A stretch of 50,017 nt of DNA, from the NCBI GenBank assembly GCA_022508265.1, contig JAFLVP010000009.1, forward strand, positions 1 through 50,017. Direction: 5' to 3'. Position numbers and translations under genes: made by a program. The DNA is from Clostridiales bacterium (GTDB lineage Bacteria > Bacillota > Clostridia > Christensenellales > Borkfalkiaceae). This document shows positions 1 through 50,017 of this stretch, in pieces; the first letter of the stretch is position 1, and the number at the start of each line of letters is the position of its first letter. The notes under the pieces are model-generated. The model was not told the origin of the DNA and searched no databases. It saw only the letters and a program-made list of their open reading frames with translations.

Positions 1-346
1 TCGTTTTTCGTAGCGGTATATCCTACGCCACTCACACTTTTTGGTAAGATTACCTGTTTAAACCTGTAATTTTACCTTATGTGGCACACGTTTGACTTTC
101 TTATACAATATGTTGCGGTTACAATTTATTGCGGAATTCGCAATTATTTTTTTTAATCAGTGTAAAAACCTATCCGAATTTTCTTTTTCATAAGAAACCC
201 CCATAATACGCCTCAAATGCGATGGATAGTCTTATAGATATAATTATTATAGTACTATAAGACTAATAAAGCAACCCTAAAAAACTAAACTATTGCGTAA
301 AAACCTGTAAAATTATTTCTATAAGAATAATTTTTAAGGAACGCGT
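1..346. other. Left-edge intergenic region with an imperfect palindrome
   Basis: No coding frame is convincing here. Positions 43-76 form a 34-bp imperfect palindrome centred on GTTTAAAC, with three mismatched pairs. GCCAC at 27-31 and GTGGC at 81-85 enclose it and could form an outer stem. There is no T run after it, so it does not look like an intrinsic terminator. It may be a protein-binding site or a structured RNA end belonging to a gene beyond the left edge. The rest is A/T-rich leader of the XRE gene. Confidence 0.4.
227..265. promoter_or_regulatory. CTTATAG inverted repeats, candidate operator
   Basis: TAGTCTTATAG at 227-237 is a perfect inverted repeat of CTATAAGACTA at 255-265. A 14-bp palindrome, TTATAGTACTATAA, lies inside the right half at 247-260. 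A further CTATAAG occurs at 319-325, just before the ribosome site of the XRE gene that starts at 347. Repeated dyad sites upstream of a small XRE regulator usually mean autoregulation; that role is inferred. Confidence 0.45.
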
Positions 347-628
347 ATGGATGTCGGAAGAAGAATAAAGGAACTGCGAGAGCGGGCAGGATTCACACAG
401 AACAGGTTGGCAGAGTGGGCAGGCGTTTCCCAGACGCATTTGCGACGTGTGGAGCTTGGACAGCAAGATATAACAATCGGTCAGCTTCGCCTGGTGTGCG
501 ATGGACTGGGCGTTACGTTATCGGAGTTCTTCAATGTGGGCGAAGAAAAGGAAAATCTATCCGAGGTAATAGCTAAGCTAACTCCAAAACAAAAGCAACT
601 TCTGATAGAGTTTTTGAAAAGCATTTAA
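347..628 (+). CDS. Small XRE-family transcriptional regulator
   Basis: The 93-residue protein is an XRE/Cro-type helix-turn-helix regulator. The HTH covers roughly residues 5-62, with the pattern IKELRERAGFTQNRLAEWAG followed by a recognition helix around SQTHLRRVE and the conserved GLGVTLSEFF at its end. Residues 65-93 form a short charged C-terminal helix that could mediate dimerisation. The start is supported by TAAGGA at 337-342, five bases before ATG. It is a single-gene unit: dyad repeats CTTATAG/CTATAAG lie upstream and a hairpin lies just after the stop. The target is unknown; autoregulation through the upstream repeats is the simplest guess. It resembles SinR/Xre regulators in size, but no specific orthology can be claimed. 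Confidence 0.85.
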   Translation: MDVGRRIKELRERAGFTQNRLAEWAGVSQTHLRRVELGQQDITIGQLRLVCDGLGVTLSEFFNVGEEKENLSEVIAKLTPKQKQLLIEFLKSI

Positions 629-657
629 AAAGAGTCAACCGGCTTGGCAGACTCTTT
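629..657 (+). terminator. Hairpin after the XRE gene
   Basis: AAAGAGTC at 629-636 pairs with GACTCTTT at 650-657 around a 13-base loop, beginning directly after the stop codon. The run of T after the stem is short, so termination may be weak. Confidence 0.55.
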
Positions 658-751
658 CAGATTATGCTGTGCGAATTTACATTGCATGCTCTCTCACGCA
701 CTCAAATGTATGTGAGTCGGATAAATGCGTCCATAAAACATTTCACAGTGC

Positions 752-783
752 AAAAAAATTACGGTCCGCGCTTTGCAGACCGC
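752..783 (-). terminator. Intrinsic terminator of the rhodanese/TtcA-like gene
   Basis: CGGTC at 762-766 pairs with GACCG at 778-782. On the minus strand the stem is followed by a run of seven T (the A run at 752-758). It lies five bases beyond the stop codon of the gene ending at 788. Confidence 0.7.
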
Positions 784-787
784 AATT

Positions 788-1921
788 TTATTTTTTTTCG
801 TCGTAATCGTCCAAAAAGTGATGCACGCCGTCCCCGTCCTTGTAGGCGATTACCGTGTTCAAATTTACGTTTTCCACGCTCTTGAATATATGCTGTTCGA
901 CCTCGGGATTGGTCTTTTTAAGCTCCTTTATAAGCTCCTTTATCTCCACCCTTTTAGAGCGGTTTTCTTCGTTTCGGCAAGTGGTGCAATCGTCGGTAAA
1001 TTTGCAGGCGCAGCGTATAAAGTTGAGCCCGTTATAATCGCGCCACCTGATTATGTCGCTTTCGCGGATAAGATACATAGGGCGGATTAGCTCCATGCCC
1101 TCGAAGTTGGTGCTGTGGAGCTTTGGCATCATCGTCTGAACCTGCGCGCCGTAGAGCATACCCATAAGTATGGTTTCTATTACGTCGTCGTAGTGATGAC
1201 CCAAAGCTATTTTGTTACAGCCGAGTTCTTTTGCGAAATGATAGAGATGCCCCCTCCTCATTCTTGCGCATAGATAGCAAGGATATCTCTCCACGTGATA
1301 GACCGACTCGAATATATCAGACTCGAAAATATGAACGGGTATCCCTAAATTTTCGGCGTTGTCCACTATGATTTTGCGGTTGTCCGAATTGTAGCCGGGG
1401 TCCATTACGAGATATTCGACCTCAAACTTGAATTTCGAGTACTTTTTGAGCTCCTGAAAGAGCTTTGCCATTAGCATCGAGTCCTTCCCGCCCGAAATGC
1501 ACACGGCAACCCTGTCGCCGTCCTTTATAAGCTTATAGTCCCAAACCGCTTTTTTGAACTTGCCCCAGATATCCCTTTTAAAGGTCGTTTGCAGGCTGTG
1601 TTCGGCTTTTTTGCGCAAATCCTCGCCCGCCTGCTCCTTTACCCTCTCCAAAAGCCACGCGGCGTACCCCAAAACAAGGTTATATGCTTGATAGCCCATA
1701 TCTGCAAGTTCCTCGGCAACCTCCACGCTCGCCTTGCCGCTGTTGCAGTAAATTATATATTTTTTGGTCTTATCCGCGGGCGGATTTTTAATCAATTCCC
1801 GCGCTACGACGGGAATGGAACCGGGTATACTACCGTACGCCCTTTCCGCGTCCGTCCTCATATCGAGAAGTATATATTCGCCCTCTTTTAAGTTTTTTAA
1901 CTGCTCTGCCGTTACGTTCAT
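788..1921 (-). CDS. Rhodanese domain fused to a TtcA-like PP-loop tRNA-thiolation protein
   Basis: The 377-residue protein joins two sulfur-handling domains. Residues 1-95 are a rhodanese with the active-site loop YCNSGKAS (Cys59). Residues 110-340 are a PP-loop ATPase with SGGKDS at 143-148 and paired cysteines Cys215/Cys218, followed by Cys304, Cys306, Cys312 and Cys315. The TtcA family adenylates C32 of tRNA and thiolates it using an iron-sulfur cluster held by three cysteines. A fused rhodanese could supply the persulfide; that is inference. The extra cysteines near 304-315 could hold the third cluster ligand or a metal site. The residues after 340 (ending DDYDEKK) have no clear function. 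It stands alone between two terminators. The start has only a weak purine-rich ribosome site. The exact modified tRNA base is not certain. Confidence 0.82.
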   Translation of the reverse strand: MNVTAEQLKNLKEGEYILLDMRTDAERAYGSIPGSIPVVARELIKNPPADKTKKYIIYCNSGKASVEVAEELADMGYQAYNLVLGYAAWLLERVKEQAGEDLRKKAEHSLQTTFKRDIWGKFKKAVWDYKLIKDGDRVAVCISGGKDSMLMAKLFQELKKYSKFKFEVEYLVMDPGYNSDNRKIIVDNAENLGIPVHIFESDIFESVYHVERYPCYLCARMRRGHLYHFAKELGCNKIALGHHYDDVIETILMGMLYGAQVQTMMPKLHSTNFEGMELIRPMYLIRESDIIRWRDYNGLNFIRCACKFTDDCTTCRNEENRSKRVEIKELIKELKKTNPEVEQHIFKSVENVNLNTVIAYKDGDGVHHFLDDYDEKK

Positions 1922-1988
1922 AAATAAACTTTTTGTCTTTTTCGTTTTTACTAATTTTAGCTCTTTTTTAAAACTAAATCAAGTAATT

Positions 1989-2019
1989 AAGGGCTTATCC
2001 CCGTTCGGAATAAGCCCTT
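1989..2019 (-). terminator. Hairpin after the surface-protein module
   Basis: AAGGGCTTATCC at 1989-2000 pairs with GGAATAAGCCCTT at 2007-2019, with one bulged A. It follows the 509-residue gene by 8 bases. The better T run (2018-2023) is on the plus side, so it may also act in that direction. Confidence 0.65.
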
Positions 2020-2026
2020 TTTTACG

Positions 2027-3556
2027 TTACTGTTTTTTGTCCTGCGCAAAACCGAAACCGTTGTGCGTAGTAATTTTTATCAGCCCGCGCTTTACGAGTG
2101 CGTCGGTAGATTTGTACGGCAGGGTGTAGTCCTGCGGCTTGCGCTCGACGTGCGCCACGCCGTTTTCTTCAAGCAGCATATCTATAAGCTGTTTTGCATA
2201 CGTTGTGCGCCTGTCGCCCTTGACGCGGAACAAAAGCGGCGTCTTTCTGCGGCTTGCGACCTCGGACATATTCTCTACCTTGTACTTGGTATCATCGAAT
2301 TTGGACGGGTCGGTTGCAAGATAGAGCATAAGCGTTTTGCCGCGGATTGCAAAGGTTGCAAGCGTCTTTCTGCCGATAGAGAAAGTTTCCCTCTTCCAGC
2401 TTATTCTGCCTTTCACGCCCTTGTATGAGAGAATATGGTTTTTAAGCTCGGAATAGCGGGCTTTGAGTGCGTCGTCCGCCTGAATTATGCGCGCCGTAAA
2501 GCTTCTGTCGAACACTATTCTGCCCTCGGGGGTGTCGATTGCAAGCTCGTCGGATTCGTCGTCCGCGCTTACCGCCGCTTCGGAGGCGGCTTCGTCGGCG
2601 TTCTCGTCGAGAGTGAGCTCGGGCTCTGCCTCCCCTTCAAGCTCGGGAGCCTCGCCAAGGACAGCTATGCGCAACGCGTGGGCTGCGAACAGCTCGTCGG
2701 GCGTACGGGGCGATAAGTCAACGGGCTCAACCTGCGTTTCGTAGTCGGGCACGATGGAGTTGAACTCGGCAAGGTGCATTATGAGGTATCTTGCATATTC
2801 AACGCGGCGAACCGAAGTGAGCCTATACATCATGGGCGTTTTGGCAAAGCGCTTTTTGTCCGATTTGTCAATGCCGTGGTACTTGGTGTCGGCGTATGCC
2901 TCGGGGTCGAGCGCAAACGCTATGCACAGCGTCTTGCCGTTGATGTAAATCTGACCGAGCGTCTTTCTGCCCTTGTAGAAGCGCTGTCCGCGGAAGCTCG
3001 TACTGATTTTAATGCTCTTAAACAGTGCAAGCTCGCCCATAATTCTTGTGTAGCGCTCTTTGACCTCGTCCGACGCGGCGCGAAGCTTGGCTTCAAACCC
3101 GTATCTGTAACGCACGTAGTAGCGCTTGTTGTCGTACTCGTCGCCTAAATAACCGAGCTTGCGGCGGGTATATTCGGACATATCCGCAACGGCAAGTATC
3201 TCGTTTTGCGTAATATCCTCGTTTTCGCCGAGCTCTTCCGTCATTACCTCAGGCGCATCCTCGTCTTCCTCGTCCTCTTCGTCCTCAACGTCGGGTTCCT
3301 CTTCTTCAACGTCGCTGAATACAATTCCGCCCGTGACGAGCGAGCCGTCGTCGGTAATATTCCTCAAATGGTCTAAAAGTGCGTCGCGCTTTTCCTGAAG
3401 GCGGGTAGTGCACAGCTTACGCTCCCGATGCTTGCGTATTAAGTAAAACAGCACCCCGTTGGCGACAATAAGCAGTCCTACCACAGCCGCAATAGTTATT
3501 ATTGCGGCAAGCTGACCGGGGGAGAAAATCGAAGCTAAAATAACCGAAGCAGTCAT
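2027..3556 (-). CDS. Membrane-anchored protein with two tandem copies of an unidentified domain, coupled to the giant surface gene
   Basis: The 509-residue protein is not assigned to a family I can name with confidence. Residues 14-40 are one hydrophobic segment followed by a basic patch (RKHRERK), so the bulk should lie in the cytoplasm. Residues 84-115 are a strongly acidic linker. Two copies of a domain of about 115 residues follow, near 150-265 and 348-463. Both share the pattern GRKTLxxxxIxGKTLxxxxAxDPxxxxDTKYxxxxxS, then KTPxxxRxxxxRRxxYAxxLI. A second acidic linker lies between them. The ATG overlaps the stop codon of the 4448-residue giant gene as TAATG, so translation is probably coupled. 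This suggests the two proteins work together, for example with the internal domains contacting the giant protein's cytoplasmic tail. That link is inference. Confidence 0.75.
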   Translation of the reverse strand: MTASVILASIFSPGQLAAIITIAAVVGLLIVANGVLFYLIRKHRERKLCTTRLQEKRDALLDHLRNITDDGSLVTGGIVFSDVEEEEPDVEDEEDEEDEDAPEVMTEELGENEDITQNEILAVADMSEYTRRKLGYLGDEYDNKRYYVRYRYGFEAKLRAASDEVKERYTRIMGELALFKSIKISTSFRGQRFYKGRKTLGQIYINGKTLCIAFALDPEAYADTKYHGIDKSDKKRFAKTPMMYRLTSVRRVEYARYLIMHLAEFNSIVPDYETQVEPVDLSPRTPDELFAAHALRIAVLGEAPELEGEAEPELTLDENADEAASEAAVSADDESDELAIDTPEGRIVFDRSFTARIIQADDALKARYSELKNHILSYKGVKGRISWKRETFSIGRKTLATFAIRGKTLMLYLATDPSKFDDTKYKVENMSEVASRRKTPLLFRVKGDRRTTYAKQLIDMLLEENGVAHVERKPQDYTLPYKSTDALVKRGLIKITTHNGFGFAQDKKQ

Positions 3557-6500
3557 TATTCGTTCCCTCCCTCATCCGTCGTATTTCCGTCGATATCCTT
3601 ACTTTCGATATCGTTCATCGCAGATGCCTCGGCACGCTTGCGGCGTCGGTTTAACAATAGCTGCGTTGCAATTCCCGCAGCGCCTGCGGTTGCGAGCACT
3701 ATCAACGCCGAAAGAATAATTGCAAATACCGTTTCGGCACCCGTGATATGCCATTTAATCTTAATTGCTTCCTCTCCGTTCTCCCACTCGTAGTTTGAGG
3801 TATCCTTGAGCGTGACTACTGCGGTAAAATCGCCGCCGTAGCTGTAAACGTTGTTTTCAATCGCCATAATGCTCTCGTCGAAGCCGTCGGGGATGTAAAC
3901 TATGTCTTCGCCGTTTACTACGAACCTGTTCTTGCCTGCCGTGGGAAGTGCAACCTTCTTCTTTGCAACCGTCCAGGTCAGCGTGAGCACGCCCTGCGCA
4001 TTGCCCGCATTTTCAAGCCAGCCGTAGTTGTATATATCCGAAAGCGCGATATAAATGTTATATACGCCCGCGTTGATTGCCACGGCGGTAATGCTTGAAG
4101 CGCCAAGGAAGGTGCGTGCGTCGCTGTCGTCCGTGACAGACATATATCTGCTGTCGAAATCGGAAATGTTTGCAATGAGCTCGCTACCCGTGTATGTAAT
4201 ATCTTCGCTCGTGAGCACGGGGACGGTAAAGAGGAATTTCGTTATATCGAACGATACTGCCGCACCGGTATATGCGTTATAGTTGTTGGATTCCGCAACG
4301 ACTACGCGCACGTAATATGTGCCGACGCTGCCCGTATCGGGTACTATGGACGAGTAGGTTTCTCCGCCGTCGGTAGAGTACTCGTAGTAAATCGTGCCGC
4401 CCGACTTAACCTGCGCCGAGGGGCTGTTTTCTGCCGCGGAATACGTGCCGTACTGCCAGCCCTTAATTGTGAGGCGCGAGGTCTCCTCGTCATCTGCCTT
4501 GCCGACCGTAAATTTAACTATTACGCTCGTGCCAGGCGTGCTTGCCCACTGATAGTTGTTTGAATCGTTGAGGTATACGACTACGTCGTAAGTACCTGCG
4601 TTTACGCTGTCGGGCAGGTTAGAGGTTGCGTCAAAGAGAGCTACCTCAAACTTGCTGCCGTTTACCGTAACTACGGGGGTAAGCAATTCGCCCGTGTAGG
4701 TCTGATTTTCTATATTCAAAAGACTGTCGTCGAGTATCCTCTTTTGAATGGTAAACTCAACCTCGGGCATACCTACAAGCCTGTAGTTGGAGCTTGCGCC
4801 CGTGACCTTTGCTAAATATACGCCCGCGTCGGAGGGTTTCTCGGCTCTGTCAATTGCAACGCCTGCATAGCTTGAACCAGTGTACCAAAGCGTGAGCTTT
4901 AAGTCCTTTTTCACGAATTCCGCATTTGCCAAGCTGTTGGATATCTTGATAGTGTTTTCGTCGAAATTAGCGCACCAGATATCCTCGTCGCCGTAGAATA
5001 CGTTGGTCTGCGCAACGAGCTGTACCTCCACTTCGAGGGGGTTAATAACGTAGATTGCACGCTGATAGGAAACGACGTAGTTGGTCATATCGTACGAGTA
5101 AATGGTAATCCAATACTCGCCGCCCGCCGCACTCGTTGAGGTTGCGTTGGTTTCGAATACTATGTCGAGTACCGTCTTGTCCTCGTTCGGAGCAAGGTTG
5201 TTTACCGTGTACTCCATTTTGTCAGCCGAAACGTCGGGAGTTACCGAATAGTCGCTTGACTTGCCCGTGATATTCACGGTTACGTTGCGCTTGTTGACTA
5301 CTAAAAGTCCGCGCACTGCCTTTATCATATAGTTTTCCGCGCTTATGCCCACTACCTCGCCGTTATCATCGGTATCGAGAATAATGTAGTACTCGCCGCC
5401 TGCCACTATTCTGTATTCCTCTGCAAATTTGTAGGTGTAGTTGTCCAATTGCGCTTCGGGGTCGCCCGAAATTATACCTTCGACTACGGGTCTAAACAAC
5501 GTCTGTGACAGGTCGTCGCCGTAGGTAATCTCGCCGGAAACGGTTGCGGTAATCTCCTTGCGGGCAATGGTAAGCGAGACTATTACCTCTTTTTCCGAAT
5601 AATTGTTTCCCGTCGGGTCTGTAAGGACTACTTTAATCCAATAGGATTTTGCGGCAAGTCTTGTCGTATTGGGGTCGTATTCTTCCCAACCGCCGTCAGC
5701 GCTCCGCTGAACACCGCTGTCCTTTTCCTTATAGTACAGCGTAATAATTCCGTTGTAGCCGTCCTTTAATTTAATCTTGCTTTGGTCGTAAACTTCGCCG
5801 TAGGTTATTTCCGAAAGCTCGGGTACTTCGATGACGGGATAGGATAAATTGTTTTCTGAAGAATCCTTATCAATCTTCCAAGTGAAGGTCAACGTATCGC
5901 CGGAAACGGTTGCGTCCGTAGTCTTGCTCCAAAGGGTGTTGGCGCTGTCCACGAGCACAAATCCTATGCTGTACTCTCCCGCAGTTACTGCCGTGAAAGT
6001 AACGCCTTCGGCAGTTATGGTCATATTTATGCCCACACCGCTGTATACCGGGCGCATATCGGTTGCAGAGTACTTAATATCTAAGCTCTGCTCCGAACCG
6101 TTGTAGGTAAAGCCCGTAACGGTAACTTTGGGAATATCTATAGTTTTCTTTTCTACCTTGAACACGTAGTAGCGGCTCTGTGTGGTTTCCCCGCTATACT
6201 GCGCGAACAAGAGATAGTATCCCGCCACGAAGTTGGGCGAAATAGATAGACTTCCGCGTTCCAAATCCACTACTTCCGTAGCCGTAAGTCCCTTGTTGTC
6301 GCTGCTGTTTTTGTAGAGGTCTGCAATCTTTTGTGCGTCGGAATCGGTAATCAGCGCGTAGCTTACGGAGATGTTTACGGTAGTGGGAGTCTCGCTCTTG
6401 TTGATATATACTCTGGGAGTACCGGGATTGCCGCCGTAAATGAAGTCATCGAACTCAACTGCGATAGTGACAGTTTTTGTAGTGACGTCGAACGAGGCAC

Positions 6501-9500
6501 TTACAAAGTTGACAGTATCCGTATCGGATACAAGGTTGATATTATTCGTCGCGGTGGACTTCAATTCGATTCTTACCGTGTACTTGCCGACCGACTTATC
6601 TTTTTCCATAGTGATATGGAGCACGCCGTCCTCGTCAAAGTAGTACGTGCCGAGCGTATCCTTGCCGCCCTCGGAAATATCCGTAGCGTTGCCTCCCATA
6701 GGCACGAATTCGAACTGTACGACAGTCATATATCCCGCCTGATAGTTTGCAATATAGTTGGACAGCGTATCGCCTTTGAGATTATCTGTCGAAATCGTGG
6801 GTTCGAGCCACTGCAAATCCTGCACGCTGACCGTATACTTTTCGACGTTGAACTTCAAATCTGTTGAATAGCTTCCGCCCTCAAAGACGTAGTTTCCGTC
6901 GCTGACCAGCGTTACCGTAACCGTATAGCCGTTTTCACGCACGACCGTGGGTGCCTCGCCCGCCGTCTGATAGGTAATGCTACCGCTCTTCAAAGTCTCC
7001 GTGTCGTACTTCAAGGTGTAGCCGACGGGTCTGTATGCGGTGCTGTCTACTTCGGATTTAGGGTTGCTTGCCGTGTCAGCAAAGGAAATTACCGCCTCGT
7101 GTTGCTTGCCGTACAAGCCGTTATTGTAGTTAGCTCCGTCAAATCCGAAGGTCTGGTCTTGGGTGGAGGCGGAAATCGTGCGCTGGGCAATAGTGAGAGT
7201 TGCGGAAACGTACTTGTCAACGATATAGTTGCCGAATACGTCTTCGAACTCCGTTATTGCTACGGTGTATTCCTCTCCTACCGTGCTTACCCAAGGTGCG
7301 TAAGCCTTGTCGCCGCACTTGACGGTAAACGCTACGTTATATGTGCTTCCGAGAGCTTTCTCGATAAAGCTTTCGTTATCCACCATACCCTCTACGGCAT
7401 AGCTAAGGAAGCTGTCGGGGGCAACAAAGCTGTCTCTTGCAACGGTAAGCTCAATGCTGTCGCCGTAAACTCTGCTGTAAGAAAGGCTGCTTCCGCCAGA
7501 AAGGTTTGCATTCTTGGCATAGAGCGTAAGCTTTGCCTTCTGAACGGAGAATTGGGGCTTTTCGGGATTTTCGTCATTTGTGAAAGTAACATTGAAGTTC
7601 TTATTGATACTCTCGTCAATCTTGTAGGTCATTTCGTATTTGCCTACGTTGGACGCTTCCGTCGAAAGCTCAAGCTTGATGCCGAGCGCTCCGTAAGATA
7701 CGCCCGAATCTCCGAAGGTTTTAGCCGTGTCGGTGTAGATAAAGGTTGAATAATTAGCTGTTAACAGGCTTGCAAGTTTGGACTGCAAGTTTGTATTGCT
7801 GCCCTGATAGTAACACCAAGCATTGGGGTTGTGCTTTGTCGCGTCGCTTATGCTGTCCTCATCCCAGCCTACGATAGTTACCTCCACTTTGCGCTTGATA
7901 ACCGTAAGCGTAGCCTCTACCGTCTTTATCTCGATATTTGCGTTGCCTGCGCATTGAGGAACTATTTTCAAGTTTTGCGTGCCCGCATTGGTCGAGGACG
8001 AGTAGCTGGAGTATCCGTAGGTAATAAGCTCGCCTGCAACCGAATTGTTCTGATAATTTTCAACTATTTCGGCAAGGAGATGCTCCGAGCTTGCCGTGTA
8101 GGTAAAGCCCGTGAACCTGCCCGTAGCGACTGCGCCGCCCGCTTCCGCGTCCGTTTCAACGTTGCCCGAAAGGGTCGTGCCGTACTCAACGGTTGAGCCG
8201 TTGGCGGTAAGCGTGAGCGTTGCTTTTAAGATAGTAAATTCTATCGTCATTTCTGCGGAGGTGTAGTTTTTATTAGTCGAGCTTCCCGTCGCGCGGTAGT
8301 CGCCGGCGTCTATAACCTCGCTTTTATCGATAGGTTGATATACCCCTTTGCTATCTTTCTTGGAATATGTAAATTCTATGGGCGTTTCTTTGGGGTCGCT
8401 CAAGTGCGCCTTGTAGTAGTTGGTTGCACCGCTGTAATAGTCGGATTTAACTTCCGTTTTTTCGCCGTTTAAGGTTATCTCGTGATGCACGCCCTGCTGT
8501 ACTACGCTGAACGACGCCTGTTTGATAACGTACGAGCCTGCGTTGTTTTCGCTTCCGTCGTAGCCGATTGCCTCGGGGTCGTCCTCCTTGAGTGCGCAGC
8601 CCGAGAAATATACCGTATAGTTGGTTGCACAGTTCCCGTTGAATACGGCGTAAATGGTGTAACCTACTATCGTATCGCCGTCAAACTTGACGTTGTTGGT
8701 ATTGTTTCCGACAATAGCTTCCGTCTTGAGGGTAAGTAATGTCTGATTTTCGTTGTTATAGCCGTCGGTTGTATCTTTACCGGCAACGAGCTCGCTTGCG
8801 TAAATGCCGTAAGAGCTGCCCGAAGCCACCTTGAAGGTAAGCACTTTTACTGCTGTTTCGTTTTGCAGGTTGTAGGTGCTTTCTTTGTCGTCTATTTTTA
8901 TGGTAACTTCGCGCTTATTGACCGTAAGCCAAGCGTCGATATACTCTATATCGTAGTTGGTAGAGGATGCAACCTTATTGTCTACGCGGATATAGTATTT
9001 GCCCTGATTGTCGTCCCTGCCGCTTCCGCCGCCTACGCTGTTACCGACTACGTATTCGGTCACGAATTCGGGGGTGTTGCCGATAGCCTTATCTATCGTA
9101 TCCGCCTTTGCGTCCGATGCGCTGGAGTTAATAACAAGTCCACTGTATACGGGTGTGAATTCATTAGGCGCCTTCTCGCCGTAAACCGTGCTTGCGTCCT
9201 GCGCGGTAATCGTAAGATTGCGCTTTGCAACCTGGAATACGTAATCAACGGGGTCAAAGGTAAAGTTGTCGGTGCCTTTGAGCGTCATATAAACCGTAAG
9301 CTTGTAATGACCTGCATTGAGTTTGCCTGAAGCAAACATCGCTTCAAAGAGCTTGGTTGCGCTTGCGTAATCTCCGCTTGAAATGAGTTCGCCGCTTGCG
9401 CTTGTAGTGGCAAAATATCTCAACTCGTATTTGAGTCCGACCTCTGTATCTGTGGCGTTTGCTCTCTTGAATTTTGCTATCGGATTGGTTATTGTCTGAT

Positions 9501-12500
9501 CGCCTTCGGGGTTAAAGCCTTCATCGACCTTATAGCCGTAAGTCCAAGCTATTTTCGCAACAGCGAGAGATGAGCTCTTTGTAGCCGTTTCGTTCTTGAA
9601 GTCGAAATCTTTCGTCAGCTCGTTGTCGCTCTGAGTAATGACTATCTCTCTGTAACCGTAAACGGCTATGTAGTTTTCACCTGCCGAAATTTTATAAATT
9701 ATACGGTATGTTTCACAGTCGATATATGAAGGCGTACCCGAAAGCTTATCCAGATTAGTCAAATCACTTTCTGTTATTTCGCCTGAGTACCTTCTGGTTG
9801 CTTGATAGAACTCTACCGTTATACCCGTTTCGTCGCTTGCGGTTGCAAATACTGCGCCTATCGAAGAGCCGTCTTCGGGGTTTACTGTGGACTCATCGTC
9901 TACGGTAAGTCCGTGATACTGCTCGTCGTAGGCAGCGCTGTATCCGCCGATAGTGTTCACGTCAAGCGTGGCGATTGTTATCTCTACCTCGCCGTTATTT
10001 ACCGATATATCATAATAATCGGAATCTTTTTTGCTTACGTTGAGAGTGTACGTGCCCACGGAGGCGGTAGTCGAATTGTCGTTGTGATTGGTAAACGCTT
10101 CCGACGAAACTTCAATCAAATCTTTATAATTTGCGTTAGCCGTAACGTATTTTTCCGAGCCGTACGTTGACGCGGGATGAGTTACTGTATAGCCCACGTC
10201 CTCCGTGCCAATTTCGGGAACAACTCCGTTGTATGCAACGGACAGACTCTTACCCGTTACGGTAATAGTTATCTTGTTGACTGTAAGCAAGCCTTGGGCG
10301 GGCTTGAACTCGTAGTTGTCGCACTCAACGGTAAACAGCGAGGTTTCGCCGTTTACGTACGCTATTGCGTAGTTTGTGCGTGCAATGGTAAAGTCGCCCT
10401 TCTCGTAACCGACTACGGTATATTCCGATTTTCCCTTAATGTTGTAGAAATCGCCCGTGCCGTAGAACTTATCTTCGTCGTCGCCCTCGAAGCCCGTAAC
10501 CGTCCAGCCGATGCCGTCCGTAGCTTGGGTGCGGACTGCGTTAAAGAGGCGCTCTTGGGTTGCGGGGTCGTCCTCGCCGTACATAATAGCAAAGTTGAAC
10601 TGTACATTCAGCGTAGCCTTTTCAATTACTACGGTTACCGTCTTTACGAAATCGTCGTGGTTGTCTGCCGTAAGCTTTATTACAAAGTAGTACGTTCCCG
10701 CCGTGTAAAGCCAGATATTGTTTTCTGACATTGCCACCCACGAGGTTACGTCTTGCTCCGTGGCGTCGGCGCTGTCAACCGCACCGTACTTCCAAGTTAC
10801 GGTGTTTAATTCGCTGTTTTTAACTTCAACGTGCGGATTCGCAAATACCTTTTGGTTTTGCGCGTTATACGTCAGACTTTCGGGCGTAAGCGAACTTTCG
10901 GGGTCAGTTATCTTTGCATTGTAAATTTCGTACTCCCAGTTATCTCCGTTGGTAAAAGTAATAGTCCAATTATCTTTATCCTTGGCAGAGGGAACTATGG
11001 AATACGTATCTGCGTTTGTCTTGTCGCCGAGGGTTACGCCGACATTGTCTTTGTATGCCGCGAGTCCGATTATTTCGGTCGCTTGCTTGTCGGCGTAGGC
11101 GCCGTCCACACCGCCGTAGCCGTTGGACGAAGTAACTTTGATATAATTGTAAAGCTCTACGCTTTCGCCGTACTCGCTGCGGGCGCCTTCGCTATTCCAC
11201 TCAACGGTAATTTCGCGCTTTACAATCTCGAACGTAGCCTCGTTATCAAAGGTAACGTTATAATTCTTTGCGTGAATACTTGTGGAGTCTTTCCACTCGA
11301 CTATTATGTAATACGTGCCTACCGGGGCGTATCTGTCGATATGAGTCGTCTCTCCAGATTTGCAAATCTTTACGACTATGGCGTTTTTCGCACCGTCGCC
11401 GTCTATAAAGCCGGTATCGGTAAATTTCTTTTCGTCCGCCGTTATTACGTCGCCGTAGATATGATTTGAAACTTCTACGCCCCTTACCGTGACGTCTTTG
11501 GGCGTAATTTCAAAGTCCGTTGTAAGATTATCGGGCAAACGGAAGTTGCGAAGCGCCTCTTCGGCACCGTTCAAGGCGGTAACCTTTGCATTGTACGTAC
11601 CTACGTTTTTGTGTTCGCTGCCTTCGCCGTTATATCCTATAGTTATCTCCAATCCCGACGTATAGACGGTACTGTCGTCGTCGTTTTTCTTGATTACATT
11701 GCTTATCGTAGCGGTGGGAAGTTGATTTTGAGCGTTATATTCAAGCTTTAAGCTACCCCACTCTACCGTTATGTCACGCTTAAGGACGGTAAAAGTATAT
11801 TCCACACCCACATCCTCGTACGTTGTGCCGTCGCCGAAGTGAAGTCTGGCGTTCAGGGTGTACTTGCCCGCGTTCCAGGGCAGACCGTTTACCAAATCGT
11901 CGTCCGAAAGCTCTTTTCCGCTCTCGTCGGTAAAGGTAAGCGTTCCGTCTATAATCTTTGCGGCGTTGTCGCCTGTTGCGTACTGCGCACCGCTGCCTTT
12001 AAGATATACCGTAGCGCTATCGTCAACAGCGATAGCCACTGTCTTGTCGAACGAAGCTTTATTTAAAGTTCCGTTATCGCCGAACGTGTATTCTTTGACA
12101 AATACGGTTATATCAAGCTGTCCGCGCGTTATGGCATAGAAAATCCTTACCGCAACTCTTCCATCGGTATAATAGAATACATCACTGTATCCTTGCAAAT
12201 AGCCCGAACCTGTATTTTTGTCGTCGGGATTAGCCTCCCACACATAGTTGAGTAAATGTCCGGCATTTGAGCTGCTTTGCAAATCCAAAGTGAGCTCGGC
12301 ATAGTAAATGCCCTGCTTGCCCTTCGAAGAGTCTGCGCCGTCGGTATCGTATCCGAGCCATGTTGCGGAATTAGGCGTGTCGTCATCCTTCGTGCCGTAC
12401 ATAACGCTGTAGTTTATGCCGTCTACTGCCGTTCCGAAGTCGATAGGCTGTATCTTATCCCACTCCTGCGCGCGTTGCGATTTGATATTGGGCAGCGTAA

Positions 12501-15500
12501 GCTTTTTGGGGTATACGGTAAACCGTTCGCTCAACGTATACGTATACTTGTCGGTCGTATCGAAGTCCTCGTCGTCTCCCTCGCCCTGCCAGAAGTAGTT
12601 CTTGGCATCAAGAGAAACCGTGAACGTGTACACGCCCGCACGGGTGAAATTATAATCTGCCTTGTTACCCGATTTAAAATCGAGGGATATTGAATCTATC
12701 GTTACCGTATTAACGGGCGAGGGGTTAAACCAGCTATTGGGTATTTCTCCGCTTATAACTACGGTAACGTTTGCATTGTTGTAATCTTGAGCAAACGATA
12801 TAGATTGGGCAAGGCTAACGCCGTCAAAATCGTTGTAGTCGCCCGACGGCAAATCGGAGTCGGGTTTTCTGACCGCCCTCTTTTGCACCGTATAAGGTGT
12901 GCTGTTGTTGGAATAATCTTCGCCGGATACAATCTTGTAGTTTTCGCTGTCCTCCCCCGTAAGGCTGTCTGCATATACGGTGTACTTACCCGCGTCCTTT
13001 AATTCGACGGACGCGTCGTTCTGTTTATAAGTAAGTACCAGTTCCACCTTATCGTCGGGCGCTTTATTCGTAATTATGTATGACGGCGGGACAATTCCGT
13101 CGGGTTTGTAGATGTCACTGACCGTAGTCCACTCTATAACTACCATCAACTGTTCTATGTCAAAGGTAAAAGTATAATCCTGTACACTCTCTTTCCAGAC
13201 ATAGTTGTCATCGGCAAGCGAAATTTTTACGGAATAGGTATCGGCGTTCTTCGCTTCGGACACTGTATCGCCTTTGAATATCTCAATTTTAATGCGATAA
13301 ATTCCGCCGATGCTGTAATAATCGTAATTGCCGATATATTCTTCGACTTCGTACTTTTCGCCTTTATAAACCACGCTTACGGTTTTGCCTGAAATGGCAG
13401 CGCCGTCCTTGCCCGTGGGTGCGTCAAGCTCAAACGCGTAAATTTCGAAAACCGTGCCCACGTCCGTATTTATAGGGTCGGGCAGACGGTAGTTTGCCGA
13501 AGCGTCGCCGTTAGAAGCGTCGCCGTTAAATGCGCTGACTGCAATATAGTAGTGACCTATTGAGGTAATTTTATTTCCTGCTACATTGTTGTTAAATTCG
13601 TCGGTGTAGAGCGTATAGCCCGTTACTTCAAGCTTTGCGTTATCGTCGCTGTAAACGTTTGCCGAAGCTTTAGGCGTGTTTTGTTCTGACAGCGTGCCGT
13701 TAAACTCGAACCTCGGATAGGAACCGCTCTCTTTATCCGTAGTGCCCGAATAGTCGTCTTCCCACTTTACTTTGAGAGTAGCCTGTTCAAGCGTATATCC
13801 GAGCGAAAGCGTACGTAATGCATCAGACTGGGCATCAATCCACTCATAGTTGTCCTTGTCGGCAATATCAACCGAAACCGTGTAAATACCCGCGTTCGTC
13901 ACGGAAAACTTGTTTTCGTAAGTCGAACCGGTGTTATCGGGCATTGTAATTCCGCCCGCTACGGGTTTATGACTTCCGCCCAGACTTGCAACCGTAACGT
14001 TTGAAATTTTAAGCGCTGTGGCGTTCCAATTTCCAATCGTCTTTTCCTGCGCAATACCGCTGTAAATATCCGTATTTCCTTCGATATCGCCGTCAGTCAA
14101 AACCGTGAGCTGTTGACGTGCAACGAAACCTATATACGTATATGTGTTATCGTCAGGCACGAAGCTGACCTTGTCGTTCCAGGAATAGTTTTTGTTGAGC
14201 GTGACAGTAACTATATAGTTACCCGCCTTGTTAACGGTAAATTTTCCGTCTGCAAAGGTTATTGAAATAGGGTCGCCCGAGGTAACGAACTGCGTATAGC
14301 TTACGGTTACTGTGATAATAGCCGAACCGTCTGCCGCAACGTTGTCGCTGTCGCCTATCCAGCTTGTAAACCCGTACTCTTTGCCGTTACCTTTATCGTT
14401 ATAGCGGTAAACTTCCCCCGCCGTGCCTCCGCTGAGTACCCAATGTGAATCCAAGTAGGGCGCGTCTATAGGCGCCGCCGAAACTTCGAAATCGTGATAG
14501 ACGACATGGAGAATATAGTCTACGTTCTTGCCCTCTGTAAGCCCTGCGGTTTCGTCGGAATAGTCGTCATTCTTATTTGCGATAAACTCGACTAAATACC
14601 GTCCCTTTTCAAACTCGCTGAAAGCTTTGCCCGTAACTTCCTCGCCCTTGTTGTCGGGTTTGGAGGAATCGTATTTGTAATACTTTACCGTATAGTCGGT
14701 TGCGATATCACCCGTATTGCTCGGATAATAAGGGTCGCTTTTTGTAACGCTCAATTGAGGGTCTGCATCGGGTGCGCCGTACGTCCAACCCTTTACGTCG
14801 AAGTCGAACGTCGAATCCTTGTTCGTCTTAATCGAAAAGGTTATACTTGAATTTCCGACCAGCTTGTAGTTGGTTGAATAATCTCCCACAACCGATATGG
14901 TAACGGTGTACTCGTTTGCGTGTGTAAACTTTTTATTCGCGTCTACCTTACCCTGCGAGTCGGTTATGGTAAGAATTTTATATATCGTCTCGTTGTACGG
15001 GTCATCTTTGTAGGGTAACTTATTGCTGTTATTGCTCGTCAGGAAATCTTCGATTGTCCAATCCGTTCTTGCAAACGTTTTGTCCGAAACAGCTGTCGTT
15101 ATCTCGAATTGCGTAATTTTAAAGGGTTTTGCCTCGGAGCGCACCGATACGTATCCGCTGTTTTCGTGGGTTACCGCAACAACGTAATAGGTGCCTACTT
15201 TCTTGGGCTTACCGTCTGCACGCAGCTCGCTCTGGGGAACGGGCGTGTTGTTTGCCTCGTCGGTATAAGAGGTGTAGTATTCCAAATGATAATACCACGC
15301 GTCTTTTTCGTTGACGTGGGCGTTTGCGTTGTCGGCAGATTCGCACTGCCAATCTTTGCCCATATCCTGCTCCTCAATAGTAGCGGAGAGCGTTCCGTCG
15401 CCGTTGGGGGTACCGTAAGTAACGTCTGCGATATCCGCAAGAGTAACGACGGGTGTACCCTTGTCAACCTGAACCTCGAACGACATAATCAAGTTATCAT

Positions 15501-16902
15501 TGGATTTTGTACCGTTGTACGGGGAGTCCCACATAAAGTCGTTTAAGGCTGACAGGGTTACGTCAACGCGGTATCTGCAACCCGCCTGCGGGAAATGAAC
15601 GATTTTTTTGCCGTCGCCGTTATCAACCGTAAAATCGCTTACGGAATCTGCCGAGCTGCCTGTTGATAATTTATAGAGGGCAATTTGAGGGTTGGGCGGG
15701 TTGCCCGTATCTGTGTGCAGGGTACTGAAATCCCAGCTTGTTATCTCTATTGAAGCGCCGTCGTTCCAGTCAAGCGATGTTTCCGTTCCGTTTCTTTCCG
15801 CAGGGAATACGGGCGTATGTATAGCAATACGGTAAACCTCGATATTTCTAAACGTTCCGATAACCGCCGCTTTACCCGGATATGTAAAAGTCAATTGGAC
15901 GTTTTTTACCGTAATATTGAGAGCCGGCTGACCTTTTTCGTCAACTACTTCCTGTCCGCTTTCCGTGGTATATTTCGGTGTAAAGAACTCTGAAGGGAAT
16001 ACGGAAGCGGGCACCTGTAACATCGCAAACGGGTTGCTATACATTAAAGATATAGTCAATCCGTTCATATTCAAATTTTTGCTTCTTGCCGTTTGCGGCG
16101 CAAAGTTACCGCTTAAACCGAGTATATTATCGGGTATCACGAATCTGATACCGGTAATCAGCACGGTCGTGGTTTTCTTGTCTGTGCCTTCACCGACTTC
16201 AACCGTAATTTCCTTACTGTATATACTGTCCGCAGTCATATCGGCTTCAAAGACAGACGGGAAAAGGTCTCCTGTCAGGTTGAAGGTTCCAATTGCACCG
16301 CCGCTGTTGGTTGAACCGTCATTGTATGTTTCATACACGTTAACGTACTGCTTAATATCGCTGTCCGATAACTGCGTAGTTGTGGTAATTTTGTCATAAT
16401 CGCCCGGCGCGGTATACGTAGCAGTTATACCGTTTACTACTGCTTTCGAACTGTCTTCAAGAGTGTACGGCGAGGAAGTGCCGGACACTTGAGCAGGATT
16501 GTATTCGTTTTCTCCGCCTACTTTGGGCGTGACCGTAGCCGTGACGGTTCTTGCAGACAAATCACGCGAAAAAGTAACTTTTTCGCCCGTGGCAGCCGTT
16601 CCGTCGCTCGCCAAATTAAGCACGTATGCGGGCAAATTGCTGTCAAGGCCCGTATCTTTGTACGTGACGGTGACAGACACCATTTTATAAAGCATACTAT
16701 CTGGCGTGTTGTTCGTGAATATCCAGTCTGCATTAAGACTGACTTCGACGGAAGTGAGTTCGTATGTATAAGTCGAATCCGCCTCGTTGTCAGCGTAGAC
16801 GTTAAAGTTCGGCTTTACGACACCGAACGTGATTGCGATACAGCTGAATATTGCAAACAGAATTGTGACAATACGTCTTTTAACAAATTTTTTACTGTTC
16901 AT
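3556..16902 (-). CDS. Giant secreted MBG-repeat surface protein, 4448 residues
   Basis: A signal peptide (MNSKKFVKRR then a hydrophobic core, likely cut after VYA) is followed by dozens of beta-rich repeats of roughly 80-100 residues. Many have the MBG/YDG-type signature, such as ITAQDASTVYGEKAP, ITATVSGEITYGDDL and VTVRGVEVSNHIYGD, alternating with modules containing NAGTYxVxVxLxDxxNYxW. Near the C terminus, VFAIILSALIVLATAGAAGI is a membrane segment followed by RRRKR and a cytoplasmic tail of about 30 residues. There is no LPXTG motif, so anchoring is by the membrane segment. MBG repeats are stalk modules in bacterial adhesins; no binding or catalytic domain was recognised. I prefer the ATG at 16902 over 16908: AAGGAG lies 7 bases before the former and only 1 base before the latter. 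The reading frame is unbroken for 13.3 kb. Confidence 0.88.
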   Translation of the reverse strand: MNSKKFVKRRIVTILFAIFSCIAITFGVVKPNFNVYADNEADSTYTYELTSVEVSLNADWIFTNNTPDSMLYKMVSVTVTYKDTGLDSNLPAYVLNLASDGTAATGEKVTFSRDLSARTVTATVTPKVGGENEYNPAQVSGTSSPYTLEDSSKAVVNGITATYTAPGDYDKITTTTQLSDSDIKQYVNVYETYNDGSTNSGGAIGTFNLTGDLFPSVFEADMTADSIYSKEITVEVGEGTDKKTTTVLITGIRFVIPDNILGLSGNFAPQTARSKNLNMNGLTISLMYSNPFAMLQVPASVFPSEFFTPKYTTESGQEVVDEKGQPALNITVKNVQLTFTYPGKAAVIGTFRNIEVYRIAIHTPVFPAERNGTETSLDWNDGASIEITSWDFSTLHTDTGNPPNPQIALYKLSTGSSADSVSDFTVDNGDGKKIVHFPQAGCRYRVDVTLSALNDFMWDSPYNGTKSNDNLIMSFEVQVDKGTPVVTLADIADVTYGTPNGDGTLSATIEEQDMGKDWQCESADNANAHVNEKDAWYYHLEYYTSYTDEANNTPVPQSELRADGKPKKVGTYYVVAVTHENSGYVSVRSEAKPFKITQFEITTAVSDKTFARTDWTIEDFLTSNNSNKLPYKDDPYNETIYKILTITDSQGKVDANKKFTHANEYTVTISVVGDYSTNYKLVGNSSITFSIKTNKDSTFDFDVKGWTYGAPDADPQLSVTKSDPYYPSNTGDIATDYTVKYYKYDSSKPDNKGEEVTGKAFSEFEKGRYLVEFIANKNDDYSDETAGLTEGKNVDYILHVVYHDFEVSAAPIDAPYLDSHWVLSGGTAGEVYRYNDKGNGKEYGFTSWIGDSDNVAADGSAIITVTVSYTQFVTSGDPISITFADGKFTVNKAGNYIVTVTLNKNYSWNDKVSFVPDDNTYTYIGFVARQQLTVLTDGDIEGNTDIYSGIAQEKTIGNWNATALKISNVTVASLGGSHKPVAGGITMPDNTGSTYENKFSVTNAGIYTVSVDIADKDNYEWIDAQSDALRTLSLGYTLEQATLKVKWEDDYSGTTDKESGSYPRFEFNGTLSEQNTPKASANVYSDDNAKLEVTGYTLYTDEFNNNVAGNKITSIGHYYIAVSAFNGDASNGDASANYRLPDPINTDVGTVFEIYAFELDAPTGKDGAAISGKTVSVVYKGEKYEVEEYIGNYDYYSIGGIYRIKIEIFKGDTVSEAKNADTYSVKISLADDNYVWKESVQDYTFTFDIEQLMVVIEWTTVSDIYKPDGIVPPSYIITNKAPDDKVELVLTYKQNDASVELKDAGKYTVYADSLTGEDSENYKIVSGEDYSNNSTPYTVQKRAVRKPDSDLPSGDYNDFDGVSLAQSISFAQDYNNANVTVVISGEIPNSWFNPSPVNTVTIDSISLDFKSGNKADYNFTRAGVYTFTVSLDAKNYFWQGEGDDEDFDTTDKYTYTLSERFTVYPKKLTLPNIKSQRAQEWDKIQPIDFGTAVDGINYSVMYGTKDDDTPNSATWLGYDTDGADSSKGKQGIYYAELTLDLQSSSNAGHLLNYVWEANPDDKNTGSGYLQGYSDVFYYTDGRVAVRIFYAITRGQLDITVFVKEYTFGDNGTLNKASFDKTVAIAVDDSATVYLKGSGAQYATGDNAAKIIDGTLTFTDESGKELSDDDLVNGLPWNAGKYTLNARLHFGDGTTYEDVGVEYTFTVLKRDITVEWGSLKLEYNAQNQLPTATISNVIKKNDDDSTVYTSGLEITIGYNGEGSEHKNVGTYNAKVTALNGAEEALRNFRLPDNLTTDFEITPKDVTVRGVEVSNHIYGDVITADEKKFTDTGFIDGDGAKNAIVVKICKSGETTHIDRYAPVGTYYIIVEWKDSTSIHAKNYNVTFDNEATFEIVKREITVEWNSEGARSEYGESVELYNYIKVTSSNGYGGVDGAYADKQATEIIGLAAYKDNVGVTLGDKTNADTYSIVPSAKDKDNWTITFTNGDNWEYEIYNAKITDPESSLTPESLTYNAQNQKVFANPHVEVKNSELNTVTWKYGAVDSADATEQDVTSWVAMSENNIWLYTAGTYYFVIKLTADNHDDFVKTVTVVIEKATLNVQFNFAIMYGEDDPATQERLFNAVRTQATDGIGWTVTGFEGDDEDKFYGTGDFYNIKGKSEYTVVGYEKGDFTIARTNYAIAYVNGETSLFTVECDNYEFKPAQGLLTVNKITITVTGKSLSVAYNGVVPEIGTEDVGYTVTHPASTYGSEKYVTANANYKDLIEVSSEAFTNHNDNSTTASVGTYTLNVSKKDSDYYDISVNNGEVEITIATLDVNTIGGYSAAYDEQYHGLTVDDESTVNPEDGSSIGAVFATASDETGITVEFYQATRRYSGEITESDLTNLDKLSGTPSYIDCETYRIIYKISAGENYIAVYGYREIVITQSDNELTKDFDFKNETATKSSSLAVAKIAWTYGYKVDEGFNPEGDQTITNPIAKFKRANATDTEVGLKYELRYFATTSASGELISSGDYASATKLFEAMFASGKLNAGHYKLTVYMTLKGTDNFTFDPVDYVFQVAKRNLTITAQDASTVYGEKAPNEFTPVYSGLVINSSASDAKADTIDKAIGNTPEFVTEYVVGNSVGGGSGRDDNQGKYYIRVDNKVASSTNYDIEYIDAWLTVNKREVTIKIDDKESTYNLQNETAVKVLTFKVASGSSYGIYASELVAGKDTTDGYNNENQTLLTLKTEAIVGNNTNNVKFDGDTIVGYTIYAVFNGNCATNYTVYFSGCALKEDDPEAIGYDGSENNAGSYVIKQASFSVVQQGVHHEITLNGEKTEVKSDYYSGATNYYKAHLSDPKETPIEFTYSKKDSKGVYQPIDKSEVIDAGDYRATGSSTNKNYTSAEMTIEFTILKATLTLTANGSTVEYGTTLSGNVETDAEAGGAVATGRFTGFTYTASSEHLLAEIVENYQNNSVAGELITYGYSSYSSSTNAGTQNLKIVPQCAGNANIEIKTVEATLTVIKRKVEVTIVGWDEDSISDATKHNPNAWCYYQGSNTNLQSKLASLLTANYSTFIYTDTAKTFGDSGVSYGALGIKLELSTEASNVGKYEMTYKIDESINKNFNVTFTNDENPEKPQFSVQKAKLTLYAKNANLSGGSSLSYSRVYGDSIELTVARDSFVAPDSFLSYAVEGMVDNESFIEKALGSTYNVAFTVKCGDKAYAPWVSTVGEEYTVAITEFEDVFGNYIVDKYVSATLTIAQRTISASTQDQTFGFDGANYNNGLYGKQHEAVISFADTASNPKSEVDSTAYRPVGYTLKYDTETLKSGSITYQTAGEAPTVVRENGYTVTVTLVSDGNYVFEGGSYSTDLKFNVEKYTVSVQDLQWLEPTISTDNLKGDTLSNYIANYQAGYMTVVQFEFVPMGGNATDISEGGKDTLGTYYFDEDGVLHITMEKDKSVGKYTVRIELKSTATNNINLVSDTDTVNFVSASFDVTTKTVTIAVEFDDFIYGGNPGTPRVYINKSETPTTVNISVSYALITDSDAQKIADLYKNSSDNKGLTATEVVDLERGSLSISPNFVAGYYLLFAQYSGETTQSRYYVFKVEKKTIDIPKVTVTGFTYNGSEQSLDIKYSATDMRPVYSGVGINMTITAEGVTFTAVTAGEYSIGFVLVDSANTLWSKTTDATVSGDTLTFTWKIDKDSSENNLSYPVIEVPELSEITYGEVYDQSKIKLKDGYNGIITLYYKEKDSGVQRSADGGWEEYDPNTTRLAAKSYWIKVVLTDPTGNNYSEKEVIVSLTIARKEITATVSGEITYGDDLSQTLFRPVVEGIISGDPEAQLDNYTYKFAEEYRIVAGGEYYIILDTDDNGEVVGISAENYMIKAVRGLLVVNKRNVTVNITGKSSDYSVTPDVSADKMEYTVNNLAPNEDKTVLDIVFETNATSTSAAGGEYWITIYSYDMTNYVVSYQRAIYVINPLEVEVQLVAQTNVFYGDEDIWCANFDENTIKISNSLANAEFVKKDLKLTLWYTGSSYAGVAIDRAEKPSDAGVYLAKVTGASSNYRLVGMPEVEFTIQKRILDDSLLNIENQTYTGELLTPVVTVNGSKFEVALFDATSNLPDSVNAGTYDVVVYLNDSNNYQWASTPGTSVIVKFTVGKADDEETSRLTIKGWQYGTYSAAENSPSAQVKSGGTIYYEYSTDGGETYSSIVPDTGSVGTYYVRVVVAESNNYNAYTGAAVSFDITKFLFTVPVLTSEDITYTGSELIANISDFDSRYMSVTDDSDARTFLGASSITAVAINAGVYNIYIALSDIYNYGWLENAGNAQGVLTLTWTVAKKKVALPTAGKNRFVVNGEDIVYIPDGFDESIMAIENNVYSYGGDFTAVVTLKDTSNYEWENGEEAIKIKWHITGAETVFAIILSALIVLATAGAAGIATQLLLNRRRKRAEASAMNDIESKDIDGNTTDEGGNE

Positions 16903-16963
16903 ACCCATTCTCCTTCAGATATAAATAATAATATTCATTAAAAATTGCAATCTTAAATCTCGG

Positions 16964-16992
16964 GTTGCCGATTATACAAAGCAAACCCGCTA
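16964..16992 (-). promoter_or_regulatory. TATAAT-containing dyad upstream of the giant gene
   Basis: In the 114-bp gap before the giant gene a minus-strand TATAAT sits inside an imperfect stem (CGGGTTTGC with GCAACCCG). No good -35 box is visible 16-18 bases away. It could be a weak extra promoter or a structured leader. Confidence 0.25.
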
Positions 16993-17016
16993 AAAATTTG
17001 CGCACGAAAATTGAGG

Positions 17017-17247
17017 TCAGTCTTTGAGCGACGCCAATTCTTCCTTTAACTTGCGCAGGTTTTCACGCTCGACTTCGATGAGCTGTGAATACGTGCGGAA
17101 ATATTCCGCGTCGGCTTTGGACGGCCGAGAATTGTTTAAATACGCCTCCAAAATTGCAGACTGCGAACGGTTACGCTTTTTCTCCAAATCGTCTATCTCG
17201 TTCTCGGTGTCGGCAATTGCCTTTTTAAGTACGCTCTTTTTAGACAT
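17017..17247 (-). CDS. Small coiled-coil protein upstream of the giant surface gene
   Basis: The 76-residue protein is almost entirely charged helix. Residues 3-32 and 50-74 carry heptad-like Leu/Ile spacing (VLKKAIADTENEIDDLEKK and YSQLIEVERENLRKLKEEL), joined by a short stretch with NNSRPSKADAEYF. It probably forms an antiparallel coiled-coil hairpin. GGGAGGA 8 bases before the ATG is a strong ribosome site, which argues that this short gene is real. It is transcribed ahead of the giant gene with a 114-bp gap and may be the first gene of that operon. No family is recognised; no signal peptide is visible, so a cytoplasmic role is likely. Confidence 0.7.
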   Translation of the reverse strand: MSKKSVLKKAIADTENEIDDLEKKRNRSQSAILEAYLNNSRPSKADAEYFRTYSQLIEVERENLRKLKEELASLKD

Positions 17248-17316
17248 AGCTACGTTCCTCCCTTAACAAAAGCTTGCGTTTTTAACGCGTAAGCCCCCAT
17301 TCTTTTTGTATTTTAT

Positions 17317-17345
17317 AATATATAACTTATTAAAAATAATTGCAA
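17317..17345 (-). promoter_or_regulatory. Promoter for the coiled-coil/giant surface module
   Basis: On the minus strand TTGCAA (17340-17345) and TATATT (17317-17322) are separated by exactly 17 bases, within a strongly A/T-rich stretch. It lies about 70 bases before the coiled-coil gene. Confidence 0.55.
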
Positions 17346-17450
17346 CTATTTGCAAAAACAATTTTACAATTTTTTCAAGAAAAAATCACAAAAAACACTA
17401 CCTATTGTGTATTTTAAATGTGCCACCCCTATATTTGCGTTTGACGACAG

Positions 17451-17480
17451 AAAAAAAGGCTTGCCCCGACGGAGCAAGCC
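17451..17480 (-). terminator. Intrinsic terminator of the hut operon
   Basis: GGCTTGC at 17458-17464 pairs with GCAAGCC at 17474-17480. On the minus strand the stem is followed by a run of seven T. It lies 34 bases past the fchA stop. Confidence 0.85.
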
Positions 17481-17513
17481 CTTAATATAGTTAAATTATT
17501 TACTAAACAGTGT

Positions 17514-18140
17514 TTATAAAATTTCGAGGGTGGCTTTATAAATTTCGTCTGCTTCTTTTTGAGCGGTTGATACCATTTCTTCGCCCTGTGTGCGGAAAGC
17601 TTTTGCCTTCGCCTCGTCCTTTAAGCCGCCTAAATTGATAAGCACGTTGAGCCAAGCTCCCTTCATACATGTAATAAGATTGAGAGCGGAAACGCCAAGG
17701 TCGCTTGCCGCATTGGTGTTGGAATGTCCTATTAAAGATTTTGTATAATGAAGCGTTTCAAGGCAAAGCTTCATAGTCTTAAACGGAACCTCCGTAGCTA
17801 CCAAAGTTGCGTCTGCAATTGCCTTGGAGCGGGCCGCTTTTTCCGCATCGGTTTCCTTGGGAAGCTTAAACGCTGCCGAAACGAGATTAAACGCCTGTGT
17901 ATCCTCGTCCACCTGTGCCAAAAGCGCGTCTTTAAGCTCCGACGTCTTTTTAGCAACCTCCGCACATAATTCCTGATCGTCAAGATATTTCTTTTTGCCG
18001 ATAGTAAGACCTGCCACCATCGATACCAAAGCTGCGCCCTGCGCGCCGCAAAGTGCGCTGGCGCTGCCGCCGCCGGGTGCCGGTGCGTCCGAATTCAACA
18101 AGTCCAAATACGAACTCACGGTCATTTCTACTAATTTCAT
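17514..18140 (-). CDS. fchA: Formimidoyltetrahydrofolate cyclodeaminase
   Basis: The 208-residue enzyme converts 5-formimidoyl-THF to 5,10-methenyl-THF and ammonia, the last step that captures histidine carbon as a folate one-carbon unit. It matches the stand-alone cyclodeaminase family in length, with the glycine-rich segment APGGGSASALCGAQGAALV near residues 21-39 and an otherwise helical fold. It is the last gene of the hut operon. Its ATG overlaps the hutI stop by four bases (ATGA), and AAGGAG lies inside the end of hutI. The partner FtcD is encoded separately two genes upstream, unlike the fused mammalian enzyme. The intrinsic terminator follows directly. Confidence 0.93.
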   Translation of the reverse strand: MKLVEMTVSSYLDLLNSDAPAPGGGSASALCGAQGAALVSMVAGLTIGKKKYLDDQELCAEVAKKTSELKDALLAQVDEDTQAFNLVSAAFKLPKETDAEKAARSKAIADATLVATEVPFKTMKLCLETLHYTKSLIGHSNTNAASDLGVSALNLITCMKGAWLNVLINLGGLKDEAKAKAFRTQGEEMVSTAQKEADEIYKATLEIL

Positions 18141-19372
18141 TGTATTATTTCTCCTTTTTTAATTACTGTTTTTACCTGATTGCTGCCGAAGCGGTAACAT
18201 ATCATTTCGAAGTTCGGTGCATCCCATATTACAAGGTCGGCTTGCTTGCCCACCTCGATACTTCCTATCGTTTGCCCTCTGTTTATCGCGCAAGCCGCAT
18301 TGAGCGTGGTTGCCGTAAGAATTTCTTCGGGAAGCATACGGTATTTGAGATATCCGAGGTTAATTGCAAACTGCAAATTGAGCGACGGACAGGAGCCGGG
18401 ATTAAAGTCGGACGCGATTGCTACCGGAATTCCCTTTTCAATCATTTGCCTTGCGGGGGCGTATGTTTTGTTCAGATAAAAGGAAGTTGCCGGCAAGAGC
18501 GCCGCCGTAACTCCGCCCTTTGCCATGCTGTCTATTCCCTGCCCGTTGGTTGCGATAAGGTGCTCTGCCGATATCGCGCCCAACTCACCTGCGAGCACTG
18601 CTCCGCCTATCGCCTCGATTTCGTCTGCGTGAATTTTGCACCCCATTCCGTATTTTTTGGCGCAAAGCAGCATTTTTTTGCTTTGCTCGACGTCGAACAC
18701 CGAATCCTCGCAAAAGACGTCGCAGAACTCTGCAAGATTTTGTCTTTTTACTTCGGGCAGAACTACGTCGCAAAGATAGTCTATGTATTCGTCGGGCTTA
18801 TCCTTGTATTCTGGCGGAATTGCGTGCGCTCCGAGAAAGGTGGAAACCACGTCTATCGGGGTTTGCTCGTTCAGTCTTTTGTTTACGCGAAGCTGTTTGA
18901 GCTCGTCGTCGAGGTTAAGACCGTATCCGCTCTTAGATTCGACGGTGGTAACTCCGCCCAAAAGCATTTCACGGGCAAATCCCTTGCTCTTTTCATAGAG
19001 TTCGTCTTCGCTCATCTGCCGCGTATGGCGAACGGTATCCAAAATCCCTCCGCCCGCTTTCAGAATGTCCAGATAGGTTGCCCCGCGGAGCTTTAAAGGT
19101 ATTTCATTGTGCCTCCAGCCCCCGAAAACCATATGTGTGTGGCAATCGACGAGTCCGGGAGTTACCAAACGGTTCTGTGCGTCCAATACTTGGCAATCGG
19201 CATATCCCGACAAATCGGGAAGTTCGCCGTCCTTATAAACTTCGACGATTTTCCCGCCTTCTATAAGGATAGCCGCATTGCAAAGCTTGAGATTTTGCGC
19301 CTGCTCGCTTCCGCAAAGACTGTTTTTGCCTATCGGTGTTTGCAAAATACCGATATTTTTTATCAACAGCAT
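18137..19372 (-). CDS. hutI: Imidazolonepropionase
   Basis: The 411-residue amidohydrolase opens imidazolone-5-propionate to N-formimino-L-glutamate in the third step of histidine breakdown. The metal-binding HTH (His78/His80) lies in VDCHTHMVFGGWRHNE. Later come the KIHADE segment, SAEHL, and ASDFNPGSCPS, all typical of the HutI amidohydrolase family. Length is normal for the family. The ribosome site AAGGAG overlaps the ftcD stop codon (TAAGGAG) and lies 6 bases before the ATG. The gene overlaps fchA by four bases, so the two are probably translationally coupled. Confidence 0.96.
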   Translation of the reverse strand: MLLIKNIGILQTPIGKNSLCGSEQAQNLKLCNAAILIEGGKIVEVYKDGELPDLSGYADCQVLDAQNRLVTPGLVDCHTHMVFGGWRHNEIPLKLRGATYLDILKAGGGILDTVRHTRQMSEDELYEKSKGFAREMLLGGVTTVESKSGYGLNLDDELKQLRVNKRLNEQTPIDVVSTFLGAHAIPPEYKDKPDEYIDYLCDVVLPEVKRQNLAEFCDVFCEDSVFDVEQSKKMLLCAKKYGMGCKIHADEIEAIGGAVLAGELGAISAEHLIATNGQGIDSMAKGGVTAALLPATSFYLNKTYAPARQMIEKGIPVAIASDFNPGSCPSLNLQFAINLGYLKYRMLPEEILTATTLNAACAINRGQTIGSIEVGKQADLVIWDAPNFEMICYRFGSNQVKTVIKKGEIIQ

Positions 19373-19382
19373 TGAGTACTCC

Positions 19383-20279
19383 TTAAAGAATGTGGTTTTC
19401 CAAAACCTGCTTGTTAAAGTCGAAATTTTCTATCTGCATATAGTATTCTGCCGAATCAATCAGAGCCTGCATAGGCGTAAGTCCGATGATTTCCGTTCCT
19501 ATTACGTGCACTCCCCAGCGTGCCGCCTCCGCCTTGGTAAGCTCCAGAACACGATAAAGCGGAGTTTTGTGGAAGTTGGTCATATTGATGGAAACCTGCG
19601 CTATATTACGGTCTTCAAGCATTACGCCAAGCGATTTTACGCAGTCGAAGCCACCGCTGCTGCGGCGGATTATTTTTGCTATTTTACTTGCTATTTCAAT
19701 GTTGGAAGTGGAGAGGTTAATGTTAAAGGCAATCAAGGGCATACGCGCGCCTACCGCAACTACTCCTGCCGTCGGATGAATGGTTCTGCCGCCGAAATCG
19801 GGCTCCCATTCCGCCTCTTTGACCTTTTGAGCCATTCCCTCGAACTGACCTTTTCTGATAGCCGCAAGATTTACTCTGTGGGGAGCGCTTGCCGAATCCT
19901 CATACAGGAAAACGGGCATTTTTGCCTCTTCCCAAACTCTCTTTGCAACTGCTTTAGACAGCTCTACACATTCGGCAGAGGTCATTTCTTTGATGGGGAT
20001 AAAGGGGATTACGTCTACTGCGCCCATTCTCGGATGCTCGCCTTCGTGCTTATTGAGGTCGATAAGCTCCGCCGCTTTTTTCGCAACGCCTACCGCCGCT
20101 TCCGCTACGCCCTCGGGGTTACCTATAAAGGTAATTACCGAACGGTTGTGAGACGGGTCACTGCAATAATCAAGCAGGGTTACGCCCTTTACCGCTCTCA
20201 CCTCATCTACTACCGCCTCTATTATCTTCGTATTTCTTCCCTCGCTGATATTAGGTACACATTCAACTATTTTTGCCAT
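19383..20279 (-). CDS. ftcD: Glutamate formimidoyltransferase
   Basis: The 298-residue protein corresponds to the transferase half of FtcD. It moves the formimino group from N-formiminoglutamate to THF, releasing glutamate. Recognisable segments are CVPNISEGRN at the N terminus, SDPSHNRSVITF, the EGEHPRMGAVDVIPF substrate/folate region and the C-terminal IGLTPMQALIDSAEYY. There is no cyclodeaminase domain; that activity is the separate fchA gene. Having ftcD rather than hutG or hutF shows that this organism takes the folate route, common in anaerobic Firmicutes and Bacteroidetes. AAGGAG lies 7 bases before the ATG. Confidence 0.95.
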   Translation of the reverse strand: MAKIVECVPNISEGRNTKIIEAVVDEVRAVKGVTLLDYCSDPSHNRSVITFIGNPEGVAEAAVGVAKKAAELIDLNKHEGEHPRMGAVDVIPFIPIKEMTSAECVELSKAVAKRVWEEAKMPVFLYEDSASAPHRVNLAAIRKGQFEGMAQKVKEAEWEPDFGGRTIHPTAGVVAVGARMPLIAFNINLSTSNIEIASKIAKIIRRSSGGFDCVKSLGVMLEDRNIAQVSINMTNFHKTPLYRVLELTKAEAARWGVHVIGTEIIGLTPMQALIDSAEYYMQIENFDFNKQVLENHIL

Positions 20280-20317
20280 TTTATTTCTCCTTTTTTATTA
20301 CACGTATTGAATTTTGT

Positions 20318-22336
20318 TTAAAGATTTTTGGTCAGGCGTTCAATAAGCTCGTCAGAAACAAGATAGGGTATAGTGACGTGCGCTCTGCCCTCTTCTTTTT
20401 GATTATACAGAACCGTGGTTTCGATTGAGTGCTCGTTTCTTGCCCAGTTACGACGGGCAACACCGCCCATGACGTCCCACATCATTGCGCTTTTGATTAT
20501 TCCGTCCACTCTCTCGCTTCCGTCAAGGACAAGCCCGAAGCCGCCGTTAATCGACTTGCCTATTCCCACGCCGCCGCCGTTGTGAAGTGCGCAAAGACTC
20601 ATTCCGCGGGCTGCGTTTCCGGCAAAGCACTGTACGGCCATATCAGCCATAACGTTACTGCCGTCCTTTATGTTCGAGGTCTCTCTGAACGGAGAGTCAG
20701 TGCCGGATACGTCGTGATGGTCTCTGCCAAGCATAACGGGTCCGATTTCGCCCTTTCTTACAAGCTCGTTGAATTTAAGGGCTATGCGGGTTCTCCCCTC
20801 CGCATCCTGATAGAGAATTCTTGCCTGCGTTCCCACGACGAGCTGATTTTTCTCCGCGTCCTTTATCCAGATGTAGTTATCTCTGTCCTGAAAGCGTCTG
20901 TCGGGGTCAATGCAATCCATTGCCGCTCTGTCGGTTTTGCGCAAATCCTCTTCTTTTCCGGAAAGGCATACCCAACGGAACGGACCGTATCCGTAGTCAA
21001 ACAGCATAGGGCCCATTATATCCTCGACGTAAGACGGGAATATGAATCCGTCCTTTTCGTCCACTCCGTTTTTGGAAATTTCCTTAACGCCGCTGTCGTA
21101 TATTGCCTTCATAAAGGAATTGCCGTAGTCAAAGAAGTACGTTCCCTTTTCGGTGAGGCGGCGGATTACTTCAAAGTGCTTTCTTAAAGATGCGTTTACT
21201 TTTTCGATAAAGCCCTTTCTGTCGTCGTGCAGCATTTGAGTGCGCTCTTCGAAGGTAAGCCCCTGCGGACAATATCCTCCGTTATACGCGTTGTGGCAGG
21301 AAGTCTGGTCGGAAAGCAAATCTATTTTGAAATTTATTTTGTCGGCGTATTCCAGCAAATCTACAATGTTTCCGTGATAAGCTATTGAAATAGTCTTTTT
21401 GTTTTGAATATGATTTTTTGCAATTTCAAAGACCTCGGCGAGGTCATCGCTTATTACGTTTACCCAGCCCTGATTGTACCTTGTCTGTATTCTCGAAAGG
21501 TCGACTTCCGCAAAAATTCCGACTGCGTTTGCAATATTTGCGGCTTTGGGTTGAGCGCCGCTCATTCCGCCGAGACCCGAAGAAACGAAAGTGCGTCCCT
21601 GCAAATCGCCCTTTTCGGAAATTCCCAAGAATTTTCTGCCCGCGCCTAAAATAGTGTTGAAAGTTCCGTGAACTATTCCCTGCGGTCCTATATACATCCA
21701 GCCGCCGGCAGTCATCTGTCCGTAGTTTGCCACGCCCATCTGCTCGGCTATTTCCCAATCGTCCATATTATCGAACATACCGACCATCAACGCGTTGGTA
21801 ATTATTACCCTCGGCGCAGTGGGCTTTGAAGGGAAAAGCCCAAGCGGATGACCCGACTCTATTACCAAAGTCTGATTTTCCGTCAGCTCTTCGAGATATT
21901 TCTTTATAAGGCGGTACTGCAACCAGTTTTGGCAGGGCTGACCCGTTTCGCCGTAAGTTACAAGCTCGTAGGGATAAAGTGCAATCTCGAAATCAAGGTT
22001 ATTGTCTATCATAACCTGAAATGCCTTTCCCTCGATACACTTTCCCTTGTACTCGTCTATGGGCTTTCCGTATATTCTGCCCTGCGGCCTATAGCGGTAA
22101 GCGTAAATTCTGCCCCTTGTTTTAAGCTCCTCCAAAAACTCGGGAGCAAGAGCTTCGTGGAGCTCCTCGGGAACGTAACGCAGAGCGTTTCTTAAAGCTA
22201 ACTCCGTCTGCGCTTTGGTCAAACGGTAGCCCCTGTCGGGCGCGCGCCGTTTATCCTTTTCAAAAGTAGGATATTCGGGCAATATATTGTCAAGTTTTAT
22301 CGTCATTGCCCCGTTTATATCTCTGTTATTTATCAT
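20318..22336 (-). CDS. hutU: Urocanate hydratase
   Basis: The 672-residue enzyme hydrates urocanate to imidazolonepropionate using tightly bound NAD+. The NAD-binding glycine-rich region reads SSGLGGMSGAQPKAANIANAV and the family hallmarks MTAGGWMYIGPQGIVHGT, YNGGYCPQGLTFEER and CALHNGGGVGIGKSINGGFG are present. It is the longer form (about 670 residues) also seen in Bacteroidetes and Clostridia rather than the 555-residue Bacillus/Pseudomonas type. The extra length sits mainly in the N-terminal 90 residues and in a segment around KEEDLRKTDRAAMDCIDPDRRF. The ATG at 22336 has AAGGAGA 7 bases upstream, overlapping the hutH stop. An internal ATG ten codons later is less well supported. Confidence 0.96.
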   Translation of the reverse strand: MINNRDINGAMTIKLDNILPEYPTFEKDKRRAPDRGYRLTKAQTELALRNALRYVPEELHEALAPEFLEELKTRGRIYAYRYRPQGRIYGKPIDEYKGKCIEGKAFQVMIDNNLDFEIALYPYELVTYGETGQPCQNWLQYRLIKKYLEELTENQTLVIESGHPLGLFPSKPTAPRVIITNALMVGMFDNMDDWEIAEQMGVANYGQMTAGGWMYIGPQGIVHGTFNTILGAGRKFLGISEKGDLQGRTFVSSGLGGMSGAQPKAANIANAVGIFAEVDLSRIQTRYNQGWVNVISDDLAEVFEIAKNHIQNKKTISIAYHGNIVDLLEYADKINFKIDLLSDQTSCHNAYNGGYCPQGLTFEERTQMLHDDRKGFIEKVNASLRKHFEVIRRLTEKGTYFFDYGNSFMKAIYDSGVKEISKNGVDEKDGFIFPSYVEDIMGPMLFDYGYGPFRWVCLSGKEEDLRKTDRAAMDCIDPDRRFQDRDNYIWIKDAEKNQLVVGTQARILYQDAEGRTRIALKFNELVRKGEIGPVMLGRDHHDVSGTDSPFRETSNIKDGSNVMADMAVQCFAGNAARGMSLCALHNGGGVGIGKSINGGFGLVLDGSERVDGIIKSAMMWDVMGGVARRNWARNEHSIETTVLYNQKEEGRAHVTIPYLVSDELIERLTKNL

Positions 22337-22348
22337 TATAGCTTCTCC

Positions 22349-23875
22349 TTACAGCAATTTTCCGCAAACGCTTTCTGCGACTTTTACTATTTCGTTTGCC
22401 TTTATCATACGGTCAAATTTAACCAGTTCGTAGTGCATAACGATATCTTCTTCCACAGGCGCAACGCTTTTTGCAATATGCTCGTAAACTGCCCGCGTTA
22501 CGGAAGATAACTTTTCTTTTCCCCTCAAATACAGCGACTGGTACGCCGTAAAAAGTTCTATTCCGAGAACTTTCTGACTGTTGTCCAAAATCATCTTTGC
22601 GGTTCTTGCCGCGGTGGTTCCCATACTTACGTGGTCTTCCTGATTTGCGGATGAAGGTATGGAATCGACGCTTGCCGGATGAGCGTAAATTTTGTTTTCG
22701 GACACCATTGACGCCGCGGAGTACTGCGCTATCATAAAGCCCGAGTTTACGCCGCTGTGTTTGGTCAAAAATGCGGGAAGTCCGTTTGACAACTGCGGAT
22801 TGACCATGCGCTCTATGCGGCGCTCGGATACGTTTGCGTATTCGGACACGGCGATTTTCAAAAAGTCGAATGCAAGCGCCATAGGCTGTCCGTGGAAATT
22901 GCCTCCCGAAATAACCTCGTCGTCATCGGGGAATATTATGGGGTTGTCGGTAACGGCGTTGATTTCCCTTGTAACCGCCTCCCATACGTAATCTATAGCG
23001 TCTCTGCTTGCTCCGTGAATCTGAGGCATACAACGGATAGTGTATGCATCCTGTACTTTATTTGGATTGGTTTCGAATGCAAGATTGCTGTCTTTGAGAA
23101 TGTTCAAAAGATTTTCGGCAACGTCCTTTTGTCCCTTATGTCCGCGCACGTCGTGAACTTTGTGGTCGAACGCCTTTTTTATTCCGAGTTGCGCCTCGCA
23201 GGTCATCGCGCCTATAATATCGGCGGTCTTTGCAAGATTTCTTGCGTCGTATACCGCAAGACAGCCTATCGCAGTCATAATCTGCGTTCCGTTTATAAGG
23301 GCAAGCCCCTCTTTTGCGGCAAGCTCTATCGTAGGAATACCCGCCTTTTGCATAGCCTGTTTCCCGGTAAGAATTTCGCCCTTGTATTCGGCGTGTCCCT
23401 CCCCCAGCATAACAAGAACTATATGAGAAAGCGGCGCCAAATCTCCGCTTGCGCCAAGGCTACCTTTTTCGGGAATGCGCGGATGAACACCCGCGTTAAT
23501 CATATTTATCATGGTTTGAAGCGTTTCCAATCTTATTCCGCTGTTTCCGCGGCTTAAGGCGTTACAGCGCAACAGCATTGCCGCCCTTACCGTTTCGGAA
23601 GGAAGCGGATCGCCCATTCCGCAAGAGTGGCTTATGATAAGATTTTTCTGTAAAGGCTTTGTGTCCTCTTCCGAAATAAAAATATCCGAAAACTTACCAA
23701 AACCTGTGGTAAGACCGTAGATTACGGCTTTTTCGGATAATTTTTTGTCGACATATTGCCTTGCTTTTTTTACTGCGGTTTTTGCCTCTTCCGAAAGACA
23801 GACTTTCGCTCCTTCTCTCGCTACTGCAACAACCTGCTCGATAGTCAAATCTCTACCGTTTAATACTACTTCCAT
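22349..23875 (-). CDS. hutH: Histidine ammonia-lyase
   Basis: The 508-residue enzyme deaminates L-histidine to trans-urocanate and starts the pathway. The Ala-Ser-Gly that forms the MIO prosthetic group is at 142-144 in GASGDLAPLSH. The catalytic tyrosine region GLTTGFGKFSD follows Tyr53, and NGTQIMTAIG and SANQEDHVSMGT are also typical. The frame stays open for 312 bases upstream, but I place the start at 23875: GGAGGA lies 5 bases before this ATG and the protein then has normal HutH length. It is the first gene of the operon, behind a near-consensus promoter. Confidence 0.95.
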   Translation of the reverse strand: MEVVLNGRDLTIEQVVAVAREGAKVCLSEEAKTAVKKARQYVDKKLSEKAVIYGLTTGFGKFSDIFISEEDTKPLQKNLIISHSCGMGDPLPSETVRAAMLLRCNALSRGNSGIRLETLQTMINMINAGVHPRIPEKGSLGASGDLAPLSHIVLVMLGEGHAEYKGEILTGKQAMQKAGIPTIELAAKEGLALINGTQIMTAIGCLAVYDARNLAKTADIIGAMTCEAQLGIKKAFDHKVHDVRGHKGQKDVAENLLNILKDSNLAFETNPNKVQDAYTIRCMPQIHGASRDAIDYVWEAVTREINAVTDNPIIFPDDDEVISGGNFHGQPMALAFDFLKIAVSEYANVSERRIERMVNPQLSNGLPAFLTKHSGVNSGFMIAQYSAASMVSENKIYAHPASVDSIPSSANQEDHVSMGTTAARTAKMILDNSQKVLGIELFTAYQSLYLRGKEKLSSVTRAVYEHIAKSVAPVEEDIVMHYELVKFDRMIKANEIVKVAESVCGKLL

Positions 23876-23910
23876 GTTTTTCCTCCATAAGGCGTTTAAG
23901 TATACAATCA

Positions 23911-23982
23911 TTACGATATTCCGTAAATAATATACCCTGAAACGTACTCTAATATTGTAACACAAGTTGTTTTGCTTTTCAA
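23911..23982 (-). promoter_or_regulatory. hut operon promoter and leader dyad
   Basis: On the minus strand TTGAAA (23977-23982) and TACAAT (23954-23959) are exactly 17 bases apart. The leader is then about 70 bases long. Within it TTACG (23911-23915) and CGTAA (23922-23926) form a short dyad that could be an operator. No terminator/antiterminator pair of the HutP type was seen in the leader. Confidence 0.75.
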
Positions 23983-24062
23983 CAGTTTTTAAGTATAAAT
24001 ATAATATAAAAGATAATCGCATTTTTACCAATAGCCGAATACAGCCTTGCAACTTACCGTTT

Positions 24063-24096
24063 AAAAAGACCGTTTTCTTGCGAAAACGGTCTTTTT
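24063..24096. terminator. Strong bidirectional hairpin, duplicated at 48.05 kb
   Basis: Positions 24064-24077 pair with 24082-24095 around a TTGC loop, with A and T runs at the outer ends. It can terminate the minus-strand transglutaminase gene and plus-strand transcripts. The 30 bases 24063-24092 are identical to 48047-48076, the terminator of ppdK. A further 10-base match, TTGTCTTATT, lies beyond it in both places (24095-24104 and 48081-48090). Confidence 0.85.
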
Positions 24097-24168
24097 GTCT
24101 TATTGTTTTAGTGAAATAAAGGCAGTATGGAAAAACTCTTGCAAAGCAAAATTGAAATTTATTCTTTA

Positions 24169-25071
24169 TTATATGGGAATATGCCACAATGCCTTTGAGC
24201 CGACAAGCGGTGTAAATTTTTCAATACTCCGTACCCGCTTTTCGAGTGATTTTATCGCAGTTGCCTCCCACCCCTCTTTTATAGCGGTTTTCAACATAAA
24301 ATCAGCATTTTGCCTGCGGTTTGCTTTACAATCAAAACCTACGGGCAGAAGATATGCCGAATCGGCATCATTTTCCCCGAAACCTATAACGGTTTCTACG
24401 GTCATATAGTAGCAATTTTTTGCGAAATAGAAATTCCAACTGAGATTTTTCTCATTCAATTTTTCCAAACTTATTGATTTTTGCCTCGGCAAAACAATCG
24501 AGCCGCCCGCGTTTAACGCAAAGTTTTCTCTCATTTCAAGACAGGAAAGCGGGTTTTTTCCGTCGGTGAAGTAGCCGCCCGACGTAGGATCGAGCATAAT
24601 CCACTTCTTCCTTTTGCGGTCATATATCTCTGCAACAACGTGGTTGTCCGTATCAAACGGCGAGTTCGGGTAAAGCCCTATTCTCCGCGCAAAAATGCCG
24701 AGCGCAAGACAACATTCCACCAAAATTTTTGCCTTGCTTACACAGTTAACTCCGTGTTCGGGATTACCGAAAGCATAATCGAGCAGTGAGATTGAATTAA
24801 ATTCAAGACTGCTTGTAAGTGAAAAATTTCCTTGATGCGAAAGGTTTGGAGCGAGCCATTGACAAATCCGCAGTGCACGCTCGAAATCACCGCCTTCCCC
24901 CGCAATTTTTACTATGGGATAACGTGATTTTAATTCTTCGTATTTCGGGTTTGTAAAATCATAAGAGCAGACAACTTCCTGCCCTGTTTCAAATGATGGA
25001 GCATTAAAGAGAATACCGCAATAAACTCCAAGAAAGCGTTTCCCCACTTGGGTTTTTTCGCGTTTGTTCAT
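24169..25071 (-). CDS. Transglutaminase-like domain protein
   Basis: The 300-residue protein has the papain-like transglutaminase triad in the expected order: Cys110 in GVNCVSKAKIL, His144 in TDNHVVAEIYD and Asp161 in WIMLDPTSGG. Bacterial members of this superfamily are usually peptidases or amidases rather than cross-linking enzymes. There is no signal peptide or membrane segment, so it is likely cytoplasmic. The C-terminal 130 residues have no family I recognise. The ribosome site (GGAAAAG) is weak. It lies 39 bases downstream of an XRE regulator with membrane segments on the same strand, so the two may be co-transcribed. The substrate is unknown. Confidence 0.75.
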   Translation of the reverse strand: MNKREKTQVGKRFLGVYCGILFNAPSFETGQEVVCSYDFTNPKYEELKSRYPIVKIAGEGGDFERALRICQWLAPNLSHQGNFSLTSSLEFNSISLLDYAFGNPEHGVNCVSKAKILVECCLALGIFARRIGLYPNSPFDTDNHVVAEIYDRKRKKWIMLDPTSGGYFTDGKNPLSCLEMRENFALNAGGSIVLPRQKSISLEKLNEKNLSWNFYFAKNCYYMTVETVIGFGENDADSAYLLPVGFDCKANRRQNADFMLKTAIKEGWEATAIKSLEKRVRSIEKFTPLVGSKALWHIPI

Positions 25072-25110
25072 ATTCTTTTCCGTTAAGTTGAATTTTTCCG
25101 CTGTTTTTTA

Positions 25111-25569
25111 TTATTTCTTTTTCAAAAATGCAATAACTGCGCCTATGAAAGCCGCTCCGCCAAGCACAAACAGAGCAATCCAAACAAAATCACTATGAAA
25201 TGTAATGAGGGACGAAACAGAAGCCTTGTCATCGCTGACAATCAGTCCGACAGCGGCAATTATAATAAGTATAACCGCAATAACTGCAAAAACGATTGAA
25301 AATAACCGCTTCCCCTCTTTCCTCTCAGACGGAGACGCGGTTTCACTGATTTGCACAATGGGTTGCGGGATTTCTTCTCCGTTTAACATATCGTCTGCAC
25401 TCACGCCAAAGACCGTGCAAAGTTTTGCAAGTTTTTCCGCATCAAGTACCGCCTTATCATTCTCCCAATTAGAAACGGTCTGACGGGAAACGCCGAGCTT
25501 TTCCGCAAGTTCCTCTTGCGACATATGTCGGCTCTCGCGAAGCCGCCAAATTTTTTCACCTAACGTCAT
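25111..25569 (-). CDS. XRE-family regulator with two membrane segments
   Basis: The 152-residue protein has an N-terminal XRE helix-turn-helix (residues 3-60: LRESRHMSQEELAEKLGVSRQ, TVSNWENDKAVLD). Residues 88-112 and 125-149 are hydrophobic and end in KKK. This plan, a DNA-binding domain tethered to the membrane, is common in Firmicutes and suggests response to an envelope or peptide signal. It is followed by the transglutaminase-like gene and preceded by a small membrane protein, all on the minus strand with gaps of 39 and 22 bases, so the three are probably an operon. Confidence 0.85.
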   Translation of the reverse strand: MTLGEKIWRLRESRHMSQEELAEKLGVSRQTVSNWENDKAVLDAEKLAKLCTVFGVSADDMLNGEEIPQPIVQISETASPSERKEGKRLFSIVFAVIAVILIIIAAVGLIVSDDKASVSSLITFHSDFVWIALFVLGGAAFIGAVIAFLKKK

Positions 25570-25591
25570 GTATCAATTATAGCACTTTATA

Positions 25592-25822
25592 TTATTTTTT
25601 GCAAGTTCTATGCCGCAAAACCAACCAGGTGCAAAACCAAACGACGCCCAAAACGCAAAGTCCGATAGCGTAATAAATTCCGACAAAAGCAAACGGCACC
25701 CATGCGGGAAAACTCGTATAAGCGTCCCCGATAGTCCTTAAAAATAAAATGAACGCAATCACGATAGCGGCAAGAGTTAAAACACATGCAATGATTCCGA
25801 AAAAGAGATGTAATTTCTTCAT
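25592..25822 (-). CDS. Small two-segment membrane protein
   Basis: The 76-residue protein has hydrophobic segments at about 5-28 and 40-68, with a basic C-terminal tail (RHRTCKK). AAGGAG lies 6 bases before the ATG. No family is recognised. Its position just upstream of the membrane-bound XRE regulator suggests that it belongs to the same unit, possibly as a partner in the membrane. Confidence 0.65.
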   Translation of the reverse strand: MKKLHLFFGIIACVLTLAAIVIAFILFLRTIGDAYTSFPAWVPFAFVGIYYAIGLCVLGVVWFCTWLVLRHRTCKK

Positions 25823-26149
25823 TTTTTTCTCCTTTTTTCTTTCATTTTATCACGAAACTTCCTGAAAACAAGAAAAGATATTTTGCAATCGCGCAAGCAT
25901 CTTTGACAATTTAAATTTGCGTGTCTTTTCGGCTTGTCCGCAAAATGGCGGAAATACACTCCTAAACCGAACTCGCGGCTGATTGTGTTTTGGTTTATAC
26001 GCTATTATGCTTGCCATCTACACCCGTATTGCTTTACCGCTGTAACACACTTTCTAAAATAGCCACAAACAAAAAATCTTCCCTCAAGAGGCTTTTTGCC
26101 GTGCATTTCCGCGTGATTTGTGTTATTATAATTTTACAGAGGTGCTCAT
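25823..26149. other. Divergent intergenic region between the small membrane gene and hutD-like gene
   Basis: This 327-bp stretch contains no convincing gene. A plus-strand TATAAT is about 20 bases before the ribosome site of the hutD-like gene but lacks a good -35 box. On the minus strand TTGTTT and TAAAAT are 16 bases apart ahead of the small membrane gene. No riboswitch was recognised. Confidence 0.4.
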
Positions 26150-26695
26150 ATGCAGATAAATATATATTCCCCGAAGGGTCACTCCACCTCGGCATGGGCT
26201 GGGGGCGTTACAACCCAACTCTGGATTTGGCCCGAAGACGGCGATTACGCATCGCGCGATTTCCGGGCAAGAATAAGCTCGGCGGCGGTTAATCTTGAAG
26301 AGAGCGACTTTACCGCCCTGCCCGGCGTAGTACGGTACATTACACCGCTTAGCGGCGGGTTTACTTTGAGCCATTCCGACGGTCGGAAGGTCATTATGAA
26401 ACCGTTGGACGAGCCCTACTGCTTTGACGGCGGCGCGGCTACCCACTGCTCGGGCAAGGCAACCGACTTCAACCTGATGCTCAAGGGAGTCGGGGGCAAA
26501 ATGACGGTAATGAGCGGACAGCTGATCGCGGACGGCGGAATCTGCTGCGTCTATCCCGTAGACGGCGGGGATGTGAAAGTGGACGGCAAAGCCCTGGGTA
26601 TTGAGCCCGGCGGTCTTGCCGTGATACATATGCAAAATGGCGAATGCGCCGCCATCGAGGCGACCAAAGCTATAGTGTGCAGAATATTTATATAA
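26150..26695 (+). CDS. hutD: HutD/Ves-family cupin-like protein
   Basis: The 181-residue protein matches the HutD/Ves family, with the N-terminal signature WAGGVTTQLWIWPEDGDYASRD followed by FRARISSAAV, then a duplicated beta-rich, cupin-like fold. HutD accompanies histidine-utilisation genes in many bacteria and has been proposed to limit or sense formiminoglutamate or urocanate; its biochemical role is not settled. Here it is 2.3 kb from the hut operon and on the opposite strand, separated by the transglutaminase/XRE genes. A ribosome site (AGAGGTG) lies 5 bases before the ATG, and a clear terminator follows. The symbol is by family; function in histidine breakdown here is inferred. Confidence 0.8.
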   Translation: MQINIYSPKGHSTSAWAGGVTTQLWIWPEDGDYASRDFRARISSAAVNLEESDFTALPGVVRYITPLSGGFTLSHSDGRKVIMKPLDEPYCFDGGAATHCSGKATDFNLMLKGVGGKMTVMSGQLIADGGICCVYPVDGGDVKVDGKALGIEPGGLAVIHMQNGECAAIEATKAIVCRIFI

Positions 26696-26700
26696 ACAAA

Positions 26701-26727
26701 AAAACTCCGCTTAAAGCGGAGTTTTTT
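26701..26727 (+). terminator. Intrinsic terminator of the hutD-like gene
   Basis: AAAACTCCGC at 26701-26710 pairs with GCGGAGTTTT at 26716-26725, followed by T, 5 bases after the stop codon. Confidence 0.85.
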
Positions 26728-26830
26728 ACTGTCGCAAATCACTTGCTGGAGTTTTGATAATTGGCTGCACGAACGTATTACATTTAGAGACTATAATTCC
26801 CACGTATTAAAAGAATTTTTGATAAGCCTA

Positions 26831-29221
26831 TTAGGTTTCTATCTTTTCAAAAATTGCTGTTACTGAAAAACCAAGGCGAGAATATCTTTCGCCGTTCTCG
26901 TCATATACAGCTCTCCCCACTATGTCGCTACGCTGAGTTTGTGTACCGGCAAAATATCCTTGATTATTATCCGACCAACCGACGAATCTATATCCCTCAT
27001 CCGGTATAGCAGTTACCCAAGTAGTCCTATCGCCAGTCAATAAGGTTTGTATCAAATCACCTTCTATTCTCCCACCCTCGCCGGCAATATACTCTATCGT
27101 ATAAGACAAACGCTCAAAATACGCTATCAGTGTTATATCTTCTTGTACATCGGTCAACACTCGCAATTCGTCTTGCACACCGTCCGACCAACCTATGAAT
27201 CTATACCCCTCATCTGCCTTAGGGAAAAACATCGTGGTGCGCGAGCCTTTAGGAACTCGTTGTCCGAAAGCAATATCGCTGTTATGCCTACGCCACCAAT
27301 CAAGTTCTTCTGAATTATAATAATTTACATAACCACCTGTATCGACAGTACCAACTCCCTCGTATCCATCGGGTCGTCCGTTTATACATTCGGGTTTGAT
27401 TACTATGTCGAAAATGTCGTTAGTCCAATATCCGTAAGGCACGCCTGCTTTTTCACTGTTGCGCCACGCTTCCACTAAATATTCTTCTTTCCAAAGCTCG
27501 CGATTATCAGATAACTTACCGTAAAAATCAACCGGAAATTGATTTAGCAAATAAAGCTTATATGATATATCTGATGGAACCACAGGATGATAAGCCTTGT
27601 GAAACTCATAAGCTGTTATTCCGAATTCGATGGTGTGAATAAACTCGTGTACGCAAGTTTCGATAATTCCGCCAAAAAAATCAAATTCTTGTTCTATACT
27701 ACCGGACCTACCTATTGCTTTATCAAGCGGAACAGTCGCATATTTTTCACCGCCCGAACCTCCCCAATTAACTGATAAATTATCCTCGCCGTCAAATGAA
27801 AATAAAGTGATAACACTACGGTATTCGTCAAGAATACCGCTGTTGATTAATTCGGGTATCTGATTTGCGTATATACAAGTTTCATATGTTGAATTTTTAA
27901 AATCTTGCTCGTTAAGTGACTGTGTTGTAAAAAAGCTTTGAACCTCGAATTTTACCAATCCGTCAAGCATACTGTCAAGAGTTTCTTTGAAACGTTTTGT
28001 CAGTTCGATGCATTGCAGTTTAACGTCAGCACCCATTCTGTAATGCACATATACTTCTTTTCCGTCGTTACCTACAAATGAACCGTCTATAGCGGTAACA
28101 TATACCATTAAGATTTTATATGAAACCACATATTCGTCTTTAACTATCCATTTTGCATACAAATCCCGCGACGGGCTGTCGAATATATCCTCGCCCAACA
28201 GATTATTACCCGTTGAATCGATTGCCTTACTTGTAAACTCTTCATCGAGATACCATCCGTCAAACGTAAAATAGTCACGCACGGGGACTATCGCAGTTTT
28301 GCCTTTCACCTCGCCTCGTGTAAGCGTAAAACCGTCTTCGTAGTAATTGCCTGTTGCATAATTGTAATGATACGTAAAGATGTCCGTATCGCGCCATTCA
28401 AATAGTGCGTAAACGTCTATTTGCCTGTTTATGTATTCATCTTGACGTGTAGCTGTTTTTACCCCGTCGGACCACGATACAAACCTGTAGCCCTTATCGG
28501 GAACTGCGGTCACAGTCTCAGCCCACTCCCCGTACACAACAGTTTGATTTGCATTTCCCACAATAGAGCCGCGTCCGCTTACGCCATAGTTAACGAAATA
28601 GCCAAACTCAGCAAATACTTCAAAGCTTTCGGTTATATTTTTATCCTGACGAGTATCTGTTTTCACACCGTCAGACCATTTAATAAAAGTTAAACCATCA
28701 TCTCTGTTGCCACCTTTTACACAAGCTTGAACTGTCCAACCGCTTTGTCCGTTTTGAACCGTTTGATTTATTTCATTACGACCAACTAAATTCAAAGTTG
28801 AGCAACGAATATATCCACCACTCTTCGCACTATATGTTATTTGTATAGGGTCATTTATTTCTGTAAACTCTGCAACTACTTCAAAGCTCTGAGTAATGTT
28901 TTTGTCCTGACGGACAGCGGTTTCTACACCGTCAGACCACTTGACGAAATAATATCCTTCGTTCGGTATAGCAGTTATTTTGTCAGCATCCTCTCCATAA
29001 AAAATATGTTGAGCCGTCCATTCTCTGCCGTTGGGATTGTCGTCAACAAACAGTAATCCGCCGTTTGTTGTTTTATAGCTTACTATAGTCGGAATATTTA
29101 CGTTTGGTTCGTAGACTTCGGATTTACCGCATCCGGCAAAAAGTAAAGCAACCCAAAAAATTATGAATATTACTCCTACAAAAATTATATCGTTACGAGT
29201 TTTTGTTTTGTCTAATTCCAT
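26831..29221 (-). CDS. Lipoprotein with InlB-type repeats and an HEFIH zinc-peptidase motif
   Basis: The 796-residue protein has a membrane segment ending in a lipobox-like LLFAGC (Cys31), so it is probably a lipoprotein. Three divergent InlB B-repeats follow (patterns such as AVPDKGYRFVSWSDGVKTATR), then an InlB/Flg_new-type module ending in FDGWYLDEEFTSKAI. A central domain of about 270 residues contains HEFIH at 525-529 in ETCVHEFIHTIEFG, a classic HExxH zinc-metallopeptidase site. Two more InlB-type repeats close the protein. I do not recognise the exact peptidase family. InlB repeats are surface-binding modules, so this is plausibly a cell-surface protease acting on host or microbial protein. 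I chose the ATG at 29221 because TAAGGT lies 8 bases before it; an ATG at 29245 has the same motif directly abutting it. Confidence 0.8.
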   Translation of the reverse strand: MELDKTKTRNDIIFVGVIFIIFWVALLFAGCGKSEVYEPNVNIPTIVSYKTTNGGLLFVDDNPNGREWTAQHIFYGEDADKITAIPNEGYYFVKWSDGVETAVRQDKNITQSFEVVAEFTEINDPIQITYSAKSGGYIRCSTLNLVGRNEINQTVQNGQSGWTVQACVKGGNRDDGLTFIKWSDGVKTDTRQDKNITESFEVFAEFGYFVNYGVSGRGSIVGNANQTVVYGEWAETVTAVPDKGYRFVSWSDGVKTATRQDEYINRQIDVYALFEWRDTDIFTYHYNYATGNYYEDGFTLTRGEVKGKTAIVPVRDYFTFDGWYLDEEFTSKAIDSTGNNLLGEDIFDSPSRDLYAKWIVKDEYVVSYKILMVYVTAIDGSFVGNDGKEVYVHYRMGADVKLQCIELTKRFKETLDSMLDGLVKFEVQSFFTTQSLNEQDFKNSTYETCIYANQIPELINSGILDEYRSVITLFSFDGEDNLSVNWGGSGGEKYATVPLDKAIGRSGSIEQEFDFFGGIIETCVHEFIHTIEFGITAYEFHKAYHPVVPSDISYKLYLLNQFPVDFYGKLSDNRELWKEEYLVEAWRNSEKAGVPYGYWTNDIFDIVIKPECINGRPDGYEGVGTVDTGGYVNYYNSEELDWWRRHNSDIAFGQRVPKGSRTTMFFPKADEGYRFIGWSDGVQDELRVLTDVQEDITLIAYFERLSYTIEYIAGEGGRIEGDLIQTLLTGDRTTWVTAIPDEGYRFVGWSDNNQGYFAGTQTQRSDIVGRAVYDENGERYSRLGFSVTAIFEKIET

Positions 29222-29669
29222 AAAGAAATACCTTAATTTTTTCATACCTTAATTCAAACACAATAGAACAATTATGTAAAATATGCACCATAAATTAGTT
29301 GATTTTATACCAACTGTAGTAGGTATTAAACTATAATATGCATTTACCTATGATTATTTCTATATGTCAGCTGACATATAATTCATTTTTTATGCATTAT
29401 TGCGGGTAATATTATATTAATTTGTATATCAGATTGCTGGTTTTTCATTTTTTAATTATAAAAACTAAAAATGTATTTGTTATTATGACAAATACATAAA
29501 ACAAAATGTTACATAAATAAAATAATTTTATTAAATTTTTTTAAAAATTTTTCTTTCTTGTTTGGTAAATATATTATAACCTAATTTTGTTTATGTTGTC
29601 AATATTAATAGCTAAATATTTACTTATTACTATCTTCATATTTAGCTTTTAGTGTTATATCCTAATAAT
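29222..29669. other. A/T-rich divergent regulatory region
   Basis: This 448-bp gap between divergent genes has no gene. It is very A/T-rich and holds the perfect palindrome at 29361-29380. A second, weaker dyad has ATACC at about 29308 and GGTAT at about 29323. It should contain promoters for both the lipoprotein gene and the XRE gene, but none is clear enough to place. Confidence 0.5.
29361..29380. promoter_or_regulatory. Perfect 20-bp palindrome, candidate operator
   Basis: TATATGTCAG is followed directly by its exact reverse complement CTGACATATA. It lies in the divergent gap between the lipoprotein/protease gene and an XRE regulator gene, 140 bases from the former. A symmetric site of this length fits a dimeric HTH protein; the neighbouring XRE protein is the obvious candidate. 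Confidence 0.55.
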
Positions 29670-30002
29670 ATGAATATAGATTATAAGCTTATTGGCGCGC
29701 GTATTCAGGCGACAAGAAAAAAATGTGGTTTTACTCAAGAGAATCTTGCCGAGAAACTCGACGTAACCGTTGGCTATGTAAGTCAAATTGAAAGAGGTAT
29801 TACGAAGATAAGTCTCGATTTACTTGCCGCAATCGCAACGTGTCTCCACTGCGATATCGGAGAGTTTGTTATCGGTACGTCTATGGGAACAGAAACCTAT
29901 CTCTTAACAGACATAGGAAGGGCATATAACGAACTTTCAGCTCGTGAGCGTAAACTTGTACTCGGGTTTATTGATTTATTGCGTGAAAACGGAAAAGATT
30001 GA
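29670..30002 (+). CDS. XRE-family transcriptional regulator
   Basis: The 110-residue protein has an N-terminal helix-turn-helix of about 60 residues (IGARIQATRKKCGFTQENLA, then VTVGYVSQIERGITKISLD). A C-terminal helical part follows, with ELSARERKLVLGFIDLLREN, a tail also common in small phage-like and conjugative-element repressors. The frame also has a GTG at 29652, six codons upstream. Neither start has a clear ribosome site, so the message may be leaderless or poorly translated; I chose the ATG. It is divergent from the lipoprotein/protease gene with a perfect palindrome between them, and ends at a bidirectional terminator. Confidence 0.82.
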   Translation: MNIDYKLIGARIQATRKKCGFTQENLAEKLDVTVGYVSQIERGITKISLDLLAAIATCLHCDIGEFVIGTSMGTETYLLTDIGRAYNELSARERKLVLGFIDLLRENGKD

Positions 30003-30011
30003 TTGAAAAGT

Positions 30012-30044
30012 AAAAAAGAACTCCGCGTGGCGGAGTTCTTTTTT
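30012..30044. terminator. Bidirectional intrinsic terminator
   Basis: AAAAGAACTCCG at 30014-30025 pairs with CGGAGTTCTTTT at 30031-30042, with A and T runs outside. It ends the XRE gene on the plus strand and any minus-strand transcript from the relic at 30053. Confidence 0.88.
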
Positions 30045-30393
30045 ATTTATCTGATTATTTGCGGGGGTTCTTGATGTTAGCCTGTGCCGACTGTGTTACT
30101 TTGAAGGGCGATAGCGTTATTTAGAATAGCATGCTTTATCCCGGTGGGATGTTTAGGATGGGTAGTATGAAAGTGAAGGTGACCACGTGCTATATACGTA
30201 CTCCTTTGTTTTGATCCAATTCTGTTTAAACATAAGCTATGCAAAAAGAACTATGACTACATTTTACAATAGATTTTAGCAAAATCGGAATACCAAAGCT
30301 TTGTCGTCTCGCTTGCCTGAATCAAATGCGCCGTAAAGATCTTTTTATAACGAGGCGCACTCGGTATACCGACGGCTTCGGATTCGATATGCG
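30045..30393 (-). other. Gene-free stretch downstream of the second giant gene
   Basis: This 349-bp stretch carries no complete gene. On the minus strand one frame is open for about 60 codons (ending with a stop at 30077) but has no start codon or ribosome site. Its last codons read AIALQSNT and then shift into the relic described at 30053-30120. It may be a decayed gene or an uncharacterised RNA. Confidence 0.35.
30053..30120 (-). pseudogene. Relic A: decayed gene 3' end resembling the ppdK tail
   Basis: On the minus strand the last codons read SAQANIKNPRK and stop at 30055-30057, directly before a terminator. About 65 bases align with relic B (37897-37964). Within the nine codons QANIKNPRK the two copies differ only at synonymous positions, which means this was once translated. 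Relic A has one extra base about 15 codons before the stop relative to relic B. The intact ppdK in this window ends AAQAQIKSPRNK, a similar tail. Orientation is the same as ppdK. Confidence 0.5.
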
Positions 30394-33300
30394 TTACCGG
30401 TGTTTAGTAGTTTCCTCTATCGTGGGCGGCGCGTTTTCGGCAGGCGTTTGCGTTGTCGCTTGCTGCTTTCCTGCCGTTTGCAAAACAGCTTGCGGTTGAG
30501 AGTTCGTATTTTCCGTTACCACTACTTCGCTGCTTTCTTTTTTGCGATTCCTTAATATCAACAGCACCACAAATAAGAAAAGAATCAGCATAACTATGAG
30601 CAATAATATCCACCACCACCAAAAGCTCGAGGCGCCCTTGGCTTCTACCGTGATCGTAAGCGCAATCGTAACCGTTTCAAAGTTCTCGGTATCGCTCGGC
30701 GTGAAGGTGGCGGTAAAAGTCCTCTGACCCGCTTTGCCGACTTTCGTGGTAAGCGCGTCGTTCCACGTCCAGCCTGCGGGAAGCGCAACATCTCCAAGCG
30801 TATCTCCGACCATCGCCTTTAAGCCGTAGGGAACCGTAAATTGCGGTATTGCTTTTTGGACTGTTATCGTAAGCGCGACTGTAACCGTTTCGTAGTTCTC
30901 GGTATCATTCGGCGTGAAGGTAGCCGCGAAAGTCCGCTGACCCGCTTTGCCGACATTCGTGGTAAGCGCGTCGTTCCATGTCCAGCCTGCGGGGAGCGCA
31001 ACGTCTCCGAGCGTATCGCCGTAGGTTGCCGTAAGATTTGCGGGAAGCGTATAGTAGGGCGTTGCCTTTACGACCGTGATCGTTAAAATGACGGTAACCG
31101 TATTATAATTCGCCGCCTCGCTGTGCGTAAAGGTTGCGCTGAAGCTGTGCACCCCCGGCGCGCCGACTTTTGTAGTAAGCGCATCGTCCCACGCCCAGCC
31201 CGCGGGAAGCACAACGTCGGCAAGCGTATCACCGTAGGCGGCGGTCAGCCCTTCGGGGATTGTATATTCGGGCGTTGCCTTTTCAACCGTAAAGCTGATG
31301 ACACTCGAGATGTCGTAGTAGTCGTTGCCACCATATTTGACTGCGGTAATTTCCACCCGTCCCGCGCCTTTGATTGTGACCTCGCCGTTGGAATCGATCG
31401 TGACGAAATCGCTTCCCTCGCTCACCTGCCAAATTGCAGCCCCTGCAACCGAACCGCCGTCTGCCGTCAGTGTGAAACTTTTGCTCTTGTAATTGACGCC
31501 GAGGGGAAGTCCCGAAATAATCAAAGCGCTTTGGTTTGCCCTGTTTACGGTAAAGCTGATTACCGTAGAAATCGCGTTATAGTTGTCGTCCCCCGCCTTC
31601 GTCGCAGTGATCGTTACCTCGCCTGCGCCGCCTGTGGTAACCGTGGCCGTCTTGCCGACCGTATCCAAGGAAACCTTGCCCGTAAAGTCCCAAGTGACTG
31701 CGCCATTGCCCGAACCGCCGTCGGCAGTCAGCGTAAATGTGCCGTCATTAAAAGTGATACTTGCGGGAAGCCCGATAATATTGAAATCTGTCTGGTTAGC
31801 CTTATTGACCGTAAAGCTGATTGTCGCCAGCGTGGAATTAAAATTCTCGTCCTCTGCCTTGATTGCAGTGATGGTTACCTCGCCCGCACCTATGATTGTA
31901 ACTTTGCCGCTTGCATCAATTTCCGCAAACGCATTACCGTCGGTGACCGACCACGTAACTGCACCGTTGCCCGAACCGCCTTGGGTTTTCAGCGTAAAAT
32001 CTTTGTCTCCATAGGTTACGCTGTTTGGAACGTCCGCAATCGTAAACGCATCCTGATGGGCTCTGTTGACGGTAAAGCTGACTATGGTCGTAATGGCATT
32101 ATAATTTTCATCCTCTGCTTTGGTGGCGGTAATCGTTACCTCGCCCGCGCCGTTTACAGTGATCGTGGCAAACTTGCCGTCAGCGGAAATTGTAACGTTG
32201 CCCGTTGCCTTCCACGTAATAGCTCCTTCGCCCGAACCGCCGTCTGCTTCAATCGTAAACGGAGCATCGGTATACGTAACGCCTGCAGGGAGCTTGATAA
32301 TATTGAAATCTGCCTGATTGGCTTTATTTACCGTAAAGCTGATGACGGTAGAAATGGCCTTGTAGTGTTCGTCCTCCGCTTTGGTGGCGGTAATCGTTAC
32401 CTCGCCCGCGCCGTTTACGGTAATCGTGGCAACGTTTTCGGTAGCGGAAATTGTGACCTTTCCCGTATAGTCCCAACTGATCGCGCCCTTACCCGAGCCA
32501 CCGCTGACTGTGAGCAGGAAATCCTTGTCGCCATAGGTTACGCTGTTCAAAAGTCCTGAAATTGTAAGCGCCGCTTGGTTTGCCTTATTGACCGTAAAGC
32601 TCACTTTATCGGAGATATCGTTGTAATTGTCCCCGCCCGATTTGGTTGCCGTGATTTCCACGTAGCCTACGCCCGAAATCGTAACTTTTCCGTTTGCATC
32701 GATATCGGCAAACTCCTTGCCGAGAGTGACTTCCCAAGTGACTGCGCCACCGCCCGTGCCGCCATTCGTTTGAAGGGTAAAGACGTCCTCATACGCGATG
32801 CTTGCGGGAAGCTTGGTAATCGTAAACGCCGCTTGGTTTTCTTTATTTACGGTAAAGCTGACCATGGCGATCGCCGCGTTGTAGTTGTCGTCGCTTGCTA
32901 TGGTGGCGGTGATCTCCACGTAGCCCACGCCCAAAATCGTTACTTCGCCGTTTGGCGCAACGTCGGCATACGCTCTGCCCTCCGTAACCGCCCAAGTAAT
33001 TGTGCCTTTGCCTTTGCTGCCGTCCGTCTTTAGCGTAAAGACATCCTCATACTTAATATATGACGGAAGCTCGATAATTCTGAAATCGGGCTGATTGGCT
33101 TTATTGACCGTAAAGCTGATTCTGTCGGAGATATCGTTGTAGTTGTTCCCGCCCGATTTGGTCACCGTGATCTCTACGTACCCTACGCCTTTGATCGTGA
33201 CCTTGCCCGTAGTTTCTTCTATCTCTGCAAATTCGTTGCCTACTGTGACTTTCCACGTCACTGCGCCCGCGCCCGTGCCACCGCTCGTTGCAAGCGTAAA

Positions 33301-36300
33301 GCTATCCAAATAAGTTACACTTGCGGGAAGCCCCGTGATTGCAAACGCCGCTTGGTTTTCTTTGTTTACGGTAAAGCTGACCATGGCGATCGCCGCGTTG
33401 TAGTTGTCGTCCCCCGCTATGGTGGCGGTGATCTCCACGTAACCAACGCCCGTGATCGTAACTTCGCCGTCCGAATTGATTTCGGCATGCTCCCTGCCTA
33501 CGCTCACGTTCCAAGTAAGTGCACCCGTGCTCTTCACACCGTCCGTTTGAAGCGTAAAGACATCTTCGTACTCAATATAGGACGGAAGCATGATAATTCT
33601 GAAATCGGGCTGATTGGCTTTGTTGATTGTAAAGCTCACCTTATCGGAGATGTCGTAATAGTTATCCCCGCCCGACTTGGTTGCCGTGATTTCTACGTAG
33701 CCTACGCCATTGATCGTAACTTTTCCGTTTGCGTCGATATCGGCAAACCCCTTGCCGAGAGTGACTTCCCAAGCGACTGCGCCATTGCCCGTACCGCCTT
33801 TCGTTGCAAGCGTAAAACAATCCGGATAAGTTACGCTTACAGGAAGCCCCGTGATTGCAAACGCTTGTTGGTTTTCTTTGTTTGCGGTAAAGCTGATCAT
33901 GGCGATCGCCGCATTGTAGTTTAAATCGCTTGATTTGGTTGCTGTGATCTCTACGTAGCCTACGCCTTTGATCGTAACGTTGCCGTCCGAATCGATTTCG
34001 GCATACTCTCTGCCGACTGTGACTTCCCAAGCAATTGCACCAGTTCCGCTCCCTCCGTCCGTTTGAAGCGTAAAGCTGTCTTCATACTCGATATAGCCGG
34101 GAAGTCCCGTTATCTTGAACTCGGTCTGGTTGGCTTTATTGATCGTAAAGTCGATGGTATCAAAGATATCGAAATAGTTGTCCCCGCCCGACTTGGTGGC
34201 GGTAATTTCTACGTATCCCGCGCCCTTGACGGTAACTACGCCCGACTGTTCGTTGATTTCGGCATACTCTTTGCCGACTGTGACTTCCCACGTGACCGCG
34301 CCACTGCCCGTGCCGCCTTCAGTCGCCAATTCAAAGTCTCTGTCGCCGTAGGTAACGCGGTCGGGAAGCTCCTTAATGGTAAACGGCGCTTGATTTGCCT
34401 TGTTTACAGTAAAGTGAATCACGTCAAGTATATCGTTATAATTATCCCCGCCCGCTTTGGTTGCCGTGATTTCTACGTAGCCCACGCCCTTGATCGTAAC
34501 GTTGCCGTCTGAATCGATTTCGGCATATAGCGTGCCTTGTGTGACTTCCCAAGCGACTGATCCGCCGTCAATTCCGCCCGCGGTGGACAATTCAATGTCC
34601 TTGTCGCCGAAGGTCACGCTTTGAGGAAGCCCCGTGATTTTGAAGTCGGGCTGGTTGGCTTTGTTTATGGTAATGCTGATTTTATCGGAGATTGCGTTAA
34701 AGTTGGCGTCCTCCGCTTTTGTGGCGGTGATTTCAACCGTGCCCGCGCCCTTGATCGTAACTGTGCCGTTTGCGCTGATTGTGGCATAATCATTCCCTGC
34801 GGTCACTTCCCATGTAACTGCGCCCGTGCCTGATCCGCCCTCAAAAGAGAGCGCAAAGTCATTGTCGCCATAAGTGACGTTACCGGGAAGCCCCGTGATT
34901 TGAAATGCCTCTTGGTTTGCTTTATATACGGTAAAGCTGATAACGTCGATTATATCGTTATAATTGTTTCCGCCCGACTTGGTCGCCGTAATTTCTACCG
35001 TGCCCGCACCCTTGATGCTCACCTTGCCGTTTACATCGATTGCGGCATAGTCCTTCCCTGCGGTGACTTCCCAAGATACGGCGCCCGTGCCTGTACCACC
35101 TTCGGTTGCAAGCGTAAAGTCCTTGTCGCCGTAAGTGACGCTTAAAGGAAGTCCCGTGATCTTGAAATCGTCTTGATTGACTTTGTTAATGGTAATGCTG
35201 ATTTTATCGGAGATATCGTAATAATTATCCCCGCCCGCTTTCGTGGCGGTAATTTCAACCGTGCCCGCGCCCTTGATCGTAACTGTGCCGTTTGCGCTGA
35301 TTGCGGCATAATCATTTCCCGCAGTGACTTCCCAAGATACGGCACCCGTGCCGCTTCCGCCATCCGTTTGAAGCGTAAAAGAGCCGTCTTTATAGGTAAC
35401 GCTTGCGGGTATATCTTTGATGGTAAAGGCGCTTTGATTTGCTTTATTTACCGTAAGGCTGATTGTATCGGATACGTCGTTATAATTGATTCCGCCCGCT
35501 TTCGTGGCGGTAATTTCTACAAGTCCTACGCCATTGATTGCAACTTCGCCATTTGCATTGATTGTAGCATAGTCCGTGCCCGCAGTGACTTTCCAAGATA
35601 CTGCACCCGTGCCCGAACCGCCTTGGGTAGTCAGCACAAAGCTGTCTAAATAGGTGACGCTTGTGGGAACGTCGTTAATTTTTAACGGCGCCTGATCGAT
35701 TTTGTTAATGACCACCTGCACCGCAAAATCCACGTCTCCATTGCCGAAGTCCGTTACCGCACGGGTGGTAAAGCGCACGGTAGTATCGACCAGTGGCTTC
35801 TTTTCCTGTGCTTTTACCGTTAGATTGTAACCGCCGTTTTTGACGTTTGCCCCGCTCGGAATTTTAAGGAGGTTGCCCTCGATATACGCTCCCGTCAAAC
35901 CGTCATAGTCAGTGATTGTGTAGGTAAACTTATCTTCCGTAGAGCTTCCGTCCTCATATTCGAGCCACTCGTCCAGATTTTGTTCTGCGCTCTGCCCGTA
36001 GTCCAAAGTTATCAAATTGTTCGTCACGGCGCCGAAGCGAACACTCAAACCGAGTATCGTATCTTCCGTAATCTGCACGGTACTGTTAAAGCGGGTGCCG
36101 TTTGATTCATACCATTCGTCGTCTGTGGGCGGCGCTATTGTGCCACCGTTATTGACGTAGGTAACGTAAATCGTTTCGCCGTTCTTGATAAACGAGGCCT
36201 TCCACACTCTTTTCGGGAGTTGATCGGTCAGAACGGGGTATTTTTCGATTTCGCTCCCTTTCAGCAACTGCCCCCATGCCTGTGTGGCCTGACCGTTTTG

Positions 36301-37656
36301 CAGCAGCCAAGCTATCTCGCCCGAGTTAAATGCCGCTTCCGTTTTCACTTTTGCGCCGTCGGTATCCGCGTTGTTGATGCCGCCCGCCGCAGTACCCGTC
36401 AGGTAAAAGCAGTTTGAGACCGTGCCTGCGCTGGTGTTCATTATGTTTAGTCCGACCACACCGCCGACATTGCCGCTGCCTGTAACGGCGCCACGGTTAT
36501 AGCCGTTTTTGACCGTGCCGAGCGTGGGTCTTTTGTTTGTGCCGCCGCAGTTTTGGCCCACTAAGCCGCCGACGTTGCTGCTGCCTGTAACGGTAGCCGT
36601 ATTGTAGCAACTCATGATCGAGGCGCCGTCGTCATTTTGTCCCGCAACGCCGCCGATATACTGGCTACCGCTTACAGCGCCTGTATTATAGCACTCAGTG
36701 ATTTTAGCTTGGGCTACGCTCTGTCCCGCAACGCCACCGATATACTGGCTACCGATTACAGCACCTGTATTATAGCACTGCGTGACCGAGCCACCGTTGT
36801 TTTTCCCGACAATACCGCCGACGATAAGATTATTCCCTTCGCCTATTGTGCCTGTATTTCTGCAGTTTGTAATTTTGCTACCGCTGACATTGATGCCAAC
36901 AATGCCACCGACAGTACTGCCCTTGCCCGTACTATCAATCAGTGCAATAGTTCCGGTGTTTTCGCAGTCGATTACTTTAGCATTTGTTCCATAGTTTTGC
37001 CCGACAATGCCACCGGCATACTCGTTCCAACAGCTTACCTCGCCTCTATTGCTGCACTTTGTTATCGTACCGCTGCGATTATATCCCGCGATTCCGCCGA
37101 TAGGTTGACTCGAACTGCCTCCCTTGACGGCTCCTTCAAAAGAGCACATTTCTATGGTGCCTACGTCAAAATAACCGACGATACCGCCCACGTATCCTTT
37201 GCCGCTTACGGTACCCTTAACTGTAAGATTTTTGATAGTGCCATTTTCAACATATCCAAATAAACCTTGCCAGCCCTCAGTACTGTCGATATACAGACCT
37301 GAAATCGTATGATCGGCGCCGTCAAAGGTGCCGGTGAAGTGCTTATCATTATTGGCTCCGATCGGCGACCACGAAACACTTCCCCCGTTCAGATTGGCGC
37401 CGCATACGGTAGAAAGGTCGATGTCCTGTGTCAGTTTGAAATTCTTGCCCCAATCCGAGTTGGTTTGGGAAAGTGCGTATAACTCATCCGCCGACGAAAT
37501 CAGATAGGTATCGCCCTCGGCGTCGCTTCCGTACTCCACCTCTACCGCATATACCGACATCGGTGCAGACATAAGCATTATGCCCGCAACAAAGCACACA
37601 AGTAAACTTAACACAAACACAAGTCCCACATAAAGCTTGCTTTTGATGATTTTCAT
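30394..37656 (-). CDS. Giant surface protein with GLUG and tandem Ig-like repeats, 2420 residues
   Basis: A signal peptide (MKIIKSKLYV plus hydrophobic core, likely cut after VYA) is followed by about 400 residues of GLUG-type repeats (VGGIVGY, IGGVAGQ, VGGLVGQ). An InlB-like module comes next, then 17 tandem repeats of about 80-85 residues. Each repeat starts near NKANQxxFxITGLPxSVTYxD and contains GGSGTGAVTWEVT and VTIKGxGxVEITATK. Three repeats of another Ig-like type (LTAxYGDTLxDVxLPAGW) lead to a membrane segment with four tryptophans (SSFWWWWILLLIVMLI) and a cytoplasmic tail of about 55 residues. There is no LPXTG motif. GLUG and Ig-like repeats are stalk and adhesive modules of surface proteins. 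I start at 37656, where AAGGAAG lies 9 bases upstream, rather than 33 codons earlier. Confidence 0.87.
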   Translation of the reverse strand: MKIIKSKLYVGLVFVLSLLVCFVAGIMLMSAPMSVYAVEVEYGSDAEGDTYLISSADELYALSQTNSDWGKNFKLTQDIDLSTVCGANLNGGSVSWSPIGANNDKHFTGTFDGADHTISGLYIDSTEGWQGLFGYVENGTIKNLTVKGTVSGKGYVGGIVGYFDVGTIEMCSFEGAVKGGSSSQPIGGIAGYNRSGTITKCSNRGEVSCWNEYAGGIVGQNYGTNAKVIDCENTGTIALIDSTGKGSTVGGIVGINVSGSKITNCRNTGTIGEGNNLIVGGIVGKNNGGSVTQCYNTGAVIGSQYIGGVAGQSVAQAKITECYNTGAVSGSQYIGGVAGQNDDGASIMSCYNTATVTGSSNVGGLVGQNCGGTNKRPTLGTVKNGYNRGAVTGSGNVGGVVGLNIMNTSAGTVSNCFYLTGTAAGGINNADTDGAKVKTEAAFNSGEIAWLLQNGQATQAWGQLLKGSEIEKYPVLTDQLPKRVWKASFIKNGETIYVTYVNNGGTIAPPTDDEWYESNGTRFNSTVQITEDTILGLSVRFGAVTNNLITLDYGQSAEQNLDEWLEYEDGSSTEDKFTYTITDYDGLTGAYIEGNLLKIPSGANVKNGGYNLTVKAQEKKPLVDTTVRFTTRAVTDFGNGDVDFAVQVVINKIDQAPLKINDVPTSVTYLDSFVLTTQGGSGTGAVSWKVTAGTDYATINANGEVAINGVGLVEITATKAGGINYNDVSDTISLTVNKANQSAFTIKDIPASVTYKDGSFTLQTDGGSGTGAVSWEVTAGNDYAAISANGTVTIKGAGTVEITATKAGGDNYYDISDKISITINKVNQDDFKITGLPLSVTYGDKDFTLATEGGTGTGAVSWEVTAGKDYAAIDVNGKVSIKGAGTVEITATKSGGNNYNDIIDVISFTVYKANQEAFQITGLPGNVTYGDNDFALSFEGGSGTGAVTWEVTAGNDYATISANGTVTIKGAGTVEITATKAEDANFNAISDKISITINKANQPDFKITGLPQSVTFGDKDIELSTAGGIDGGSVAWEVTQGTLYAEIDSDGNVTIKGVGYVEITATKAGGDNYNDILDVIHFTVNKANQAPFTIKELPDRVTYGDRDFELATEGGTGSGAVTWEVTVGKEYAEINEQSGVVTVKGAGYVEITATKSGGDNYFDIFDTIDFTINKANQTEFKITGLPGYIEYEDSFTLQTDGGSGTGAIAWEVTVGREYAEIDSDGNVTIKGVGYVEITATKSSDLNYNAAIAMISFTANKENQQAFAITGLPVSVTYPDCFTLATKGGTGNGAVAWEVTLGKGFADIDANGKVTINGVGYVEITATKSGGDNYYDISDKVSFTINKANQPDFRIIMLPSYIEYEDVFTLQTDGVKSTGALTWNVSVGREHAEINSDGEVTITGVGYVEITATIAGDDNYNAAIAMVSFTVNKENQAAFAITGLPASVTYLDSFTLATSGGTGAGAVTWKVTVGNEFAEIEETTGKVTIKGVGYVEITVTKSGGNNYNDISDRISFTVNKANQPDFRIIELPSYIKYEDVFTLKTDGSKGKGTITWAVTEGRAYADVAPNGEVTILGVGYVEITATIASDDNYNAAIAMVSFTVNKENQAAFTITKLPASIAYEDVFTLQTNGGTGGGAVTWEVTLGKEFADIDANGKVTISGVGYVEITATKSGGDNYNDISDKVSFTVNKANQAALTISGLLNSVTYGDKDFLLTVSGGSGKGAISWDYTGKVTISATENVATITVNGAGEVTITATKAEDEHYKAISTVISFTVNKANQADFNIIKLPAGVTYTDAPFTIEADGGSGEGAITWKATGNVTISADGKFATITVNGAGEVTITATKAEDENYNAITTIVSFTVNRAHQDAFTIADVPNSVTYGDKDFTLKTQGGSGNGAVTWSVTDGNAFAEIDASGKVTIIGAGEVTITAIKAEDENFNSTLATISFTVNKANQTDFNIIGLPASITFNDGTFTLTADGGSGNGAVTWDFTGKVSLDTVGKTATVTTGGAGEVTITATKAGDDNYNAISTVISFTVNRANQSALIISGLPLGVNYKSKSFTLTADGGSVAGAAIWQVSEGSDFVTIDSNGEVTIKGAGRVEITAVKYGGNDYYDISSVISFTVEKATPEYTIPEGLTAAYGDTLADVVLPAGWAWDDALTTKVGAPGVHSFSATFTHSEAANYNTVTVILTITVVKATPYYTLPANLTATYGDTLGDVALPAGWTWNDALTTNVGKAGQRTFAATFTPNDTENYETVTVALTITVQKAIPQFTVPYGLKAMVGDTLGDVALPAGWTWNDALTTKVGKAGQRTFTATFTPSDTENFETVTIALTITVEAKGASSFWWWWILLLIVMLILFLFVVLLILRNRKKESSEVVVTENTNSQPQAVLQTAGKQQATTQTPAENAPPTIEETTKHR

Positions 37657-37806
37657 TGCCTGTTTCTTCCTTATCTTATACGAATCAAAATGCCGTAATC
37701 GGGTATTGTTTCTTAATATCAAATACCTTATTAAGAACTTTATTGATTTTATCACAATATATCTTTATTCGCAAGTTTATGAAGATTAATTTAGACAAAA
37801 ATTTGT

Positions 37807-37844
37807 AAAAAAATCAGAGCTTATTCCGTCATGGAATAAGCTCT
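37807..37844 (-). terminator. Intrinsic terminator downstream of the RiPP operon
   Basis: AGAGCTTATTCC at 37816-37827 pairs perfectly with GGAATAAGCTCT at 37833-37844. On the minus strand it is followed by GAT and seven T. It lies 220 bases after the UvrA-like gene and just after relic B. The stem shares GCTTATTCC with the terminator at 1989-2019. Confidence 0.85.
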
Positions 37845-37896
37845 AAACTACTAAATATTGTAATAATTTTTCAGTAACCCACTAAATAATCGTAAC

Positions 37897-37964
37897 GATT
37901 ACTTTCTCGGATTTTTAATGTTCGCCTGTACCGATGTACTACTTCAAAGTGCGATCTTTGTTAT
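37897..37964 (-). pseudogene. Relic B: decayed gene 3' end resembling the ppdK tail
   Basis: On the minus strand the last codons read TSVQANIKNPRK and stop at 37899-37901. Seven codons further upstream an in-frame TGA interrupts it, preceded by ITKIAL. It aligns with relic A over about 65 bases, with only synonymous changes in the last nine codons. Relics A and B are direct repeats that flank the second giant surface gene and nothing else. Confidence 0.5.
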
Positions 37965-38063
37965 CTAAGTTAATGTCTTTTTTCGATAATAAAACCTTCC
38001 TCTGCACTTAAGCTTATAATATATGCCACTATAATACAATTCCATAAATATTATATCCGTGAA

Positions 38064-40499
38064 TTAAACAAATTGCCTCAGTGATTTACCGGTGACAGTA
38101 TTTGTTGCCGCCACTTCCTTTGCCGTACCGGTCGCAACGACCGCTCCACCGTCCTTACCCGCACCAGGTCCCATATCGATAATGTAATCTGAACATGCTA
38201 TCAGTTCCATATTATGTTCAACTATGATTATCGAATTGCCTTCAGCAATGAGCTTTTCAAACATAAATACTAAATTTTGTATATCGACAGAATGCAGCCC
38301 GGCCGAAGGCTCATCGAAAATGTATAACACATTTTTAAATTTACTGTTCATTAAATTACCGGCTAATTTTAATCGTTGCGATTCGCCGCCTGACAATTCA
38401 ACAATATTTTGCCCAAGCCGTAAGTAGCCTAAGCTGACATCCTTCAATAATTCAAGCTTTTTTTGAATCTTTTTTTCTTCGTCGAAAAAGTCGCAAGCCG
38501 TATCAACATCAAGGTCGAGTATTTCCGAGATATTCTTACCATGATATTTCACGCCTAAGATTTTGCTATTAAATCTGCGTCCTTCGCAGCAGGGGCATTT
38601 AATTTCCGAATTGCTTACAAAATAATTCGAAAGCTTTATTTTCCCAAACCCGCCACATTGAGGGCAAGCGCCTACTGCAGTATTAAAACTGAATGCCGTT
38701 TCGTCAAGAGCCTGTTTCTCAGCATCTTCCGTATCGGCAAACAGCTTCCTGATATCAGGCATGATTTCACTGTAGGTCGCTACAACAGAACGGGAATTAT
38801 TTCCGATAGGTGACTGGGAACAAAGTATAATTTGCGCCACCTTTTCGCTGTTTACTATCTCAGCTTGCACTGTCGTTCTCGTCTTGGAAACCTGTTTGTT
38901 AATTTTACCGTATTCAACGAGCGAATCGAAAACCAATGAGCTTTTACCTGATCCGCTGATGCCCGTAATTGCCACGACACAATGAAGCGGTATGTCCACG
39001 CTTACATTTTTCAAATTGTTGGAATTTGCGTTGCGAATGCCGATAAAATCGCTCAGATCATACCCACACGGTCTGCTACGCTCAATTTTTAATTGCTTTG
39101 ACAATAATTTTTCTGTTAAACAGGCTGTGTCCTTCAGCCCCTCTTTCGCACCGTTGTAAACGATTTCACCGCCATGATAGGAAGCGCCCGGGCCGAATTC
39201 TATGATGTTGTCCGCAATATCTATAAGTTGCGGATTGTGTTCCACTAACAGTACAGTATTCCCGTTCCCCGCTTGCTGCAGGGCTTTTATTTCGCGAATC
39301 AAATTAGGAATCTCACAATAGTGCAAACCGGTGGATGGTTCATCAAGAATATACAGCACACCCGACATCTTGTTGGATATCAATGTAGAGAGAAATAGCC
39401 GATGCATTTCACCGCCAGATAGCGACGCCGTTTTTCTCGATAAACTTAAGTATGAAATTCCGAGATTGATGATAACCTCGCATTGATCTAAAATTTTACC
39501 AAGCGGAATGCTAATGATATCGTCGCGAAGGTCGCCGAAGTGAATGTTCTTGAGGAAACGATATAGATCGAAAATGGTCATATTCTGCACATCGCAGATA
39601 TTTTTGCCTTCGATTAAAATATTTTGCGCCAAACGGGAGATGCCTGCGCCGTTACAGTCCTCACATACCGAGTATGTGAAAAATTGGGACAACTGCTGTC
39701 TCAGCTTACTGCTGGTAGTCGTTTTGTAGGTTTTAAAAATTTCGTTGACGATTCCATCAAACGCAATTTTATTCTTTTTACTTTTTTGCACACCATATAA
39801 AAGTGCAACTTTAAGCTCGTTGCTGAAGTATTTAATAGGCGTATCCATTGTTGCACCGTATTGCATGACAAAGGATTTGAAGAAATTATACTTGGTAGTG
39901 CCCTTTGTGGGGATCCCATAAAGAAACCCGCCTTCATTGAGCGATAATTCCTGATCGGGATAAATTTTCGTTTCATCGACATCTACGACAACACCTTCTC
40001 CTCCGCACGTTTGGCACATGCCATTAGGCGACATATTGGAAAAAAACGAGGGCGGCAAAACCGCAGGCTTTACGCCGCAGCTGGGACAAGGCATATATGC
40101 CGAAGTGTAAAATTTCAACCCCGCCTTTTGACAATGCGTACAGGATTGTTGACCGACAGACGAAAAGATCGCAAACAAAAAGGAGTTGATATGAGATACG
40201 CTACCTACGGTGCTTAGCGGATTGGATACGTTCCTGATTTGACGAACTGCTACGGTGGGAGGCAACCCGATTGCCATGTCAAAATCGGACGAGCAGGACT
40301 TCGATAAATAAAACGCCTCGCTCGGGTCTAAAATTTCTAAGAATTGGCGACGCCCCTCGCTGTAGACCGTATTAAAGGCAAAGGAAGATTTGCCGGAACC
40401 AGAAACACCGGTTACTGCCGTAATCTTGCCGTAAGGGAAGGAGACATCTATATTTTTGAGGTTGCCCTCTCTGCAACCTATAAACTTGATTTCATTCAC
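38064..40499 (-). CDS. UvrA-like ABC ATPase, short resistance-type form, last gene of the RiPP operon
   Basis: The 811-residue protein has two ABC ATPase halves of UvrA type. Walker A motifs are GVSGSGKSS (31-39) and GISGSGKSS (513-521), and signature motifs are LSGGE (360-364) and LSGGESQR near the end. Zinc-type cysteine pairs lie at 120/123, 138/141, 162/165 and 279/282, with CPQC and CPCC pairs in the second half. True UvrA is about 940 residues; this is shorter, with little room for the UvrB-binding insertion. The short UvrA2/DrrC group includes self-resistance proteins in DNA-targeting antibiotic clusters. It has no membrane segments, so it is not a transporter. It starts with GTG, 14 bases after the B12-type radical SAM gene. 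A role protecting the producer is inferred from location and family. Confidence 0.85.
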   Translation of the reverse strand: MNEIKFIGCREGNLKNIDVSFPYGKITAVTGVSGSGKSSFAFNTVYSEGRRQFLEILDPSEAFYLSKSCSSDFDMAIGLPPTVAVRQIRNVSNPLSTVGSVSHINSFLFAIFSSVGQQSCTHCQKAGLKFYTSAYMPCPSCGVKPAVLPPSFFSNMSPNGMCQTCGGEGVVVDVDETKIYPDQELSLNEGGFLYGIPTKGTTKYNFFKSFVMQYGATMDTPIKYFSNELKVALLYGVQKSKKNKIAFDGIVNEIFKTYKTTTSSKLRQQLSQFFTYSVCEDCNGAGISRLAQNILIEGKNICDVQNMTIFDLYRFLKNIHFGDLRDDIISIPLGKILDQCEVIINLGISYLSLSRKTASLSGGEMHRLFLSTLISNKMSGVLYILDEPSTGLHYCEIPNLIREIKALQQAGNGNTVLLVEHNPQLIDIADNIIEFGPGASYHGGEIVYNGAKEGLKDTACLTEKLLSKQLKIERSRPCGYDLSDFIGIRNANSNNLKNVSVDIPLHCVVAITGISGSGKSSLVFDSLVEYGKINKQVSKTRTTVQAEIVNSEKVAQIILCSQSPIGNNSRSVVATYSEIMPDIRKLFADTEDAEKQALDETAFSFNTAVGACPQCGGFGKIKLSNYFVSNSEIKCPCCEGRRFNSKILGVKYHGKNISEILDLDVDTACDFFDEEKKIQKKLELLKDVSLGYLRLGQNIVELSGGESQRLKLAGNLMNSKFKNVLYIFDEPSAGLHSVDIQNLVFMFEKLIAEGNSIIIVEHNMELIACSDYIIDMGPGAGKDGGAVVATGTAKEVAATNTVTGKSLRQFV

Positions 40500-40513
40500 A
40501 GCGCACCACTTTT

Positions 40514-42091
40514 CTAATAATTTTGAATGATTGACAGGATATTTTTATCAAATCTGCTCGGCTCAATGCCGGGGTCGTCCATAAATACTCTGCCGCCGTA
40601 ACAATACTTATTGTTCTGCGCTCCTGCCATAAATGTATCTACAAGCGCAACATATTTCAGTACGTTGCTATAGCTATGCTCATCATAATACAGCATATTG
40701 ATATCTATATCTTTATTCCACCCTTTCACATACTGTTTCATGAGCTGATCGTATATGGGAGTGCCGGAATATGCGGTAAAGACGGACAGGCTGTAGGAGT
40801 AAATTTTATCCTTATTATTGACCATGAACCTTAGCGTTGCGTCCCTGTCCTCGTCTGTTTCTCCAGGGAACCCGAACATGATATACGCATGAATCCTTAT
40901 GCCGGTTTGTTTTGCCACCGAAAGAAACGTATTGTATTCGTCAACATTCGTGCCCTTTAACATGGCATTTAACACTTTTTGGGAACCGCTTTCAAAACCG
41001 ATCCTCAGCATGCAGCATCCGTTACTTGCTAATTGCGGCAATATTGACGTAAGCGACTTATCCGCTCTTGCGTTTATTCCCCATTTGAATTCGCCGTGAA
41101 TCAGATCTGCTATCTTCAACAAGTCACGCGGGATGATTGCCGCATCGGTAAAGTAGACGTGCGTTATGCCGCATTGGGCAACGAGGGCCCTCAACGAGCG
41201 TACAGTGTCTCCAATTAACTTATTGTCAAGCTTATGCACTTCAACGCTTCTGTCGCCATTGCAAAAACGGCATTTCCCGTAATAGCAACTTGTTCGAAAG
41301 GAAAACGGAATACAACGGGTACGGTTGTCCGTATAATATCGTTCCCACTTTACGTTGGAAAAATCAGGAATCCGCTCTAAATCTACCCTGTATTCTTCGT
41401 TTGCATTGCCACGAGACAGACAGAGGGAGAGTAGCGCGCTTTCACCCGGACCACATATTACGCTATCCGCCAACGCGCCAAACCGACTCATATATTGGTA
41501 TTCACTATTATTCTGCTCGAACAAACTGCCGCCGAAGACGATTCGTATTTGAGAATTGTGCTCTTTTATGCGTTTTGCAATCAATAATGCGAATGGTAGC
41601 TGTGAGAGGAAGGATACGGATAATCCGACAATTGAGTAGCCCAAGCGACAAACATCTGTTATTTCTTCTTCTAAAAGCGGTCCAAATACGGACAGATTTT
41701 CCATACCAATAACAATATCTTCATAGGTTTTCAAACCCGACTGAAAGGTCACTGCACCTGCAGAGAATACAACATTGTTTTGAAGCCTGTTCAATAATTC
41801 TTCTGCCAAAATCAGCTTACTGATTCTATCCTCGCTATCACTTTTATAATTTAACAGCAAGTCTTGATTGGGTATTTCAGTCTTCTTGCACAACGCCAAA
41901 CATTTGTTGAGTTTATCCTGCTTTAGTACATTATGGTAAAACACAACCGAAAGGTCGACCGCATAGGATACTACGCCGTGCTCTTTTAGATAACGGTTTA
42001 ATATGTATGCCCCCAACATCGGCATTGTGACGTCGCCTGGTGGCGGAATTATGAGCGCGATTTCGTGCTTAGGAATCTCATCGTTACTCAT
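40514..42091 (-). CDS. B12-binding-type radical SAM protein of the RiPP operon
   Basis: The 525-residue protein has the plan of B12-dependent radical SAM enzymes. Residues 8-225 resemble a cobalamin-binding Rossmann domain (ALIIPPPGD at the start, IVGLSVSF, RIVFGGS, VICGPGESALL). The radical SAM core follows. Its cluster motif is SCYYGKCRFC with Cys269, Cys274 and Cys277, spaced CX4CX2C instead of the usual CX3CX2C. Later core elements include RIGFESGSQKVLNAMLKG and YIMFGFPGETDED. B12-type enzymes in RiPP pathways often methylate carbon centres, but other reactions are known, so the product is unclear. Its ATG follows directly on the stop codon of the PqqD-like gene (TAAATG). Confidence 0.85.
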   Translation of the reverse strand: MSNDEIPKHEIALIIPPPGDVTMPMLGAYILNRYLKEHGVVSYAVDLSVVFYHNVLKQDKLNKCLALCKKTEIPNQDLLLNYKSDSEDRISKLILAEELLNRLQNNVVFSAGAVTFQSGLKTYEDIVIGMENLSVFGPLLEEEITDVCRLGYSIVGLSVSFLSQLPFALLIAKRIKEHNSQIRIVFGGSLFEQNNSEYQYMSRFGALADSVICGPGESALLSLCLSRGNANEEYRVDLERIPDFSNVKWERYYTDNRTRCIPFSFRTSCYYGKCRFCNGDRSVEVHKLDNKLIGDTVRSLRALVAQCGITHVYFTDAAIIPRDLLKIADLIHGEFKWGINARADKSLTSILPQLASNGCCMLRIGFESGSQKVLNAMLKGTNVDEYNTFLSVAKQTGIRIHAYIMFGFPGETDEDRDATLRFMVNNKDKIYSYSLSVFTAYSGTPIYDQLMKQYVKGWNKDIDINMLYYDEHSYSNVLKYVALVDTFMAGAQNNKYCYGGRVFMDDPGIEPSRFDKNILSIIQNY

Positions 42092-42361
42092 TTATATGAT
42101 CTCGATTAAATCAAGCTTAATACAAGTTTTGATAAAATCCGTTACGACTTTTTCAGTCTCTATGTAGCCAATCCCGCTAAGCTGTTTTGCAATGTCGCCT
42201 ATGGATGATTGCCCGTCGACGAGATGTAAAATTTTCGTTGCGTCCTTATCAAATGAAAAGATTGGCGTCCTGTTCGTAAATACGAGACAACCAAACTCCT
42301 CATCCCGAAACCGAACGCCTGCCTGAATTTGCGGAATCATATTCAGTGAAGTCATATTCAT
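42092..42361 (-). CDS. PqqD-like peptide chaperone (RiPP recognition element)
   Basis: The 89-residue protein has the PqqD-like winged-helix pattern: an N-terminal beta segment (GVRFRDEEFGCLVFTNRTPIFSF), then DKDATKILHLVDGQSSIGDIAKQL and a last helix VVTDFIKTCIKLDLIEII. PqqD-family proteins bind the leader of a precursor peptide and present it to the radical SAM maturase. Its presence among radical SAM genes is one of the best signs that this operon makes a modified peptide. AAGGAG lies 4 bases before the first ATG, or 10 bases before an ATG two codons later. It sits between the second SPASM enzyme and the B12-type enzyme with gaps of 14 and 0 bases. Confidence 0.85.
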   Translation of the reverse strand: MNMTSLNMIPQIQAGVRFRDEEFGCLVFTNRTPIFSFDKDATKILHLVDGQSSIGDIAKQLSGIGYIETEKVVTDFIKTCIKLDLIEII

Positions 42362-42375
42362 ATTTCTCCTTGTGA

Positions 42376-43374
42376 TTATTTAGAACAGAACGAATCGGGC
42401 GTCTCGCGCCAATTACCGTCTTTCATTGCCGAGGCACGGCATCCGCCATGGCAGGCAGCCAATGTGCTGCACTTAAGACATTTCCGAGGCAACTGCTCTT
42501 GTCTAACGAAACAATTAAATACATCCGAATTTCTTTTGATCTCTGAAAGCGGCGTTTCCAAAATATTGCCGCCGAGCGGAATTCGCGTCAACCCGCAGAC
42601 CATAAGATTCCCTTCTACATCGGCATAAAATCTGTCATACCCGTAAGAGCATGTGTTGCACAAATGCTTTAAGTCGGGCGGCACAATGCAAAAAGGCATT
42701 GCTTCTGCGAATTCGATATGCATTTCATTGTGTTGCATAAAGTGCTCTGCAAACCTCATTATGTCAATCATATCATTTTTTTCTATTTCTAAATCATGTG
42801 CCGATTGCCCGATTCCGACAGGTACAAACCGCGTGACAGTCATGAATTTTAACCCTATCGACTGCAGATATTCGACCGTCTTCGGCATAACCTTTTTATT
42901 AAACGCGTTAAGCACAAAATTGCTTGCAACAGGTACCCTTTTATCGCGCAAGTATGCCTTGATTGCATTCGTAGAAGCGTCAAAGCTCCCCTTAATGCCC
43001 GTTAAACTATCATGCGTCTCCGCATCTCCGTGAATGGAAATACTAACGCTCATCGGCCCTATGTCACAAATCCGTTTCACGTTTTCGTCCGTCATCAAAG
43101 CACCGTTTGACAGTATCATGACATTAGGGAAAAGCTCGACGGCCCTGTTTAAGATTTCAAAAAAATCGGGATGCATTAAGGGCTCGCCTCCGGTGAGGGT
43201 AAGCTGCATAATACCCTGCTGCGCAAGCACATCCATCATTTCGAAAACCTTGTGATTGAATCTCGGCTTTTGCGAATTGTAGCAAAAGCGGCATTTGAGA
43301 TTACACGCCTCCGTTAACTCAATTTGAACCAGCAGCGGCTGTATCTCATATAAATGGTCGTATTTTTCCGCCAT
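42376..43374 (-). CDS. Radical SAM/SPASM peptide maturase 2
   Basis: The 332-residue protein has a radical SAM cluster motif CNLKCRFC (Cys24, Cys28, Cys31) and the LTLTGGEPLMHPDF motif, followed by SISIHGDAETHDSLTG. The C-terminal SPASM domain carries CNTCSYG, VCGLTR, and CLKCSTLAACHGGC for auxiliary iron-sulfur clusters. SPASM enzymes typically modify ribosomal peptides, for instance by linking a cysteine sulfur to another residue's carbon. A strong AAGGAGG lies 10 bases before the ATG. It shares the same plan as maturase 1 but is clearly divergent, so the two probably act at different positions or in different reactions on the peptide. Confidence 0.9.
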   Translation of the reverse strand: MAEKYDHLYEIQPLLVQIELTEACNLKCRFCYNSQKPRFNHKVFEMMDVLAQQGIMQLTLTGGEPLMHPDFFEILNRAVELFPNVMILSNGALMTDENVKRICDIGPMSVSISIHGDAETHDSLTGIKGSFDASTNAIKAYLRDKRVPVASNFVLNAFNKKVMPKTVEYLQSIGLKFMTVTRFVPVGIGQSAHDLEIEKNDMIDIMRFAEHFMQHNEMHIEFAEAMPFCIVPPDLKHLCNTCSYGYDRFYADVEGNLMVCGLTRIPLGGNILETPLSEIKRNSDVFNCFVRQEQLPRKCLKCSTLAACHGGCRASAMKDGNWRETPDSFCSK

Positions 43375-43392
43375 ATAACAAAATCCTCCTTT

Positions 43393-44379
43393 TTAATTGT
43401 TTAGCAGACACCCCGACTGATCGCACGGCAGGCATCCGCCGCCGCACACCTTCAAAAACGAACACTCGTTACAATTTTGATGTCTCGCGCCCGTCTTAGT
43501 CCATTTGTCTTCAAGAAATCCATCCCACGCTTTTGAAAATAATTCCGTTTTTATATTCCCGATGATCGGTGCATCCAAAACGGGGCAAGGCGTGATATCG
43601 CCCTCAGGCGTTATTCGCGCTGTAGCAAGCCCCGCAGAACATGGAACATTGCTCTCGCAAATAAAATTCAGTAATTTTGAATGAGAGCCTATGCGGCAGG
43701 GAGGGAACGGTTGGGGTAATCCGATCCGTGCAAACTGGTTTCTGCTCTCGGTTTGAAATTTAAAAACGGTTTCTACCGCGGTTAAGAATTCTGCATCCGA
43801 AACAGCTATTGCACTGTCATTTGTTAAAACACGGGACAATAACAGTGTTCCCACCCCCAGCGAGGATAGCAACTGTAATATCGCCCCGATGTCGTCCTGA
43901 TTTTGTTTAGTGACAGTTACGTTAACTGCAACATAGACATTATTTGCAACAAGATGCTTGATACCGGCTACCGCCTGTGCAAATGCACCCGTTCTGCCCA
44001 CTACAAGATCGTGTTTTTCGGGAGTTGCGCCATGCAGAGAAGAGCACACGGCAGGAAACAGTTGGGCAATGCGTACCGCAGTTTTTTCGTCAATCAACGT
44101 AGCATTCGTATTAAAGTGAATGTCAAAGCCGAGCTCTGAGCACAATTGGGCTAAGTCAAAAAATTTTGTGTACAACAAAGGTTCCCCACCGTTAAAATTG
44201 ATGGAGAAAACCCCGTACTCGCGCATGTCTGCCAATATAATCTTCAGTCTATCGTACGGAACCGTCTTTTGATTGCCTGTTCCGTCTAAATTATTGTAGC
44301 AGAATCCACATGCGTTGTTGCATGCGTAAGTAAGCTCAAGCTGTATTGATATGGGTCTCGTTTTGTAGATTAGCGGCAT
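43393..44379 (-). CDS. Radical SAM/SPASM peptide maturase 1
   Basis: The 328-residue protein has the radical SAM motif CNNACGFC (Cys20, Cys24, Cys27), SINFNGGEPLLYTKF and CSSLHGATPEKHD. The C-terminal SPASM domain has CPVLDAPIIGNIKTE and CNECSFLKVCGGGC. ATG codons at 44403, 44388 and 44379 are all possible. I chose 44379 because the protein then begins MPLIYKTRPISIQLELTYAC, a normal distance from the cluster. It overlaps the end of the precursor-peptide gene by 10 bases, so translation is probably coupled, and none of the starts has its own ribosome site. Being directly after the peptide gene, it is the likely first modifying enzyme. Confidence 0.88.
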   Translation of the reverse strand: MPLIYKTRPISIQLELTYACNNACGFCYNNLDGTGNQKTVPYDRLKIILADMREYGVFSINFNGGEPLLYTKFFDLAQLCSELGFDIHFNTNATLIDEKTAVRIAQLFPAVCSSLHGATPEKHDLVVGRTGAFAQAVAGIKHLVANNVYVAVNVTVTKQNQDDIGAILQLLSSLGVGTLLLSRVLTNDSAIAVSDAEFLTAVETVFKFQTESRNQFARIGLPQPFPPCRIGSHSKLLNFICESNVPCSAGLATARITPEGDITPCPVLDAPIIGNIKTELFSKAWDGFLEDKWTKTGARHQNCNECSFLKVCGGGCLPCDQSGCLLNN

Positions 44380-44573
44380 GCACAGCATTGGCACGGCGTG
44401 CATTTACATACGATTTTATCGCCAGCGTTGTCTGTCCCGCGCTTAATGAATTCCGAAACGCGAAAATCCAGCTGCGTCAATTGCGAAACACCACCGACAT
44501 GCTCATGCGATTTCGCAAAAGGTCTTTCATAGGGGTTAAAGATTTCTATTTTCGGCTGCAATGCTTGATTCAT
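44370..44573 (-). CDS. Candidate RiPP precursor peptide with C-terminal cysteine cluster
   Basis: The 67-residue peptide has a leader-like part (MNQALQPKIEIFNPYERPFA to about residue 54) and a tail VCKCTPCQCCACR with cysteines at 56, 58, 61, 63, 64 and 66. AAGGAG lies 8 bases before the ATG, a strong ribosome site for such a short gene. It starts 4 bases after the FRG gene stop and overlaps the first SPASM gene. There are no cysteines in the first 55 residues, so the six are confined to the tail, as expected for a leader-core precursor. The final product could carry thioether links or bind metal. No known precursor family is recognised; calling it a precursor rests on size, composition and context. 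Confidence 0.72.
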   Translation of the reverse strand: MNQALQPKIEIFNPYERPFAKSHEHVGGVSQLTQLDFRVSEFIKRGTDNAGDKIVCKCTPCQCCACR

Positions 44574-44576
44574 AAT

Positions 44577-45824
44577 TTATTCTCCTTCTATTTCTATTAC
44601 AAATTTTGCTTTTTGATAAAATTTCAACCGATAAATATCATTTACCAGCTCGTTTCTGGCCTTAGATTCTTCCGGCGCACTCAACAACGTTGAAATTTTA
44701 TCGTTTTCCGTTTGACTTTCGAAATCTAAAATGATTTTGGCATATTCTTTTCGCTTGAGCAAAAACTCATCTCTGTGATCGCCCTTTTTTAATTTTTCTG
44801 CCACTTCAATGATATCTATACAACGTCCAAAATTATCTGCACTTGGAATAATTCGGGACTTATCATTCATTTCGATGGATAATTCATAACTATCGATTGC
44901 TTTCTCAAATTCTCCTTTTTCGACGGCAAGATCGCCTTTCAATCGATAAAGCCATCTCACTACAACTTGATGATCTCTTTTGATCAACGGCACCAACCTT
45001 TCGGCTTGTTCTATCTCATATTCAGCCTTCTCCAATTTATCTATAAAAATATATGTCGTTGCTGCTTGTAAGCGCATGACGACATCGTTGATATAAAAAG
45101 ATTCAACGATCAGGCTTGCCCCCCAACCGCAAAACCCATAGAAATCCTTAAAAAGCTCTTTCTTCGAAATGCCAAGATTCGCCAAAGTTTTTAAAATTCT
45201 CGCCTTGCAACGGTTAGGTACGATATATTTATCCACCAGCATTTCGTCAATCCGACCGATGTTTGGAATAATAAAACAACCCTGCTGTGATAAAATTCTG
45301 GTGTTGAATGCCACGGGATCCAATATGTAATTATACCACGCGTCATTATGTGCGAAAATATTCTCAATGGTACAATCATTATTGATGATTGCAAATTTCG
45401 ATTTTTTTACATAATATACAACGCCGTCATCGTTTTCGTTTTTTTCATCAGTCAGGCATGCAAAGAACAATGCAACCAACGGATTGTAGGAAAAATCAAT
45501 CAACCCTGTCTTTGCCCCACCGTGTTGCAAAACCGCCAACAATTCAAATGGGGAAGCAGAAAGCTGCCTTTCCTCATCGCTGTTGATTTTATGCGCCTGC
45601 TCCAAGAGCAATTGATGATATCGTTTAATATCTTCGGCGTTTACCTTCCTATCTTTTTTTGTTTCACTTATTACTCTATATGCCCCACTGCTGACATCGT
45701 ATCTCGTTGAAGGCTGTCCTCTAAAAATAAATTTTTGTTTCTCATCATTCGTCAAAGTGATAATAGCGTCAATGTAATCAACGACGCCGTTTATTTCAAT
45801 TTCGTTCGTCTTTTGGTCGTTCAT
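44577..45824 (-). CDS. FRG-domain protein with TPR-like C-terminal half, first gene of the RiPP operon
   Basis: The 415-residue protein has the FRG motif FIFRGQPS (residues 32-39) and the second conserved block LQHGGAKTGLIDFSYNPLVALFFAC (split here around 99-123, with the key LQHxGxxTxLIDxxxNPLVALFFA pattern). The C-terminal part from about 255 is helical and TPR-like (AEYEIEQAERLVPLIKR, GDLAVEKGEFEKAIDSYEL). The FRG domain has no established activity, though it occurs in genomic islands and near defence genes. AAGGA lies 8 bases before the ATG and a good promoter lies upstream. It leads the operon, with 3 bases between its stop and the peptide gene. A role in sensing or regulating peptide production is possible but unproven. 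Confidence 0.83.
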   Translation of the reverse strand: MNDQKTNEIEINGVVDYIDAIITLTNDEKQKFIFRGQPSTRYDVSSGAYRVISETKKDRKVNAEDIKRYHQLLLEQAHKINSDEERQLSASPFELLAVLQHGGAKTGLIDFSYNPLVALFFACLTDEKNENDDGVVYYVKKSKFAIINNDCTIENIFAHNDAWYNYILDPVAFNTRILSQQGCFIIPNIGRIDEMLVDKYIVPNRCKARILKTLANLGISKKELFKDFYGFCGWGASLIVESFYINDVVMRLQAATTYIFIDKLEKAEYEIEQAERLVPLIKRDHQVVVRWLYRLKGDLAVEKGEFEKAIDSYELSIEMNDKSRIIPSADNFGRCIDIIEVAEKLKKGDHRDEFLLKRKEYAKIILDFESQTENDKISTLLSAPEESKARNELVNDIYRLKFYQKAKFVIEIEGE

Positions 45825-46076
45825 ATTTAGTTTCCTTATTTCCTTATCAATAAAGAACTACCAGTAGAAAGAATAGCACAATTCAACAATTTCTGCAAGC
45901 AATTTTTTAACGGAAGTCAGTATGAACGTATTCTTTCAAAAATATTGATAATTCGTTTTATTTATAGACGACAGAAATCGATAAATTGTTACAGGAATTT
46001 TAAATTGATAATAATAGTTTATATAATAGATTTTACTCATTGTAGCAATTACTCAAATTTACAATTAGAAAGTATG
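45825..46076. other. A/T-rich gap between the RiPP operon and the broken recombinase
   Basis: No gene is visible in these 252 bases apart from the promoter at 45870-45898. The base composition is visibly more A/T-rich than the hut or ppdK genes, as is the recombinase beyond it. Confidence 0.45.
45870..45898 (-). promoter_or_regulatory. Promoter of the FRG/RiPP operon
   Basis: On the minus strand TTGCAG (45893-45898) and TATTCT (45870-45875) are exactly 17 bases apart, about 45 bases before the FRG gene. No obvious operator dyad was seen at this site. Confidence 0.6.
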
Positions 46077-47800
46077 TTAAATGTAGACTTGTATCACTAT
46101 GTCTTGGTACTGCTTTTGCCTTAATAGTTGTTTTCTTTTATTTCTGTATTTCAACGCTTCTTTGAAGGGAATACAAAAACTACAAAAAAATTTCTTATCC
46201 GTACTTAGATTCGCTTCTGTTTCAAACCGTAAATACCAAGAAAATTCTGTTTCGCTTTCTGCTTTTATTTGAGTTACAAATTTATCAATAATATTTTCAT
46301 CAAAGTCAGTGTTGTTATGAGAAATAAAATCAAGTAAATGCTTTTTGATTTCTTCCTTTGTATACGGATGTGTTTAGGCAACTCTTGGCAAGTTCTCATA
46401 GTCGAGCAACTGTTGTTCGGCTTGCTTTTTATCGGCATCAACAGATGCTTTTAATCTTAAATATGTATTTCTATCAATTTCGCCGTTAATACGCATTTCA
46501 ATAAGGCGCTCTGCTTTTTCGGCGAACTTTTTAATCTCCAACATATAACTATTCCTAATTCTTTCAATATCTTGCTGTTCCATTACAGTTTCATTCATAA
46601 AAATTTTAATTGATTTTTCTAATAGGTCGCTATCTTCCCAAACCTTTTTGAAAACGGCTTTTGCCATCATTTCAAGTTTCCAGCCACAGATAGCACGCAT
46701 ATCGCAAAACCCTTCACTTTCTCTGTTCGTAATTTTATTAGCTCCCTTATTTAACTGGTTATAGCACTTATAGCCCACAGGTCTTTCACCATTCAATTTC
46801 GGTCTCCACTTATCCATACGCATAGACGAACCGCAACGGCATCTCAACTTTTTAGTCCAAACATTGCCGCCTTTATTTATTCCTGAATATTGCATCTTTG
46901 CTTTGCCGTTTATATTTACTAATCGCAAATTTCTTTTACTCTCTCTGATAAGTTTACAGTGTTCCCACTGTTCTTCGGATATAATCGGCTCAAAGTTAGC
47001 TGTAACATACTCAAACGTATCTTCATTGTGATTGGCAATAACTTTCTGTTCAAGATAGCTATTCCTATAAGATTTATTATAGGCAACAACTCCCTTGTAA
47101 GCAGAGTTGTGTAGGCAGCGCATTATTCTTGTATTGTCCCATTTCACAAGCCCGCTTGAATTCTTTCTCTCACGTTTAATAAGTTCATCACGTATTGACT
47201 GAATTCCAAAACCTGACTCATACATATTAAAAATCATGCGCACTGTTTCAGCTTGCTCTTCATTGATTACATAGGTATCTCCAACTCTATCATAGCCGAG
47301 TAAATTTCCGTTTCCGTAAATAACACCGTTTTTTCTGCTTATAGCTTGTCCTGCTTTGATTCTTTCAGACATCTTGCGACTTTCTTCCTGCGCTACCATT
47401 GCCCTGATCTCAAATTCATCTCGCTTTCGTTTTCCATTGTCCATATTCCTTCCTGTACGAAAAATACTTCTACTCCCCAATTTTTCAATTGTCGAGTGAT
47501 TTCGAGACAATCGATCGTATTTCTTGCAAATCTAGATACTTCACGAGTGACAATCAAATCAAATTTACCCAACCTTGCATCTTCTATCATTCTCATAAAT
47601 TCGGGGCGTTTCTTTGTTTGCGTACCTGTAATCCTGTCGTCAATATAACGATCTACAACAGTCCAATTTCTGTAACTTTTTCTGAGTTCTTCATACCATT
47701 GCATCTGATTGCTCAAAGCATACGTCTGCGCCTCGTGTTCCGTTGATACCCTGCCGTAAAATACGACTTTTCTGTTCATTGACATTTGATAACTTTTCAT
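46077..47800 (-). pseudogene. Large serine recombinase, broken by a frameshift and an in-frame stop
   Basis: The start has AAAGGAG 7 bases before the ATG at 47800. The N-terminal resolvase domain is clear (VVFYGRVSTEHEAQTYALSN with the catalytic Ser, DDRITGTQTKKRPEFMRMI, VTREVSRFARNTIDCLE). Near 47421-47423 one base seems to be missing. Adding one would join ENES to DEFEIRAMVAQEESRKMSER in a single frame. The recombinase domain and a zinc-ribbon (CRCGSSM and YKCYNQL) continue to PRVA, where an in-frame TAA lies at 46374-46376. Beyond it the same frame runs on for about 98 codons (THPYTKEEIKKHLLDFISHN to DIVIQVYI), ending at 46077. Both lesions argue for a dead integrase. The family catalyses integration and excision of mobile elements. 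Confidence 0.85.
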
Positions 47801-47850
47801 ATTCGTTCTCCTTTGGTTTTTATTGATTATAAACTTTAGTTCAGGAGAAC

Positions 47851-47883
47851 AAAAAATCTCTGCAATCACATGATTGCAGAGAT
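47851..47883 (-). terminator. Hairpin with T run upstream of the recombinase
   Basis: ATCTCTGCAATC at 47856-47867 pairs with GATTGCAGAGAT at 47872-47883 around ACAT. On the minus strand it is followed by six T. It sits about 50 bases before the recombinase start and could be an attenuator or the terminator of a lost upstream gene. Confidence 0.7.
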
Positions 47884-47944
47884 CCTTCATTTTAAGTCGT
47901 TCAATTGCTTCTTACTAGTCTCGCACCTGTATTCGAAAATATCA

Positions 47945-47981
47945 GTGTAATAGAGTTAAAAAACGCATTTTTCTATTACAC
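47945..47981. repeat. Inverted repeat beside the recombinase, candidate attachment-site element
   Basis: GTGTAATAG at 47945-47953 is mirrored by CTATTACAC at 47973-47981, with an A-rich then T-rich centre. It lies between the recombinase and the ppdK terminator, where an att site of a serine integrase would be expected. No second copy was found in the window. Confidence 0.35.
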
Positions 47982-48044
47982 GATTTTCTCTTCATTGCTA
48001 TATATACGGTTGCAAGACTTGCAATAAAATTATTAAAAAATAGC

Positions 48045-48076
48045 AAAAAAAGACCGTTTTCTTGCGAAAACGGTCT
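48045..48076 (-). terminator. ppdK terminator, duplicate of the 24.06 kb hairpin
   Basis: AGACCGTTTTC and GAAAACGGTCT form a stem around TTGC, followed on the minus strand by a run of T. It ends ppdK, whose stop is at 48086. The 30 bases 48047-48076 are identical to 24063-24092. Confidence 0.88.
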
Positions 48077-48085
48077 AAATTTGTC

Positions 48086-50017
48086 TTATTTATTGCGTGG
48101 CGATTTAATTTGAGCCTGTGCGGCTGCGAGGCGCGCGATGGGTACGCGGTAAGGCGAGCAGGAAACGTAGTCGAGACCGATGTTGTGGCAGAACTCGATG
48201 GACGAGGGGTCGCCGCCGTGTTCGCCGCAGATACCGCAGTGAAGGCACTTTCTTTCGCCCTTGCCGAGCTTAACTGCCATATCCATAAGCTTGCCTACAC
48301 CCGTTGTATCGAGGCGTGCGAACGGGTCGCTCTCGTAAATCTTGTTAGCATAGTACGAAGGCAGGAATTTGCCTGCGTCGTCACGGCTGAAGCCGAAGGT
48401 CATCTGCGTTAAGTCGTTGGTGCCGAAGCAGAAGAACTCTGCCTCTTTTGCGATGTCGTCTGCAGTGAGGCAGGCACGGGGAATTTCAATCATGGTGCCC
48501 ACTTCGTATTTGAGCGCAACGCCCGAAGCCTTGATAATCTCGTCAGCGGTTGCAACGACAATCTTTTTAACGAAAGCCATCTCTTTTACTTCGCCCGTCA
48601 AGGGAATCATAATTTCGGGAACTACTTTCCAAGCGGGGTGCTTTTTCTGAACGTTGATTGCGGCCTTTATAACTGCCTTGGTCTGCATAACCGCGATTTC
48701 GGGATAGGTTACCGTAAGACGGCAGCCGCGGTGTCCCATCATGGGGTTGAACTCGTGCAAGTCGGAGATAATCTGCTTAATCTGAGCAACCGTCTTGCCC
48801 TGTGCCTTTGCAAGAGCCTTTATATCGTCCTCGTCGGTGGGAACGAACTCGTGAAGAGGGGGGTCGAGGAAACGGATGGTTACGGGATGACCTTCGAGCG
48901 CTTCCATAAGTCCCTCGAAGTCTGCCTGCTGCATGGGCTCGATTTTAGCGAGCGCAGCCTCTCTCTCTTCTACGGTGTCTGCGCAAATCATCTCTCTGAA
49001 CGCGCCTATTCTTGCGGGGTCGAAGAACATATGCTCGGTACGGCAAAGACCTATACCCTGTGCGCCGAACGCAGCAGCCTGCTTTGCGTCTGCGGGAGTG
49101 TCGGCATTCGTTCTTACGCCCACTGCCTTATATTTGTCGGCAAGCTCCATAATTCTGCCGAAGTAGCCCGAGTTGGGGTCTGCGGGAACGGTGGGGATGA
49201 GACAATCGTAGATATTGCCCGTAGAGCCGTCGAGCGAAATGCCGTCGCCCTCCTTGAATACCTTGCCTGCAAGCGTGAAGCGCTTGTTCTCTTCGTCCAT
49301 TTTGATATCGCCGCAACCCGATACGCAGCAGGTTCCCATACCGCGTGCAACAACTGCCGCGTGAGAGGTCTGTCCGCCGCGAACGGTCAAAATACCTTGA
49401 GCATACTTCATACCCTCGATATCCTCGGGGGAGGTTTCAAGACGGACGAGTACGACCTTCTTGCCTTTCTTGCCTTCGATAACTGCGTCCTCTGCCGTGA
49501 ACACGATAGAGCCGGCAGCCGCGCCGGGGGAAGCCGCAATACCCTTGCCGACGACATTGTTCTTGTCGGCGTCCTTCAAAGCCTTTGCATCGAACTGGGG
49601 ATGAAGAAGCATATCGAGAGATTTTGCGTCAATCTGCATAAGAGCTTCTTTTTCGGTAATCATGCCCTCGTCGATGAGGTCGCAGGCGATTTTAATTGCC
49701 GCAGCTGCGGTGCGCTTGCCGTTACGCGTCTGCAACATATAGAGCTTTTCGTTTTCAACCGTGAACTCCATATCCTGCATATCGCGGTAGTGATTTTCAA
49801 GTATTTTGCAAACTTCCTGGAACTGCTCGTAAACTTTGGGGAATACTCTCTTCATCTCTTCGATGGGCATGGGAGTTCTTACGCCTGCAACGACGTCTTC
49901 GCCCTGTGCGTTTGTGAGGAATTCTCCCATAAGTCCCTTTTCGCCCGTTGCGGGGTTACGCGTGAACGCAACGCCCGTACCGCAGTTGTCGCCCATGTTG
50001 CCGAACGCCATCATCTG
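48086..50017 (-). CDS. ppdK: Pyruvate, phosphate dikinase (C-terminal part; runs off the window)
   Basis: About 643 C-terminal residues are visible; the N-terminal part lies beyond the right edge. PPDK interconverts ATP, pyruvate and phosphate with AMP, PEP and pyrophosphate, and in anaerobes often serves glycolysis. The visible part opens inside the nucleotide-binding domain (MAFGNMGDNCGTGVAFTRNP). The swivelling phosphohistidine domain follows, with GGQTSHAAVVARGMGTC carrying the catalytic His. The PEP/pyruvate-binding barrel then runs to the catalytic Cys segment CLHCGICGEHGGDPSS near the C terminus. It ends AAAQAQIKSPRNK. The 3' end faces the broken recombinase and is similar to the two coding relics at 30.05 and 37.90 kb. 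Confidence 0.96.
   Translation of the reverse strand, partial: QMMAFGNMGDNCGTGVAFTRNPATGEKGLMGEFLTNAQGEDVVAGVRTPMPIEEMKRVFPKVYEQFQEVCKILENHYRDMQDMEFTVENEKLYMLQTRNGKRTAAAAIKIACDLIDEGMITEKEALMQIDAKSLDMLLHPQFDAKALKDADKNNVVGKGIAASPGAAAGSIVFTAEDAVIEGKKGKKVVLVRLETSPEDIEGMKYAQGILTVRGGQTSHAAVVARGMGTCCVSGCGDIKMDEENKRFTLAGKVFKEGDGISLDGSTGNIYDCLIPTVPADPNSGYFGRIMELADKYKAVGVRTNADTPADAKQAAAFGAQGIGLCRTEHMFFDPARIGAFREMICADTVEEREAALAKIEPMQQADFEGLMEALEGHPVTIRFLDPPLHEFVPTDEDDIKALAKAQGKTVAQIKQIISDLHEFNPMMGHRGCRLTVTYPEIAVMQTKAVIKAAINVQKKHPAWKVVPEIMIPLTGEVKEMAFVKKIVVATADEIIKASGVALKYEVGTMIEIPRACLTADDIAKEAEFFCFGTNDLTQMTFGFSRDDAGKFLPSYYANKIYESDPFARLDTTGVGKLMDMAVKLGKGERKCLHCGICGEHGGDPSSIEFCHNIGLDYVSCSPYRVPIARLAAAQAQIKSPRNK

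Follow-up and report, generated by a model that had tools for sequence, protein, structure and literature searches.

We consider it probable, as regards its RiPP core, that seven adjoining genes in the stretch of DNA analysed here (the window, 50,017 nucleotides) form a horizontally moving RiPP cassette of an undescribed class. The locus has the parts by which RiPP pathways are generally recognised, a precursor with a conserved leader and a separate variable core next to modifying enzymes, and the RiPP reading of an initial annotation is supported by the finding that the conserved peptide and the enzyme set lie beside one another in all the cassette loci found. That annotation knew of no described pathway with this set of parts, and none was found in the literature searched, which excluded most subscription papers. 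The best reading is a novel RiPP class, with a chemistry and a product that we infer; DNA is a possible target of that product.

Four other loci bear on this reading. The same seven genes occur in the same order in two other genomes (loci L005 and L007; L005 and L006 are one contig and were counted once), and two distant members of the phylum (L014 and L015) carry a core of six genes.

Table 1. Features of the cassette and its surroundings (positions in the window).
Feature	Position	Strand	Basis
First gene: FRG-domain protein of 415 aa, TPR-like repeats at its C-terminus	44577..45824	-	
Ribosome-binding-site-like AAGGAG ahead of the peptide gene	44582..44587	-	sequence
Precursor peptide gene, 67 aa; leader motif PKIEIFNPYERPF, C-terminal tail KIVCKCTPCQCCACR	44370..44573	-	selection, relatives' alignment, profile match
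SPASM radical SAM enzyme 1 (SP1), 336 aa	43393..44403 (homologue-supported start 44379)	-	domain models
SPASM radical SAM enzyme 2 (SP2), 332 aa	42376..43374	-	domain models
PqqD-like RiPP recognition element (predicted), 89 aa	42092..42361	-	NCBIfam, model, Foldseek
B12-binding radical SAM enzyme of 525 aa, with cluster motif CX4CX2C at residues 269-277	40514..42091	-	
UvrA-like ATPase of 811 aa with two P-loops and two LSGGE signatures	38064..40499	-	
Terminator-like hairpin, 14 pairs, with T run; downstream of operon	37814..37846	-	
Weak promoter-like site TTGCAG-N17-TATTCT, TGC before second hexamer	45870..45898	-	read by eye, below scan threshold
Extent of the nucleotide match to L007 (83.5% across 7818 columns)	38060..45857	.	

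Operon layout and the precursor gene

The ORF listing of the window confirms the compact arrangement first described, with seven minus-strand genes between 38064 and 45824 and gaps of at most 18 bases; from the FRG gene to the UvrA-like gene the intergenic distances are 3, -34, 18, 14, 0 and 14 bases. The one overlap reported is present, but its size is 34 bases only as annotated: since homologues of SP1 have their first codon where SP1 has that for residue 9, the true start is probably at 44379 and the overlap 10 bases. The terminator proposed 3' of the operon was seen as a strong hairpin. The single promoter proposed ahead of it was not recovered, the minus-strand scan from the FRG gene to 45950 giving no site at threshold; a site similar to the weak extended -10-like site of Table 1 was seen by eye in L007, where it lies outside the aligned block. 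Scans of the window with Rfam (at gathering scores) and for tRNAs returned no matches. Pieces of recombinase genes lie upstream of the cassette in the window and in L005.

The peptide is 67 residues long, as the initial annotation stated, but it ends in Arg (...CCACR) and not in Cys; six Cys fall within its last 12 residues. The window and L007 peptides are 87% identical, with a dN/dS of 0.065 (23 synonymous and 10 nonsynonymous changes; synonymous divergence about 1.0), and their last 19 residues are the same, with different codons at 6 of the 19. Because of this identity, the low dN/dS and a tail that is identical despite synonymous codon changes, we take the ORF to be a real gene and not a chance reading frame. 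The leader motif PKIE[VI]F[DN]x[FY]xxPF is common to both clades and conserved in the four aligned peptides, and the tails end in AC[RK]; the core has diverged between the clades and in L014 and L015 is made of A-C-X repeats with the spacing CxxCxxCxxC. According to the initial annotation, homologous loci with the radical SAM genes but no peptide gene at this position would speak against its reading; the peptide gene adjoins SP1 directly upstream in four of four other loci, and hence in all five with the window included.

When a profile was given no peptides but those of the window and L007, it placed the L014 and L015 peptides as the top two among 2069 ORFs of five loci (E 3.3e-4 and 1.1e-3; 17.7 and 16.0 bits), although each match is weak when taken singly and the best of 20 shuffles, at 14.6 bits, came close to these scores. 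Over 23 genomes a further profile of the peptides matched in five, exactly the cassette carriers, and in none of the 18 without a cassette; only the latter count is informative, because four of the five positives supplied profile rows and the peptide of the fifth is identical to that of the window. When the four peptides were compared with NCBIfam and hits were allowed up to E 1, there were only two, both at chance level (E 0.018 and 0.19) and far below cut-off.

Enzymes, FRG protein and UvrA-like ATPase

The assignment of two SPASM enzymes and a third radical SAM protein was borne out by domain models, with Radical_SAM in three proteins and SPASM in two, the SP2 match (19.6 bits) lying slightly below the Pfam cut-off of 21.5. 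SPASM radical SAM enzymes carry CX3CX2C together with CX9-15GX4C and CX2CX5CX3C, and this cysteine pattern is present in both proteins. The CX3CX2C motif lies at residues 28-35 of SP1, which has seven conserved cysteines in the SPASM region, and at residues 24-31 of SP2; invariant positions are C28/C32/C35, C255-G268-C273 and C311/C314/C320/C324 in four SP1 sequences, and C24/C28/C31, C242-G255-C260 and C299/C302/C308/C312 in five SP2 sequences. For both enzymes the best solved-structure match is SkfB. Both also match PADLOC viperin models (E 1e-21 to 5e-23), and SP1 reaches 65 of 180 bits against the NCBIfam viperin model, far below cut-off.

The PqqD-like protein was found again by weak matches to Pfam PqqD (E 0.095) and NCBIfam PqqD (E 7.8e-6, below cut-off); the L015 copy scores above the Pfam PqqD cut-off, whereas the window copy stays below those of the sequence models. 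When its structure model (pLDDT 89.0) was compared with the PDB by Foldseek, RiPP leader-binding proteins or domains, among them leader-bound recognition elements (RREs), TruD and PqqD, took ranks 2-6, 8 and 9 with E values between about 2e-3 and 7e-3. Their TM scores by query were 0.73-0.76, except for 0.60 at rank 9; no match fell below E 0.001, and a methyltransferase stood at rank 1. The protein is predicted from this model to have the fold of a RiPP recognition element. In the B12-type enzyme the B12-binding domain scores 31.0 bits, just under the Pfam cut-off of 32.1, which the homologues in L007 (35.8) and L014 (46.1) exceed; Pfam did not detect the domain in the L015 enzyme at this position. 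Among the named groups nearest to it are C- and P-methyltransferases. The known B12 RiPP C-methyltransferase (TIGR03975) was rejected at 70.8 bits against a cut-off of 281.85, the motif here being CX4CX2C.

The first gene of the operon encodes an FRG/TPR-like protein, as had been proposed, with an FRG domain at 61.9 bits (Pfam E 1.1e-16; cut-off 25), a weak TPR match and a match to PDC-S15 (E 8.3e-34), which PADLOC lists as a candidate for a defence family. FRG has been assigned to the ART superfamily (PMC9503650). It is possible that the protein is an NADase or immune effector, or an accessory; its AlphaFold model, from three close sequences, was unusable (pLDDT 41.5). The gene is conserved in L005 and L007, and it ends 3, 3 and 13 bases ahead of the peptide gene in the window, L005 and L007, respectively. 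No FRG match was found in the 14-kb stretches of L014 and L015, and the unity of all seven genes that the initial annotation implied is not supported; FRG appears to be an add-on specific to the clade of the window.

The UvrA-like ATPase passes the TIGR00630 cut-off (731.1 bits against 729.8), as expected from its first description. Within what we take to be the limits of the UvrB-binding domain, 7 of 115 positions align in the window, 7 in L007, 6 in L014 and none in L015, as against all 115 in canonical UvrA: the UvrB-binding region has been lost. The insertion domain, on which DNA binding by the self-resistance proteins depends, appears to be kept in the window protein (Pfam 6e-14), with 94 of 112 positions aligned in the window, 94 in L007, 88 in L014 (Pfam E only 0.029) and 19 in L015, which has a shorter form without most of this domain. 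The window protein aligns with Ecm16 (7SH1) across residues 4-527. Ecm16, DrrC and their relatives are self-resistance proteins for DNA-targeting products (PMC10192343, PMC10413001); the second paper divides 642 actinobacterial clusters near uvrA or uvrA-like genes among eight classes that include RiPPs. Like Ecm16, DrrC and MtrX, the protein studied here is UvrA-like, lacks the UvrB-binding region and is encoded in a biosynthetic operon, and the insertion domain that its window copy appears to keep would be a further likeness; the products named in those cases are polyketide-type, enediyne or depsipeptide and actinobacterial (PMC10192343, PMC10413001), whereas here the operon is a radical SAM peptide operon of a Clostridia-type bacterium.

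In a UvrA tree of 10 sequences, which included six plasmid records as yardsticks, the window groups with L007 and L014 with L015; with long branches and uneven composition, the deeper forks are open and the tree does not show the window protein grouping with the L014 and L015 copies. The L015 protein matched 741 plasmid records, all at less than 60% identity. A PADLOC match to mads_3 (E 1.3e-51) may, like the viperin matches, reflect merely general UvrA or radical SAM kinship.

Distribution and mobility of the cassette

The cassettes of the window and L007 share 79-91% protein identity with gene order kept, and dN/dS values of 0.057-0.154 show each of the seven to be under purifying selection. 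In the comparison with L005, dN/dS is not low for SP1 (0.60) and the PqqD-like protein (0.84), each value resting on 2 synonymous changes. The flanks of L007 are unrelated to those of the window, and similarity ends at the cassette edges; because positions 36001-50017 of the window gave no other L007 match at E 1e-5 beyond 38060-45857, the cassette appears to be a discrete unit. L005 has the same flanks as the window and, since these are shared, is not an independent arrangement.

In L014 and L015 the core consists of the peptide, the two SPASM enzymes, the PqqD-like protein, the B12-type enzyme and the UvrA-like protein, joined by an M19 dipeptidase. Identities to the window in these two genomes are 34 and 34% for SP1, 38 and 40% for SP2, 27 and 28% for the B12-type enzyme and 29 and 32% for the UvrA-like protein. 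Co-occurrence had been suggested as a check, and the PqqD-like, two SPASM and B12-type genes are together in all four other loci. The initial annotation also noted that no peptidase or exporter is present; the operon of the window indeed has no exporter, but the lack of a peptidase is a trait of the clade of the window, because both distant cassettes contain the M19 peptidase. The L015 cassette has the same G+C content as its flanks (38.1% in both).

Occurrence was very patchy among the genomes searched, and two further class searches, small ones of 3 and 10 genomes, were each positive in a single genome that was already known. SP2 also matches G646 and G806 (E about 1e-44); the G646 match sits, by eye, in a haem-synthesis operon, and the ORFs of G806 reached only 5.4 bits against the peptide profile. 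Four scans of viral contigs, with the SP1 protein, a DNA pattern for the peptide tail and alignments of the B12 enzyme and of SP2, found no relative. Among plasmids, SP1 had no match, the B12 enzyme had two weak ones, of which that in Rhizobium is unrelated in context, and SP2 of L015 had one weak match. The cassette appears to be rare and movable, and present in a few uncultured Clostridia-type bacteria.

Related systems, competing readings and a proposed pathway

A small Cys-rich precursor beside SPASM enzymes is what sactipeptide and ranthipeptide pathways (AlbA-subtilosin, SkfB, PapB) also have; they differ from the present operon, in which the two SPASM enzymes are unlike each other and are joined by a stand-alone RRE, a B12-type enzyme and a UvrA-like protein but by no exporter. 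Among the matches listed, none of the named sacti- and ranthipeptide models reached cut-off in the window or its relatives. The PQQ and mycofactocin pathways likewise combine a PqqD-type chaperone with a SPASM enzyme that has a short precursor as its substrate, but the operon described here differs in its Cys-rich core, second SPASM enzyme and B12-type enzyme. Membership was rejected for PQQ (PqqE 78-90 of 381 bits and PqqD 25.7 of 46 in the window) and for mycofactocin (SPASM 94-112 of 265 bits, MftB 19.1 of 33), the relatives likewise scoring under the cut-offs. The SynChlorMet cassette resembles ours in its pair of SPASM enzymes (ScmE/ScmF), and both models match both enzymes, but at 66-80 bits against cut-offs of 400 it was rejected as well.

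The peptide could instead give rise to a small cofactor or metallophore, much as in PQQ or mycofactocin synthesis, its tail being oxidised and cut to an intracellular product of di- or tripeptide size that is no antibiotic. The PqqD-like and PqqE/MftC-like parts, the operon without an exporter, the fixed last 19 residues between the window and L007 (6 codons differing, at a synonymous divergence of about 1.0), the M19 dipeptidase of the distant cassettes and the A-C-X repeats of L014 and L015, which could yield several copies of one small unit, are consistent with such a product. We regard it as unlikely, considering that the cut-offs of the PQQ and mycofactocin models are not reached, the tail is unlike between clades, it is not obvious what a UvrA-like protein would do in making a cofactor and occurrence is so patchy. 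SkfB and PqqE act on a neighbouring peptide, and SPASM enzymes placed as these are act on the adjoining peptide, as AlbA does; with the conserved leader and the predicted leader-binding RRE, this points to the peptide as the substrate and makes it very improbable that the peptide only binds a metal or Fe-S cluster while the radical SAM enzymes act elsewhere, despite the six Cys of the window tail and a CxxCxxC-like spacing that extends to CxxCxxCxxC in L014 and L015.

The operon might also be mainly an anti-phage or conflict system with FRG as its effector, for which the peptide pathway makes a trigger, inhibitor or substrate. In favour of this are the place of FRG in the ART superfamily (a possible NADase immune effector; PMC9503650) and its match to PDC-S15, its position as first gene tight to the peptide gene, the mads_3 and viperin matches, which may be general kinship, and the mobile behaviour of the cassette. 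The window protein shares an FRG domain with an F-R-G motif with FRG/ART immune effectors (PADLOC PDC-S15; PMC9503650), but it differs in sharing an operon with a peptide pathway. Since FRG has no match in the L014 and L015 stretches, the peptide pathway appears to exist without it; PDC-S15 is moreover merely a candidate family, SP1 falls far short of the viperin cut-off and no copy was found in the four viral-contig scans, and we think a system of this kind improbable. Chance neighbourhood in a mobile region, to which the recombinase pieces and the flanks shared with L005 might be attributed, deserves practically no credence, being refuted by the gene order that L007 keeps between unrelated flanks and by the core retained in L014 and L015.

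In the RiPP pathway that we prefer, the 67-residue peptide would be the precursor, and its N-terminal leader would be bound by the stand-alone PqqD-like element, which would present the Cys-rich tail to SP1, SP2 and the B12-type enzyme. There is about an even chance that the SPASM enzymes make Cys-derived links, so that every A-C-X-like unit would have its Cys in a thioether or oxidised in another way, and the case for carbon methylation by the B12 enzyme is just as evenly balanced. The leader would be removed by peptidases outside the operon, and in the distant relatives the M19 dipeptidase of the cassette probably trims the product; this mode of release, and an accessory role for FRG, are what we infer. 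By analogy with Ecm16 and DrrC, the UvrA-like ATPase could protect the producer, in which case the product would bind DNA, a proposal that we make tentatively and with the balance slightly against it.

With low confidence, the same parts could be read as an intracellular defence. Because the operon has no exporter, a radical-modified DNA-binding peptide would stay inside the cell and block phage or plasmid DNA, the UvrA-like protein would clear the chromosome and, in the clade of the window, FRG/ART would add a suicide step. Anthracyclines have an anti-phage effect; if the defence proposal is true, the system would be a peptide counterpart of that effect and, as far as our searches show, the first RiPP with UvrA-type self-protection.

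In summary, the leader motif, the Cys-rich tail, the fixed enzyme set and the UvrA-like partner are four marks by which this RiPP class can be defined, and which therefore make it searchable and testable. The A-C-X repeat cores, combined with a pair of SPASM enzymes and one of the B12 type, suggest new cysteine chemistry. The UvrA-guarded products that we found named in PMC10192343 and PMC10413001 are polyketide-type, enediyne, aureolic acid and depsipeptide compounds. If the UvrA-like protein is a self-resistance factor, the cassette predicts a DNA-binding ribosomal peptide from Clostridia-type bacteria.

Composition of the cassette

In the ORF listing of the window, positions 38064-45824 are filled by seven minus-strand ORFs, separated in gene order, from the FRG protein to the UvrA-like protein, by 3, -34, 18, 14, 0 and 14 bases; neither an exporter nor a peptidase is found among these seven genes. 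A terminator-like hairpin was detected, and a promoter scan of the minus strand just upstream of the FRG gene returned no site at the scan's threshold. By eye, we noted a TTGCAG-N17-TATTCT site in the window and a similar counterpart, TTGAAA-N17-TATACT, in L007, a close cassette locus of another genome. Two giant ORFs also lie in the window. Judged by eye, the shorter one, with numerous similar repeat units and a hydrophobic segment at its C terminus, probably encodes a surface protein.

Both SPASM enzymes (SP1 and SP2) retain the CX3CX2C motif and auxiliary-cluster cysteines, and the best solved-structure relative of each is SkfB, the sporulation killing factor maturase. Three of the domain assignments, SPASM for SP2, B12-binding and PqqD, have Pfam matches that are weak or fall slightly below the cut-offs. 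The groups that the B12-type enzyme resembles, with scores far below cut-offs, include C- and P-methyltransferases, and AprD4 is its only solved relative at E 1e-5. Its residues 269-277 carry CX4CX2C (CYYGKCRFC) rather than the usual CX3CX2C, a spacing retained in the B12-position enzymes of two distant cassettes, L014 and L015 (genomes G542 and G563, from other families of the phylum).

Coordinates of the cassette genes and other features (window positions unless a locus is named)
Feature	Size	Location	Strand
Gene 1, FRG protein	415 aa		minus
Gene 2, peptide	67 aa		minus
Gene 3, SP1 (SPASM enzyme 1)	336 aa		minus
Gene 4, SP2 (SPASM enzyme 2)	332 aa		minus
Gene 5, PqqD-like	89 aa		minus
Gene 6, B12-type radical SAM	525 aa	40514-42091	minus
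Gene 7, UvrA-like	811 aa		minus
Terminator-like hairpin	14 pairs	37846-37814	
TTGCAG-N17-TATTCT		45898-45870	
Giant ORF	4450 aa	3556-16908	minus
Giant ORF	2453 aa	30394-37755	minus
Serine-recombinase-like gene		46374-47510 and 47393-47890	minus
Serine-recombinase-like gene		L005 9181-10781	
Pair resembling Phd/RelE type		L007 12244-12767	
Protein without clear family	451 aa	L014 7922-9277	
M19 dipeptidase relative		L014 1757-2686	
M19 dipeptidase relative		L015 1998-2885	
Reduced UvrA-like	570 aa	L015 3828-5540	

Distribution and movement

When one genome per species was scanned across 84,980 species, close relatives of the B12 enzyme came from two loci, L006 (isolate HAN107), on the same contig as L005, and L007 (isolate Lapin-020 bin46). 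The complete set of seven genes, in unchanged order, is present in L005 and L007, where protein identities to the window are 93-100% and 79-91%, respectively. Against L007, dN/dS is 0.150 for FRG, 0.065 for the peptide, 0.154 for SP1, 0.057 for SP2, 0.123 for PqqD-like, 0.133 for B12 and 0.073 for UvrA-like; against L005, where the peptide gene is identical, it is not low for SP1 (0.60) and PqqD-like (0.84), with two synonymous changes behind each, and is <=0.21 for the others.

The L005 flanks match those of the window at 93%, and because these flanks are shared the two cassettes represent a single site within one genus. Nucleotide similarity to L007 (83.5%) is bounded by the cassette, spanning window 38060-45857; at E 1e-5, window 36001-50017 contains no other match. 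The G+C content of the cassette is 42.6% in the window, against 51.0% and 45.5% in flanking genes, and 40.8% in L007, against 58.5% and 46.1%; in L015 no difference between cassette and flank was found. The confinement of similarity to the cassette, together with the contrast in G+C, indicates that it was transferred in one piece, at a minimum between the lineages of the window and L007. Upstream of the operon in the window and L005 lies a serine-recombinase-like gene, recognized by eye, which looks broken because it is in overlapping or separate frames; it may be linked to the arrival of the cassette. Just past the L007 cassette, a small gene pair resembles, by eye, a Phd/RelE-type toxin-antitoxin.

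Among 150 relatives, the B12 enzyme was found in two genomes, that of the window and a congeneric one; it occurred in the window's genome alone among 391 of the class, and in 3 of 398 of the phylum (the window's, G542 and G563). SP2 matched at 1e-42 in 4 of 398 genomes of the phylum sample around G542, strongly in G542 and G563 and at about 1e-44 in the remaining two; each of two relatives searches recovered it in 2 of 149 genomes, the same pair both times.

L014 and L015 encode SP1 (34 and 34% identity to the window), SP2 (38 and 40%), PqqD-like (25 and 33%), B12-position radical SAM (27 and 28%) and UvrA-like proteins (29 and 32%) in the same direction and order; a further radical SAM protein and an M19 dipeptidase close each of these cassettes. 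L014 has a second B12-type enzyme upstream, and a protein without clear family between its PqqD-like and B12 genes; in L015 a methyltransferase gene separates the B12-position gene from the UvrA-like gene, and Pfam detected no B12-binding domain in the B12-position enzyme. G542 and G563 each carry a stand-alone M19 gene besides the cassette copy, and the window's genome, G052 and G915 carry one stand-alone gene each. The cassette M19 relatives are 30% identical to each other, and their Pfam matches are much weaker than those of the stand-alone M19 proteins in their own genomes.

The putative precursor peptide and a predicted recognition element

The window peptide ends in ...CKCTPCQCCACR, and its last 19 residues are identical in L007 though 6 of the 19 codons differ. 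A 48-aa peptide gene lies directly upstream of SP1 in both L014 and L015, the latter being the internal-ATG form of a 70-aa ORF with its start picked by alignment. In the alignment, window, L014 and L015 peptides have PKIE[VI]F[DN]x[FY]xxPF in common, as well as AC[RK] at the end of the tail, and the L014 and L015 cores are A-C-X repeats, ACSACTACTACR and ACCACTACTACSACK. A profile built from the window and L007 peptides only ranked these two first and second of 2069 ORFs from five loci (E 3.3e-4 and 1.1e-3; 17.7 and 16.0 bits); the best of 20 shuffles reached 14.6 bits and the rest <=10.6. No NCBIfam model covers the four peptides.

The PqqD-like structure model (5 sequences, pLDDT 89.0) matched in the PDB leader-bound lasso-peptide B1 proteins, TruD, PqqD and a thiopeptide-pathway RiPP recognition element (RRE). 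These RRE-type matches held ranks 2-6, 8 and 9 (TM by query 0.60-0.76; E 2e-3 to 7e-3), rank 1 being a mycobacterial methyltransferase, with no PDB match below E 0.001. Given the predicted RRE-type fold and the leader motif common to the peptides, the simplest reading is that the two would form a leader-RRE pair.

Possible self-resistance and defence roles, and the nature of the cassette

The window UvrA-like protein scores 731.1 bits against the UvrA model (cut-off 729.8); it has P-loops and LSGGE signatures, two of each, and lacks the UvrB-binding region. Its best stretch against Ecm16 (7SH1), a UvrA-like antibiotic self-resistance protein, is residues 4-527; alignments to Ecm16 start at residue 130-136 for full-length canonical UvrAs and at 249 for Deinococcus UvrA2. 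According to PMC10413001, gene clusters whose products bind DNA are marked by UvrA-like genes. A self-resistance role would best fit the window's clade, since the insertion domain is kept in the window and L007, weak in L014 and mostly absent in L015, and may not be the role common to both clades. The L015 protein is unusually reduced, lacking most of this domain and having one signature motif only. A UvrA tree did not resolve common descent of the two clades' UvrA-like genes as cassette members.

The FRG protein is attached to the operon in 3 of 3 close loci, with no tblastn match in the L014 or L015 stretches, and is dispensable for the cassette class. It matches PADLOC candidate PDC-S15, a candidate defence family, and PMC9503650 places the FRG domain in the ART superfamily and suggests that it might be an immune NADase. 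The other PADLOC matches, mads_3 (UvrA-like) and viperin models (SP1 and SP2), probably reflect general kinship. A DNA-acting product and a defence role of the cassette are candidate readings.

Literature searches, which covered few subscription papers, found no work that combines radical SAM, RiPP, UvrA and PqqD, none linking a precursor peptide and radical SAM chemistry to a membrane dipeptidase, and none joining FRG, radical SAM, RiPP and defence. The cassette is real, mobile, rare and of RiPP type with a conserved putative precursor, and most likely represents an undescribed RiPP class.
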